Assembly (NCBI RefSeq): GCF_037975245.1
Contig: NC_092564.1
Coordinates: 9,583,984-9,647,983 of the forward strand
Reading direction: 5' to 3'
DNA length: 64,000 nucleotides
DNA from: Apostichopus japonicus
Taxonomy: Eukaryota; Echinodermata; Holothuroidea; Aspidochirotida; Stichopodidae
In this document: positions 1 to 64,000 of the stretch, piece after piece
How the letters are laid out: each line of letters begins with the position of its first letter
How positions within the stretch are numbered: the stretch's first letter is position 1
Made by a program: the position numbers and the translations under genes
The notes under the pieces: generated by a model
What the model was told of the DNA's origin: nothing
Databases searched by the model: none
What the model saw: the letters and a program-made list of their open reading frames with translations, nothing else

Positions 1-608
1 GTGTGATCTTTATTCATATACTACACAATTGACGTAAGCTACACATATATATTATATTAACACTATTGACACAATGCAATTCTGTTCAGTGTTATATAAT
101 AGCGAGACTTTTATAAGTATTGTAGCCTAAGCTATGAATAGGAAGTAGGCCTATCGAGTAGGGAAACGCAACTTGGGCCTAGGCCTGGTACTCTTAAAGT
201 GTTACGATTTGAAACAGATGGCATGATGTTTACCTGTTACGACGTTGACTTACTTCAGATGGAGAATTTGTTTTAAGATGCTGATAAAGGAAACACAAAC
301 GAGTCTTCTACTCCTGACTTTCTAGCCTATATCTATTTATATCTATTGCGACAGAATCTTTTTTGCTTCATTGAAGGTAGCAGCCACTAACAGCAGACAC
401 TAACATCAGCCACTATGAGAAAAGGGCTAACCGGACATCTCAACTAGGTCGATAAATCAAATAAATCGAATTTGAAAAACACAAATTAGATCATCTATTA
501 AATCATTACATATTACGTATATACAGCTCGTTAAGATAGGTCCGTATCGGGATTAAAACTTTAAGGCTACTCTTTGGTCAAGAAATCGGTTTTGTTACAG
601 ATAGTAGC

Positions 609-1754
609 ATGGGCGGCGATCATGGGGGGGGGGGGGGGACGGGGGGAACTTGTCCCCCCAATATTTTAGGTGGGGGGATATAGTATCTAATATCCCCCCC
701 CCCCAATATTTGGTGGCATAGTTTTTCTTCTGTGGCTATAAGAGCATATGTTTTATGATATCGTTAGTAATTTCAAAAAAGAAAATGCTTAGATGCAACT
801 TACAAGGCCTGGGAAGTGCCATTTCCAGCAATTTGGGAGGCATTTTCCGCCAAAATTTTCTTTTACGCTTCACGCCATCTCATGGTGGCGTTACGCTTAG
901 ATAGTTTGCCTACAAGCCTCCCTTGGCAAATTCCTCGCTACGCGCATGTCTAACCGTGTCACAATTTGTTACTAAATATCACCACAAAACGACACAGAAT
1001 TTCACCGAGAGTAGTTTTCACTTATTTTCGAAATGAATTAGCTAGACGGACCATGGGCGCAGATCCTGGTGGGGACAGCGGGACGCGTCCCCATCAACCT
1101 TTTCAGTGGTGGGGACATGTCACCACCAATTTGTTTTGACCAAACGCTGCATTGCAAATTTCCCTGTATTGAACTTTGGAGCAGTTTGATCAAGCATTGT
1201 GCAAATGACATGCAGCAGCTCTCACTTTATTACATTTATCCACAGATGTTAAATTTTGGAAGGAAATCGCATTTGCGGCAGTCTATAATTGTTTCTGGGA
1301 GAGGACCCAGGCCCATCGTATACAAAAGTCTATACTTGGATTATTTGTCCCCTGATTTTTTTCTGCAGACGCCCATGTGTTTCCCCCAACTTAAATTTCT
1401 AAGCCATGAGATCTCAAATTTAAGGAGGTTTTGGAGCATTATTGGTCTGGGAAGTGTTATTTCCAGCGATCTGGGAGGTATATTTGCATAAAAAAATTCT
1501 TGTACGTTGACGCGCGAACCAATGGTCTCGCTCCGCTTAGATAGTATTAGAGAACAGATACGCATCCCCACCATTATCCAAGACTGATCTGCGCCCATGA
1601 GCCTCGGACCGCATCCGTAATGAAATTTGGTATATATACCAAAATATCACGAAGCGCGCGAACAATTTTGGGGATGTAGTAGGCTACGCGCCTGCACCCA
1701 AGCAAATGTCCCCCCCCCCCTCCCCCAATATTTGAAACAAATCGCCGCCCCTGG
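609..1754. mobile_element. Composite hAT-like MITE region with poly-G ends
   Basis: The left edge reads CATGGGCGGCGAT and the right edge near 1741-1754 is the reverse complement of CAGGGGCGGCGAT, one mismatch apart. Just inside each end lies a poly-G or poly-C tract and a CCCCAATATTT motif in mirror orientation. A second element (1052-1599) is nested inside. No exact 8-bp target duplication was found at the outer ends, so the boundaries are tentative. The interior has no credible coding sequence. Confidence 0.45.
1052..1599. mobile_element. Nested MITE with exact 14-bp terminal inverted repeats
   Basis: CATGGGCGCAGATC at 1052-1065 is matched exactly in reverse complement at 1586-1599, giving a 548-bp non-autonomous element. 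The interior shares the 'AATTTAAGG...TGGGAAGTG...GATCTGGGAGG' style block and a 'CTCCGCTTAGATAGT' block with other MITEs here (about 780-930, 3000-3070, 53680-54326, 54996-55656). The adjacent 8-mers agree only partly, so the target duplication is not confirmed. Confidence 0.6.
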
Positions 1755-2880
1755 ACTAGATATACCACGTGAAAGAGGAACCAAGCTTTCTACTTTCATG
1801 TGGTGCTAACCGGACATCTCAACTATAGGTCGATAACTAAATAAATCGATTTTGAAATAATAATACCTTTACCGCGCGTTTCAAGCTAATTCGGTTCTCA
1901 TTTGCATCCCCTTCCCACTAGGATCGAACGGAGTGTAGCCATCGTTCAATAAAGCAGAGTGTTACTGACTCGGACTTTTTTTATACCACGGACGTGTAAG
2001 AGGAATATCTTAACTTCGTCATTTTACCTATCGTGCCTGATGCATATTCTAATAAATTAATTGTTTAGACATTTGAGGGGGAAAATAAAAATTTGGTATA
2101 AAAATTGCCGCAATTTACGCCTTTCTCCACAAGTTTTGGTAAGGTCACAAGTTGAAGTTAACTATGGATGCAGAAATCGTCCACCATTCCATTCCAGAAG
2201 TATATCACATGAAAGAACAATATCTCATATCTCTTGTGGTGCCATTTTTGGCTTTTGAAAGTATGCACGTAGTATGCGCGTAACGTTGATGCAGGGAGTC
2301 GCCCCTCGGGTTGATGCACTATTGTCTGCTGTAAGTGGCTGCTCTTAATGGCTGCTACCTTCAAACAGGTCTTGTTTTTTCCCTTTTTCTCGAAAAGTCT
2401 CAGTTTCGTGTAACCATTCCATAAATGGGAAAAATGCTAACATAAGCCCAAATCTGCTGAGTAAAACGGTTCCACGCAGAGAGTTGGACATACGATATTA
2501 ACTTCCGGAAATTCGAAATTTGTTTTCTTCCTATTAGATGCCATTACAACAAAGATGTAAATAAATAAACAAATAAAAGTAAAACAGACAATCTCGATAT
2601 TAAATTTGCTGTCTGAAATGTGTGTCATATTAATTATTAATCTCTTTGTGCTTTGTTTTACGTGACTTAATTGTAGAGGAATTTACAGTATAAACGTGGT
2701 AGTAATTATGTATCATATAAGGTCGATATTGCGAATTCTAGGCATACATTTTCTATTCCTTCTTCTTTCCTTTTTGTTTTCTTTGTGAGTGCGACTGGGG
2801 TGGAAATTCGATCGGGTTCAGTATAATTAATATGTGAACATGAAAATAATTAGACCGAAATGAAACAAAACAAACAATTT
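1755..2880. other. Intergenic, no gene recognised
   Basis: AT-rich DNA with short open frames on both strands that show no domain, splice structure or coding bias that I can recognise. Confidence 0.5.
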
Positions 2881-2894
2881 TCTCATTATTTAGC

Positions 2895-3115
2895 AGGCGC
2901 ATAGCCGGGGGGCGAAGGGGGCAGCCGCCCACCCCCCCCCCTTGAGCATATTTTTGAAACATTTTTTTAATGTTTTTATGATATCGCTAGTATTTTCAAA
3001 AGAGAAAATGCTAAGATGCACCTTACAAGGCCTGGGAAGTGCCTTTCCAACGATCTGGGAGGCATTTTCAGCCAAAATTTTGTCTGCAGAACAAGAACGT
3101 AGCAACGCTGGTGCC
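2895..3115. mobile_element. Fragment of the poly-G MITE family
   Basis: The block from the poly-C tract at about 2931 through 'GGCCTGGGAAGTGCC' and 'TCTGGGAGGCATTTTC' repeats the block at about 740-860. It looks like a diverged member of the same non-autonomous family. Ends are not resolved. Confidence 0.45.
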
Positions 3116-3419
3116 AGGATCGTCCGAGTTGCTTCGGAGAGTTACTCATGCATATCTTTAAGCTCCCCCGCCCCCCCCCCCATTCTGCATAGGACTTCTG
3201 CAGGGCTTAGGGAGCCAATTTTACGATGTGTGCACAAAGTGTAAAGGGGCCATTGTGCAGTTGTGGCTCCACCGGGCGCAGACTAGATTTGGCCACTTTC
3301 CCTTAGGCATAGAGCAGGATATAAGACTCAAGGGCGGACTCCGCTAACGCAATGCACATAGCCGCTGCGCGGCCACGGGGAGCCGCCCGCCACGACCACA
3401 CAGGGCAAGACGGTCAGTA

Positions 3420-4633
3420 TTTGTATATTTGTATATTTATTTGTTTCATCACAATTTACAGTGTGACGGGAAGTCTCCTATAAAGCCTGCAAGGCTCAAC
3501 AAAGTAGGAGACTCCCCAAAAGAAAAAAAAAAGAAAAACTTAAGAATAGATAAAGAAATGTTAATAGTAGCATCTACAATGATGAAATAATCGTATTGAC
3601 GCTAATTGAAATTAATAATGTTAATAAACAATCCTAACAATCTTTATAATGATCTTAATCACAAACACACACAAGAATAAATCCATCAATAGTGACAAAT
3701 AATTACAGTTTGGAGATTCCTTTTGAATACAGAGTAAGAAGGCTTATTCTTAACATTATCCTGGAGATTATTCCACGTTTTTATAGCACGAATACGAGGG
3801 TTAAAATAACTTAAAGTACTTCGTTGGGATAAAACATGTGCGTGATTACAATGGCGTGTTTGATGGTTGTGGATTAGTCTAATTACTATATATAAAATCT
3901 TTAAAAGCCTCGGGTAGCAATCCATTCCATGCTTTATATGCAAATGTTGCAAGCTGGACTCTTATAATATCATTTAGCTTTAATAAATTTAATCTTTTGA
4001 ATAATGGGCTAGTATGATCACGTGGTGCAGCATGTGAAATATGGCGGATAACTCTCTTCTGGAGGACACATAGGTGATTAAGAATTGTAGAATAGGTTCC
4101 TGACCAAATAGTCGTGCAATAAGTTAATTGGGGTAAAATCAGAGTTATATAGAGTGTTCTGAGTATATTTGGAGGTAAATAATGTTTTAATTTGCATATA
4201 ATACCAGTATTTCTAGCCACTCTGTTACAGACTGCTGATATATGATCACGCCACGAAAGTTTATTGTCTATGTGTACACCCAAGAACTTAGTAGTGTTAA
4301 CCCGATTAATAATTTTATCATTCATGGTAATATTGTGATCCCATCTGAATGAGTGACCAGCATTAAACACCATATAATTAGTTTTTTTTCTATATTAAGA
4401 GATAATTTGTTTGCTGCGAACCAGCTGGAAAATTTAGTTAGTTCAGTAGAAACAGTTCTATGTGATGAGAATAGATTTTGGGAATCGAAGAAAATATTTG
4501 TGTCGTCAGCAAATAATATTCTCAAGTATTCTTTGCCTTGGTTGGTCGGCTTCATGACCGAATTGCCGCCGGGGTTCAAGATTGAAGATGGGGAGCAGAT
4601 CATATTCCCGATGACTTGGGGATGCTGTTCCAT
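3420..4633 (-). pseudogene. 5'-truncated, frameshifted non-LTR retrotransposon (LINE) remnant
   Basis: Minus-strand open frames at 4633-4322, 4373-3879 and 3952-3686 together resemble the C-terminal half of a LINE reverse transcriptase. The catalytic FADD box is in the first (near 4510), followed by the thumb-region motif 'TTKFLGVHIDNKLSWRDHI' in the second. The three pieces overlap in different frames, so at least two frameshifts separate them and the copy is dead. Endonuclease and N-terminal RT are absent, as in a 5'-truncated insertion. The 3' end on this strand finishes near 3420 in short TTTGTATA/AAATA-type repeats. A CR1/Jockey-group origin is likely, but the clade is not resolved by eye. 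Confidence 0.8.
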
Positions 4634-4679
4634 ATTGTTGGAGTGCTGTATACGGTTTGTTCACTTAGGCCTAATTTGA

Positions 4680-6060
4680 TTTGGGGGGGGGGGGCTGTAA
4701 CGACTTGCCCGAAAAATATAACCAAATTGTTTCGCGCGCTCCGCGCGCGCGTCCAACATGTTAATGTGCATATCATTTAGGCATTCATCGGTTATTACAT
4801 AACATGCCAATAACATACAATCATTTGCTATTACCCTTCCATATTGATTAGAATTATTGGGGAAGTCGTTACAATAATAATATTATAAGTTTAACCATTG
4901 AAAAACACATTGCAAATTACTTTTTCTTTCAGTAGGTGCCCGAAACATTCTCAACATATTGCCCGAATTTTCACCAACAAATTTGGTTGGGGATGCAGCT
5001 TTCCCCCAGCCCCCGCCTCCTACGCCTTTGGTTGTACATTGGGTTTTCTATATGGCTGGAAGGTGCCAGTGCCTAGATCTAGGATTACGTCAAGAAATTC
5101 TACATCAGTACAGATCTGCAATAGACTGGTACGTGTCCATCTCGCAAATGATGATTGGTGACATCACCAAGTCATGTGTTGCATATTAAATCTCTGCTAC
5201 AAATTAAATCTATGGCATTCTCTGCAATAAGATGATTAGTGACATCGCAAAGGATGATTAGTGACATCACCAAGTCATGTGTTGCATATTAAATCTCTGC
5301 TACATATTAAATCTACTGCCCTAAGATTCGTTTGTACGCGAACAGATCAGGGGTTGTAGCACCAGCTCCACCTCAGTGCACTGAATTATTCATATCTTGC
5401 ACGGGGTTGACGCTTATGTATTTTGGTTTTTTACTCCAGCTGAGGGTAGTCTGCGGCTCCACCTATTTCTATATAGACCCCGCCTTTTCTCCAGCTGAGG
5501 GTAGCTTGAAATGTCGATCAAATCTCCTTGTTAATGTCCATTGGCTTAGATATAATAGTAACGCCTCAACGATACATATTCATATTCCCCCTTCTATCAA
5601 TGTGGCTCGCGCGTACAGCCGTCTGCTATAAAACAACATTCTTGCGACGACTAACTGTCAAGTAATTTCACTTTTATTCTATGAAAACTGGACTGGGACA
5701 ACATTGTATTCCTTTATGTAAAAACGTCTGATATCACTTATTGCAGGTAGGTGCTACAAGGCAAAACGTCGTTAAATTCAGTTATTTGCCATCAGTGTAA
5801 CAGTCTTTACTTTAGCCTTAGGTAAGCTAGGCTGTCACTGCGATTGAGATTGTACGTAGTTTACGTTTATATGAAATAGCAAACTATGAGTATTACTACT
5901 AGTATGGGCCTAGTACAGTATCACTAGGTTATGTACTTGTAGTGGGTTATGATATGGTAAATAATTGTCGTACGATGACTGCGTAGGCCTATGCCCACAG
6001 CAAAGATGTTTAACACAGAGCATCACATTTGTCAATCAAATAATAATAAATACTCGTGAC
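4680..6060. other. Intergenic, no gene recognised
   Basis: Contains a poly-G tract at 4682-4693, a CG-rich block near 4730-4752 and a local direct repeat at about 5150-5310 ('GATGATTAGTGACATC', 'AGTCATGTGTTGCATATTAAATC'). No supported gene. Confidence 0.5.
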
Positions 6061-6072
6061 TTCACTGTAGGC

Positions 6073-7076
6073 TAGGGTGCGTCGGTAAATCGATATATCC
6101 AATAAACCCTTTTTCTTTGATATCCACACCAACGGTATTGAAATCTGCCATTAACGAAGATATCGAAATACCAAGTACATCCAAAATAAACCTTGAATAC
6201 TGGTAAAAAATAATACTGAATTAAAGATAATGACCCATTAGTACCCCTGAGTTCGAGTATATTCCTGCTGCAACTGTTTATAGTGTATAACTTACTGTAC
6301 CACCCCCGTAGTCAGGAAGTATTAACATTCTTGCTGCACATTCTTCCTGCACCTGTTGTGTGTACTATACCGAACAAAAGTTAATGAAGGAGAACAATGA
6401 TGTATTTCTTCCGTTTTCACCTTCAAAAATGGTTTAAGCCTACTCGGCCAATCACGATCACGGATGGGTTACATTTACACACGCTACTTATCATAATAAT
6501 TTCATTCCCAAGTTACGAAGTTGTATAATAATATCCACACTGTGCTATGACTAATTACTTTAGAACTTCATCATAGTAGTAACCGTACCGCAAGTACAGT
6601 TTCCTGCCAAATGGTTCTACCGATAAAGTCTCTTTCATTTCTTTTCTAGCTTGGTAACTATTGTCACTTGCTCTCCCACACCAATTATATATGCCACAGT
6701 CAACTACAGTACTACAATAACATACAGCTTGTGGTTGGACTGGGCTGGCCTCACAGTGAGGTGTACTGTAACTGTACATTCGCGTTGTATTGAAGGAGGT
6801 AAGCAACACTGATTTTTGTACTTTCTTTTCTTTTTGATCAAAGTTTTAGTAAATAAAATGCTGCAAAAGAAAGAGCATAGATGGGAATATCGTCATTTAA
6901 CTGCAAACACAATTGTAGGCTAGAATAGTGTCCATGCGATGCATACTAAGTGTTTGATAGTACAGTTGTGTATGTATCGGCAATCGGCAAGTGTTTCTTC
7001 TGGTATATATCCGATAATAACTGATTTTGGTCAGCTGTTTATCGGTATCTGTTATTGCTCACACCGACGCACCCTA
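6073..7076. mobile_element. Possible hAT-like element with exact 14-bp inverted ends
   Basis: TAGGGTGCGTCGGT at 6073-6086 is matched exactly in reverse complement at 7063-7076. The terminus pattern (T/C-AGGG) fits hAT-like elements. The flanking 8-mers (CTGTAGGC and CTGCACTG) share only three leading bases, so no target duplication is shown. Only the right end has been carried into the downstream tandem array. Confidence 0.45.
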
Positions 7077-10000
7077 CTGCACTGACACTAAGTAAGTGAT
7101 GGAGCTGAGGGTTCTTACTCTAGCCTCTAGGCCTTTATGATGTGTATTGTCAGGATCGATATGCCTGGGAGGAGTGGTGAGATTTGTTTACACGTCATGA
7201 TTTTAAGTGTTGTAAAGTAAAAGTAGTTAATTTGTCATTTCTGTATGGTATCAGTTCTCAATGATCAACTCCAGTAAGTCAAGTTCATGTAATTATCACT
7301 AGTGTTGATGTTGTAAACTACCTGTACTCTCCAACAGTTGGGATGATGATATAGTTTGCTGTTTGTACTTTGGCAATCAGGAGTGAGCCTGCTAACGGTG
7401 ATGTTGTTAAACCGGTGACTTTAATTATCTCACATCAATTGTACTGAAGGCTTCATTATTAAAGCTACTGTAGCAGCTGGGGGCACACTATATAGTAGTA
7501 ACCGTACCGCAAGTACAGTTTCCTGCCAAATGGTTCTACCGATAAAGTCTCTTTCATTTCTTTTCTAGCTTGGTAACTATTGTCACTTGCTCTCCCACAC
7601 CAGTTATATGCCACAGTCAACTACAGTACTACAATAACATACAGCTTGTGGTTGGACTGGGCTGGCCTCACAGTGGAGTGTACTGTAACTGTACATTCGC
7701 GTTGTATTGAAGGAGGTAAGCAACACTGATTTTTGTACTTTCTTTTCTTTTTGATCAAAGTTTTAGTAAATAAAATGCTGCAAAAGAAAGAGCATAGATG
7801 GGAATATCGTCATTTAACTGCAAACACAATTGTAGGCTAGAATAGTGTCCATGCGATGCATACTAAGTGTTTGATAGTACAGTTGTGTATGTATCGGCAA
7901 TCGGCAAGTGTTTCTTCTGGTATATATCCGATAATAACTGATTTTGGTCAGCTGTTTATCGGTATCTGTTATTGCTCACACCGACGCACCCTACTGCACT
8001 GACACTAAGTAAGTGATGGAGCTGAGGGTTCTTACTCTAGCCTCTAGGCCTTTATGATGTGTATTGTCAGGATCGATATGCCTGGGAGGAGTGGTGAGAT
8101 TTGTTTACACGTCATGATTTTAAGTGTTGTAAAGTAAAAGTAGTTAATTTGTCATTTCTGTATGGTATCAGTTCTCAATGATCAACTCCAGTAAGTCAAG
8201 TTCATGTAATTATCACTAGTGTTGATGTTGTAAACTACCTGTACTCTCCAACAGTTGGGATGATGATATAGTTTGCTGTTTGTACTTTGGCAATCAGGAG
8301 TGAGCCTGCTAACGGTGATGTTGTTAAACCGGTGACTTTAATTATCTCACATCAATTGTACTGAAGGCTTCATTATTAAAGCTACTGTAGCAGCTGGGGG
8401 CACACTATATAGTAGTAACCGTACCGCAAGTACAGTTTCCTGCCAAATGGTTCTACCGATAAAGTCTCTTTCATTTCTTTTCTAGCTTGGTAACTATTGT
8501 CACTTGCTCTCCCACACCAGTTATATGCCACAGTCAACTACAGTACTACAATAACATACAGCTTGTGGTTGGACTGGGCTGGCCTCACAGTGGAGTGTAC
8601 TGTAACTGTACATTCGCGTTGTATTGAAGGAGGTAAGCAACACTGATTTTTGTACTTTCTTTTCTTTTTGATCAAAGTTTTAGTAAATAAAATGCTGCAA
8701 AAGAAAGAGCATAGATGGGAATATCGTCATTTAACTGCAAACACAATTGTAGGCTAGAATAGTGTCCATGCGATGCATACTAAGTGTTTGATAGTACAGT
8801 TGTGTATGTATCGGCAATCGGCAAGTGTTTCTTCTGGTATATATCCGATAATAACTGATTTTGGTCAGCTGTTTATCGGTATCTGTTATTGCTCACACCG
8901 ACGCACCCTACTGCACTGACACTAAGTAAGTGATGGAGCTGAGGGTTCTTACTCTAGCCTCTAGGCCTTTATGATGTGTATTGTCAGGATCGATATGCCT
9001 GGGAGGAGTGGTGAGATTTGTTTACACGTCATGATTTTAAGTGTTGTAAAGTAAAAGTAGTTAATTTGTCATTTCTGTATGGTATCAGTTCTCAATGATC
9101 AACTCCAGTAAGTCAAGTTCATGTAATTATCACTAGTGTTGATGTTGTAAACTACCTGTACTCTCCAACAGTTGGGATGATGATATAGTTTGCTGTTTGT
9201 ACTTTGGCAATCAGGAGTGAGCCTGCTAACGGTGATGTTGTTAAACCGGTGACTTTAATTATCTCACATCAATTGTACTGAAGGCTTCATTATTAAAGCT
9301 ACTGTAGCAGCTGGGGGCACACTATATAGTAGTAACCGTACCGCAAGTACAGTTTCCTGCCAAATGGTTCTACCGATAAAGTCTCTTTCATTTCTTTTCT
9401 AGCTTGGTAACTATTGTCACTTGCTCTCCCACACCAGTTATATGCCACAGTCAACTACAGTACTACAATAACATACAGCTTGTGGTTGGACTGGGCTGGC
9501 CTCACAGTGGAGTGTACTGTAACTGTACATTCGCGTTGTATTGAAGGAGGTAAGCAACACTGATTTTTGTACTTTCTTTTCTTTTTGATCAAAGTTTTAG
9601 TAAATAAAATGCTGCAAAAGAAAGAGCATAGATGGGAATATCGTCATTTAACTGCAAACACAATTGTAGGCTAGAATAGTGTCCATGCGATGCATACTAA
9701 GTGTTTGATAGTACAGTTGTGTATGTATCGGCAATCGGCAAGTGTTTCTTCTGGTATATATCCGATAATAACTGATTTTGGTCAGCTGTTTATCGGTATC
9801 TGTTATTGCTCACACCGACGCACCCTACTGCACTGACACTAAGTAAGTGATGGAGCTGAGGGTTCTTACTCTAGCCTCTAGGCCTTTATGATGTGTATTG
9901 TCAGGATCGATATGCCTGGGAGGAGTGGTGAGATTTGTTTACACGTCATGATTTTAAGTGTTGTAAAGTAAAAGTAGTTAATTTGTCATTTCTGTATGGT

Positions 10001-12077
10001 ATCAGTTCTCAATGATCAACTCCAGTAAGTCAAGTTCATGTAATTATCACTAGTGTTGATGTTGTAAACTACCTGTACTCTCCAACAGTTGGGATGATGA
10101 TATAGTTTGCTGTTTGTACTTTGGCAATCAGGAGTGAGCCTGCTAACGGTGATGTTGTTAAACCGGTGACTTTAATTATCTCACATCAATTGTACTGAAG
10201 GCTTCATTATTAAAGCTACTGTAGCAGCTGGGGGCACACTATATAGTAGTAACCGTACCGCAAGTACAGTTTCCTGCCAAATGGTTCTACCGATAAAGTC
10301 TCTTTCATTTCTTTTCTAGCTTGGTAACTATTGTCACTTGCTCTCCCACACCAGTTATATGCCACAGTCAACTACAGTACTACAATAACATACAGCTTGT
10401 GGTTGGACTGGGCTGGCCTCACAGTGGAGTGTACTGTAACTGTACATTCGCGTTGTATTGAAGGAGGTAAGCAACACTGATTTTTGTACTTTCTTTTCTT
10501 TTTGATCAAAGTTTTAGTAAATAAAATGCTGCAAAAGAAAGAGCATAGATGGGAATATCGTCATTTAACTGCAAACACAATTGTAGGCTAGAATAGTGTC
10601 CATGCGATGCATACTAAGTGTTTGATAGTACAGTTGTGTATGTATCGGCAATCGGCAAGTGTTTCTTCTGGTATATATCCGATAATAACTGATTTTGGTC
10701 AGCTGTTTATCGGTATCTGTTATTGCTCACACCGACGCACCCTACTGCACTGACACTAAGTAAGTGATGGAGCTGAGGGTTCTTACTCTAGCCTCTAGGC
10801 CTTTATGATGTGTATTGTCAGGATCGATATGCCTGGGAGGAGTGGTGAGATTTGTTTACACGTCATGATTTTAAGTGTTGTAAAGTAAAAGTAGTTAATT
10901 TGTCATTTCTGTATGGTATCAGTTCTCAATGATCAACTCCAGTAAGTCAAGTTCATGTAATTATCACTAGTGTTGATGTTGTAAACTACCTGTACTCTCC
11001 AACAGTTGGGATGATGATATAGTTTGCTGTTTGTACTTTGGCAATCAGGAGTGAGCCTGCTAACGGTGATGTTGTTAAACCGGTGACTTTAATTATCTCA
11101 CATCAATTGTACTGAAGGCTTCATTATTAAAGCTACTGTAGCAGCTGGGGGCACACTATATAGTAGTAACCGTACCGCAAGTACAGTTTCCTGCCAAATG
11201 GTTCTACCGATAAAGTCTCTTTCATTTCTTTTCTAGCTTGGTAACTATTGTCACTTGCTCTCCCACACCAGTTATATGCCACAGTCAACTACAGTACTAC
11301 AATAACATACAGCTTGTGGTTGGACTGGGCTGGCCTCACAGTGGAGTGTACTGTAACTGTACATTCGCGTTGTATTGAAGGAGGTAAGCAACACTGATTT
11401 TTGTACTTTCTTTTCTTTTTGATCAAAGTTTTAGTAAATAAAATGCTGCAAAAGAAAGAGCATAGATGGGAATATCGTCATTTAACTGCAAACACAATTG
11501 TAGGCTAGAATAGTGTCCATGCGATGCATACTAAGTGTTTGATAGTACAGTTGTGTATGTATCGGCAATCGGCAAGTGTTTCTTCTGGTATATATCCGAT
11601 AATAACTGATTTTGGTCAGCTGTTTATCGGTATCTGTTATTGCTCACACCGACGCACCCTACTGCACTGACACTAAGTAAGTGATGGAGCTGAGGGTTCT
11701 TACTCTAGCCTCTAGGCCTTTATGATGTGTATTGTCAGGATCGATATGCCTGGGAGGAGTGGTGAGATTTGTTTACACGTCATGATTTTAAGTGTTGTAA
11801 AGTAAAAGTAGTTAATTTGTCATTTCTGTATGGTATCAGTTCTCAATGATCAACTCCAGTAAGTCAAGTTCATGTAATTATCACTAGTGTTGATGTTGTA
11901 AACTACCTGTACTCTCCAACAGTTGGGATGATGATATAGTTTGCTGTTTGTACTTTGGCAATCAGGAGTGAGCCTGCTAACGGTGATGTTGTTAAACCGG
12001 TGACTTTAATTATCTCACATCAATTGTACTGAAGGCTTCATTATTAAAGCTACTGTAGCAGCTGGGGGCACACTATA
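6574..12077. repeat. Six-copy tandem array of a ~917-bp unit
   Basis: Units begin with TAGTAGTAACCGTACC at 6574, 7493, 8410, 9327, 10244 and 11161. Spacing is 919 bp for the first and exactly 917 bp for the rest. Copies 2-6 look essentially identical; copy 1 differs by small changes (for example ATTATATATGCC versus GTTATATGCC). The array ends near 12077, where the junction sequence GGGCACACTATAC is briefly repeated. Each unit holds the ACCGACGCACCCTA terminus described for the element at 6073-7076. No open frame is conserved across copies, so the unit is probably non-coding. The high identity implies recent amplification or homogenisation, or an assembly artefact. Confidence 0.95.
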
Positions 12078-12431
12078 CAGGGCACACTATACAACTTTCA
12101 CCTAATTTTGAATCATCGCCACAATTTTGAGTCACAAACAGATTGCCTTGAACACTATACGACTGACTATGTGGTTTCCTAACTAAAGTCCAAATAATGT
12201 ATTCAATTCATTGGCTTTACTTTCTACCTGTGAAATGGTTTGGTCAATAGCCTTATTTGAACACTCCTAATTTGAAACCCTTTGAGAAAGTGTTAACATA
12301 TTACACTAAGAAATTGTTGTATATCTTTCCTCAGGACGTCTTTTACAATGGATTTGTTTCTCTGCATCTGTTTGCAGCTGCAATATATTTCCTTCAGTTT
12401 TATGTATTAGTGGCCCTAATTGTATTTCAGA
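12078..12431. other. Upstream region of the transposase gene
   Basis: Separates the array from the first recognised coding exon. Two splice-acceptor-like sites are visible, one near 12334 (TTTCCTCAG) and one at 12421-12430 (TGTATTTCAG). An untranslated exon therefore probably lies upstream, but I cannot place it. No inverted terminal repeat of the transposon was recognised here. Confidence 0.4.
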
Positions 12432-12543
12432 ATGGCAGAAGACGTTTCCAAGTGTCATGTCTGTGGAGATGAGTATCCATCAGCAGCAGTGTTGTACTGG
12501 CATTATCGATGCCATCATCTCCATCCTCCACCAGTCTACCAAG
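12432..12543 (+). CDS. Transposase gene exon 1: C2H2 zinc finger
   Basis: ATG at 12432 follows the acceptor TGTATTTCAG. The exon encodes MAEDVSK and then a C2H2 finger (CHVCGDEYPSAAVLYWHYRC-HH), ending at the donor CAAG|GTACTG. It has 37 codons plus one base (phase 1). The lone G joins CA at 15169-15170 to make GCA and continues exactly in the frame of the long downstream exon. This in-frame join and the shared zinc-finger theme are why I place the start here, not in the GT microsatellite upstream of the long exon. Not confirmed by transcript data. Confidence 0.75.
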
Positions 12544-14095
12544 GTACTGTACAGTGCTGTATAGTTGCAAGCTACAGTTTTCAATTGGTATAGCCACATT
12601 TTACTATTTGTGTTACTTTTGTTATCGACTGTTGTGTTGTTTTTAGTTATTTAACTGTTGCACTATTCTGTTTTACTATTACTGTGTTTTTTTACCAGTT
12701 TTTTCTTCTGACATGAGAAAAAAGGATGCCAATCCTGGTCAAAAGCTGGTAACACTAGCAATAAAATACCTCCACAATGTGTTAATTGCCTTGAGCTTGC
12801 ATCACCCATAATTTACAACAATTTAAATTTGATGCCACTCTCACCCTGGTGTTGATATACTGCTTTCAATTGTCTATAAGTCCAATTATGCATTTGAATA
12901 TAAAAACAGACTAGAAACCAAATCAACTCTCTCAGTGCTGAAAGACAGTAGACACTCACACTGTCCCAATAAATACATGTTTCCTTTCCCCAAATTTTGG
13001 CTATTTCACAATGTATGAGCAAATTCCGAACTTGGATCAAAGCATAAACAAGCATTCCTTCTGTTTACAAACATAATGCAGCAGAATATTTTTGTTCATG
13101 CCTGTAGGGAATGTCTTGCAGAACTATCAACACAACTTGATCTGAACATAAACAGAGATACAGGCCATGAATGTTGTTTTGTTCTTAGTTATGACTCTTT
13201 CAAACATTGCCAAAAGGACAATAATTTGGAAATCAGGTATTTCAGTGTCAACACGTCAGTAATGTTTTGCTACTGTACCTGTCAGCAAGGTAGATGATAG
13301 TGCAGTACCTGTTACAAGAAAAAAATTGTATGACATCCATTTCATGTCAGTTTGGAAGAATACCATGGCAGGTGTTATTGAGCCTGTTGTAAACATTTGA
13401 AATGGGTTAAGTACACATATTAATGAGTTCAATTTGTTCACTAACTTTTTAATTTTTATGTTGACTCAGTGATGCAGTAAAATCTGTTCTGGTGATGTAG
13501 AAGTAATTTCTACAAGTGGTTCAATTCCATTGGCAGATTATGTGCACTTCACTGTATGCTTCATATGCATAAACAGGGCAAGCAAAGGTGTTATAACTTG
13601 AATGAATTGGAATGTTGGAAATTGGTTTTGCCACAGAAAATCTAAAATTGGATATAAATAACATAAAGTCAACTTGTGTTGCTCTCCTTAACCATCATTC
13701 ATACCCCTAGAAGATTTTGTTCACACAGGCTCGATTCCCCACTTCAGTGTAGTCAAGTACTACACAGTCCCACTACTTGAAAAGTTCTGCTATAAGTTCC
13801 AATAAAGGAGATAGTACCAAATTTGTTTTCTTGAAATTTTGGACATTTGAAAATCGGGTGCTAACATATGTTTATGAAGCTCTGGTTTTGTTAGTAGCTT
13901 TAAGGTTTGTTTGCCTTCTTCTTCTGCTTTTGTTTTTTCTTTTCTTTTCAGGACTTATTTAGCCAATGTTCCAACATTTTATCAAACACAACACAGATGA
14001 ATTATGTGAGACGGGAGCAATGAGACCAGAGTATTTCTAATTTGAACAGTTTCTACATTTTGTTTTATATTTATATTGAATTCTTATATTGAAAT

Positions 14096-14400
14096 TGATG
14101 GCCAAGTGGTTAAGAAGATGGGCTGTGGTCGAGTCCTGTTATGGTCATTGCGTTTGTGTGTCCTTGGGTAAGACACCTAAACTTGATTGCTTGTCTCTTC
14201 CCAGGACTTTAAACATGCACCTGTGAGGTAACTTGTACTTGTAGTTGTGTGGCGGATTGTGGCAGCTCCTATGAGAAACACCGCAGGGGGCATGTTGATG
14301 CTTCAGTGTGCCAGGAGTGATTAGATTGAAGTTACCACTTGCATTGTGCACTTGAGGTGAAGTTTGTATATATACTGTACAGTACGCTGACACAAGTATG
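14096..14400 (+). mobile_element. tRNA-derived SINE
   Basis: The pol III A box TGGCCAAGTGG and a degenerate B box GGTCGAGTCC lie about 24 bp apart. They are followed by a body containing TGTGTCCTTGGGTAAGACAC, a block I know as widespread in invertebrate SINEs. Right boundary approximate; no target duplication identified. Confidence 0.7.
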
Positions 14401-15012
14401 GTAACATAGCAGGGATGTTAGGGGTATTTGCGGTCCTTTAAATATAGGGGTTTCCTGGAAAAGAAAAAGCCAGAAAGAAGAGAGTTCCACTGGAGTTAAA
14501 AGTCAAGTAGTTCTTATTTATTGACAATTATCCATGTGAAAAATGCTGTCTTCACTATGATATAAGTTTACTTAACTTTCTACTAGCTAACTTAACAGTC
14601 AAAATCTAAGGTCTAAATCTTCAAAAAACTCTTTCAGGGTGAGGGGACCTAGTTAGACCATCCTCTGACTATAACCTCTACCACTCAATTGGCAGATCCT
14701 CACTCTGAGTTGATCAGAGGGTTACCGAACTCTTCTTGAATATCACACTCATTAGAGAAGCCAGATTGGATGAAATTTCTGGGATAACTTAAACATCAAC
14801 AGTTTCGACTGTTACACAGTACGTAGCATAATCGAATGAGTAATAGCTGTAAAGAAATACATAACAGACTTCTCTAAGTTGTCAAAGAGAGTTACTAATA
14901 TGCTATGGTATGGTACTAGATAACATAATAGGAACTAGGGCAAGTTGAAATTACAGGGTGATTGTTATATTATTACATAACAGTATGCACACGGTATGTA
15001 CCGTGTGTCATT

Positions 15013-15090
15013 ATGTGTGTGTGTATGTATGTATCTGTATGTATGTATGTGTGTGCATGTATGTGTGTATGTATGTACTGTATGCATGTG
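15013..15090. repeat. GT/GTAT microsatellite
   Basis: Mixed TGTG and TGTATGTA units. It translates to a Cys/Val/Tyr-rich stretch that falsely extends the downstream open frame leftwards. Confidence 0.9.
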
Positions 15091-15168
15091 TGCAAGTCAC
15101 ATGTCATGAAGCACCCTTTCAAAAGTGGTTGAGCAATTTTCAATGTGAGATCTATTTTTCTTTTACAG

Positions 15169-16697
15169 CATCGACTGTTGTCAGAGAAGATGACTTTCAG
15201 CAGGACAGAAGTCAATCCATGTCAACGAGATGTACCTTGTGCAGTTTCAATTGTTCGGCACCATCCAGGTACAGGAGACACGTGAAAAGTCATTTACAAA
15301 GTAAATCAAACTTACATTTTAATGGTGTTACATGTTTGTTATGTAAAATTCCTCATTCAGATTTGCCTAGTAAATCATCGGAAAGTTTCCATCATTTCCA
15401 TTGTTTCATATGTGACAAAACATTACGGAGAAGAATTGATTTTGAGAAGCATGTTAGTAAATGCTGGAAAGAGCAAGGCTATTGTAAACTTCTCATCATT
15501 AACAAATCAGAAGACAAGGAATTGCTTCATGAAGAGAAGAGAAACGCTGAGGAAGTTCTAGAAAGAGGAAACCCAAGGGAAAGGAATGTGAAGAAAGAGA
15601 AAGTCCAGCAAAAGACCGACTTAGTGGATGATGCCAATGAAGTCAGCATAAGCAGGAATACACAAGATAGAGTCACCTGTGAAATGTGTTCGAGGACTTT
15701 GCAAAAATGCAGTCTTAAGAGGCACATTGAACAACAGCATGGAGAAGACAGAAAGGCATATGGAGTATGTGTGGACAGTGAAAATGGAATTTACATGGTA
15801 AGAAAAACAAACAGTGGGGTGAACTTTCCTTGTCATGTGCAAAAGAAAGTCTGTGATGCAGTTACCAAAGAAGTGTTATGTGAAATTTCAGAATGCATAC
15901 ACACTGCAGAAATTGCTAGTCGATCTGGATACAAGTCTTTTGAATGCAGACATTTGCAGATTGCTTCCAAATGTGCACCTGAACCTGATGTTGTAGTACT
16001 GGAAGATGATATTTTACATTCCCTGTCCAGTGAGGGAGAGCACAAGTTAATCTCTGATTCAAGTATAAAGGGGGCAAAAAGCATCAGAGCTAAAGCTGAA
16101 GCAAACAACTGTCAAGCAGTCATTCAGTTTCCATCAACAACAGGTGACATCTATTTGCACTATTCTGTATTTGATGGGACTGTACATAACTACTGCCGAT
16201 TGAAGAGGTGTGTGGTCTCATTTCATGTGACACACCATACTATTGACTGCTCTTGCTGTAGAAGAAAACAGAATTGCCTACACAAGTCTATTGTGTTGTG
16301 GTTTCTTGCCCAGAGGGGTTACAATATTTCGGAACTTGCTCCTGGCCTTGACAGCAACAATGAAACAGACCAAAAGATCTGTGAGGACAGACTTACTTCA
16401 TCCGTAAAGCAAAGTGAGATTTACCCTCCAGATAAAGGAGATGTTATCAAACAAATGACAAAATATCTTCTTGACCAGAAGAAAATTCAGCATCCCATAC
16501 CAGAAGCTTGGAAAAAAAGGAAGAAAATTCCAGATCATTTTGTCCCCACAGAGACCACATGCTTTTCGTGTCATATACCTTTATCCAAGCCAACACTCGT
16601 ATCAAATAAAGCCAAAGTATTTTCCATTTCCGGAATCAACATAGTATCAACATATGTGAAGTTGTGTCAACAATGCCATCTGCCGTACAGGTACTAG
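15169..16697 (+). CDS. KDZ/Zisupton-type transposase, N-terminal zinc-finger part, ends at in-frame TAG
   Basis: First part of the long exon, 509 codons before TAG at 16695-16697. Counting from the ATG at 12432 it carries C2H2 fingers at about residues 59-79 (CTLC...HVKSH), 93-135 and 208-228 (CEMC...HIEQQH). A charged linker sits between fingers. A SWIM finger, C-x-C-x6-C-x-H, lies at 398-409 (CSCCRRKQNCLH). Two CxxC pairs at 502-505 and 537-540 form a zinc-ribbon-like knot just before the stop. SWIM fingers and Cys clusters ahead of the DDE core are family features of KDZ (Kyakuja-Dileera-Zisupton) transposases and of the vertebrate HMGXB3 relative. The frame resumes unchanged after the TAG and the domain continues, so this is one gene with a nonsense codon, not two genes. 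Confidence 0.8.
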
Positions 16698-19600
16698 GAG
16701 GTCACTGATGGCATACACAACTACAATGACCTATTCTTGATTACTTATGAAGTCCTTAATATCCTTGAGAGTAGTGTAGCTTCCCATATTGCAATAGGCA
16801 GCCAGGTAGAGTGCTTTAACAAAGCCATGAACATCAACCTTAATACCTCGACTGTGATAGGTGCCTATTTACATTTTGTAGGTATGAGTCAGCGGACGTA
16901 TGACTTCACCTGCATTAGTTGTGGATACTATCCTCCACTGATTGTAATGGATTTAGATAAGAAAGGCGCATTCCATTGTGATAGTAGCCAGATGGAGCTT
17001 CCAGAAATGAGCCCGGAAAGCGATGTTGTCAATGTTTGGCAGAATGTTGTAAGGCATCAAGTTGCAGGTGGTTTTCTCAAGAGTGGCACTGAAAATCCAT
17101 TTCCTGTCATTCCTGGATACCAAAACTGGGCACCATACATAGCCCCAAATTCGAGAGGATCTGTGGTTATCAATACAGAGCACAGAAAGGTTTCAAGGTC
17201 AACAGGTAAATTGGAAGAAGAGGTACACAACATGACGGAAGAACGTCTCATTGAATTACTCTACAATAGTACAACCAGAACAGTCAGAGAACTTGGACAG
17301 GGCCTCAGGATAACTGGCTTATCTAAAATGGCCAAAGCAGACATCATCAGACACATACAAAATGCAATTTCATCAGATGAAAACAAGTTTCATAAAGTTT
17401 TTAAGAAAGCTTGGGGTAGCTCAGGAGGTTGGGCAAGTCTTGTATGTCCACATGGCATTGTTTATGCAATTAAATTTGTTGTCAGGGCTGAGAGTCCAAG
17501 AGATTATGTGGACCTTCTTGCAAATCTGAAACATATGCCTAACATTGTCCTGGTTGATATGGCTCACATGGTAGCAAATCATGCAAAAAAGAGATTCCCG
17601 AAGATGTTCAATCCCTATGATGGACGGTTAGCTGAGGTAACAGAGGCCAATCTGAAATTAGCCAAAAGAAAGGAATTAGTGGTGGAAATGCCCTGGTTAC
17701 ACAATAATTTCTGCATCCTTCAACCAGAAGATGACCAGCACCCTGTCACAGGATGTAATGAGTTCTATTGTCTGTATGATCGATTTCATGAAAAGAATTC
17801 CTCAAGAAAATGTGAGATACTAAGACGGATCACTAATGTACCTCAACTACATGGTTTCATCAATACACAAGTAGTTGAGCAGTTGCACCAGCAGATCAAT
17901 AGAAATAATAATTTTCTTACCCAAATGAAGCCAGCAAGACACATATTCATGTTTCGCAACTTGCTGGACTTGCACAACAAGGACATCAATCGCAGACAAA
18001 TTGCTAACGTTGAAGCAGCAACTGGATACAGTGTACACCTAAACATCTTTGGAAGGGCAATGCTCTTTGGAAAATGTGAGACCAAGGGTAGAGCTGAAAA
18101 CATCACAGTTTCCAGCACTATATCCTCTTGCAAGACTGTCCATGGATCATTTGAGGAGAATTATGATGGAGATAGCCTAGAGGACCATTCAGACATTTCC
18201 CCTTCCTGTCCCTTTGTATCAAGATTTCCTCCAACACCATCTTCAACAGATAGAAATTTGAATCCCCACCAAAGTGATCTTTTATCTGGTCAGAAGGAAA
18301 CCAAAGATTCAGGTAATGAATGCAAAGACCCACCTGTCATTGACCTTACATGTCACCCAGATGAGCTACAAGGAAGTGATATGTTATCTGGTCACAAAGA
18401 AAGAAAAAATTCCAGAAAGGGGGAATGCAAAGACTTACCCATCATTGACCTCACCTGTCAGCCAGATGAGCCATCTTCAAATCGCAGTCATCTATGGGTG
18501 CCATCATTGCATCTATCTAATCAGGAGTTAGAGATTCTTGAAAGACAGGAATGTTTGACAGATACCATAATTGAAGCTGGTCAATCTCTTCTAAAGGCTC
18601 AGTTCCCATATGTTGGGGGATTGCAACCACCATATAAAGCCCTATCATCATCAGGATTTGACATCGAACCAGGAGAGTTTGTACAGATCATTCATCTACC
18701 AAACCATTGGGTGACTGTGTCAACCATTGGATGCCGAAAATCAGAAGTAAAGCTGTATGACAGCATGATAGCTAATGCGTACTCATTATCGATGACTCAA
18801 CTGATCACCTCAATGATGATGTCTATGGACCCACAAATCACTATTCTCGTAATGGATGTCACTCAACAACAAGATTCTAGGTCCTGTGGTGTATACGCCC
18901 TTGCATTTGCTTCTGCTCTGTGTCTCCATATTGAGCCTTCTACTCTAAACTTCTCTCAATCCAGAATGTACCCTGATCTGAAAACATGCCTTCAAGAAGA
19001 GAGAATGACATTAATAGGGGCAGAAAAAGGGAGCAACCTTTCCAAGGTCAACAAGAGGATCGTAGCAAAAATTTACTGCACTTGTAGGGGCCCTGATGTT
19101 GGCAACACTATGATGCAGTGTTTCATATGCATGGAATGGTTTCATGAAGAATGTGTTGGGGTTGTGCCTGTTGGGAAATTTATCTGTAGATTTTGTCGAA
19201 AGAGGAAGATACAAAAGCAAGAAGATAATGCCCTTGCCAAAAGACAAAAGATGGAAGAAACAAAGCAAGAGTTCATTAATATCAAACAACGAAGTGGGGT
19301 ACTGAAGGAGAAACAGAAGATAGCTGAGGATTTTTATTGTTACATTAACCGTGTTGCATTTGGAGATATTTTTCCTGATCCATGTGATAAAATAGCAGTG
19401 CTGGCAAAGTGGACATGGGAGTTCCACCAGTCCCGGGATGAAACTATTGGTGTAACAGTAAAAGACGCAAATCATCCAGACGGCTTTGATTTCATCCTAA
19501 TTGATGGCAACAACATACCTGATAACACTATGTTGTACGAAGTAATCATTCACGAAATGGTCCACGCTTTTGTTGCTATGAACGGTTGCTTCTTAGCAAA

Positions 19601-19739
19601 ACATGGGAAAAAATTCCAAAAGCTCGGGCGAGAATGCATCTCTAAGTTAAATGCAGTATGTCATGATCAGAAACTTCCCCATGGGCTATCCAACAAATTA
19701 ATTGACCCACACAATGTTTTACTTGCCACTCGAAAGTGA
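16698..19739 (+). CDS. KDZ/Zisupton-type transposase core fused to SIMs, Ulp1 protease, PHD finger and SprT metalloprotease
   Basis: Same frame as the upstream part; 1013 codons to TGA at 19737. Residues are counted here from codon 16737. Putative RNase H-fold triad: D72 (CISCG...IVMD), D274 (VLVDMAHM), E381 (TQVVEQLHQQ). A SAP-like helix pair at about 167-211 (ERLIELL...LSKMAKADIIRHI) lies inside the core. Two SUMO-interacting motifs, VIDLT (534-538) and IIDLT (569-573), sit in a duplicated ~34-residue linker. Ulp1-type C48 protease at about 640-750: H657 (NHW), D675 (YDS), Q711, C717 (SCG). C4HC3 PHD finger at 781-820. SprT-type zincin at about 860-970 with H939-E-M-V-H943 and H956. The core is typical of KDZ, and a Ulp1 domain is known in Zisupton; I do not recall SIM+PHD+SprT in one. 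No in-frame ATG follows the TAG until well inside the core. CGAAA|GTGAGT at the end could be a splice donor, so a further exon is possible. Confidence 0.85.
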   Translation, partial: EVTDGIHNYNDLFLITYEVLNILESSVASHIAIGSQVECFNKAMNINLNTSTVIGAYLHFVGMSQRTYDFTCISCGYYPPLIVMDLDKKGAFHCDSSQMELPEMSPESDVVNVWQNVVRHQVAGGFLKSGTENPFPVIPGYQNWAPYIAPNSRGSVVINTEHRKVSRSTGKLEEEVHNMTEERLIELLYNSTTRTVRELGQGLRITGLSKMAKADIIRHIQNAISSDENKFHKVFKKAWGSSGGWASLVCPHGIVYAIKFVVRAESPRDYVDLLANLKHMPNIVLVDMAHMVANHAKKRFPKMFNPYDGRLAEVTEANLKLAKRKELVVEMPWLHNNFCILQPEDDQHPVTGCNEFYCLYDRFHEKNSSRKCEILRRITNVPQLHGFINTQVVEQLHQQINRNNNFLTQMKPARHIFMFRNLLDLHNKDINRRQIANVEAATGYSVHLNIFGRAMLFGKCETKGRAENITVSSTISSCKTVHGSFEENYDGDSLEDHSDISPSCPFVSRFPPTPSSTDRNLNPHQSDLLSGQKETKDSGNECKDPPVIDLTCHPDELQGSDMLSGHKERKNSRKGECKDLPIIDLTCQPDEPSSNRSHLWVPSLHLSNQELEILERQECLTDTIIEAGQSLLKAQFPYVGGLQPPYKALSSSGFDIEPGEFVQIIHLPNHWVTVSTIGCRKSEVKLYDSMIANAYSLSMTQLITSMMMSMDPQITILVMDVTQQQDSRSCGVYALAFASALCLHIEPSTLNFSQSRMYPDLKTCLQEERMTLIGAEKGSNLSKVNKRIVAKIYCTCRGPDVGNTMMQCFICMEWFHEECVGVVPVGKFICRFCRKRKIQKQEDNALAKRQKMEETKQEFINIKQRSGVLKEKQKIAEDFYCYINRVAFGDIFPDPCDKIAVLAKWTWEFHQSRDETIGVTVKDANHPDGFDFILIDGNNIPDNTMLYEVIIHEMVHAFVAMNGCFLAKHGKKFQKLGRECISKLNAVCHDQKLPHGLSNKLIDPHNVLLATRK
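18273..18477 (+). repeat. In-frame tandem duplication carrying two SIMs
   Basis: Two ~102-bp copies start at the AGTGAT of 18273 and of 18375. Both encode (D)LSG-K-...-ECKD-P-(V/I)IDLTC-PDE. Spacing is 34 residues, with one residue of indel. The retained VIDLTC and IIDLTC cores match the canonical SUMO-interacting motif seen in RNF4 and PIAS proteins. Confidence 0.8.
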
Positions 19740-19850
19740 GTATCTTTACTTTTCAATAATGGGTGACTTAATGCATTATCTTTGCTTCATATTTTGTTCT
19801 GTAATACAACAAAATTAGAAACATAATTGGTCAGAACATTGCCAAGGACA

Positions 19851-19900
19851 GGGGTATAGCCAGGTTTTTCGTGTGGGAAGGGGGGGGGTCAAATTTCTGT
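19851..19900. mobile_element. MITE terminus-like sequence
   Basis: CAGGGGTATAGCCAGG is followed by a poly-G tract. This resembles the termini of the short hAT-like elements elsewhere in the window. The partner end was not identified. Confidence 0.3.
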
Positions 19901-19979
19901 CTTAGATGCATAATGGTGCTATCATTTCCATTTTGGTTCCTTGCTTTTTGCAAAGCAAGAAACCTATGCGTTCAACTTG

Positions 19980-20650
<671 letters not shown>

Positions 20651-21069
20651 TCTTAAAAAGTTCTTTTAACCAAACAGCAGTTATTCTGATGTATCAATTA
20701 AACAGAGAAATAATTTGAATTAGAATACCTTGATGCCAAGTTTGTTGTGCATGAAAAGGTATTAGTTCAAACTCAAACTGAATGAAAAGTGAATTACTCT
20801 GGTCAATTTATCAAAATAAAAGCAGTGCAGACTAAAAGATAAGGACAACTAATGGCTAAAGGAGGATAAGTAGTTATGAGAGATAAATGTGTTCCTTACT
20901 TTCTGTACAGTATTCCTCCAACTCATTGAGCTGGGACGTCAACTTAAGAAAAATTCATATATATACTGTTTTTTCTGCCGATTAGAGAAATTTCTGTTGG
21001 AAATTGCTATTGCTGAGGCAGTTTTTTTTGGGCAAATCTTTGCAGGATGAATATCTATTGCTGATTTGC

Positions 21070-21092
21070 GGGGGGGGGGGGGGGGGGGGGGG
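21070..21092. repeat. Long poly-G tract
   Basis: An uninterrupted run of about 22 G, the longest in the window. It is followed by ordinary sequence. Confidence 0.9.
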
Positions 21093-21339
21093 AACAGTAC
21101 AGAAACTTATGTATAATTTATCTTTCAACTACCAAAGCTCCTTTAATTTCTCTCTCAGAGAAAGAGACTCGGTATTTTTGTTCATTAGATGGTACGTCCC
21201 ACAAAGAAGTTAGTCCTGCATTTTGGGATTGGTACCCAAACCTTTTGAAAGGTCTGCTTTTGGTCCCAGACATGTTGGAACAGCAAGATTTGTGGTCCCA
21301 CATATTGGGTGTGATTCCACAAATTTAGTTTGAAACATG

Positions 21340-21600
21340 CTTTATTTGGACCACAAATGTTGTCTCTCAGGTGTGTTTTTTTGGTCCCACAATTTGGTCT
21401 GGTCCCACAAATGATGTTTCTCAGGTGTTTTTTTTGGGCCCACAATTTGGTCTGGTCCCACAAATAATGTTTCTCAGGTGTGTTTTTTGGTCCCACAATT
21501 TGGTCTGGTCCCACAAATAATATTTCTTAGGTGTGTTTTTGTGGTCTCACATATTTGGACTGGTCCCACAAAGGTGTGTTTTTAAGGTCCCACACATAAG
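21340..21600. repeat. Degenerate ~55-60-bp tandem repeat rich in GGTCCCACAA
   Basis: Successive units contain TCTCAGGTGTGTTTTTTGG, TCCCACAATTTGGTCTGG and TCCCACAAAT. GGTCCCACA recurs at least eight times. The minus-strand open frame through it is repeat-encoded and not credible as a gene. Confidence 0.8.
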
Positions 21601-22082
21601 GTGTACATTCTGTTCCCACAAATCAGGTCCAACAATTGTTGATGCAAAACGTACCAAGTTACTGGTCCCAATATTATTGTGGAGGTGAGTGTGTGTGTGT
21701 GTGCGTTTGTTTTGCTATCTGACCGAGGACTTGAACAAAAGAATTTCAGGTCCTCGGTTGTGATTTCTAAAGAATCACCACGTCCTCGGAAGAATTCTAT
21801 TGTATGGGGTATTGTTAAGGTTAGGGTACGTGGATTTGAACAATGGAAAATACAATGGGGCTTTGGTCTGAATGTAATACAAACATGTCTGTGTGTGTGT
21901 GTGTATGTGATGCTTGGCTTGTGTACACGGTATCTCAATAAGGAAATGATATATCATGATCAAACTGGTGGATAGCCCATAGTAAGAGGAAGATCCCTAT
22001 TGTTTTTGTTGCCCTCAAAGGTCACCAAAGGCCAGTTAGATGCCAAAAACCAATATATTAAAAACAGTAATAACTCCCATTG

Positions 22083-22500
22083 ACAGGGTCTGACATGGTT
22101 GATATTTTGGGAGTCGTTGTGAATGGGGTAAGGGATCGTTTCCAAACATAACGGTAATGTGATCGAAGGTCAACAAAGGTCAATAAATGTTAAAAAACTA
22201 TTATTTTGGGGGGAGAAAATGGGCAATGAAAAAAATGTTTGAAGTTTTACAGATGCTATATTCACGTCCCACCGATCAAGAATATCAATTGGTTCATGAC
22301 CTCCGGGTGACCTTTGTGTGTTGAGTTACATGAGGTCAAAGTTAATTTTCAGACATTTAGTGCAATTAAATCCCAATGCCAAGGTGTGACACGGTTGATA
22401 TTTTGGGACAAGTTGTGAATGTGGTGGTGGAACATTTTCAAACTTAACGGTCATGTGATCTGAGGTCACTAATGTTATCATATCTGTTGACCCGCTTGTA
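22083..22500. repeat. Two diverged ~105-bp direct repeats
   Basis: GGTTGATATTTTGGGA...GTTGTGAATG...TTTCAAAC.TAACGGT.ATGTGATC occurs at about 22095-22170 and again at about 22393-22460. This is probably a remnant of a dispersed repeat. Confidence 0.6.
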
Positions 22501-22599
22501 GGTGACCTTATATTTCTTACATTTTCTACGCCATATTTAGAACTAAAAAGTGCCTTTTGATAAAAAATCTGATCACAAATTGTGATCACAAGTGTTGGC

Positions 22600-25000
22600 T
22601 ATAGTGTTGGTTACTTTATTGGTACATGTAGGACCACAATTACTTGGACTATTTGAGCCCAATCTTGCTTGATAATATTATGTGTATTGTCATATACCCC
22701 TACGCAAGGAACCACGGTGCCCTTGGGCTCTTGTTTAAACTACGTTGCGTACTAAAAAGTACAAAGTTAAATTTCTGTCCCCATTTTCAGGCACATAGTG
22801 GTGGATCGCCGTTGTTGGGGAAGGGTTGAACAATTTTGTTCTTCAAAAAGGGCTTAGATGCCAAGTGGTGCTTTTATTTACATTTTTTTACCTACATTCA
22901 TGAACTAAAGAGAGTATATTTAATTTTTTTTTTGCTCGCTTTGAATATTCACCATCGGTTCCCCAAAAATTTCTGTCGGGGCACTCTGCCCCCTGCCTCC
23001 TGCTGGGTACGCCACTGGCCAAGGATGAAGGTATGTGCAGTCAGCTGAGCTTAGCATCATAATCAATGATAGTCTGGACTCTGGTTGTTATTTGGACTGT
23101 AGAGATAAACTTTGGATAAGCTTTCATGTTGGGGATATTGAGTACAAGAAGTCTGTCAGTTGCATTAAAGCTCAAATATATCATATAGCTGTCATTGTAA
23201 ATACATTGTTACAGACCCCTAAGTAATCTCAATAATTTGTATGATTTTTGCAACAAATAGTTGTATTATTAATCAATATTTTAGAATATTATAAATTAAT
23301 CTAAGAATCATAGTATAGAAATGCCTGGTGTGTGTGCATATCTGGTGTGTGTAGAATATTTGGAAAAGTTGAGAAGCTTCTAGAAGAGTTAGAACTTTTG
23401 AGAATAATTTAGATCATTCAACACAGAACACATTTGAACATGCTAGAACATTGGAGTGCTGCAAAGGGGACATCCCCTGTGCTATTTTTAGAACACTAGG
23501 TGAGGATTTCCTGGAAAGGTGAAGTGACCTTTTGGATTGGTTTAACCATCTTGGCTCAAGGAGTTTTATAACATCTCGCTCAAGTGAATCCTACAATTCC
23601 AGTGTGAGTAAATACTCACTTAGTTTGACAGTAGAGTTATAGCTGTCTTTATATTAGTGGATTTGTCACAAGTTTGCCGGCTTCAAAGTCGTCCATCGTT
23701 GTGTAGCCGTCCAAGCACTTCTTATTGTGGCCTCTGAGTTACCCAAGGACAGGAATCCAAGGATAAATAAGCTGCAAGCACAACTTGGACATTCATTAGT
23801 AGTAGACCTCCGAAGTGGAAATCATCAAGTTGAGAACTGGATTTCTTCAATATTGGACATTCGTCCGCCGACAAGTTTCGCCATTAACCACAATGACCAC
23901 AATGCTGTACAAGTTCAGGTGTCATATTCATTAAAGAAGATACTCAAACCATATCATCAAAACCACAATGTATTTTTACATTCTGGTTAACTTGAATGGA
24001 TGTCAACATACTTCTTCACATTGCAATGTGGCAACATCTCAATTTCACACATAGTTATAATAAGCTTTGTTTGATTTGAAGTTTTTTATTATAAAAGCCA
24101 GTACTTCCATAAGCAAAGGTAAATTGGTGCAACATAGCTACTGTGTTAGTGTTAGCATTAAACATTTCTGACATGGTCCCTGTATTTTGTCTTATTGGCA
24201 CCACTTCCTTGGTTTTCCTTCTGCAGTCAACTGTCTTTTTCATTTTCTACTGGCAGGAGGTTGCCTGCAGTCAGCATAGCAGGCCACAGGGACCACATGC
24301 TAGCATGTAGTACTGATTTGACAGTCCTTCAAACTTGTATCTTCTACTGCACAGGAGGAAGAGCTTAAACATAATTGGGAAATAAATCAGGGACCTGCTA
24401 TTTAGAAATAGCAGGTCCCTGATTAAATCACACGGTCTACAACAGTTTATATCTATGTCTAACATAATGTTGTAGATAGTAGCTACTGTTTGTTTGGGTT
24501 TCTATTTGGAATCAAATTTTACTTTAACTGTGCCTGCCAGGTGTTCTTTGAGTTTACTTGTCAATGTGTGGTTACTTAATATGGATTATTGGAAACAGTC
24601 ATTCTCACAAATCAGTGTATAGTTTTAAAATTCGAGCATGGTCCTGGTTTAGGTGACACGGTGTATTAATAGTTGGCTATCCAGTTGCAATATTTTTACT
24701 TACCTGAAAGTAGCAGGAACAGGTTACGATTAAATTAAATTATTTAATCGAGTTGTGGTCGGTAAGTATGCATTAAAACTGTTCCATATTACTTTAAGGT
24801 GTCAAGGTATCTTTTTGTTGCAGAATGTAGGAATCTTCTTTTGCTCATTGGTTTGGCTGTATTTTACGTATTTAAAGAGGGCAAAGTTACATTTCCAGAA
24901 ATGTTGGGGGAGGGGGGGGGGGGATGGTACAACTACTGAAGGGCAATTTCGCAAATGTACAGCTTTAACTGATGAACTGACACACCTGACTCGGAATTAA
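22600..25000. other. Intergenic, no gene recognised
   Basis: Contains a MITE-like end near 23005-23020 (TGGGTACGCCACTGG), a perfect hairpin at 24385-24424, and a poly-G tract near 24906-24922. Short open frames have no recognisable domains. Confidence 0.5.
24385..24424. repeat. Perfect 19-bp hairpin with a 2-nt spacer
   Basis: The arm AATCAGGGACCTGCTATTT (24385-24403) is followed by AG and then its exact reverse complement (24406-24424). The loop is too short for a microRNA precursor. It is more likely a small palindrome or an inverted-repeat scar. Confidence 0.9.
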
Positions 25001-25289
25001 AAATTTTCGAACCTTTCAAAATAAGAAACATTTAATACGAAACTCGGAAAAAATTAGAAGCAGTGAGGTGAGTTTAGTGCACGTATTCCACTTGGTATAG
25101 TCTCTGCAACTTTTTATAATCAGTATCGTTCTCGCACTGTTGATTTGTGAAATTTCAGTCATTTTTTATTTCTTGGATGGTGGAAAGGTGATGAATTAAT
25201 ACAGTGAAAGTTACATACATTTTGATAACGATATATTCTGGTTAAATTATACTTCATCGCTGTTTTCTTTGTTTGTTTTTGTAAAAAAA

Positions 25290-27690
25290 ATATTATAAAA
25301 AACAGTTGTAATCCCGAGAAACACCAAAAATATCCATAAATGTGGTTAACATTACTACATAGTGTATTTAACACAGTCTACCAAAAACAAAAAATAAACG
25401 TGTCCATAAGAGTCATAAGTTATCGCAATTTTTCGTCAAAATGTATTAAATTTGGTCAAAAATCGAATTTTGGAATTTTCCCAAATCAATCGCGTTACTG
25501 AGCTACCCTGAGGTGGAGCTGAGTTTTAACCCCGAGAAACACCCTAATTGTCCATCAGTGTAGCTGAAATTACTACATAGTGTAGTGAACATAGCCTTCA
25601 ATAAGTAAACGTGTCCATTATAGTCATAAGTTATCGCAATTTTTTCGTCAAAATGTATTCAATTTGGTGAAAAATCGAATTTTGGAATTTTCCCAAATCA
25701 ATCGCGTTACTGAGCTACCCTGAGGTGGAGCTGAGTTTTAACCCCGAGAAACACCCTAATTGTCCATCAATGTAGCTGAAATTACTACATAGTGTATTGA
25801 ACATAGTCTACAATGAGTAAACGTGTCCATTATAGTAATAAGTTATCGCAATTTTTCGTAAAAATGTATTCAATTTGGTGAAAAATCGAATTTTTAAAAT
25901 TTCCCAAATCAATCGCGTTACTGAGCTACCCTGAGGTGGAGCTGAGTTTTATCCTCGAGAAACACACTAATTGTCCATCAATGTAGCTGAAATTACTACA
26001 TAGTGTATTGAACATAGTCTACAATTAATAAACGTGTCAATTAGAGTCATATAAGTTATCGCAATTCTTCGTCAAAATGTATTCAATTTGGTCAAAAATC
26101 GAATTTTGGAATTTTCCAAAATCAATCGCGTTACTGAGCTACCCTGAGGTGGAGCTGAGTTTTAACCCCGAGAAACACCCTAATTGTCCATCATTGTAGC
26201 TGAAATTACTACATAGTGTATTGAACATAGTATACAACAAATAAACGGGTCCATTATAGTCATAAGTTATCGCAATTTTTCGTCAAAATGTATTCAATTT
26301 GGTGAAAAATCGAATTTTGGAATTTTCCAAAATCATTCGCGTTACTGAGCTACCCTGAGGTGGAGCTGAGTTTTAACCCCGAGAAACACCCTAATTGTCC
26401 ATCAATGTAGCTGAAATTACTACATAGTGTATTAAACATAGTCTACAACAAATAAATGGGTCCATTAGAGTCATAAGTTATCGCAATTTTTCGTCAAAAT
26501 GTATTCAATTTGGTGAAAAATCGATTTTTAAAATTTCCCAAATCAATCGCGTTACTGAGCTACCCTGAGGTGGAGCTGAGTTTTAACCCCGAGAAACACC
26601 CTAATTGTCCATCAATGTAGCTGAAATTACTACATAGTGTATTGAACATAGTCTACAATAAGTAAACGTGTCCATTATAGTAATATGTTATCGCAATTTT
26701 TCGTCAAAATGTATTCAATTTGGTGAAAAATCGAATTTTGGAATTTTCCAAAATCATTCGCGTTACTGAGCTACCCTGAGGTGGAGCTGAGTTTTAACCC
26801 CGAGAAACACCCTAATTGTCCATCAATGTAGCTGAAAATACTACATAGTGTATTGAACATAGTCTACAACAAATAAACGGGTCCATTATAGTCATAAGTT
26901 ATCGCAATTCTTCGTAAAAATGTATTCAATTTGGTGAAAAATCGATTTTTAAAATTTCCCAAATCAATCGCGTTACTGAGCTACCCTGAGGTGGAGCTGA
27001 GTTTTAACCCCGAGAAACACCCTAATTGTCCATCAATGTAGCTGAAATTACTACATAGTGTATTGAACATAGTCTACAACAAATAAATGGGTCCATTAGA
27101 GTCATAAGTTATCGCAATTTTTCGTCAAAATGTATTCAATTTGGTGAAAAATCGATTTTTAAAATTTCCCAAATCAATCGCGTTACTGAGCTACCCTGAG
27201 GTGGAGCTGAGTTTTAACCCCGAGAAACACCCTAATTGTCCATCATTGTAGCTGAAAATACTACATAGTGTATTGAACATAGTCTACAACAAATAAACGG
27301 GTCCATTATAGTCATAAGTTATCGCAATTCTTCGTAAAAATGTATTCAATTTGGTGAAAAATCGATTTTTAAAATTTCCCAAATCAATCGCGTTACTGAG
27401 CTACCCTGAGGTGGAGCTGAGTTTTAACCCCGAGAAACACCCTAATTGTCCATCAATGTAGCTGAAATTACTACATAGTGTATTGAACATAGTCTACAAT
27501 AAGTAAACGTGTCCATTAGTCATAAGTTATCGCAATTTTTTGGAAAAAATGTATTCAATTTGGTCAAAAAATCGAGGAGGAGTTTTAACGCCGAGAAACA
27601 CCCAAATTGTCCATAAATGTTGCTGAAAATAATACACAGTGTATTTAACATTATTTAAAATAAATAAACGGGTCCATAAGAGTCATAAGT
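25290..27690. repeat. Satellite array of ~210-bp monomers (about 11 copies)
   Basis: The landmark AGCTACCCTGAGGTGG recurs at 25501, 25713, 25924, 26137, 26348, 26558, 26769, 26979, 27189 and 27399, spaced 210-213 bp. Diverged edge copies lie at about 25290-25500 and 27530-27690. Monomers differ in an internal block (GAATTTTGGAATTTTCC versus GATTTTTAAAATTTCCC), and the two variants are partly interleaved. No coding potential. Confidence 0.95.
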
Positions 27691-27699
27691 AAATTGTTT

Positions 27700-29474
27700 T
27701 CAACAGACTCTTAAATAAATACATCCTTTTTGTAGAAAGAAACAGCTATTAAGACTTTCATTATATAAAAGTCCACACGAAGCTTCCGTATCGCTTTTAT
27801 CCGCTAGGTGGAGCTTATTTTGGTTGGGCGCAACTGATTTACATGTTATTATCTACCCTGAGGTGGAGAAGTTCAAAGTTGCAACCCCTGATGCGCGAAC
27901 AACTCCCTGCTAATACTCAGTTCGATCGACCGACCGGCCGACTATCACAGTTATACTGGTAATGGTACGCACTACCCGAACAATGTAGCGGATGCCTGCC
28001 TCCGGATCTCATATTAATTAACCGAAACGATCACATGAAGTCTTATTTTTTCCATCTTGTCTTTTCAATGGTAAGGTTTTCTTCCTCGGTGAATTGTTAT
28101 TGTTTATTCTACGCCTTTGATTTGGTAGTCTACACGGAATGATTTATATCTTAATAAAACTTGGTACAAGTTGCTTCAGTTGCCTACGCAACCTCACACT
28201 TCAGCGCAGCAGCAAGGCTGAGAAGCAAGGGGCTAGTACATAGATCTGCAGTGGGTTATGGCCTCTTAAGTCTTATGTTTAGCCTTACCTCATAAGTAAG
28301 ATTAGGAACCAGACCGACTTATGGTCTTGGCTCTAACTTCATATCAATTTCACGTGTCAAAAATGTGTACATTTAGTCACACAAAATCTTAGAGTTATCA
28401 TTTAAATATGACTTATATCAGCTTTACCTAAAACCTGTGGTGTTGTCGAATAGGCTAGGCTTACAGTACACACTGTTCTGAAGAAAGTCCTGATTTGCAA
28501 ACGCTTTATATGGTAACAAATTCAACCAATTAGAAATCATTCCAAAATTTTCTGAAAGATAGCTTCCCGCGATATCTCTCCAAATCCGTTTCAAGGAAAT
28601 CATTGATCACTATTAAAGGGCTGGTTGAACAATGCTGTTGAAAACCTCGCTCTACAAGAGGTAACCATAAGCATTGTGCAAATTGAATAGTGAAGTCTAC
28701 TTAGCCCCTCAAGTCCTGTCATAAACAGTCTTTGAATGAGAGGAAAGTTATATCATTGGAAAGATAACTCATTTAAGTCTAAAACAATTTATCCGTCTCA
28801 AGCTAAGAATACAAAGAAGGTCACATATGAAAAGGCAAGCTGAATTTGGGTCCCTATGATAAAGCCATAGAGAGCTAAAGATGTTCTCGCACTACAGCTA
28901 ATTGCTGCTTAGGAAAGGGAAAAAGGAATTGATATGGTCATCAACGACTTTATCACATTTTTAGAGAAATTCTATCTATCTCATTCTAGCATAACTATGG
29001 TATGAATGGTAACTCAGTATTGTAACAGGGGTCGATCCAGGCCTAGGCCCTGTCTCTTATCAAGAGACACCTCCACAAAAAGGCTACAGCCTTGGCTATA
29101 GTTGTTAATATTGATAGAAAATCTCAATTACTGCCATAGCCAATGCTAAAGACTTAACCTGAGACTATAAATTCCAGCCAGCAAGGCGCATTTAGGCCTG
29201 ATGCTGTTTGCTTTCAAATTCAATATCAAATGTCTACTCAGACATTATCATGCATTCGATAGAGGACTGTGCATAAGGATGCAGTGTGCTGTTATGTATT
29301 TCTTTGATGACATGTACAGTAGATGCCAGAGAGGAATTCCATCAAAATTCTTTGTTCATTGACAAATGTTATCATTTTAAATTGTAACTTAAGTAGAAAC
29401 AACCACCATAATATAATTATATATAAAGTCCAATGTCCATGTGTTTTGTTTTTGATCTGCTTTACCTTCTATAG
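27700..29474. other. Intergenic or upstream intron of the MIF4G gene
   Basis: Nothing I can name. The N-terminal exon(s) of the downstream MIF4G-domain gene should lie here or further left, but I could not pick one with confidence. Confidence 0.4.
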
Positions 29475-29900
29475 GATATCAATAAGGTCCTTACCATTTT
29501 GCAGGAGGCAACCCATCAGTTTGCAAACAAATCTTTGAACTCCTCGCAAGTAACTAAAGAAATCCTGAGTCAGGCTTACCACAACGACTGGACAGGAGAT
29601 CACCTCGAGCACTTCTGTCACATCTACTACACATGGACACTGGAAACTCCTGAAAACGTGGAAGTTTCTGCTGTTCTGGTACAAGATGTTATTTCACTTG
29701 AAATTGATGGTAAAATGTTCAGAACTCATTGGTTCCATAGATTGCAAGAAGACTTTCAAAATGCATTGGTCTTGAAGATGACTAACAGGAGACGATGGAT
29801 CAACTTTGCTTCATACCTCTGCAAGATTTTAGTGAATCTCACCATCAATGGAGCTCCTATTCTGGTGATACTTGGACCGACCTGTACATGCCTCGATATG
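29475..29900 (+). CDS. MIF4G-domain protein, internal exon
   Basis: Begins after the acceptor TTCTATAG and ends at the donor GATATG|GTAAAT; 142 codons, phase 0 at both ends. The product starts DINKVLTILQEATHQ and includes FRTHWFHRLQEDFQ, RRWINFASYLCKIL and NGAPILVILGPTCTCLDM. This arrangement of HEAT-like helices matches small MIF4G-domain translation factors of the MIF4GD (SLIP1)/CTIF/PAIP1 type, which bind stem-loop-binding protein, cap-binding or poly(A)-binding partners in the cytoplasm. It joins in frame to the exons at 31238 and 31973. The first ~30 codons are duplicated at 36410. The exact orthologue is not settled. Confidence 0.75.
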
Positions 29901-30465
29901 GTAAATTTTACGACAGTTTCACAAATATCTGCGTTTACATCAAGGGGCTAGTTAACCTACTGTACATTGCAGGGAAGGGTAAACTTTTGAGGCCCTCTCG
30001 GAGTGTTTTCTTGACTTCTATGTTTCAAGGATGATGGTCAAAGTCTTTGGTCAAAGTTGGTCAAAGTTTTTGAACTCCTCATCCAAAAGCAAGTATTTTG
30101 TCCAAGGTAAAAAAAAATCAATGCCAAAGGTTCTAGAAGGTAACTGGAAGTCTCATTATTTATCAATGATGTGCAAACAATGTTTTCCCTGTGAGTAACA
30201 GACAATGAAACTATGGAATGATCTGGGGCTTATTTATGTCTGTATCTGTAGACAAGCAGTGCTTACGTTCAAGCTGTTTCTATGAACAGAAGGCTAAAGA
30301 GTTAAAATTAGAATCATTCCAGGACGTTTTTACAAATTCAGGAATATTCACAGGACAGTAAACTGTATAAAGTCTGGGGACTTTTCCAAGGACCACTTTG
30401 AATACAAGAGAGGTACATTAAATCTGGGGACAATTCCAAAAAAATGAGGACGTTCAGCCACTTAC

Positions 30466-30824
30466 AGGCATTGAGGACTTGCGCCAACCGCGTGCAGCCA
30501 TCTGGAAAAGTTAACTTTCTGTTGCTTGCAGGGGGCGTTTTGTTCTTGTCGCTACAAAATGCAGACAGTAATGAAACGTGATACCTTGTTATCTTTAGCT
30601 GGACCTGAGATGTCCATCACTATATTGTTTATACACTGTGCTGTGGGTATTGACCGTAGCTGTATGTACTGACTGTACACTAGTGTCTAATTACCGACGG
30701 TAGCAAGCTGTGTGTGTATTTTCTGGGATCTATGGTGGTGTCTTATACTTCTGTTACACCTCATTCGAAACTAGGTCAGATGACCAGCATTAGACGTTTC
30801 TTTTTGCGCAAGTCTTCACACCCT
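30466..30824. mobile_element. piggyBac-like MITE, copy 1
   Basis: A 359-bp element starting AGGCATTGAGGACT and ending AAGTCTTCACACCCT. It is flanked on the right by TTAA (30825-30828) and on the left by TTAC (30462-30465), probably a mutated TTAA. Homologous copies lie at 37604-37966 and 44267-44511. It lies in the intron between the MIF4G exons. Confidence 0.75.
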
Positions 30825-31237
30825 TTAAGGTTAAGGATGAGGAAGGTAGAAGTATTGATGTAAACAGTAGCAAATAAGATTATAAGAAATATGAGGTACC
30901 AATTTTGCAATATATCTTTAAGGTAGGTTAAGTAAAGTAGGATTTATACAATCTAAATATCCTTAATGGTATTTGTATTGGCAAATGCATGCAACATTCT
31001 TCTTTTTTTCATCAAACAAATTATTTGTTTATTCTGGGATAATTTATGCTTTTGTTGCTCATTTATAGTAGTAAGACACTGTAGTCTACTATTTTTCATT
31101 TGCTCATATTTTAGTCGAAACTTGGAAGCTGTGTATCATACATAAATTTCAGACAGTTGTGCTATTTAATATCGCAAAGCTGAACTATTCTGTGTGGTGT
31201 GTTTTGATATTTATTTTATGGCTTCTCTTTTTGACAG

Positions 31238-31291
31238 CTGTTAACAAGCCAAGATACTACCAGTGAAGAAATAGAATGTGGTGTGAAACAG
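31238..31291 (+). CDS. MIF4G-domain protein, short exon
   Basis: 54 bp (18 codons, phase 0) between the acceptor TTTTTGACAG and the donor AAACAG|GTAAAG. It encodes LLTSQDTTSEEIECGVKQ, the acidic linker helix that in MIF4GD reads as a Glu-rich segment followed by the next repeat. Confidence 0.7.
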
Positions 31292-31972
31292 GTAAAGTAT
31301 ATGATGATAATGAGCTGGGAATAATTTGACTGTTCAAAGTTTGTGTAGTAGTTGCAAAGGCTCCTGAACTTTCCCTCCTATAAAATGATATGGCTCCTGT
31401 TTACAAAAACTGCTATACATCTGTGCCTGGATAAAAAAATTTGAAGTGATGAGTTAATTATTTGGTACAGCTAGAAAAAGTAATCAATGTTCTGCTGAGC
31501 ACACTGGTAAACTTGGATTGACACTTGAAATGATGAATTTATTAATCTGACCTCATGGTTACAGGGATCATCTTGTAAAACTTAAATCCAACAGCTACTG
31601 TGTAGATGTATAAAGTAAAGATGTGATGATAGGCAGTGATAGATTTACAGTAGTATGTGTTCCCTAAAAACATTTGAGTACATACATCACTGTATAGGTT
31701 GACCCTTTGACTTATTGTGCAAATTACTCCTCCATAGTGTAACACCAAACTAGTTTATAAGTTAACTGTGTGCAATAAAAGCAAAAGTTTCTGCAAACAC
31801 AACACATGGTAACACATTGACAAAATTCTGCATATCATTTACAACTTCATTACATTTGTTTCTTATTTCTTACATGTATTTAACAACCATTTAGCTAACT
31901 TCTTCATCATCAGGCTCTGTGTTATTTTCTCGCTGTATTGCTAAAAAAAAACTTCTTTTCTTTTGTTTGTAG

Positions 31973-32209
31973 TTGGTCAACTGTGGCCCTCTGTTGACTG
32001 AATACTATTCTGACGGATTAGATCAGCTGATGACCAAAATCAGGCACAAGATACTTGCTAGCGACACCCCCCTTGTCGGTCAAACATTCCTGTTGGAGGC
32101 ATTTGAGCTTTATTTGGGAGAATGGAAGCTAAAAAGCAGCGTGAAGGAATACTACAAAAATCGTCTCTTTGAAATACAGGTTCCACTGAAAGACATCCAT
32201 GATGATTAA
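31973..32209 (+). CDS. MIF4G-domain protein, terminal exon
   Basis: Begins after the acceptor TTTTGTTTGTAG and ends at TAA (32207-32209), 78 residues. LDQLMTKIRHKIL, FLLEAFELYLGEWKL and a final EYYKNRL align with the C-terminal helices of MIF4GD, including its W-K...YYY end. With the two upstream exons, 238 residues are visible. The gene converges on the minus-strand TTC23 gene. Confidence 0.75.
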   Translation: MVNCGPLLTEYYSDGLDQLMTKIRHKILASDTPLVGQTFLLEAFELYLGEWKLKSSVKEYYKNRLFEIQVPLKDIHDD

Positions 32210-32456
32210 GTTTCGGTCTGAGTTTTCTTCTCCAAGAATGAAAAGTGACTTCATGTTTCTGTTAGTTTATGAAAGTGACAGTACCCAACGTTACCAAAGT
32301 AATTATTTATTTTATTACTCAAGCCACAAAATTAGATTCCCTATGCATAAGAAAACTTGAATTTTTCTTTGATAAAAGGAAGGAAAGTATCGTAAAGGAG
32401 ACCTGTATTTTAGAACATTCTCAACCAAAGAGCACAAGCACGTTCATACTCTAAAT

Positions 32457-32816
32457 CAGGGGAGGGCAACCTACGGCCCGCGGGCCACATGCGGCCCGCC
32501 AGTGATTTTTTTTGCGGCGCGTGAGATGTCTCATGAAAAAGAAAAAAATCAATCTATTTTACATCATCACAAAAAACGAGATAGCTGCTTAGAATTTATC
32601 GGCACTAATGATGCTGTCAGATAGGCCTACTATCCCCATTAATTATCAACAGGACTGTATTGACATTATGTTTTTGTGAATACAGATTAAGTACACACAC
32701 CTATTGCTTGGAAGTCCTTGGAATCAAAGGTTTGAAATCAACAGCAGGTCGTTGGTTAGGTGCAGCCCAGTCAATTTTTCACTCCTTATATCTGGCCCAT
32801 TCATTCAAAAAGGTTG
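32457..32816. mobile_element. hAT-like MITE with 8-bp target duplication CTCTAAAT
   Basis: The left end CAGGGGAGGGCAACCT is followed by the GGCCCGCGGGCC block typical of a widespread hAT terminus. The right end stops at AAAAAGGTTG. CTCTAAAT is present immediately left (32449-32456) and right (32817-32824). The right terminus lacks the last ~10 bp expected from the left end. Confidence 0.8.
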
Positions 32817-33359
32817 CTCTAAATGTAAAACTGATACATTTTGTTAGACTCATATACTTCTGGGGTGACCAGCATTTGGCTTCCAAAAGACTGCAAGTTT
32901 CATGAAAACAGTTGAAGGGATATTCCAGTGGCAATGATGTAACAGTCATCTTAAAGAGAAGAATGTTCTATGATGTTAGTTGAAAGTAAAGTGATGTTCA
33001 TGGCAGGTGTTCATCAGAAGGTTGATTTTCCTATTAATTTCTCTTTCTGGTATATGCTTTAGAATTTAATCACAATGCAAATTTTGTGGTAGAAATATTA
33101 CTTTCCTTGTCAGTAAACAAATTCTTAAACTATTAGAGACGGGGGGGGGGGGGGGGATGGGGGGAGGACATTTTCAGTTCAATTGCCATGGCACCATTCA
33201 CCTTACTGTTGCCAGATGAAATCACAAAATATGACCAAATTAGAAGAGGGAATAAAATATATATTTTTCGTCAAACAAACTACTTTGAGGCTGTGATTGT
33301 GACCTAAAGATGCAGAAAATTGTCAGCAACTTTAGCCGAACAATCACTCCCCGGAATAT

Positions 33360-33795
33360 GCCTCAAAGAGTATCAACTCTTAATATACGGTGTGTTCTTT
33401 CCAGGTAAATATTGCCTCAAAGAGTATCAACTCTTAATATACGGTGTGTTCTTTCAAGGTTAATATTGCCTCAAAGAGTATCAACTCTTAATATACGGTG
33501 TTTACTTTCAAGGTTAACATTGCCTCAAGGAGTATCAACTCTTAATATATGGTGTGTTCTTTCAAGGTTAACATTGCCTCAAGGAGTATCAATTCTTTAA
33601 TACACGGTGTGTTCTTTCAAGATTAACATTGCCTCAAGGAGTATCAACTCTTTAATACACGGTGTGTTCTTTCAAGGTTAACATTGCCTCAAGGAGTATC
33701 AACTCTTTAATACACGGTGTGTTCTTTCAAGGTTAACATTGCCTCAAGGAGTATCAACTCTTTAATACACGGTGTGTTCTTTCAAGGTTAATATA
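33360..33795. repeat. Minisatellite, eight copies of a 54-55-bp unit
   Basis: GCCTCAA(A/G)GAGTATCAACTC starts at 33360, 33414, 33468, 33522, 33576, 33631, 33686 and 33741. The first units are exactly 54 bp, so one frame reads as an 18-residue repeat. That frame breaks where the unit becomes 55 bp, so it is not a gene. Confidence 0.95.
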
Positions 33796-33799
33796 GCAC

Positions 33800-35146
33800 A
33801 AGTAGAATAGAGAAGGCTTCTGATGATACAAGTCATATTTATATTTACAAAGGCCTTACGTGACCCAGACGACTAGGATATTATGTACATGTACCAGTTG
33901 CAAATTAATTTTGTCCACACTTTTACCTTCCTATTAACATGAACTATGGTAGTTCTGATGCTAACCCTTATACAAAAGGGAAACTTAACACTTATATACA
34001 TCATAAGTTATGAAAGATTATTATATGCTTATTAATATTTCTCTGGTGTATTTAACATTACCTAGTGAGTTATGACCATGTCATGGCTTTCATCATTAAG
34101 AAGCTTAGAAGAACTTCTTTTTTACAGCAATAACAACGAGAAACATACAATTTCAAAAGTGCCTTATGAAAAGCAATACTCACTCCATTTCTAACTGAAG
34201 GAACTTTGAAAATACACCGACATGCTCCAATTTTCTCAAAACTGATTGTATTTTCCAAATCTGCAGTTATCATATTCATGAAAATTCCATCAAGGCATTT
34301 ATGCCAGCAAAGCAAATAATAATTTGTGACTTTAAAAATTTGCTGCAAATCAATAAGAGTTTCTGTAGGTTTATTTTTTATTATTATTATTATTATTATT
34401 ATGTTATTTTCAACTGCTGTTTTGCAATTACTTCTATGTTCATTTTCAACAGTTAGGTCTAACTCCCAATAATTCATGTGTTAAATTTAAAGTAACACTA
34501 TGGATGGTTACAGTACAACGACCTATAGACATGACAAAGAGGCTAGTCAAGTGTTTGGTGCAATTAATGGCTTCCTTTGTTTTCTCTCTTTTTCCTTTCA
34601 AATTTTGTATTTGTTGATTTCTACACATTACACATCTCATCCCAGAGATTTTAACAAACATCCGTCCATTTTTTGTTTTTCCGCCTGCAAAATACATTTT
34701 CTTAATATTATGTGGTATAAAAGTTCAAATTGTGTACGTACTCCCACCATATCTTCCACCTTGCCTTAAACTTATATTTAAAAGACCTTGATCATTCATT
34801 ACCAGTTTATGTTATTTTTTTATTGCTCCATGTTAGTTCTTGCTATATTTAGATTTAAGATTTCACATTGCCTCTCCATTGTGCTGTTTATTTTGGTATT
34901 GAGAGACCATCAATAAATTCTGTTCAAGATGAGTCATTTCTTATGTATATGTCACCATCTATTTTGTTGAATTTTCACACAAAATTTAAATCATGTGATT
35001 ACCGCTAAAGATGACCTTCTACAACATATTTCTTTCAGTAAAAGGAGAAACAAGCCCATCCTTCATTATTGATTTAGGAATATGTGATAGATACTTACTT
35101 GTCATAAAAAAAAACTTGTCAAAACAACCAAGAATTTTTTTTTCAA
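33800..35146. other. Intergenic, no gene recognised
   Basis: AT-rich with an (ATT)n run near 34376-34400. Open frames on both strands show no recognisable motif. Confidence 0.5.
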
Positions 35147-35184
35147 TTGGGAGATATCACATCCATGACACACAAAGTTGAAGA

Positions 35185-35382
35185 CTTGATCAAGTCTAAT
35201 GATGACCTCATCAAGTCTAATGATGACCCCATGAAGTCTAATGATGACCTCATCAAGTCTAATGATGACCTCATCAAGTCTAATGATGACCTCATCAAGT
35301 CTAATGATGACCTCATCAAGTCTAATGATGACCCCATCAAGTCTAATGATGACCTCATCAAGTCTAATGATGCCTCATCAAG
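35185..35382. repeat. 21-bp minisatellite, about nine copies
   Basis: The unit is GATGACCTCATCAAGTCTAAT with minor variants (CTC/CCC, ATC/ATG). Because 21 is divisible by three, it is open on both strands, as DDLIKSN repeats forward and SSLDLMR repeats in reverse. No start context or flanking exon structure supports translation. Confidence 0.95.
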
Positions 35383-36409
35383 CCACATATGCTTAAAATT
35401 TGTTTCCTTTCTTTATTGCAATGTTTCTTTTTCTGTAATGGAGATGGCTTTTGCAAATACTGAATCAAAACTATTGAAGCTATTTACATAATTGAATGAT
35501 GACATTGGTTTGAACGTCAACCCCTGAAAAATTGAAAAACTGAAAGAGCTAGTAAAACATTTCAGATACTAGTGGCATTATGATATCACAGATTTTCAAA
35601 ATGACTGCTCTCAGACATGACTTTAATTAATCTAGGATATCTCCCAAACGGAGGAAGGCTTTCCTTAGCTGTGTGGGACTCACATGCGTCTACAGAGAAA
35701 CATCCAGAAAGTGGAGGGGAGATGAGGGGGGGGGGGGGGGGGGAGGGAGGAGGGTTTGCAATAACCATGGCTCAGGTGGGTGAATTTTTTAAATTATATC
35801 TGGCTCCAGTAAATGCCTCATGGCACTCTCAAGCTTTCTCTTTTGAGGACAGGATTTCTTTTGAATAACCATACTCCAGTGGATGGGTGCTTTTCCAGTT
35901 ACTGGTAACCAGGCGCAGGCGGCCACACCGACTCCATTAGGCCTACCCTATAAAAATTATAGATCCATATCAAATCAGTGTTTCCAACTGGAGATGAGAT
36001 ATGCAACTCCATTGATTGCTCTCTTGTCTCTATCTCTCATTCCAGTGGCGCTTTAAGGTTACAAGCAAAATCAATGAGGGGTCACTATTGAAATATTAAA
36101 AGCTATCATTATAGTATGGCATCATTGCAGTTTAGACAAATAGTGATTTGAAGCATTTAGATTTGATCTCCTGGCTTGAATTTTAAATCATTGCTTTTAG
36201 AATTGTTATTTCTCATAGTAATTCATTATTCAACAAAGTTAATTTGTTGAGTCTCAGGCCTTCTAAAGGTTTCTTTGTTTTAACACTTTGTGGTCAATTC
36301 TCAAATCTTTTTTGGTGTCAACTTTAACTGATGCTTGTTTAGAATTGTGACCGTTTACTCCTCAAACCTCTTTGCTTCGATTTGCAATGTGATGTTTCAT
36401 TTTCTAAAG

Positions 36410-36505
36410 GATGTCAAGAAGGTGATTGATGTGCTGAAGGAGGCAACCCATCAGCTTGCAAACAAGTCTATGAATACTTCTGAAATTGTGAAAAAGATTC
36501 ATGAC
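36410..36505 (+). pseudogene. Diverged duplicate of the start of the MIF4G exon
   Basis: After CATTTTCTAAAG the sequence encodes DVKKVIDVLKEATHQLANKSMNTSEIVKKI. This aligns with DINKVLTILQEATHQFANKSLNSSQVTKEI at 29475. Homology then stops and the frame ends at TAA (about 36523). It is either an orphan fragment of a tandem gene duplication or an unused exon. Confidence 0.7.
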
Positions 36506-37045
36506 AATGGACAATTTTATCTATAATTTCAAATATTTTTTTCGATATTGTAGATACAGTGTCTGTTTATACAACAAGAATCGTTAACTAATTAATTACT
36601 GAAGTAGACTTGAATGAATATGATCAAAATCAAATCTTAGATTAAATCATGTGACAATCTCCCTTTTTATTACGAATTTTTAATTTTACAATTTATCACT
36701 GGTGACAGAACCATATTGAGAAATGGAGGGTGTTACTGTACTATTAGTGTCATTCAAAATTTCATAATTTAATTACATGTTAGAATAATATGTACAATAT
36801 GTCAGAATATAGTAACAATACATGAGATATAGAAAATGCTGTGACATGAAAGAGTATACTAAATTTTCAACCACAAACTAAGCACTTAAGTTCCATAAAG
36901 AACAACCTCAAGGTTTTGTTTCTAGGGTGATATTGCACAAGAAAAAAATTAACAAGAATTCTTATAAGTTAAAAATGTTTGATGACTGACAAGGAATATT
37001 AAGTAGAAAGACCTGGTTTATACTAAATTATATAAAACAATGGCG

Positions 37046-37076
<31 letters not shown>

Positions 37077-37603
37077 AACAGCGACAGTGTGGATTACAAT
37101 TTTGTCACCTTAAATCAAACTTTTCAGCTATTTAAAAGGTAATGTTTGTGATTTATAATGAAACGCAAATGCCAATAAGAAGCATAGTAGTTTTATCAGC
37201 AACCAACGCCTTCCATTTCTCTGTCCTAAGTAAGCCATTTTCGGGTTTTTGGTCTAATTATCAGAGAATTTTGTTAACACAGCTTGGTTTCAATGTCTTG
37301 CCAATCAGCTGCAAATACTCTTTGAAGCAAAGCAATTTTGATAGGATTTATTGCAATCATTTCAAAACAGATATTTAAGTTTGTTGACCTTCGTAAACAA
37401 ACATGAATACTTAGCCTACAAACACCACACTTTAATGAGAGATGAATCTAGCCTAGTTTACTTGCAAATCAGCTCATTTTTTAACCTCTGTGAAAAAAAT
37501 TCAAAATGGTTGATTGTACATCAAAGTGGTCAGTAGTTAACTCGAACTTTCAATAATTGTATCCTCCAATCCAAACGGGTGCGACAGATGTGTGATACCT
37601 TAA

Positions 37604-37966
37604 AGGCATTGAAGACTCCCCCTAAACCGAGTGCCGCGCTCTGAAAAAGTTTACTTTCCGTTGTTTGCAAGTGAAGTTTTCTTCTTGTCGCTACAAAATG
37701 CAGACAGTGACATGAAACGTGATACCTTGTTATCTTTTATCTAGACCTGAGATGTCCATCGCTGCTATGTACAGTATGTTGTGTGTATTGACCGTATTGA
37801 CCGTTGATATATTGACTGTACACTAGTGTCTAATCACCTACGGTAGCAAGCTGTGTGTGTATTATCTGGGATCGATGGTGGTGTCTAACACTTCAGTACA
37901 CCTCATTCGAAACTAGGTCAGATTACCGGCATGAGACATTTCTTTGTGCGCAAGTCTTCACACCCT
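37604..37966. mobile_element. piggyBac-like MITE, copy 2, flanked by TTAA
   Basis: A 363-bp element with TTAA on both sides (37600-37603 and 37967-37970). The ends AGGCATTGAAGACT and GTCTTCACACCCT form an imperfect inverted repeat. The TTAA target and length fit a non-autonomous piggyBac-type element. Confidence 0.8.
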
Positions 37967-38434
37967 TTAAGAGAAATATACAGAAAACTGCCAACACTAA
38001 CGATTATGAAGTATATCAGTGACATCACTGGGACCACCCACTGTTACTGTACAAGTGTTGAATGTCCGCCGAGCACTAACTAAAACAATGGTAGAAAAAT
38101 TCAACATTCCAACTTATTCCAGCATTTCCACAGACCTGGCTTTTTGTTACAAGATGGAGAATTCATACTTGATGAAATTGTCAAGGTTATTTTGTATCTG
38201 CATCAGGCAAGGAATAAGTCAAACAAAAATAACATTGTTGCTTTTCACATCCATTGGTGAGCACTAAAAACTACAAGTCTTGTGGTCTTGGTAAATTACC
38301 AAAATTGTTAAAAGACTAGACATACACAAATTCCAAAATGGTAATTCCTGTCTTTCCAGCTGGATTTACCTCAATTTTTAATATGTTTCCATGAATCAAA
38401 CTTGTTGACTGTTGCAGCTAATGACCGCCATCTC

Positions 38435-38561
38435 TTAATAATCTGCATACATTTTAGAACTGCTTGAGGGCGCACTGCTTGCGATAGTAGCGTTAAATCT
38501 CGGTCTGCTCTTGAGTTGTCCTGCTTTGGTCTGTCCTTCCTTAGCTGCTAAATTTGGTGAT
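38435..38561 (-). CDS. TTC23: TTC23-type gene exon 12 (terminal)
   Basis: 41 codons plus TAA (38435-38437) after the acceptor TATTTCAG. It encodes a Ser/Ala-rich, basic C-terminal tail (SPNLAAKEGQTKAGQ...KMYADY) that resembles the low-complexity tail of TTC23. An ATTAAA about 55 bp downstream could be a weak poly(A) signal. Confidence 0.8.
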
Positions 38562-39595
38562 CTGAAATATGCAGAGAGAAAATTGATTTCACAAATGCTC
38601 TGTTGGGAATCCTTTCAACGATAATAGTGTAATATAGGATTACTCTGACATTACTTTCCACACAGTGGTTGTTTATAACTTCATACTTGCTTCATTGGAG
38701 ACATTAAATATATTAGGTAAAACACATAACATTTAGACTATTTGAAAAGAGAAACAAGGGGACCCTTTTTTGTCATGCCTGAAGATGTCCGTTGTGCGAA
38801 ATCTCTCTCCCCTTCTTCCCCCCCCCCCCCACCCTCCATCACCTCCAAATGTTCGCTTTCAAAGCACTCAATGAAACAGACACTTCAACTTTTATGTCTC
38901 AGAGACTATATGAAAAGAAAGTGTTTCTAAGTTAGATTGATTGTATAGCATTTTCATCTAAATAATAAATTGAAACTGCTGCATTAGAAACAGGTTCAAC
39001 ACAGTTTTTGCCAATACTTTTTCTACATACTTCAAGGAAAACTTCAAGGTGCCTTTAAACATCCAATTTAGTTTCAGCCAATCACAGGTCACACATTGCA
39101 ATCTCAACAGCCGTGAAATAGAATTGGAACGTACGTGATACAGAGGAATAAAGCCACCAGAATTTTTAGGGGCTCAACAGAACCTAGTTTTTACCTTTCC
39201 ATATAACAAGTAGTAAAGGAGGCAGGCAGTAGCAAAATGAAAGGAGAGCAAGGACTAGAAATATCTCCTTCATTTTTTTCTCTCTTTTTTTCTTTTCAAG
39301 GGCAGAATCCCTCAGTAACTTGACAGAGTTTTGTATGGGGTAGTGAACCCTTTTGTGCTTGCCTCCTTTAATAACCCAAGTTAACCATATTGAGCCTTAC
39401 ACTGATTTTACAGCAGCATATATAAACTCTGTCATCTTCAGCAAGTTAACAAACCTACAACTTGAACAAGTACGGTCATAACGTTCGTCCATTCTAATTG
39501 TAATTATCATCCCAGCTAGACAAGGAATGACCTTACTGGAGGCTAGCTCTTTATCAAATCCCACACCGGACCAAGAATGCCACAATGATACTCAC

Positions 39596-39678
39596 TGCAG
39601 TAACATGTCAATGGTGTTCTGTGTAGCTTTTGACTTCCTATGACCAGCTCCATACAGGTTACACTGTATTCCATGACA
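39596..39678 (-). CDS. TTC23: TTC23-type gene exon 11
   Basis: 83 bp between the acceptor CCCCTATAG and the donor CTGCA|GTGAGT, phases 0 and 2. It encodes CHGIQCNLYGAGHRKSKATQ..., matching the LLYGPQDKRTLATQ stretch at the end of TTC23. Confidence 0.8.
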
Positions 39679-41146
39679 CTATAGGGGAAAACACAAAGTT
39701 AATGTAAGTAGTTACATTTCATCGCTATGGAAACCATTCTACCTTTCAACAAATTCACTCCAGACACTAGAGGAGATGTACGGACGTGCTATGCAAATAT
39801 CTGTAAGAGATTTTCGACAAGACAGTTGCAATAATTTGGTAATCAGTTGCCACAATTACTAGTTAACTAGAGAGAGTGGTTACGGAAACCAGCATGTCAA
39901 TGGCCATTGGTTTGTTATCATGGACTTTAACATGAAAGTATGCTCGTCAGTATGTAATATCAAAACTACAAAATTACTTCAATATCATGAAAATAGTGTG
40001 TTGCTATAACTTTATGACTATACTGAGTTATGTTTTATTTTGATCTTTTGCCTTTTTAGTATTGTGCACATCAAACACAGACTTTTAGACGCAAACTCAA
40101 TGTTGATATGTTGTAGAACATTGGCAAACACTACTAACAGTCAGCTGTATATCTACACCATGAATTCACAACTGGTGTTATAAACATCTGAAGGCTCATC
40201 AATTCAAGTGGCTGGACTACTAAGCCTAACAAACATACCATAACATCAGTTTTTCAGCTGTAACGCTAAGCCCAGCCTTGCATTTATATTCTCAAAATAA
40301 CTAGTATGAGAAAAATACTGCTTAACGTCATCCTTCAACATTCAGCTAGTGAAATCTTTGTCAGGGTTTTCTACTTCCCAAAAGATTCACTCGAGTTAAG
40401 ATTTATAATGTCTTCTGTAAATGTTGACAGTTGTCCTACCCAGAAAGGTGCAAGTGGTTAGTTGGTTATTCACTGATATTTAATCATAACAAGAGCGAAC
40501 ATCCATCTTGGAATTTTGTTTTGAAGCATAGACCAGATTCATCTCTTATGACAGTGTGATGGGTGAATATTTAATTCATTGATGTTTGTTATGAAAAGCA
40601 TTAAGGAACTTCTCAATGATTTACACATAAATATTATATTTATCGCAATATATCAGTGATTCAGATTCTGCTCATATTTATTCGATAGGTGGGAGAGGTG
40701 ATGGTACAAAAGCTACGTTACGGCTCCAAGAGAGATTAACAATGACAGCTTGTGATTGGTTAGCTGTAACATATGCGCCAGAAAGTCTAAAACTGGTCAG
40801 CTGTGGTAGAATTTGCACAGAATTTTTTTATTGTCTGCAACCCTCTGTATATTTTGGCTCACAGGAAAAATTTAAGGTCCTGTTTTGTTTTTACAAGTTA
40901 CGATTTTGTGGAATAATCTGATTTTCTCTTGTGTGTGTGTGTGTGTGAATTTGAGTTTTCCCATTTATGCATGTAAATCTTTTAAAAATGAATACAAATG
41001 AATACAATACAAACAAAGTCTGATAACAGGTGATTGCATACTTCCCATACCACCTTACACAGGTCTGCTGTAACATATATCCTCAAAGTAGGGTAATCAG
41101 AAGCGAGCAAACAATATTAAAGAGTGCCCTCAGTCAGAATATTTAC

Positions 41147-41296
41147 CTTTTTAAAGTTTTTCAAAGCTTTTTCCAGATATCCTTGTGACAATTGAATCGA
41201 TCCGAATAACTTGTAAGAATCTCCAACTTCTTCGCTCCAGTCTCCAAAGGTTTCAATCTTTGCCGCAATCAATGTCTTAAGAGCTGTCACTGCTTC
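41147..41296 (-). CDS. TTC23: TTC23-type gene exon 10
   Basis: 150 bp, 50 codons, phase 0 at both ends; acceptor CTTCAAACAG, donor AAAAAG|GTAAAT. It encodes a TPR pair (ETFGDWSEEVGDSYKLFGSI...GYLEKALKNFKK) that aligns with AFGDFSPEVAETYRLLG of TTC23. Confidence 0.85.
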
Positions 41297-41889
41297 CTGT
41301 TTGAAGTCGAGAGAGCATTTACCAAATTTACAGAGAAATTATTACAGAGAAAGTATTTATGGTATCAAGCATTGTCCTGATGTTTATCAAGAATTTCATT
41401 ATTAATGGTCACAATCTGTGCTTGTTAACCACTGAAGGTACTACTGCAAACCATCTGATTCAACTCTCTTATAAATTTAACCAAGTTCTCTGGAGCAGTA
41501 TACCCAAAGAGGATAATCATCTGCTACCTGCCCCACCCCCCCCCCCCCGGCCCATCCCTTCCATTCCACATTTAGACTTGTGAGTTTAGACACCAAAGAT
41601 TTGAGTTAGTTTGCAACACACCAAATGATATTATACCAAGGTATATAGTGCAACTGGGGAGTTGAGCAAGTACAAGGGTTTGCTAGAATACTTTATATAA
41701 AGAGAAGAGAATCTTAAGGAAGTTTCATCTCTTTTTAAACACTTTTTAAATTATCAGTGAAGTTCATTTCACTCACAGTGTATCAAATGTTTTAAATATT
41801 ATTTATTGATTTAATACTTAAAGCTATTTCAAAATTTGACTACTTAATGGACTATGCAGAGAGGAAATCTTCATTTCAGTTAACAAACC

Positions 41890-42170
41890 AGTGATCAACC
41901 ATGGAAACCCTCAGTTAATCCACCATGGATACCTCAGTTAATCCACCCTGGATACCTCAGTTAATCCACCATGGATACCTCAGTTAATCCACCATGGAAA
42001 CCCTCAGTTAATCCACCATGGAAACCCACAGTTAATCTACCATGGATACCTCGCTTAATCCACCATGGATACCTCAGTTAATCCACCATGGATACCTCAG
42101 TTAATCCACCATGGATGCATCAGTTAATCGACCATAGATACCTCGGTTAATCCACCATGGATACCTCGGT
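41890..42170. repeat. ~22-23-bp minisatellite in intron 9 of the TTC23-type gene
   Basis: About twelve copies of CACCATGGATACCTCAGTTAATC with small variants. Non-coding. Confidence 0.9.
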
Positions 42171-42253
42171 TCCTGCAACAACCTTAGATGCTGGTAATAA
42201 GCAATGAGAGAGAAACATTCCCCATCTTGATTGGATAATATCAAGACACTTAC

Positions 42254-42381
42254 ATCACTTCTATCCATCCGAAGCATCAGTTTACATAAATCCTCTTGAA
42301 CAGCCAATGTCTTTGGATGGTGAGGACCATGAAGGACTTGAAGGATGCCCAAACTCTCTGCAAGGTACTGCTCGGCAGCAG
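42254..42381 (-). CDS. TTC23: TTC23-type gene exon 9
   Basis: 128 bp; acceptor CTGTTCTCCAG, donor GTGAT|GTAAGT. With the upstream A it begins TAAEQYLAESLGIL... and runs HHPKTLAVQEDLCKLMLRM, matching AEQYFQESM...SIQDEFCHFLQM of TTC23. Confidence 0.85.
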
Positions 42382-42791
42382 CTGGAGAACAGGAATATAA
42401 CAAAGAGGTCATTGTCTTTTAGAGAAAACAAAGGGCAGAATAATCTTCATGAGGTAGAGTTACCAGAGGACACATTATCGTGGCCTGGGGAGGGGGTCTT
42501 ATTTGAAGCGTTCCCCCCCCCCCCTTTTCCTCTGCTGGGAAAATGACTCTTTAGGGTACCTACATGGAAATGGTAACACATCTGAAGTTAAGAAGAAGTA
42601 ATATGCATTATTCAGATCGAACTATTGGCAAGTTCCATGTTCGTGCTAAATTTGGAATAGCTAGATAGCCAAATCATTGTCAAGAAAGTTCTTCCTACTG
42701 TATTCATTCAAAACGTAACAATTAAAAATAATGTAATAATTAATAATAATGTAATAATTAATGAGAGGGACTCTATAGCCCAAAGACTTAC

Positions 42792-42877
42792 TTTCAGCTT
42801 CGGCTGTAGCAGATTCAGAATAAGCTAAGGCCAGTTTGTGAGCTGTATCTGCAACCTCTTCACTCTGTCCACTGTAT
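42792..42877 (-). CDS. TTC23: TTC23-type gene exon 8
   Basis: 86 bp; acceptor TATTTTCCAG, donor GAAA|GTAAGT. It encodes KYSGQSEEVADTAHKLALAYSESATAEAE, the helix before the AEQY repeat in TTC23. Confidence 0.85.
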
Positions 42878-43392
42878 CTGGAAAATATAAAAATTAAAAA
42901 AAAACATCAGCACACAGAGAATCATTTATATGTTATTATAGCTTACTGCTGTCACAAATATGTAACATATTAGTAATTTACTACAACAGTTCATGCTGTC
43001 ACATAGAAACAGTATCATGCATATTCTGCCTTGTTCCATAGGTTGCAGTCAGACACATGACATGATAATGATCCAATATAAAAATCATTACATTTGTCCT
43101 TTCCAAGTTTACATGCACAAGCTGTAAACTTGCAGTGAAAGGGATTTTACAAACATCTCTGACACCCAAACATAAACAATTCTTGTCAGAAACAATCCTT
43201 TGTGTTACTAGCTCAATCTAACGAAAAGAGAACATATGTTTGTGCTGATACCTCGTTATAATGGTGCAATGAAGAACCTTGTCACCCTCCTGACTAGAAC
43301 ACAATTAACCCTTTTGAACTGGAGATCTAGCGATGCTTGATAGTAATGTGAGACAGAGTAAACAATTCCAAATTAATTTTAAAGGAACTTAC

Positions 43393-43475
43393 TTGTCAAC
43401 TGCAATAGTATGGGCTTGTAAGAATGACTCCACAGCTTGGTCGTGGTTGGCATGTTTGCCTTTGCTTTGTTCGAG
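43393..43475 (-). CDS. TTC23: TTC23-type gene exon 7
   Basis: 83 bp following the AT-AC intron, whose 3' end reads CTTCAC. It encodes LEQSKGKHANHDQAVESFLQAHTIAVDK and matches VEQALG...SINHFLQAH of TTC23. Donor GACAA|GTAAGT. Confidence 0.85.
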
Positions 43476-44580
43476 GTGAAGGATCATGTTAAAGAAACAT
43501 TTGTTATTTCATGCAGAAAAGAAAATTAACAGACATACTTGGTATGTTTGTATCCAACTTTCTTTTTCTCAAAGAAAAGATAAATCTATTGACATGACTC
43601 AAAAGAGTAAAGAATTATCATATACATAGATAAAACGAACATTTTGGTAGTTTCATTTCATGTTCAATCTGAATCCAACTCAAAAGAGCTTTTGTGGTAC
43701 AAAGTTAGGAATTTTTTCCATATTTTCAAACTCTTGAAAGGTGCAGTCGATTTTGCAGACCAAAACAGACATGGAACGGACATTACCTTCACTAAATATC
43801 TTCTATTTAGTGACATCACTTATCACATGCATAAATGCATACCCCTGAATCTCTGTTAGATCACTTTGAAGAAGAAACATGCAGTTTGTCACACTGTACA
43901 TCAAAGCCCCCACAGCAGTATTTCCCAAACTGTTTTCTCTGGTGACCCACATTTTCACCATGTTCCAGAGTTACAACCCAAACTTCCAGTGGTTCTAGTA
44001 TTTCTGAATATAGAGTGCTATTACCTTGCAAATTGATAAAACAACTGTTTCAGAGATAGTGTTTCAATAAAAGATAGACATTATTCACAACAAAATGTTT
44101 CAACATCTGAGGATTAACTATCACCAAATGTTTTACTATGTGCATATATGAGAAAGACTCAAACTGCTATAACCATCAAACTGATTATTTATTGTAGGTT
44201 ATGACCTAACAAAAGTTGTCTTTTGACCCAGTTTAGGTCAACCCCCCAACCCCCACCCCAACCCCAGATACCTTGTTATCTTTAGCTGGACCTGAGATGT
44301 CCGTAGCTGTATGGTTTGTACACTGTGCTGTGGGTATTGACCGCAGCTGTATGTACTGACTGTACACTAGTGACTAATTACCAACAGTAGCAAGCTGTGT
44401 GTGTATTTTATGGGATCAATGGTGGTGTCTAACACTTCTGTTACACCTCTTTCGAAACTAGGTCAGATTACCGGCATTAGACGTTTCTTTTTGCGCGAGT
44501 GTTCACACCCTTTAATGACTTCCATGGAGGATGACACATAACATGACACCACAGTGAGAGAAACGACCAATAAAGGATAT
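43476..44580 (-). other. U12-type AT-AC intron (intron 6 of the TTC23-type gene)
   Basis: On the coding strand the intron starts ATATCCTTT (44580-44572), the exact minor-spliceosome 5' site, and ends AC. The branch motif TTCTTTAAC lies 12 nt before the end (consensus TTCCTTRAY). The exon phases either side are both 0 and the protein alignment continues. No GT-AG alternative keeps the frame. A truncated piggyBac-like MITE lies inside. Confidence 0.88.
44267..44511. mobile_element. piggyBac-like MITE, copy 3, left-truncated
   Basis: Matches the distal ~245 bp of the copies at 30466 and 37604, from GATACCTTGTTATC to CACACCCT, followed by TTAA (44512-44515). The first ~110 bp are missing. It lies in the second AT-AC intron. 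Confidence 0.75.
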
Positions 44581-44707
44581 CTTGCCCATATCTTGATAGA
44601 TTGGTATCAACTGTAGACTTCCCTTGCCGTGATGATCTTCCACCAGCCTCATAGCTTTTTCGTAGTAGTTTTGACCCAGCGCATGCTTGTTCTGATTGGC
44701 ATATAAC
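44581..44707 (-). CDS. TTC23: TTC23-type gene exon 6
   Basis: 127 bp; acceptor TTAATAAACAG. It encodes KLYANQNKHALGQNYYEKAM...IPIYQDMGK and ends AAG directly before ATATCCTTT. It aligns with the LYQGQKKSKEALSHYQAAL...PILRELAG TPR of TTC23. Confidence 0.88.
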
Positions 44708-45388
44708 CTGTTTATTAAGAACATTGTTAGCAACATAATCGGTACATAAAACCATATAAAATAAAATTTTAAGAAAAAAAATTATAAGATTTAAGAAATC
44801 AATGACAGGTTCTTGCTGAAAAAAAAGTCAATCCCCTCTCCCTCCCCACCCCCCACCCCCAAAACCGCCCTGCCACTCCTAGACATAGATAATATTAGTT
44901 TCTCATTACAAAGGAATTCATTCTCTCAAAGCATGAAGTTTTTGTTTGTTTTGTAACAACAGTTCTAATCTACAGTGTCTCTTTTGATATTAGATAAAAC
45001 AAAGATCTATGCCTGCTCCAAGAATTACAGAGAGATACTAATGGCAGACAATATAACACTAATCTTAATGAGATAAAATATTCCACTGTTAGGTGACATC
45101 TCAATATCAAGTCCCAGATGTATTTATTTTGGTGGGGGAGGGGGAGTGGGGAGAGGGGACATTCTCTCTTCAAATAAATACACATTAAATGAACCATTTG
45201 TGATTGTCTTTTATGACAGAGCAAAGACATGACCAAACAACCCCCCCCTGCCCCTTCCCCTCATGTCCCCTATTAAAAGAGGATTAAATGCAGAATCAAC
45301 CAAACTGACCATATCCCCTCCAAAATTTCATAGTTTTCGTATAATAATCTTGCTTTACAAATCTACAGATCTCACCGATATCACTTAC

Positions 45389-45517
45389 TTTGCCATGGCA
45401 ACGGTTATCTTGATGTGCATGTCTTTGGCGCTGTTCCTCTGTTCTCGACTGCTAGCTTTCCCTCTCTCCCCAGTGATTTTCTCAGCTTTAGCAAAGTTCT
45501 GTTCAGCTTCTGGATAT
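45389..45517 (-). CDS. TTC23: TTC23-type gene exon 5
   Basis: 129 bp after the first AT-AC intron; donor GCAAA|GTAAGT. With the split codon it encodes KYPEAEQNFAKAEKITGERG... and matches KFKEAAENLTKAERLSKEL of TTC23. Confidence 0.88.
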
Positions 45518-46380
45518 GTACGCCCCCAAAGGTTAAGAAAATCAATCAAACTACCGTATCTTGGGGTTCATTATCAGCTCAGCAAAGTTTAATTTTTAAC
45601 CATTTACTTTTCTGGGGGAGGGGGAGGAGTGAGGGGTAGGTATTACTGTAAAATGCCCTCTCAAACAACCATTGGTTCTGCCAAAGGTGGTCACAAAGGG
45701 CACAATCCCCCCAAAAAATTAGCAGGAAAAAGAATGCCAAAAGAAGTTGTAATTGTGAAGCAGTACTAAAAAACATATCAGACTGCAAAATTTGGTATAA
45801 TCTTGGAGCAATGATAATATGATACATGATCATATTTACTTGAGTTAGTCAGTATTGAATTTCATATTGTCTTTCTCAATAGTCTGTTATGAATGTTACA
45901 ATGACTTTCAAAGTATTTGAAATATTTTAATGTTGTTAATATTCTTTTGTTAAGTTTCCATTTGATACAAGTTTTCATTTTCCTACTAAAATCTCTCACA
46001 TGGTTTCATTAAGTTCACAAAGAGAAGTTTTGAGTAACAGCTGTGGCTTCTGATCAGGAACTGCCTTTGAGAGAACATAAAATACACTTGGGGATCGCCA
46101 ACAGTGTGTGCAATGACACAATGTAAACATAATTGTACTTATAAGGTCTTACTGTTGAGTTCCAGATAGATAGCACGTCTGAACGGAAAAAAACTGAGAA
46201 CTCCAATGAAATCTTGCGTAGTTACTCCTTTACTAGTTTTGGTCATCTCAATGGATATGTTATCATATTGTTTATTGATTATTACAATTATATTCCCTTC
46301 AAACTCACTGACATAATGGAGGTGACTTGATTCCCATACCGACATATACTCATTTTGGAAGATGAAAAAGCAAAGGATAT
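45518..46380 (-). other. U12-type AT-AC intron (intron 4 of the TTC23-type gene)
   Basis: 863 bp. It begins ATATCCTTTGC (46380 downwards) and ends GCGTAC, with the branch motif TTTTCTTAAC ending 14 nt before the 3' end. AA at the end of exon 4 joins A at 45517 to give Lys, with the TTC23 alignment uninterrupted across the join. Confidence 0.9.
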
Positions 46381-46537
46381 TTCTTGAGCATGGTATAGGC
46401 CCTTCCAAAGACATAATACATCATTTGTAACGTTGAATACAGTTGTTCCTTGACCTGTTGCGATTCTGTAGTGTGGAGCCCACCGAGTAGGAGAGTACGA
46501 GCAATCTCGGCATGTTGGACAGCTTGCTGAGCTAGAC
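46381..46537 (-). CDS. TTC23: TTC23-type gene exon 4
   Basis: 157 bp; acceptor TTTTTTGTAG. It encodes GLAQQAVQHAEIARTLLLGG...QLYSTLQMMYYVFGRAYTMLKK and matches GLSLQAKQHAEKARQIL...FHTMGQALLSLQK of TTC23. Its first 33 bp and acceptor are duplicated 67 bp upstream. Confidence 0.88.
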
Positions 46538-46638
46538 CTACAAAAAACAAAGTCAAGGAAAATATCATTTATCTCTGCATGTTGGACGGCTTGCTGAGCT
46601 AGACCTACCAAAACCAAGTCGAGGGAAAATGTCATTTA
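46505..46638. repeat. 67-bp tandem duplication of an exon start and splice acceptor
   Basis: 46505-46571 and 46572-46638 are near-identical (TCTCGGCATGTTGGACAGC and TCTCTGCATGTTGGACGGC). On the minus strand each holds an acceptor (TTGTAG or TTGGTAG) and the first codons of exon 4 of the TTC23-type gene. Confidence 0.9.
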
Positions 46639-46654
46639 GCCTTGTGATGTGATG

Positions 46655-46905
46655 TGATGGGAGTGTTAGCTCAGTGGTTAACGCCGGTGCCTTCCAATCA
46701 TAAGGTCCCCACTTCAAGTCACGCCAAGATTAATGTATGTCGTCCAGTTACAGAGTTGTTGACAATTAACAATTGATAAACATGGATGTTAAATATGAAT
46801 CTAAGAGACTGACTTCGGTCAGCTTGCGGCTTTGATGAGCCAATGAGGCTTCTTCGCGAGTTCCTGCTTGCAGGAGGTTCTAAAATATATACATACATAC
46901 ATGTT
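46655..46905 (+). mobile_element. tRNA-derived SINE in intron 3 of the TTC23-type gene
   Basis: A box TAGCTCAGTGG (46667-46677) and B-box-like ACTTCAAGTC (46711-46720). The body carries GCTTTGATGAGCCAATGAGG and the tail is TATATACATACATACATG. Boundaries approximate. Confidence 0.7.
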
Positions 46906-47634
46906 GCATCATTTGTAATATTTAAAGAATTGTGATAGTAATCTTTTTACCATAACATAGTCAAAATAGTCCAATTCTATACATGTATGTAAAAAAGACG
47001 GCTACAGCACTTTGCTATGCCATGCTGAATAAGTCATCCGCAGAAAGGCTACTTTATTGTTAAATAAACTGACCTATTTCACAACATATTCCATAGTTTA
47101 GTATCAGGCTGAGTATATGGATCAACAAATCAACAAAATATAACACTTTTCGACTTCAGAATCAGTAGTTTATCATACTATGGAGTAAGTTTGCTTCTGA
47201 CAATTTCAGTTCAAAGTTTCAATTTCACACTGAATATTAGAACTGACTTGCCTGCAAATCATCAACCTGTGGTACATGAAAGATGTAGTTTAATAGTAGA
47301 ATAGGCAACTAATGAGGTCACCAACCTATAAATAGATCCATGGTGCTGATTTGTTATGCTATGCTTAAAGAACCCTGCAGTAACTTTTCAATGACTTTGT
47401 CTTCCTACTAAAACCAGGGATATACTCAGGTCTAACATCTATGGTAGGGAAGGGCGGCTAGGCTAGTAAAGACTCATTTCGATACTTAATGCACATCACT
47501 ATAAGGTGATAAGACTGCAAGTTTGACCAAAAAACCATTCCAGCAGGATAAAATTTAACCAATTTATTTTACCAGAAATGAAATCATGTCCATTTTTAAA
47601 ACCTGTAATTGACTGGTGGTTCATTGACACTCAC

Positions 47635-47758
47635 CTCTCAACGTTAGATACGCATAAGCGAGGTTAACGTGACTGGAAGCCAGCATCCAGTGTCCATCTC
47701 CATAAACAAGACGACTGAGGGCGGTACATCTCATGTATTCCTTCATTGCATCTTCGGG
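47635..47758 (-). CDS. TTC23: TTC23-type gene exon 3
   Basis: 124 bp; acceptor TCAATATAG, donor GAGAG|GTGAGT. It encodes PEDAMKEYMRCTALSRLVYGDGHWMLASSHVNLAYAYLTLR. This matches the hallmark TTC23 stretch [32 protein letters not shown] and is the main basis for the identification. Confidence 0.92.
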
Positions 47759-48634
47759 CTATATTGACAAGGTTAATTCCAAAAGTAATGTAAAGTAATA
47801 ACATACAATAACGATAACCAATAGAGAGAGGTAGTTGTACCTGAACGAATCGCAGCGCATGACAGTTGGATCTTGGATTTCCAGCATTCATGAAACCAGA
47901 AAGCCAAGAGGTTTAGTGATTCCTTGTCAAGTTTTACAGTCTATGAGTTCACTTGATGCAAATTGTGCACACAGTTTTACACTGAATAAATAGGCTCCAC
48001 ATACCAAGTGTGAAATACATCTAAGTTTGTGCTATCCTGTTTACAAGGCTTTCAGACTTTGACCTCTATTTTACTGTACATCGCACGACCTTTGACCTAC
48101 ACAGCAAAAAGTAAGGATCTTCTACTTCATCCAGTGCATCCAAATCTCAAGTATGAAGTTCATCCAAGATTTACATTTGGAGTTATCATTCTTACAAGGT
48201 TTTTAGATTTTGACCTCTGCTGATATATTGATCTTTGACCTCTGCAGGAAAAACATTCTTTTACTCAATAAGGTGCCTCCACCTACCATATAAATATGAA
48301 GTTCACCCACCATATAGTTTGTGACTTATTGTTTTTAAAACCCAAGGCAATACACATACACACACAGACATACACAAACAGACCCACACGGCCACACCAT
48401 CAATTTTTTGAGTCTTCCAAAGGACATTTTATTTACATTTCTTTGTGACATTCATCACATACTAGAGCTTAACAATTTAAGATTGTGCCCCATTAAGATA
48501 AATCACACATGCTGTAAAATAGCATGTGTATTCCACAGAAAATACTACTGAAGAGAAAGGTAAAATGCAAATACCATCATACCTGAACTTAGTTACACAA
48601 ATGTATCTCAATATCGTCAAATTAAAGTAATTAC

Positions 48635-48809
48635 CTTATTCTTTGTTTCAAGATATTTTGCTCTTGCCTCTGCTCTTTCCAGTAACCTGTCAGGCGGAGT
48701 CAAATCGATAACTGTTCCGTCCTTCAGACGAACTTTTTTACTCTTGGACCGTTTCTTTGAACCTCGGGGTGAGACTGTGTCCGACCGCTCCGAGCGTCTA
48801 TCTTCTGAT
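48635..48809 (-). CDS. TTC23: TTC23-type gene exon 2
   Basis: 175 bp; acceptor GGGTTTAG (the other nearby AG would put a stop in frame), donor AATAAG|GTAATT. It encodes a basic linker SPRGSKKRSKSKKVRLKDG and the helix RLLERAEARAKYLETKNK, which corresponds to KLHLCEEKAKSYSNSH of TTC23. Confidence 0.82.
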
Positions 48810-49480
48810 CTAAACCCAAATGACACATTGGATTATGTAGTTCAAAATGAATAGATATTTCCATAAAGTTTCTCTCGGGAGATATGACAGAAACAAAGAT
48901 TCAAACTTCACGGTAAAGCACATCAGAAGGACCAAGAACAAATGTCCTGGCATGTATTCCAAAAGTTTCAGTTTTCATAAACGGAAACCACCGGGAAAGT
49001 GTTTGCACAAACAAATTATGAAGAGCACTAGTCATACCAGTTCTGTTGCTGCAATCTTAAGAAAAGAAAAAAACACTAGAGTGCAACAGGAATCTCATAT
49101 TTTGTAAATTGGATCTGTTTTGGACATAATTATTTTAGATTTAACAACAAATTGTAACATATACATAAAGTTATGTTACCAGTGATTAACATTGTAAACA
49201 TTTTGTTTTGAAACAGATAAGCATAAAGCCTTTTTTTTTCCCCATGTTTTCTTTGCTAAGTTCCCCTTTTGTCATATTTTTCTTCGGGGGAGGGGGAGTT
49301 TGGGAGAGGAGGCTTTATTTTTTTTCAATGATTAACTAGGAAACTAAATTAAAATCAGGTAGAGCCAGTAATCAGTTATGACTAACAACCATACATATAT
49401 AAACACTCTGCATCTGGTGAAAGATCTACTGCATTAATTTTACCACAAACGGTGCGGTTCTACAAAGGAAAATTTCTTAC

Positions 49481-49641
49481 GCTTCGCTAGATTCATCTGA
49501 AGAAGCAGTTTCTCTGGTCCCAGAAGGAATATCTACAACTTTCATTTCGCCTACTTTCCTGATTTTTACTGCATCCCATGCCTCCTCAACATCTGAAGGA
49601 TCAGAAACTTCACTGGAAACGGATAGACTATCCGAGCTCAT
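49481..49641 (-). CDS. TTC23: TTC23-type gene exon 1 (coding start); gene overview
   Basis: The ATG at 49641-49639 is 15 bp downstream of the acceptor TTGCTTCAG (exon edge 49656), so at least one untranslated exon lies further right. Donor GAAGC|GTAAGA. It encodes an acidic Ser-rich start (MSSDSLSVSSEVSDPSD). Across twelve exons to 38435 every phase fits, giving 1530 bp and 509 residues; human TTC23 has about 447. Family knowledge: TTC23 is a TPR protein of the ciliary EvC zone linked to Hedgehog signalling. TTC23L is a close paralogue, so the one-to-one name is tentative, though the TTC23/TTC23L family assignment is firm. Confidence 0.8.
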
Positions 49642-49659
49642 GTTGCTTTGAAACACCTG

Positions 49660-51359
49660 AAGCAAAAGAAAATTTTCAGTAAAATTAATCAACACATAGA
49701 CACTACCAGCCCCTAAACATAAAAAAAAAAATTACTCTCAAATCTCTCCAAATCATTATTGGCCAAAAACTTGGCACATATTATGATTCACTGGACACAG
49801 TCCAACTGACAACCCCTATTAATTATGAATATTAGTATTCATTGTATATTGTAAAAGTTAAATTTAACTTTTACAAGCAGGAAAATTTATGCAAAAGGCA
49901 AGTTCCAAATCTTTTAGATCTGTGATCTGTGTTTAGTTCTGTGATCTGTGATCTAAAAAGTGTTAGAAACATGGTGGGAGAAGATTATGGACCAGAGTCA
50001 ATTGTGCAAGACTGTCCCAAAAGACTTCTAACCCTCGGCTCTCTGTTTTGCCATGATATCTTCCCTTTAATATCTGTTCCTTCCTACAATAATTTATAAT
50101 GTTACTTTCTTGCCATTCATCTTCCAAAATAGACGTCATCACAATTCACATCCCTTCACCCCAGTGTAGCCTATTTCATACAAAGCAGCTTCAGGTATTA
50201 CATCCACTCTGCAAAAAACAACGTGTGTACTTGATCTTTTAAGGCCTGAACTTTATGACTGAAGCACACGGCTCAATGTTGCTACGTTTTCATCTACAAA
50301 AGGTAGCACAATAGCTAAAAGTGGAGACAGATGATACTTCCTAGATAAATAGCGTAGAAATTTGCAAAATATCCTAAAAATGAGTCTCAAATTAAGCACT
50401 GTGCAAACTGATCTCACTCACACATTCACAGGTATACACTCAATTAGGGTTATGCATGCAAGTCCTTAGCCTGAAAAAAATCATTATCACTGCTGGTTTT
50501 CATAATTACCTAGGCTAGGCCTTCTTCAATTTCATTGTGTACTTTGTGTCGATATGGTCAGAAATCTTCCTATCACTAAACTGTGTGCATAAAAACTTAC
50601 CAATATCACACAGGTCTTACTTAGAATATTGCGACAGGCTATAGTTGCTGGATAGGTATTGGAAACCACAAATTGACATCACCAAAAAATAATGATGCTT
50701 AATGCCAATTGGAATGCCTATGGTGGGCCAGAAATTCAACATGATCTCTGATTTTCGTCTGAAAGTGGTAATCTTAACACTGGTAGAAGAAAGGTTTCTA
50801 CTACAAAACTTCTGACCGTAGGTAAGCACTAGGATTGACAGGCTCTGAATAATGCAACAAATGCATGACAAATTCATTGTGTAATTTATTTAGAAATATT
50901 GCATCTTGAGACTTAAAGTTGCCAAGGAATATCAAATTAGGTCTTTTCCTAGCCCTAAAGGTACTTCAATATCCTTAAACTGATATTTTTGCTATTAATG
51001 TAAATTACAACAAAATCACAACGTGTTTAATTTCATCAGCTGTGTGGCGAGTGCATTTGGCCAAAGGTGCATGCACAAATATAGCCATATTGAATGATGG
51101 TGCTCCTTAACAGAATAAAGAGCTCCCATTATTGGCTACATTCTGAGTGGAACACATTAGGCTAGGCCTATATCATCTATTTCCATTCATTTTGTCAAAT
51201 ATTACTTGTGTTTGAATATGAAGAACCATTCATCATTTCAGTGACAAGATATCATGTGGTAAGTTGTTTAAGGCCTTTGGACTACCAATGCAATCAGCAG
51301 CTGTTCCTATGTTGGAAAACTGTTAAAAGTATCGGAGTAGCTGCAGAATACCCCGCTGG
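49660..51359. other. Upstream region or 5' intron of the TTC23-type gene
   Basis: Must contain or precede the untranslated first exon(s) on the minus strand. No specific exon or promoter could be chosen. A small hairpin-like AGTTAAATTTAACTTTTACA region lies near 49856-49874. Confidence 0.35.
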
Positions 51360-51367
51360 ATCCGAGA

Positions 51368-52045
51368 TAGGGATGCACCGGATATCCGGTCCGGCCGGAC
51401 TATCCGGCCGGATAGTGAGCAATTATCCGGTTCCGGCCGGATATTTTTCAAAATCCGGCCGGATCTTTTTTAAAATCTGGCCTGAATTATTCCTTAAAAA
51501 GGTGTTGGTATTAACTTAAATCAATGTAAACTATTTCTAAAATTAATAAAAACATTCAAAGTAGGGAAAAATTAGGTGTAACATGTTTAATTTAATTTTC
51601 TCAATGGTCTGACCCACTGTTTCTAAAGATCCAATTAAATTATCTTTTTATTCAGTTTAAAGTATGAGATTTGTGAAATGTAGCTTCCCGCTTTAAAACA
51701 AACTTCATAGGTAGTATTCAGTATTTTTCCAGCAAACAAATTTACATACTGTATCAAGCTTGTCAACAATTATATTGTAGTTATTTTATTAAAGAATGTA
51801 GATTACACCACTTCAAGTCATATTTAATCTCATAAATGGGGTCTTAATTTCACCTTCTTTATAATATGCGTATACCTCACCTAAGATTTGCTCCTTGTTT
51901 CATACTTCTACTTCTTATTAATGATTTTCTTTTGTGTAATGAAAAAATCCGGCTCTGACCGGATTTTATCCGGCCGGATTTCATGTACTATCCGGCAAAA
52001 TCCGGTTCCGGCCGGATCCAAAAATATGGATCCGCTGCATCCCTA
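51368..52045. mobile_element. hAT-like element with 8-bp target duplication ATCCGAGA
   Basis: 678 bp starting TAGGGATGCACCGGAT and ending ATCCGCTGCATCCCTA, an imperfect inverted repeat. ATCCGAGA flanks both sides exactly (51360-51367 and 52046-52053). Both subterminal regions carry many CCGGCCGGAT motifs, probably transposase binding sites. The interior is AT-rich and non-coding, so it is non-autonomous. Confidence 0.93.
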
Positions 52046-52053
52046 ATCCGAGA

Positions 52054-53465
52054 TTGTGGTTTTGACGGAGATGAACAACGTCCAACGCAGTCTTATATTG
52101 TGCTTTAGTAGATGGCGACATTCTTTATAGTAAAGTATACACGTTTCCGTAAATAAGTAAGCGCCATCTATCACTTATCCACTTTTACCTCATAGCCTGT
52201 AGCATCTATTTTGGTTAAGTTTCAATAACGCGGGGTATTCGACAGCTATGCCAAAGTATCACTTCAGTTCTTGTTTTAGCGGTAGGCGTAAAGATAAGTA
52301 TTTTTCTTCCTGATTAACTGAGGTTTTAACAGAAACAGATATTGATGGTTCGTATTCTTGCGTTACATAGCCTATCTGCTACTGTAGTTTATATCGAGTA
52401 TTTAGGCCTAGTAAACCAAATTAGGCTTAGGGTAGTTTAGGTCACACTTTACAGAGTAGGCTAGTTCTTTTCTTTGTATCAACTGTCATGGACAGAGTTT
52501 GGGGCTTCAATTGCATTCCATTTCACAAGCTTTGTAACTCGAATCGAACACAACTTTGTGAGCGCCTTTGAGCTAATTAAACCGGTTGTGTCGTGTTTGC
52601 ATCGTTTTGAGCTGAGACCTAAACTCATAAGTTCTTTACCAATACCATACGGCCTACTCCTTAGTAAATAGTAGCCTACTGTACCTTAGGTTAGGCCTAC
52701 TGTAGGCATACTGTATGTTGAGCACCAAGCCGATGCTGTAATGTAAAACAAGTGGTTGCCTTTCGTTTGTAACCACAAATTTAGACTACAAAGAAGATAG
52801 AATGGCGATTAACGATAAGTCCTAAAATCACATTAACGTCAGTAACACACAAATACATTCGGTTTTAAAGCATTACCTAGTACTCTCTTGGGCAAAATTT
52901 TCCAAAACCGAAGTTAATTCTTTTCAGCAACGCATTTGTTTACCGTTGCCTTGCTGAAGTTAGTTAGGTATCTTGAAGAATCCTGTGGAACGCCAAGAAA
53001 GTAGCTTTTCATCTGCAAATTACCTGCAAATGATAGATTAATTAACCAACCGATGGTATTTGATACACAGCCAGTGAGAAATTAGCGATTGCTTCATTTA
53101 TAATGCAAGACGTAGATCGTTATACAACATTGGTAAAAGGGGACATAGCGCCTGCTTATTGTAGGACCGTTTCAGTGTTATTAAAATTATTAAATTTCGA
53201 TGGTTTATTTGGAACTAAGTGTCTTCGGAAACTAATACATAAAGATCATTCGTTTGCGCTAACTGTCCAGACACCGGAAAAGTCAATAAGTTCGTCCAGG
53301 CCATCTTCTGTCTCAGTCACATAAGGAAAACTTTTTACCGAAGGAAAACGTCGGTAAGAAATCTTTACATAGGTAGAAATTGACACTGTGAATGCGGGAT
53401 TATCGACGGCTCATTTAGCAGAACACTAAACACTGGGCACGCTCTGTTAGCTCGGAATCCCATGA
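52054..53465. other. Intergenic, no gene recognised
   Basis: Contains clustered TAGGCCTA palindromes (52405, 52692). An open frame at 53103-53324 starts MQDVDRYTTLVKGDIAP and has 73 residues, but no recognisable domain and no supporting splice structure. Confidence 0.4.
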
Positions 53466-53543
53466 ATGACGTCACATCTACAGAATGTGCCTCGCCTCAG
53501 GTACCAGGTACGTACCAAACTCCACGTTTTATCGCAGACCACC

Positions 53544-53663
53544 ATGTCACTTACTTCAAGTGAAAGTGCAGTGATTATACTCCCCAGTACCGTGACATTA
53601 GAAATAATTATACAGAACGGAGTTGAAGTAGCAGTTGGCCGAATTCAAATAGCTATTTTGCAG
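53544..53663 (+). CDS. Unrecognised small gene, first exon
   Basis: ATG in good context (GACCACCATGT). The exon encodes MSLTSSESAVIILPSTVTLE...IQIAILQ and ends at the strong donor TTGCAG|GTAATA; 40 codons, phase 0. The same frame is open upstream to an ATG at 53466. The MITE at 53680 starts 16 bp after the donor. Product not recognised. Confidence 0.45.
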
Positions 53664-53679
53664 GTAATACCCCCATCAC

Positions 53680-54326
53680 CAAGGGCGGCGGAACCGGGGG
53701 GGCACAGGGGGCACGTGCCCCCCACTTTTCCTCAGGTTAAAAATGTGCCCTTTTTCTACATAAAAATTGAGGTGTCTCAAGTTAGCAAGAGGCCAGGGAA
53801 CCAGAATGAACACTCGGGAAGGGCCGTTCCCGGCCATCTGAGGGGTTTGTAAAACCAAAAATTTTCTTGTACGCTCCGCGCCAACTGATGGTGGCGCTCC
53901 GCTCAGATAGTCATGCACACAACTTTGCAAATCCTGGCTACGCCCATGACTTTTAATGAATTTCTGTGGGTCAAACTCAAGCTATTTCGAATGGAAAAAA
54001 TTTGTTAAGATATTAACAAGAAATAAACTCTAATTCGGAAGATTCCTACATTAGCAACTAGCATGATTTCACCTCATTTTGTCTCAAAAGAAAACTTGTT
54101 CCTTGTTTCCCACTTTGCACATTGGATATTGCAGTGCTAGTATGCATATTTTCCTAGAGGGGGGGGGGGGGCGTTGATGGAGTGATGTGTATACGCAAAT
54201 AAGATAATACAATAAGAGTTATAAAGGGTATACTAAATATAAGGCTGCATCGGTCCAATCGAATTTCTGCAAAGTGCCCTTTGATGTCGGTGCCCCCCCA
54301 GATGAAAAGTGCTTCCGCCGCCCTTG
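53680..54326. mobile_element. hAT-like MITE, copy A, target duplication CCCATCAC
   Basis: 647 bp with the ends CAAGGGCGGCGGAA and TTCCGCCGCCCTTG. CCCATCAC lies exactly at both sides (53672-53679 and 54327-54334). Interior blocks include a poly-G tract and a CTCCGCGCCAAC...GCTCAGATAGT stretch shared with the MITEs near 840-910 and 1500-1540. No coding sequence of its own. Confidence 0.95.
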
Positions 54327-54351
54327 CCCATCACTGCCGACGCTAGTACAG

Positions 54352-54445
54352 CACGAAATGTTAGGCCTCGATGTTGACGTCATGCGTGGGATTCCCGGGC
54401 TTACAGGGCGTGCCAAAGGAGGCAATATGGTTGTCCCATTCCCTG
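54352..54445 (+). CDS. Unrecognised small gene, second exon or continuation of an interrupted exon
   Basis: After CTAGTACAG it encodes HEMLGLDVDVMRGIPGLTGRAKGG...VVPFPG and ends at CCTG|GTAAGG, or reads on to TGA at 54487-54489. It is in frame with 53544-53663 both by splicing and if the MITE plus one target duplication is removed. Not recognised as any family. Confidence 0.4.
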
Positions 54446-54939
54446 GTAAGGAAACAAATAAGCCATGTGGGCGTCATTGTCTTGTATGATAATTGCTCAC
54501 TTAAGTTATTGCAATGTGAAATCCTTTTTAAAAATTATTTATTTATTTATTAATTATTTCTCAAATTGTAGATGTTATAATTATTGTCTTACCATTCCCT
54601 TTTACACTTATCAAATAGGCCAGTAAAGGTTGTACACCCCTACAAATAATTGGAATAGTCAAAAGTGACCACCGATATAAGCACATTCTTCTGGTCTTAA
54701 TGTTGTAGATTAAGAGAAGAAGTATACTTTTTGGATATAGTTTTGCTGCGATTCTTTTACTGAAATAGAAGGGGGTAACATGTCCTCTTCCGTACCAGGC
54801 TTTCTGAATGTCGCGGTAAGATAAACGCTCCTCGCACACAACATATATAGAAACCAGCGGCTGTGCAAGAAACTGACGTATTATAGAAGAGGATATTTGA
54901 TTGGTGTCTTTTTGACGGAGCTGAATGTAGTCCAATCAT

Positions 54940-55674
54940 ATCATGTGTAGTATCTGTTCCCACTTCTCGGCATTTTGGCTAAGATCATGTGTAGTCAAGG
55001 GCGGCGGAACCGGGGGGGGGGGGCACAGGGGGCACATGCCCCCCCCCCCACTTTTCCTCAGGTTAAAAATGTGCCTTTTTCTACATAAAAATTGAGGTGT
55101 CTCAAATTAGCAATTAGAGGCCAGGGAACCAGAATGAACACTCGGTAAGGGCCGTTTCCGGCCATCTGAGGGGTTTGTAAAACCAAAATTTTTCTTGTAC
55201 GCTCCGCGCCAACCGATGGTGGCGCTCCACTCAGATAGTCGTGCATACAACTTTGCAAATCCTGGCTACGCCCCTGACTTTTAATGAATTTCTGTGGGTC
55301 AAACTCAAAGCTATTTCGAATGGAAAAAATAGTTAAGATATTAACAAGAAATAATCTCTAATTCGGAAGATTCCTACATTAGCAACTAGCATGATTTCAC
55401 CTCATTTTGTCTCAAAAGAAAACTTGTTCCTTGTTTCCCAATTTGCACATTGGATATTGCAGGGCTATATGCATATTTTCCTAGAGGGGGGGGGGGGGGC
55501 GTTGATGGAGTGATGTGTATACGCAAAGAAGATAATACAATACGAGTTATAAAGGGTACTAAATATAAGGCTGTATCAGTCCAATCGAATTTCTGCAAAG
55601 TGCCCTTTGATGTCGGTGCCCCCCCCCCCAGATTAAAAGTGCTTCCGCCGCCCTTGTGTGTAGTATCTGTTCCC
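54940..55674 (+). pseudogene. U2 snRNA 5'-end-like sequence split by a MITE
   Basis: 54963-54995 plus 55665-55672 match the 5' region of U2 snRNA (CTTCTCGGC, TTTTGGCTAAGATCA, GTGTAGTATCTGTTC) with about two mismatches as remembered. Beyond CTGTTC the similarity ends, so it is a truncated copy or the head of a U2-derived SINE. A 22-bp piece of the same motif (ATCATGTGTAG...GTTCCC) precedes it at 54940-54961. Confidence 0.7.
54996..55656. mobile_element. hAT-like MITE, copy B, target duplication TGTGTAGT
   Basis: 661 bp, the same family and orientation as copy A, with the same CAAGGGCGGCGGAA ends. TGTGTAGT flanks both sides (54988-54995 and 55657-55664). Differences from copy A are scattered substitutions and homopolymer length changes. 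Confidence 0.95.
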
Positions 55675-58600
55675 TTTCGAGGGGAATGGTGATGCACATC
55701 CGACGATGATCACACAGTCTCAGTCCCGATGCAAGGGGACTGGAGTTGAGAGAGGATCAGTCTGAGTCGGTAGTTTGGTTTTCTTGCCAAGGTTCTCCTG
55801 GGAGACTTTCTTTAAAAAAAGTATCATATCAAATAAGACACGTATCAAGAGCAGACAGTGTCTTCTTTGATACATCGATTAAACTAAAGAATTACTTCAT
55901 AGGGTTCCCGAGATCATGCTTCTTGCAAGAAGATTGAGTGGTTCGCTCAGACTCCACTGCAATTTATTTAACTATTCGGTCGATGTTTCGCCATGTAGAC
56001 GGGGCCACGGGGGAGAACATAGCTTTCCATTAAATTGTATCCAATGATGCAGATGGACACAAAGTAACCTCTTCGTAACTATAGAGGTGAGAACGATGGG
56101 ATGGGGTGTCAGTTTAACAAAATAAAACATTGACACAAGTTGAGGCCTTGCGTAATGTAAACTGCGTACTTCCAATATTTTGTGCAACATCCAGAGCCGT
56201 ATATCTTTACATACGGCTCTGGCAACATCCAGAGCCGTATATTTATCTTTAGCGCCATCTATTTTCTAACTTTGGTAATCTGAGCTATATACAGCAAGGC
56301 TCTATAGCAAAGCCAAATAGAGATATATATTTGGCTCTACCGTAAACTATGAAGTAGCGTGCTCGAAATGTGATTTTTCAAACTTCCATGGTGTTCTGAA
56401 AAGGTGATTACTAAATAGAAATCAGCATTTACCAAGTCTTAGTCAATAAACTTGAAAACAGCTTCTATTTTGGCGTTTTTTATTCCGTCAAATTTGCCAA
56501 AAGTAGACTACTTAGTTTTTAATAATTGGTGGACTTAAGACGTCCTCCCAGATTCAGACACTAGATGGAATTTAAGAGCAGACAAAGTTTGACTTATTAC
56601 ATTTTATTCCTAACATGTGCGTCGTCTATGGGCTCACTTTTTCATATATGCAGTATTATTCACGTGAAATATCAAATCTGAAAACGTACAAAAATCGTCT
56701 TTTTCTCTATTATAATTTAACATGCAGAAATCATGACTTTATAGGCCTATTCGAACAAATGAAATGGATTGTTATAGGAATTATCAGTATCGAATAAATC
56801 GAAATCGTATCCATATTGCCAAATACGCGGTGTGTTATCAGTGGCGGTACAAGTTAAGGTACGAATTATGAAGCGGAATACAGTGACGAACACAATTTAT
56901 TGGTAAGTGGAAAGTACCCGGGAAAACATTAAATTCATAGGACGCTCACTTTTCATTGATTTGTGTGATTTAACATCGTTTTATTGCGATTTCTTCTTAC
57001 GTGTCCTCACCTTCCCCCCCCCCCCTTCCCCCTCCACATGCACTTGTTTTCAGTTATCCAACTGCTTCATCTATCTCGGTTCGAAGTTATGTCCATTTTT
57101 CACTGGAAACGCCTCCACGCCTCCTCCAACTTCTCACCCCCCTCTCTAGTCCTTAGTTCCTATGCTCCTCCTCATTTCTTGGTCATTTTTCTTCGTTGCA
57201 ACCAATGAAGTAAATGACATATGCAATCTAAAGGTAAGCAACAAATATATGGATTCAAGATTCCGAATCGCATTCAGCCTATATCTACTTATGTTGTATA
57301 TACATGATACACCCCCTGTATAACAGAGTCGTGCGCAGTTTCCAAAGCGGGCATTCCTATGCTGACCTCAATATAGTCATGCATGTGCATTGATTAAAAG
57401 TCTCAACTTATTCTTTGAAGAATCCTGAAGCTGCGAGACCCATTCTCTTCCTCTCATGTTACAAATATAATGGCCCGTGCAAAACAGTGTATTATAAAAC
57501 AAACAACTTGGCTATAATATCTTCGCCAAAAAATATTGCATTTTTGTAAATTAGTGACAATCAAACATCGAATTATGAAATCGCTAGTATATACCTGGCA
57601 ATCTTCAAAAGATTAATTTTGTTGTCTTAGAGCATGGATATAATACACAATTACGTGACAATGAGCACGAACAGCGCGAGAAAATAGTGCACAATTCTCA
57701 GACTCATATTTACACACACACGTACACACACACACGCGAGCATATACTGTAGTCAGGTTTGATCTAATGCGAACCACTATATACGACGCTAAAATATGAC
57801 TGTTTGAAAAATTGAAGTTCCAGAAATAGACATCTTTGCATTATTGTTAGTCTACTAATAATGTGGGAAAATGTTGAAATAAATATAGAATTATGTATAG
57901 ATTTATAGCCTATGTGAGGAAGTTGATATTTTTTGTCGACATATGATATGTGTATATGAATATTGTTTTCAAATTAACGAACGCGCCATGCATTCATAGA
58001 TAATTAATTGAAATGAAACCCTTTCTTATATTGGCAAAAAGCTAAATTATCGCAATGTGATGAGTATAATGACGGAACTTGAATGGAGAAATAAACTTAT
58101 TTTTTATTTATAAACACTCTTTGACAGTTTTCTTAGTGTGTGACGTCGGAGGGTGACCAAGCATGATTCAGACATGTTATAATGCGATACCGAGGGTTGG
58201 GGGGGGGGGGGGGTGAGGGGGAATCTAGCAGAAGAATTTTTCTTACTACGGTGGCGCAATGGGATCCTGAAAATTTCGATTGTTTTATGTCCAAAATGGC
58301 GGAGGAGACGGGGAAGACTGAATGTCATTTTTGCCTTTGTTCGTTTCACGTTATAACGTCTCGATGATGTAATAAGGTATATCGGGTATGTACGGTGTTC
58401 CACATATAGGACTAAATAATACATATCTTACCCGATATGGGTTTTACTGGCCGCAAAGAGCGACCTCACTTGTCTACGATATTTAACTTATAATTGTCAT
58501 GGTCTTGTATCCTTAGTTCAGAAAAACATCCAATGTTCCACTCAATATGATAGGAATAAAATTATTCTAAGGTTCCTTGATTACCCAAAGAATGATACAA

Positions 58601-61459
58601 TAATACTCTCACACGATGTAGCAATTGCCTGTTGTCATTATATATACGCAATACATAATTTCATTATGTTGATTTGTCTCTATATTTCACAACAACTGGA
58701 ACTATCGGAATTCTACCCCTATATATCTGAACATCCAACGTGAGGTTCTAATATCATTGACAAATAAAAATGCAATATATTCCCGGCTACTACTTTAATA
58801 ACCTAGATATAAATGGAAGTTCATTCTTCCATAAGGTTAAGGCGATAACAATAAACTAGATCTATATTAAGTTTCCCTCCAGGGCGATTTACTTACTGAT
58901 CCTCATAGTATTTACACTATTGGTCACGTGATTCAATCCCTCTCGATGCAATTTACTTACCTATAAAAGGGAACCAAAATTGGTTTGAACAGAGAAAGGT
59001 ATATGGGAAGTATTTGTAAGGGCTCAGGTTAATTTTAAGTTTTTATATATAACGTGATATATAGTGATAAAATTTGATTGGAACTATATACGTGTGTAAA
59101 ATGACCTTACCCTATATATTTAATCAATTGGTTTTAGGAGTTTCGTCATGTTCGGGAACAAATGTTTGAGGTTGTTTTAGTAATTCCAGTTATAAACTAT
59201 ACGGTAACAAAAGTTATGTAAAAGTATTACGTATTGACGATCTCATACGTGCAATAGTCGAGGTAATTTAGAACGGAATAATGAGCCATTTTAATTGTAA
59301 AGAGATCTGAAAAGTAAATAGAACTTTTTGCAGTTTTGGCCGTCATTAAGATGTACTCCCATCGAGTATTACACTCACAAGATGGATACATTATTGATCA
59401 GCCTAATTTATTTCCCGGCTATATTGTTAATCGAAGATTTAATTATGTTAACAAATCATTAATTGGGATGATATACATATAGTATATCAATTTCGCCTTG
59501 CAGGCATTTACTCGTTCCTATCACAATTACTTGATTACACAAATGCGAGGGAAAAAAAGCTATGTATGGAAATTCAAACATTTTTTATGTGAAAAACTAT
59601 GACCATATTCATGCTATGATCACGTTCATCGTAAATTGGATTTAAGAACTTCTAGAACTTACAAATCAAGATCAGGTAAAGGTTCATATAATCTAGTAAT
59701 CAATTGAGGATTGGGAGGGGTGGGACGAGTGGGGTGGGTGGAGATTGGAGGTGGTGCTTGACAGAATTTGTGCAAGACGATAAAGTGTACCGTACGTATA
59801 CGCCTGCTTCACCTTAACACTGCACTGGTCACATTTTGAAGAGTATTAACGCAGTGGCGTGCGCACAGGAGAAGGGGTGGGACAAGGCCCACCTCCCCCC
59901 ACATGCTGGTACCCCCCCCCCCTCCATCGTCAGTCGAGGAAACGATTCAGTCAGGATTTTTTCAAAATTCAAAAGTATTTGTTTGTATAACCGCCCCCCC
60001 CCCCTCACCATTCATGACAATACCTTCACATCCCCACCCTTCATACCTCCCCGTCCTTTGAAATCTTGTGCACGACAATGCTATATTACGGGAAAGTGTC
60101 ACCAAGAATAATTAGGGAAACCTGATGAATTTACAAGCGTCGAGTTACTTGTCACATTACATTCATTTATATACAAATAACAATTTGCATGTACACCCGC
60201 TTATGTATACTCGTCCGTGTGGATTGATAGTATGGCTAACACATATGTGACAATGACTTCTACTGAGTTAGAATTTACGATTTGTTTGTCTCACAGTTTA
60301 GGTATAAATTGACGGGGAATTACAGACCTAATATAAGAATAATAGCCTAATATACGTGAAGATAATGGGTTAGGTAACATAAACAGTGGTGTAGGCTATA
60401 CTGAGATAGTCAAACAGAAGGTACCGTTGTATTCGTAGGCTCCGTACATGACGAGCCACCACTGCGCCCTCACAATCCTCCTCGTTCATCCATTGCGGAA
60501 CAGGTCTTGACCTAGCTTTATCCAGTATCGAGAGACTATATGACCCGTTGAGAGGCTGCTTTGGCGATGTTCTCTTTTTCGATGACAAACAATGCTACAT
60601 AATGAAAGGAAGCTGGCGCCGAGACATTAAACATTGTCTGAAGGCATTACGTCTAAGTTAATAATCTTTAGACCCATGTGACCTGCCAAATCTCAAAATA
60701 CGTTGCTTTTTTTCCAAACTTGATTTACTGACATACTATATTAAAAAAGTGTCCATATTAGGATCCTGCTTATGAGCATCTCTCTATGAATATTTCTTCA
60801 AACCTTCACTGCTGTGTAAGGTCATTATTCTATCTGAAAAAACCCCCTATATACTCCAGAACTTTTCATTAATGTTAAATACTACCGCAAATTGGCGGCA
60901 AAATGACTACCAAATTGACCCATTCTCTAGAGGGACCAGGGTGAGTTGGCCTCTACCACAATTTCGTCTGACGAATAGGCAACCCGTTTCCAATTATTGT
61001 TTTTAGTTGCGACTAGTGCTGATTTCTAACAAGGCCATGTGATGTTGCAATCCTTTTGTAGTGAAAATACGTGTCGGGAACGTTTGTTTAAAAGATGGCA
61101 AATATTACCACATAACCAAGGAAGTTGTAGAACCCCCTTGATATAACAATTTTTTTCCGCTATAAAGGGTTTGTTCAAGGGTTAATTGCGATAGGTCGTG
61201 TTGTGATCAAAAGGTATACCCTGATGGAGACCTTTCCAACAATGGCTCTATTGTCGTTAGCAGCTGAGTAACTCTTTTGTTATGTTGATGAGTCTCACAC
61301 ACAGCCTTTCGCTGCTGTATCGTCTGATCTCAGCTTTATAACGGTTCGCGGTCTGTATATCGTGTACAGCCTGTATCACGTTATTTGCTTTACGTAACAC
61401 ACAGTGTTAACAGTGGATCTTTTTTTCTGTAGAAAACGTTCTCTACGATTACAGTAGCA
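55675..61459. other. Mostly intergenic, no gene recognised
   Basis: Contains a hairpin plus direct repeat at 56184-56242, poly-C/poly-G tracts (57014, 58199, 59908, 59993), a MITE-like end CAGTGGCGTGCGCACAGG near 59852, and short open frames such as the one at 60588-60370 (-) that lack an ATG start and any known motif. Confidence 0.45.
56184..56242. repeat. Hairpin with adjacent direct repeat
   Basis: CCAGAGCCGTAT (56191-56202) pairs with ATACGGCTCTGG (56211-56222) across an 8-nt loop. GCAACATCCAGAGCCGTATA is then repeated directly 38 bp on. Confidence 0.85.
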
Positions 61460-61523
61460 ATGGCTGGCTGGATTTTGACTGTTGTTACCATAATAGCTAC
61501 TTTTTCTCTCGGTGCAAGTGAAG
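61460..61523 (+). CDS. Signal-peptide exon of a secreted or membrane protein
   Basis: ATG at 61460 encodes MAGWILTVVTIIATFSLGASE, a typical cleavable signal peptide (short polar start, hydrophobic core, small residues before the cut). It ends at the donor GAAG|GTAAGA; 21 codons plus one base. Upstream, TTTATAA near 61335 could be a TATA box, and TTTTTTTCTGTAG before 61431 could be an acceptor if a leader exon exists. The remainder of the gene is to the right, mostly outside the window. Confidence 0.65.
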
Positions 61524-64000
61524 GTAAGAATAATGTTATACATGTAGAGAAATATTGATTCGTTTGTGAATGTGAAACTATTGGTTCCAAATAGTACTTA
61601 GGTATCGTTGCGTTCAAGTTACTTGTTAATGTAGGATGAGCTTTAAACGAGAAAGGCACTTGGCTACCTGTTGTCATTAGGTTTCAGTTAGAGTGTAACA
61701 CTTCTGCAATATAATTAATTGTGTTGACTTTTGTAAAAATTAGTAAATATTTCGTAGGCCTACATATAGGTCACTTCATTGTTTACTTCGACAGCATAAA
61801 CTTGTCTAACAAAATGATTTGTTAAATCGGTATTGTTAATCTGACGGTTTTTACGAATTCGAAAGTGAGCTGTTGATTACTATCTGGGCTATCGAAAGAA
61901 ACTTTCAGGCCTAGGCCTAGCCTAATGCCTAAGTGTAAATAGTAGCATGAGTTGTTTTTGCATTAACTGAGTTGTTACTGTTAATGACTTACGCAGTAAG
62001 ATACTGTAGGGATTTTGTTGGTTCTGAGTAACACTACTCTCGTCTAAATTCGTGTTTGTGACATGGTTACAGTATGACTACAGTAGTTTTCACTGGCTGC
62101 AGTGCCAAAGTTACTGTAAATTATGCAGGAACAGGTTAGATTTTTAAAGTTTAAGCAGGTGCTTCATTAACTTGAAGCTTCCATTCTTATGGTTTATATA
62201 CTGTAGGCTATATTGCCAACTAGGGCATAGTCCTCTTGTCTTGGCTGATTAGCCTACTGTAGGCACATTTCAGATGAATTGCTGTAAAGACATCATTTCC
62301 ACAAAGGCCTAAAGGCACATGTACCATTAACACTTAACATTCACTGACTCCTGTTTGAACCATAACACACAACTCTTAAAAGAGGTGTTGGAGGATACTT
62401 CAGATGGAGGAGTGGGAGGGGGTAGGGATGGTGGAAGGCAGGGGATGCATGTTATTGACTGGCCTTATGAGGTCATGAAATGGGAAGCTTGGTGGGATTT
62501 AAGGAGGTGAAGCCCCAAGAATCTGTGCATGTTGAGATAATTCTAACTTTTCTCATTGCAATTTTCAAGCACAGAAATTCATCTCAGAAATGGAATTTGT
62601 TAATCTTTCAGTGAATTATAGGGATGGGGGGGGGGGGTTGGTAAAGACCCCATCTCCTATCTCACTCTTCTACTTCCCTGCTCAGTTGGCATTCACCAAC
62701 CACCTGTTGAAACTTGGTGTCTGTAAGTAACATCACCAATTTATACAGATTCTGAATCAAGTAAAGTTCCATCAACCAAACTATGTAGGCCTATGGCCAT
62801 TGCAATTGATTTCAGTCATGGTTATAACAGTAATCATACTGTGTACTAACAACAGTCTAGACTACTACCATCAGATGACAATATTTATAAGGAGGGTCAT
62901 AGCAAGTACTAAACTAACAACCAAATTCTACTACTCGGTAGGAATTATCTAATATAGAGACAGTCACTTTTCAATGGAGTAGACAATATTATGGCAGTCA
63001 TTTTCATGCGTTACAGGCTGCAAGAATGATAATAATCCTGATACAATTGATGCATACCATTCAAACTTCTTTTTTGGATGGTTGATCTGGCTTAAATGTC
63101 ATCAGTATTGTCCCAAATATGGTACAAAAGTCAAGTGAAGTTCATTCATGTTCAAACTCCCAAGATTCAATTACATACTATCTTCAAAATATGTCCTTAA
63201 GTCTGTAAGTTGGAGTTTTAAGATGTATCATTACTTTGACAGTGTGCATTGGGCTGCCCTTTATTAACTTCCATGGCAAGCATTTACTTTGGGACTTTGC
63301 CATCTGTCACTCTGCAAATATGTTTGTCATTTTGAAATTTACTGTGCAAAGTTAGTCACTATTTGCATTCAAGTTTTACAAAATAATTGGAAATATGGTT
63401 GACATGAAGTCCCTGCATTTTGTTCTTAAAATAAATATACTGTAACACTTGAAAATTTGAACTTTACAGCATTTTCTGGGTATAGTACTATATGTGCATG
63501 TAGTGTGTAGTTGTCTATTATATAATTGCAATCAGCCTGTTCAAGGTTAACACTTTATTCAAATTTGGATAATTCACACTAGTACAGTACTGTATTTATA
63601 GTACAGTATATAGGTTTGTGCATGGATTAATGTGTCTTTTTTTCCCCTATACCGCAAACTGCCTCTCTGTGCTACTAACGAAACAGCGATAATTAGTAAT
63701 AAATTAACATGCACAAACCGTTTCCATTCTTGCAAATTGGATGGATAAGCAATGTGCTGTATAACCTTCATAAATTATCTTGGAATACCGAACAGCAGAG
63801 ACATTGACGGAAAGGTTGTGATCAATAATTTACCTTACAGTAGATCTCTATAATCATTATTATCATGAGCAGGTTCAAACAGGCTTTTAACATGTAAAGG
63901 AAGATATTGCTAAATTTGATTATCGATGTGCGATTGTCACTTTCAATGTTTCTTTAGAAGTTTACGCTCAGCGGAAACTTCCTTCAGAATACTAAAAATG
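61524..64000 (+). other. Probable first intron of the signal-peptide gene
   Basis: No exon is clearly visible. Near the end, TTTACGCTCAG before 63976 is an acceptor that would keep the phase-1 frame open to the window edge (ETSFRILKM). The earlier TTTCTTTAG leads to a stop after 12 codons. Contains a poly-G run near 62625 and TAGGCCTA palindromes at 61756, 61911 and 62785. Confidence 0.35.

Follow-up and report, generated by a model that had tools for sequence, protein, structure and literature searches.

Results

One reading frame joins a transposase-like protein to C48, PHD, and SprT-like domains

The window, by which we mean the whole 64,000-nucleotide stretch of Apostichopus japonicus DNA that was analyzed (C4:9583984-9647983 of the genome), carries on its forward strand a gene at 12432-19739, with two abutting open stretches in the same frame, 14949-16697 and 16698-19739, and a single TAG (16695-16697) between them. 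A sister copy on contig C15 has an uninterrupted open frame of 1,596 codons, and when the main exons of the two proteins were aligned, 8 of 1,520 columns differed, stop and gap included. A database protein from the same species, P0001, is 99% identical over the whole query. The earlier note on this DNA had described one gene; the shared frame bears this out, but the window copy carries a premature TAG that the C15 copy does not. The gene has the following features.

12432..12542, + strand: predicted first coding exon with start ATG (100% match to the N-terminus of database gene model P0005)
15169..19739, + strand: main coding exon of the transposase-protease protein, TAG-interrupted in the window copy (open frames, C15 copy, P0005)
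16248..16286, + strand: SWIM-like zinc motif, C-C-C-H (by eye; relatives have it)
16524..16784, + strand: CxC4 cysteine cluster, KDZ-associated, cut by the TAG (Pfam PF18717, P0001 residues 24-110)
16698..18060, + strand: presumed transposase core with candidate D, D, E columns, end approximate (ten-protein alignment)
18336..18350, + strand: SIM-like motif 1, VIDLT (alignment)
18441..18455, + strand: SIM-like motif 2, IIDLT (alignment)
18495..19064, + strand: C48 (Ulp1/SENP-like) peptidase domain, H-D-Q-C present (Pfam, alignment)
19071..19205, + strand: PHD finger (Pfam under cut-off, structure match)
19281..19736, + strand: SprT-like zincin domain, HEMVH at 19551-19565 and third His at 19602-19604 (Pfam, alignment)

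The order in the protein is thus zinc fingers, CxC4 cluster, presumed D/D/E core, SIM-like motifs, C48, PHD, and SprT. Reading the letters alone, the earlier note had named a C48 protease with H-D-Q-C, an HEMVH...H SprT domain, a C4HC3 PHD finger, and two SIMs, all of which were recovered. On the 1013-codon part, Peptidase_C48 scores 27.4 bits in Pfam (cut-off 20.7), with its four residues in place in the alignment, and the domain is related to SENP1/Ulp1. The SprT-like profile gives 24.8 bits (1013-codon part) and 25.2 bits in protein searches, just under the cut-off of 25.6, and 27.7 bits, over the cut-off, for the same stretch in a six-frame search of the genome; in relatives it scores 17.1-23.2 bits, below the cut-off. 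When the SprT region was compared with the PDB, SPRTN was the top match, a weak one with an E value of 0.2. With a model of the domain, none of 15 Foldseek matches was significant and SPRTN was not among the best 50 of 66 VIA-align matches; NCBIfam gave one match, insignificant. The PHD finger scores 19.5 bits on the 1013-codon part, below the Pfam cut-off of 24; it displays a C4HC3 pattern with a conserved Trp, is kept in relatives, and matches solved PHD structures, best of all CXXC-type zinc finger protein 1 (E value 8e-6) and also Spp1 and PHF2, whose PHD fingers read H3K4 methylation. VIDLT and IIDLT are both present and are predicted SIMs.

The N-terminal half is less uniform in its matches. 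CxC4 (PF18717, cut-off 26.9) scores 41.5 bits in P0001, 31.6 in P0002, and 34.8 in the C5 protein; it scores 23.9 bits, below the cut-off, in P0006, and Pfam gives no CxC4 match on P0009 or P0004. The C-C-C-H motif is one that we take to be SWIM-like, and Pfam gives no match at 16248..16286. PF18758, as the KDZ core profile is named in PMC9297572, is absent from the Pfam matches even at E values up to 10. The AlphaFold model of the transposase core has a pLDDT of 42, too poor to show the fold.

The gene lies within a recently mobile DNA transposon

The earlier note had taken the gene at 12432-19739 as the unit; the gene is real, but the actual unit is the complete DNA transposon of 22,549 bp within which it sits.

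5345..27893, + strand: complete DNA transposon (ends from comparison with the 20,169-bp C15 copy; 24 genomic occurrences of the left 256 bp)
5337..5344, no strand: 8-bp target site duplication, left copy, CGCGAACA (flank reading vs. C15 copy)
27894..27901, no strand: 8-bp target site duplication, right copy, CGCGAACA (flank reading vs. C15 copy)
5345..5375, + strand: left terminal inverted repeat, imperfect, inner end approximate (alignment of the two element ends)
27859..27893, - strand: right terminal inverted repeat, imperfect, inner end approximate (alignment of the two element ends)
6573..12077, + strand: 917-bp unit, about six copies, >99% identity, within the element and 5' of the gene (repeat comparison)
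25304..27575, + strand: subterminal array, 210-bp unit, 10.7 copies (tandem repeat)

In an inverted-repeat search of the window alone, TA-rich repeats crowded out the true ends, which came far down the ranking; it was the second genomic copy, on C15, that fixed them. Beyond the gene itself, identity between the two loci is ~97.5-99.8% from window position 5345 to 27893, and the similarity stops there (3.1 and 6.4 kb of C15 flank compared). The C15 element is bounded on both sides by GCATTGCA, an 8-bp duplication different from that of the window element. Element ends start with (G/C)ATCAGGGGTTG; the first 12 bases of the inverted repeats match at 11 positions; beyond these, the repeats pair imperfectly but include one more 11-base block of matches.

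When the genome (671.6 Mb, 35 contigs) was searched with P0001, at least 46 matching pieces were found (72 candidates, 42 scored), and the whole of P0001 is covered at 100% rounded identity by two loci, the window copy with its one TAG and C15:27358653-27361943 with no stop. Fifteen of the 24 occurrences of the left 256 bp begin at base 1. Right ends at fitting distances were seen on C20, C19, C5, C18, and at another C4 site (out of 141 matches, many to the subterminal 210-bp unit). The C20 insertion is internally deleted to 8,753 bp and duplicated GCGAGTGC, that on C18 measures 788 bp and duplicated GAAATACC, and that at C4:9416006-9416604 duplicated GGTATAAG; perfect 8-bp target duplications are present in all five insertions with both flanks read (these three, the window, and C15). 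The transposon family comprises two long copies with coding capacity, along with shorter derivatives that share their ends and were mobilized through them, and the window element, with two copies at ~99% identity, has been recently mobile.

Because of its inverted repeats, its 8-bp duplications, and a near-identical second copy with a different duplication, we regard the element as mobile, neither a domesticated gene nor a mis-assembly. The earlier note had weighed an element carrying these domains itself against a domesticated host gene of transposase ancestry. The latter would fit a long coding exon and the existence of database gene models, but a complete element with duplications, two ~99%-identical loci, same-ended deletion derivatives, and a stop in the window copy refute it at the window locus, and we judge it extremely improbable; the ends, duplications, and deletion derivatives back the former.

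Besides the two stretches of the transposase-protease gene, no stop-to-stop frame of at least 180 codons exists in the window; 26 frames of at least 80 codons overlap the element, the longest outside this gene having 161 codons, and a search for other cargo yielded zero RNA families at gathering score and zero tRNAs. The 917-bp array, which has fewer units in the C15 element than in the window element, could be regulatory or merely young. Outside the element, the window contains three copies, 85-92% identical, of a dispersed repeat (30461-30829, 37599-37971, and 44267-44515) and a direct repeat of ~660 bp at 94% identity (53680-54326 and 54996-55656).

The domain order recurs in divergent lineages

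P0002, from Holothuria leucospilota, a species of the same order as A. japonicus but of a different family, is 40% identical to P0001 across 1,100 aligned columns that span core, C48, PHD, and SprT. The A. japonicus genome also holds a divergent copy, on C5, whose 1,733-codon open frame encodes the domains in the same order; P0009, on a 7-kb contig, repeats this order. Since the C5 SprT region is nearer to that of Holothuria (48% identical) than to that of P0001 (28%), the two element lineages represented by C5 and P0001 probably predate the species split, unless elements moved between species. A protein search with the SprT region alone is insensitive, with P0001 as its sole match and P0002 missed.

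The order C48-PHD-SprT on one transposase protein, as the earlier note had it, therefore stands in a single open frame in the C15 copy and is repeated in relatives. A weak lipase-like stretch at the N-terminus of P0002, whose model may be merged there, is what speaks for an artefact of assembly or gene modeling that joined separate genes. We find this scarcely credible: on the DNA itself a single open frame contains the domain order, two loci have it, and divergent lineages repeat it. The merger of separate host genes by assembly, considered in the earlier note, is refuted by the uninterrupted C15 frame, and the fusion is also found in Holothuria, the C5 lineage, and P0009.

We aligned ten proteins (window, P0001, P0002, P0009, C5, C8, P0004, P0006, P0010, and P0011), excluding P0003, P0005, P0007, and P0008; P0007 and P0010 come from one eukprot set. 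All ten share the residues in the candidate D, D, and E columns, which were selected by visual inspection. Both HExxH with its third His and the H-D-Q-C of C48 are kept in each of the five SprT-bearing proteins (window, P0001, P0002, P0009, and C5), which amount to four independent sequences, the window protein and P0001 being nearly identical. P0004, P0010, and P0011 align to C48 and are without SprT; the C48 Gln and Cys are lost in all three, and His also in two. The C8 protein keeps C48 and stops short of the PHD finger, while P0006 stops short of C48. In P0008, whose N-terminal half is different, H, D, Q, and C of C48 are visible by eye, and the protein ends after the PHD finger without SprT; a live C48 therefore does not always go together with SprT.

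Two side observations concern these outlying proteins. From P0008, the C48-PHD module seems to be common to unrelated elements. P0010 has an extra N-terminal stretch (residues 1-330) with a second protease-like pattern (H, D, and C, by eye) ahead of the zinc fingers, and a single VIDLS motif at 333.

Among the ten aligned proteins, only those of lineages A and B have SIM-like motifs in the stretch separating core from C48. This bears on the plan of GCNA that the earlier note had recognized: the resemblance holds, but the SIM-like motifs are confined to these two lineages and the SprT need not be specifically GCNA-like. An exon at C14:11019443-11020101 is presumably a host GCNA-like SprT exon, judging by its motif, HELCHAACWLIHG; profile comparison of the element SprT with it covers 30 columns at a probability of 67%. 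No SPRTN-like exon was among the 7 matches of an SprT family search of the genome.

Loss of SprT in one lineage and traces of selection

Sister lineage B is represented by copies on C8 and C10 that are 99% identical (9.6 kb compared) and share a decayed SprT, with HKIVH plus stops. An SprT piece at C12:2806871-2807023 resembles these copies and has HEMVH intact. The left end is present in the C10 copy, its first bases are missing from the C8 copy, and right ends were found for neither, so no target duplication is readable; transposition of the two is presumed. Lineage B copies were thus apparently still made after SprT loss, alone or helped in trans. Because this lineage has two 99%-identical copies, SprT appears not to be strictly needed in cis. 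An array spaced at ~211 bp also lies downstream of the gene in both copies.

A comparison of the C15 protein with the intact C5 lineage gives pN and pS of 0.44 and 0.76 for SprT, 0.45 and 0.77 for C48, and 0.36 and 0.89 for the core, which lends coarse support to purifying selection on SprT, synonymous change being saturated and the values no measured ratio. In comparisons with the decayed copies C16, C17, and C21, dN/dS ranges from 0.34 to more than 1, in keeping with dead copies. The earlier note's statement that selection has kept both proteases fits the retention of both active sites in all five SprT-bearing proteins; it fails for the window copy, with its stop, and for the one SprT-less lineage.

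These data bear on whether C48, PHD, and SprT might be passengers, that is, binding or leftover modules of small effect on mobility. Such a reading would accommodate the two near-identical lineage B loci formed after SprT loss, the C48 regions without Cys and Gln in P0004, P0010, and P0011, and the C48 residues kept without SprT in P0008. We nevertheless consider it rather unlikely, since both active sites persist in five of five SprT-bearing proteins even though their SprT regions are down to 24% identical, and since pN is below pS.

Discussion

A proposed role at the element ends

Our preferred reading, which we hold at a little under even confidence, is that the C-terminal C48-PHD-SprT module clears DNA-bound, SUMO-marked host proteins, together with the protein's own post-transfer complex, at the element. 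Ulp1-type C48 enzymes remove SUMO. In animals, SUMO is reported to serve both in transposon silencing and as a tag on proteins that are stuck to DNA (PMC8131101, PMC8441304). We infer each step of the proposed sequence as follows. The N-terminal part would cut and join element DNA, and the C-terminal module would act wherever the protein sits on DNA. There, the SIMs and C48 would recognize and trim SUMO conjugates, the PHD finger might tether the protein to histone tails, and SprT, like SPRTN and GCNA, could cut tightly DNA-bound, often SUMO-marked proteins. Likely targets would be chromatin or repair proteins of the host that carry SUMO at the element, as well as the post-transfer complex itself, and donor and target ends would thereby be freed for repair. 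The clearing of covalently trapped transposase, suggested in the earlier note, is an unlikely main role: since DDE transposases are not known to make covalent protein-DNA intermediates, this would not be the natural job of the module.

The two proteases might instead serve counter-silencing, acting chiefly on SUMO-marked piRNA or heterochromatin factors at the element promoter and raising expression, with no part in a transposition step. The kinship of the C48 domain with SENP1/Ulp1 and the match of the PHD finger to the H3K4 methylation readers Spp1 and PHF2 are in line with this, as is the role reported for SUMO in C. elegans, where it promotes silencing directed by Argonautes (PMC8131101). 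Such a target is a presumption, however, a protein tethered through the DNA binding of the transposase would work mainly at element ends, and SprT would be unusual for such a job, so that we see this as possible but doubtful.

A single protein of ~1,600 codons with two C-terminal proteases also invites the idea that they cut the transposase itself, releasing the core or ending its activity, much as SPRTN cuts itself. SENP-type C48 enzymes cut after SUMO, however, and a cleavage site in the protein is not known; self-processing of this kind seems improbable to us.

The fusion of a SUMO-protease domain and an SprT domain to a transposase-like protein, both active sites being preserved across three divergent lineages, suggests a conflict over these uses of SUMO in silencing and tagging. 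A broader claim, which we advance as speculative and would not expect to hold in full, is that these elements form an animal transposon class with its own SUMO-guided, DNA-dependent protease that strips SUMO-marked host factors and the spent transposase complex from element ends, on a core possibly distinct from that of classified KDZ elements. If true, it would represent a self-encoded counterpart of SPRTN/GCNA repair, overcoming silencing and letting 20-kb elements finish transposition. The system also lends itself to direct testing: a single protein holds two active sites that can be separated, an intact copy exists in nature, and naturally deleted derivatives could serve as substrates.

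Comparison with known systems

The earlier note had assigned the protein to the KDZ/Zisupton type. CxC4, inverted repeats, and 8-bp duplications agree with this, but the KDZ core profile does not; because PF18758 is unmatched, we name the element KDZ/Zisupton-like on those three features and do not file it as a member. Zisupton is reported to make 8-bp target duplications (PMC12730594), and KDZ/Zisupton homologues are reported in sea stars and lancelets (PMC9297572). The sea cucumber element shares with this group the 8-bp duplications, terminal inverted repeats, CxC4 cluster, and a long protein, and differs in having no PF18758 match, a length of 22.5 kb, and SprT and SIM-like motifs; its transposase core may be a lineage apart from classified KDZ elements.

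Other mobile elements carry parts of the C-terminal module. Ginger1 transposases are reported to have a C-terminal Ulp1 (C48), accompanied by PHD in Ginger1-9_HM, and Ulp1 is also reported in Mutator elements; these share that architecture with our element but belong to another transposase superfamily, and the available text of PMC2836005 does not describe SprT for them. Cryptons likewise carry a C48 peptidase, but they are tyrosine recombinase elements, for which SprT is not described in the available text of PMC3212892.

Among cellular proteins, SENP1/Ulp1 shares C48 with H-D-Q-C, whereas the C48 of the element is fused to a transposase-like protein and its SUMO cleavage is predicted. SPRTN and GCNA/ACRC, host repair proteins that are not known to carry a transposase, C48, or PHD part, have the same SprT-like HExxH domain with three zinc-binding His; in the element, SprT is the end of the protein and a C-terminal zinc ribbon is not visible by eye. 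Both SPRTN and GCNA are tied to the removal of DNA-crosslinked proteins, and SUMO-interaction motifs are reported in GCNA (PMC13092972). A literature search over titles and the starts of abstracts, with Repbase Reports outside its coverage, found no SprT on a transposase. While C48 and PHD on transposases are already known, the SprT part looks new for a transposon.
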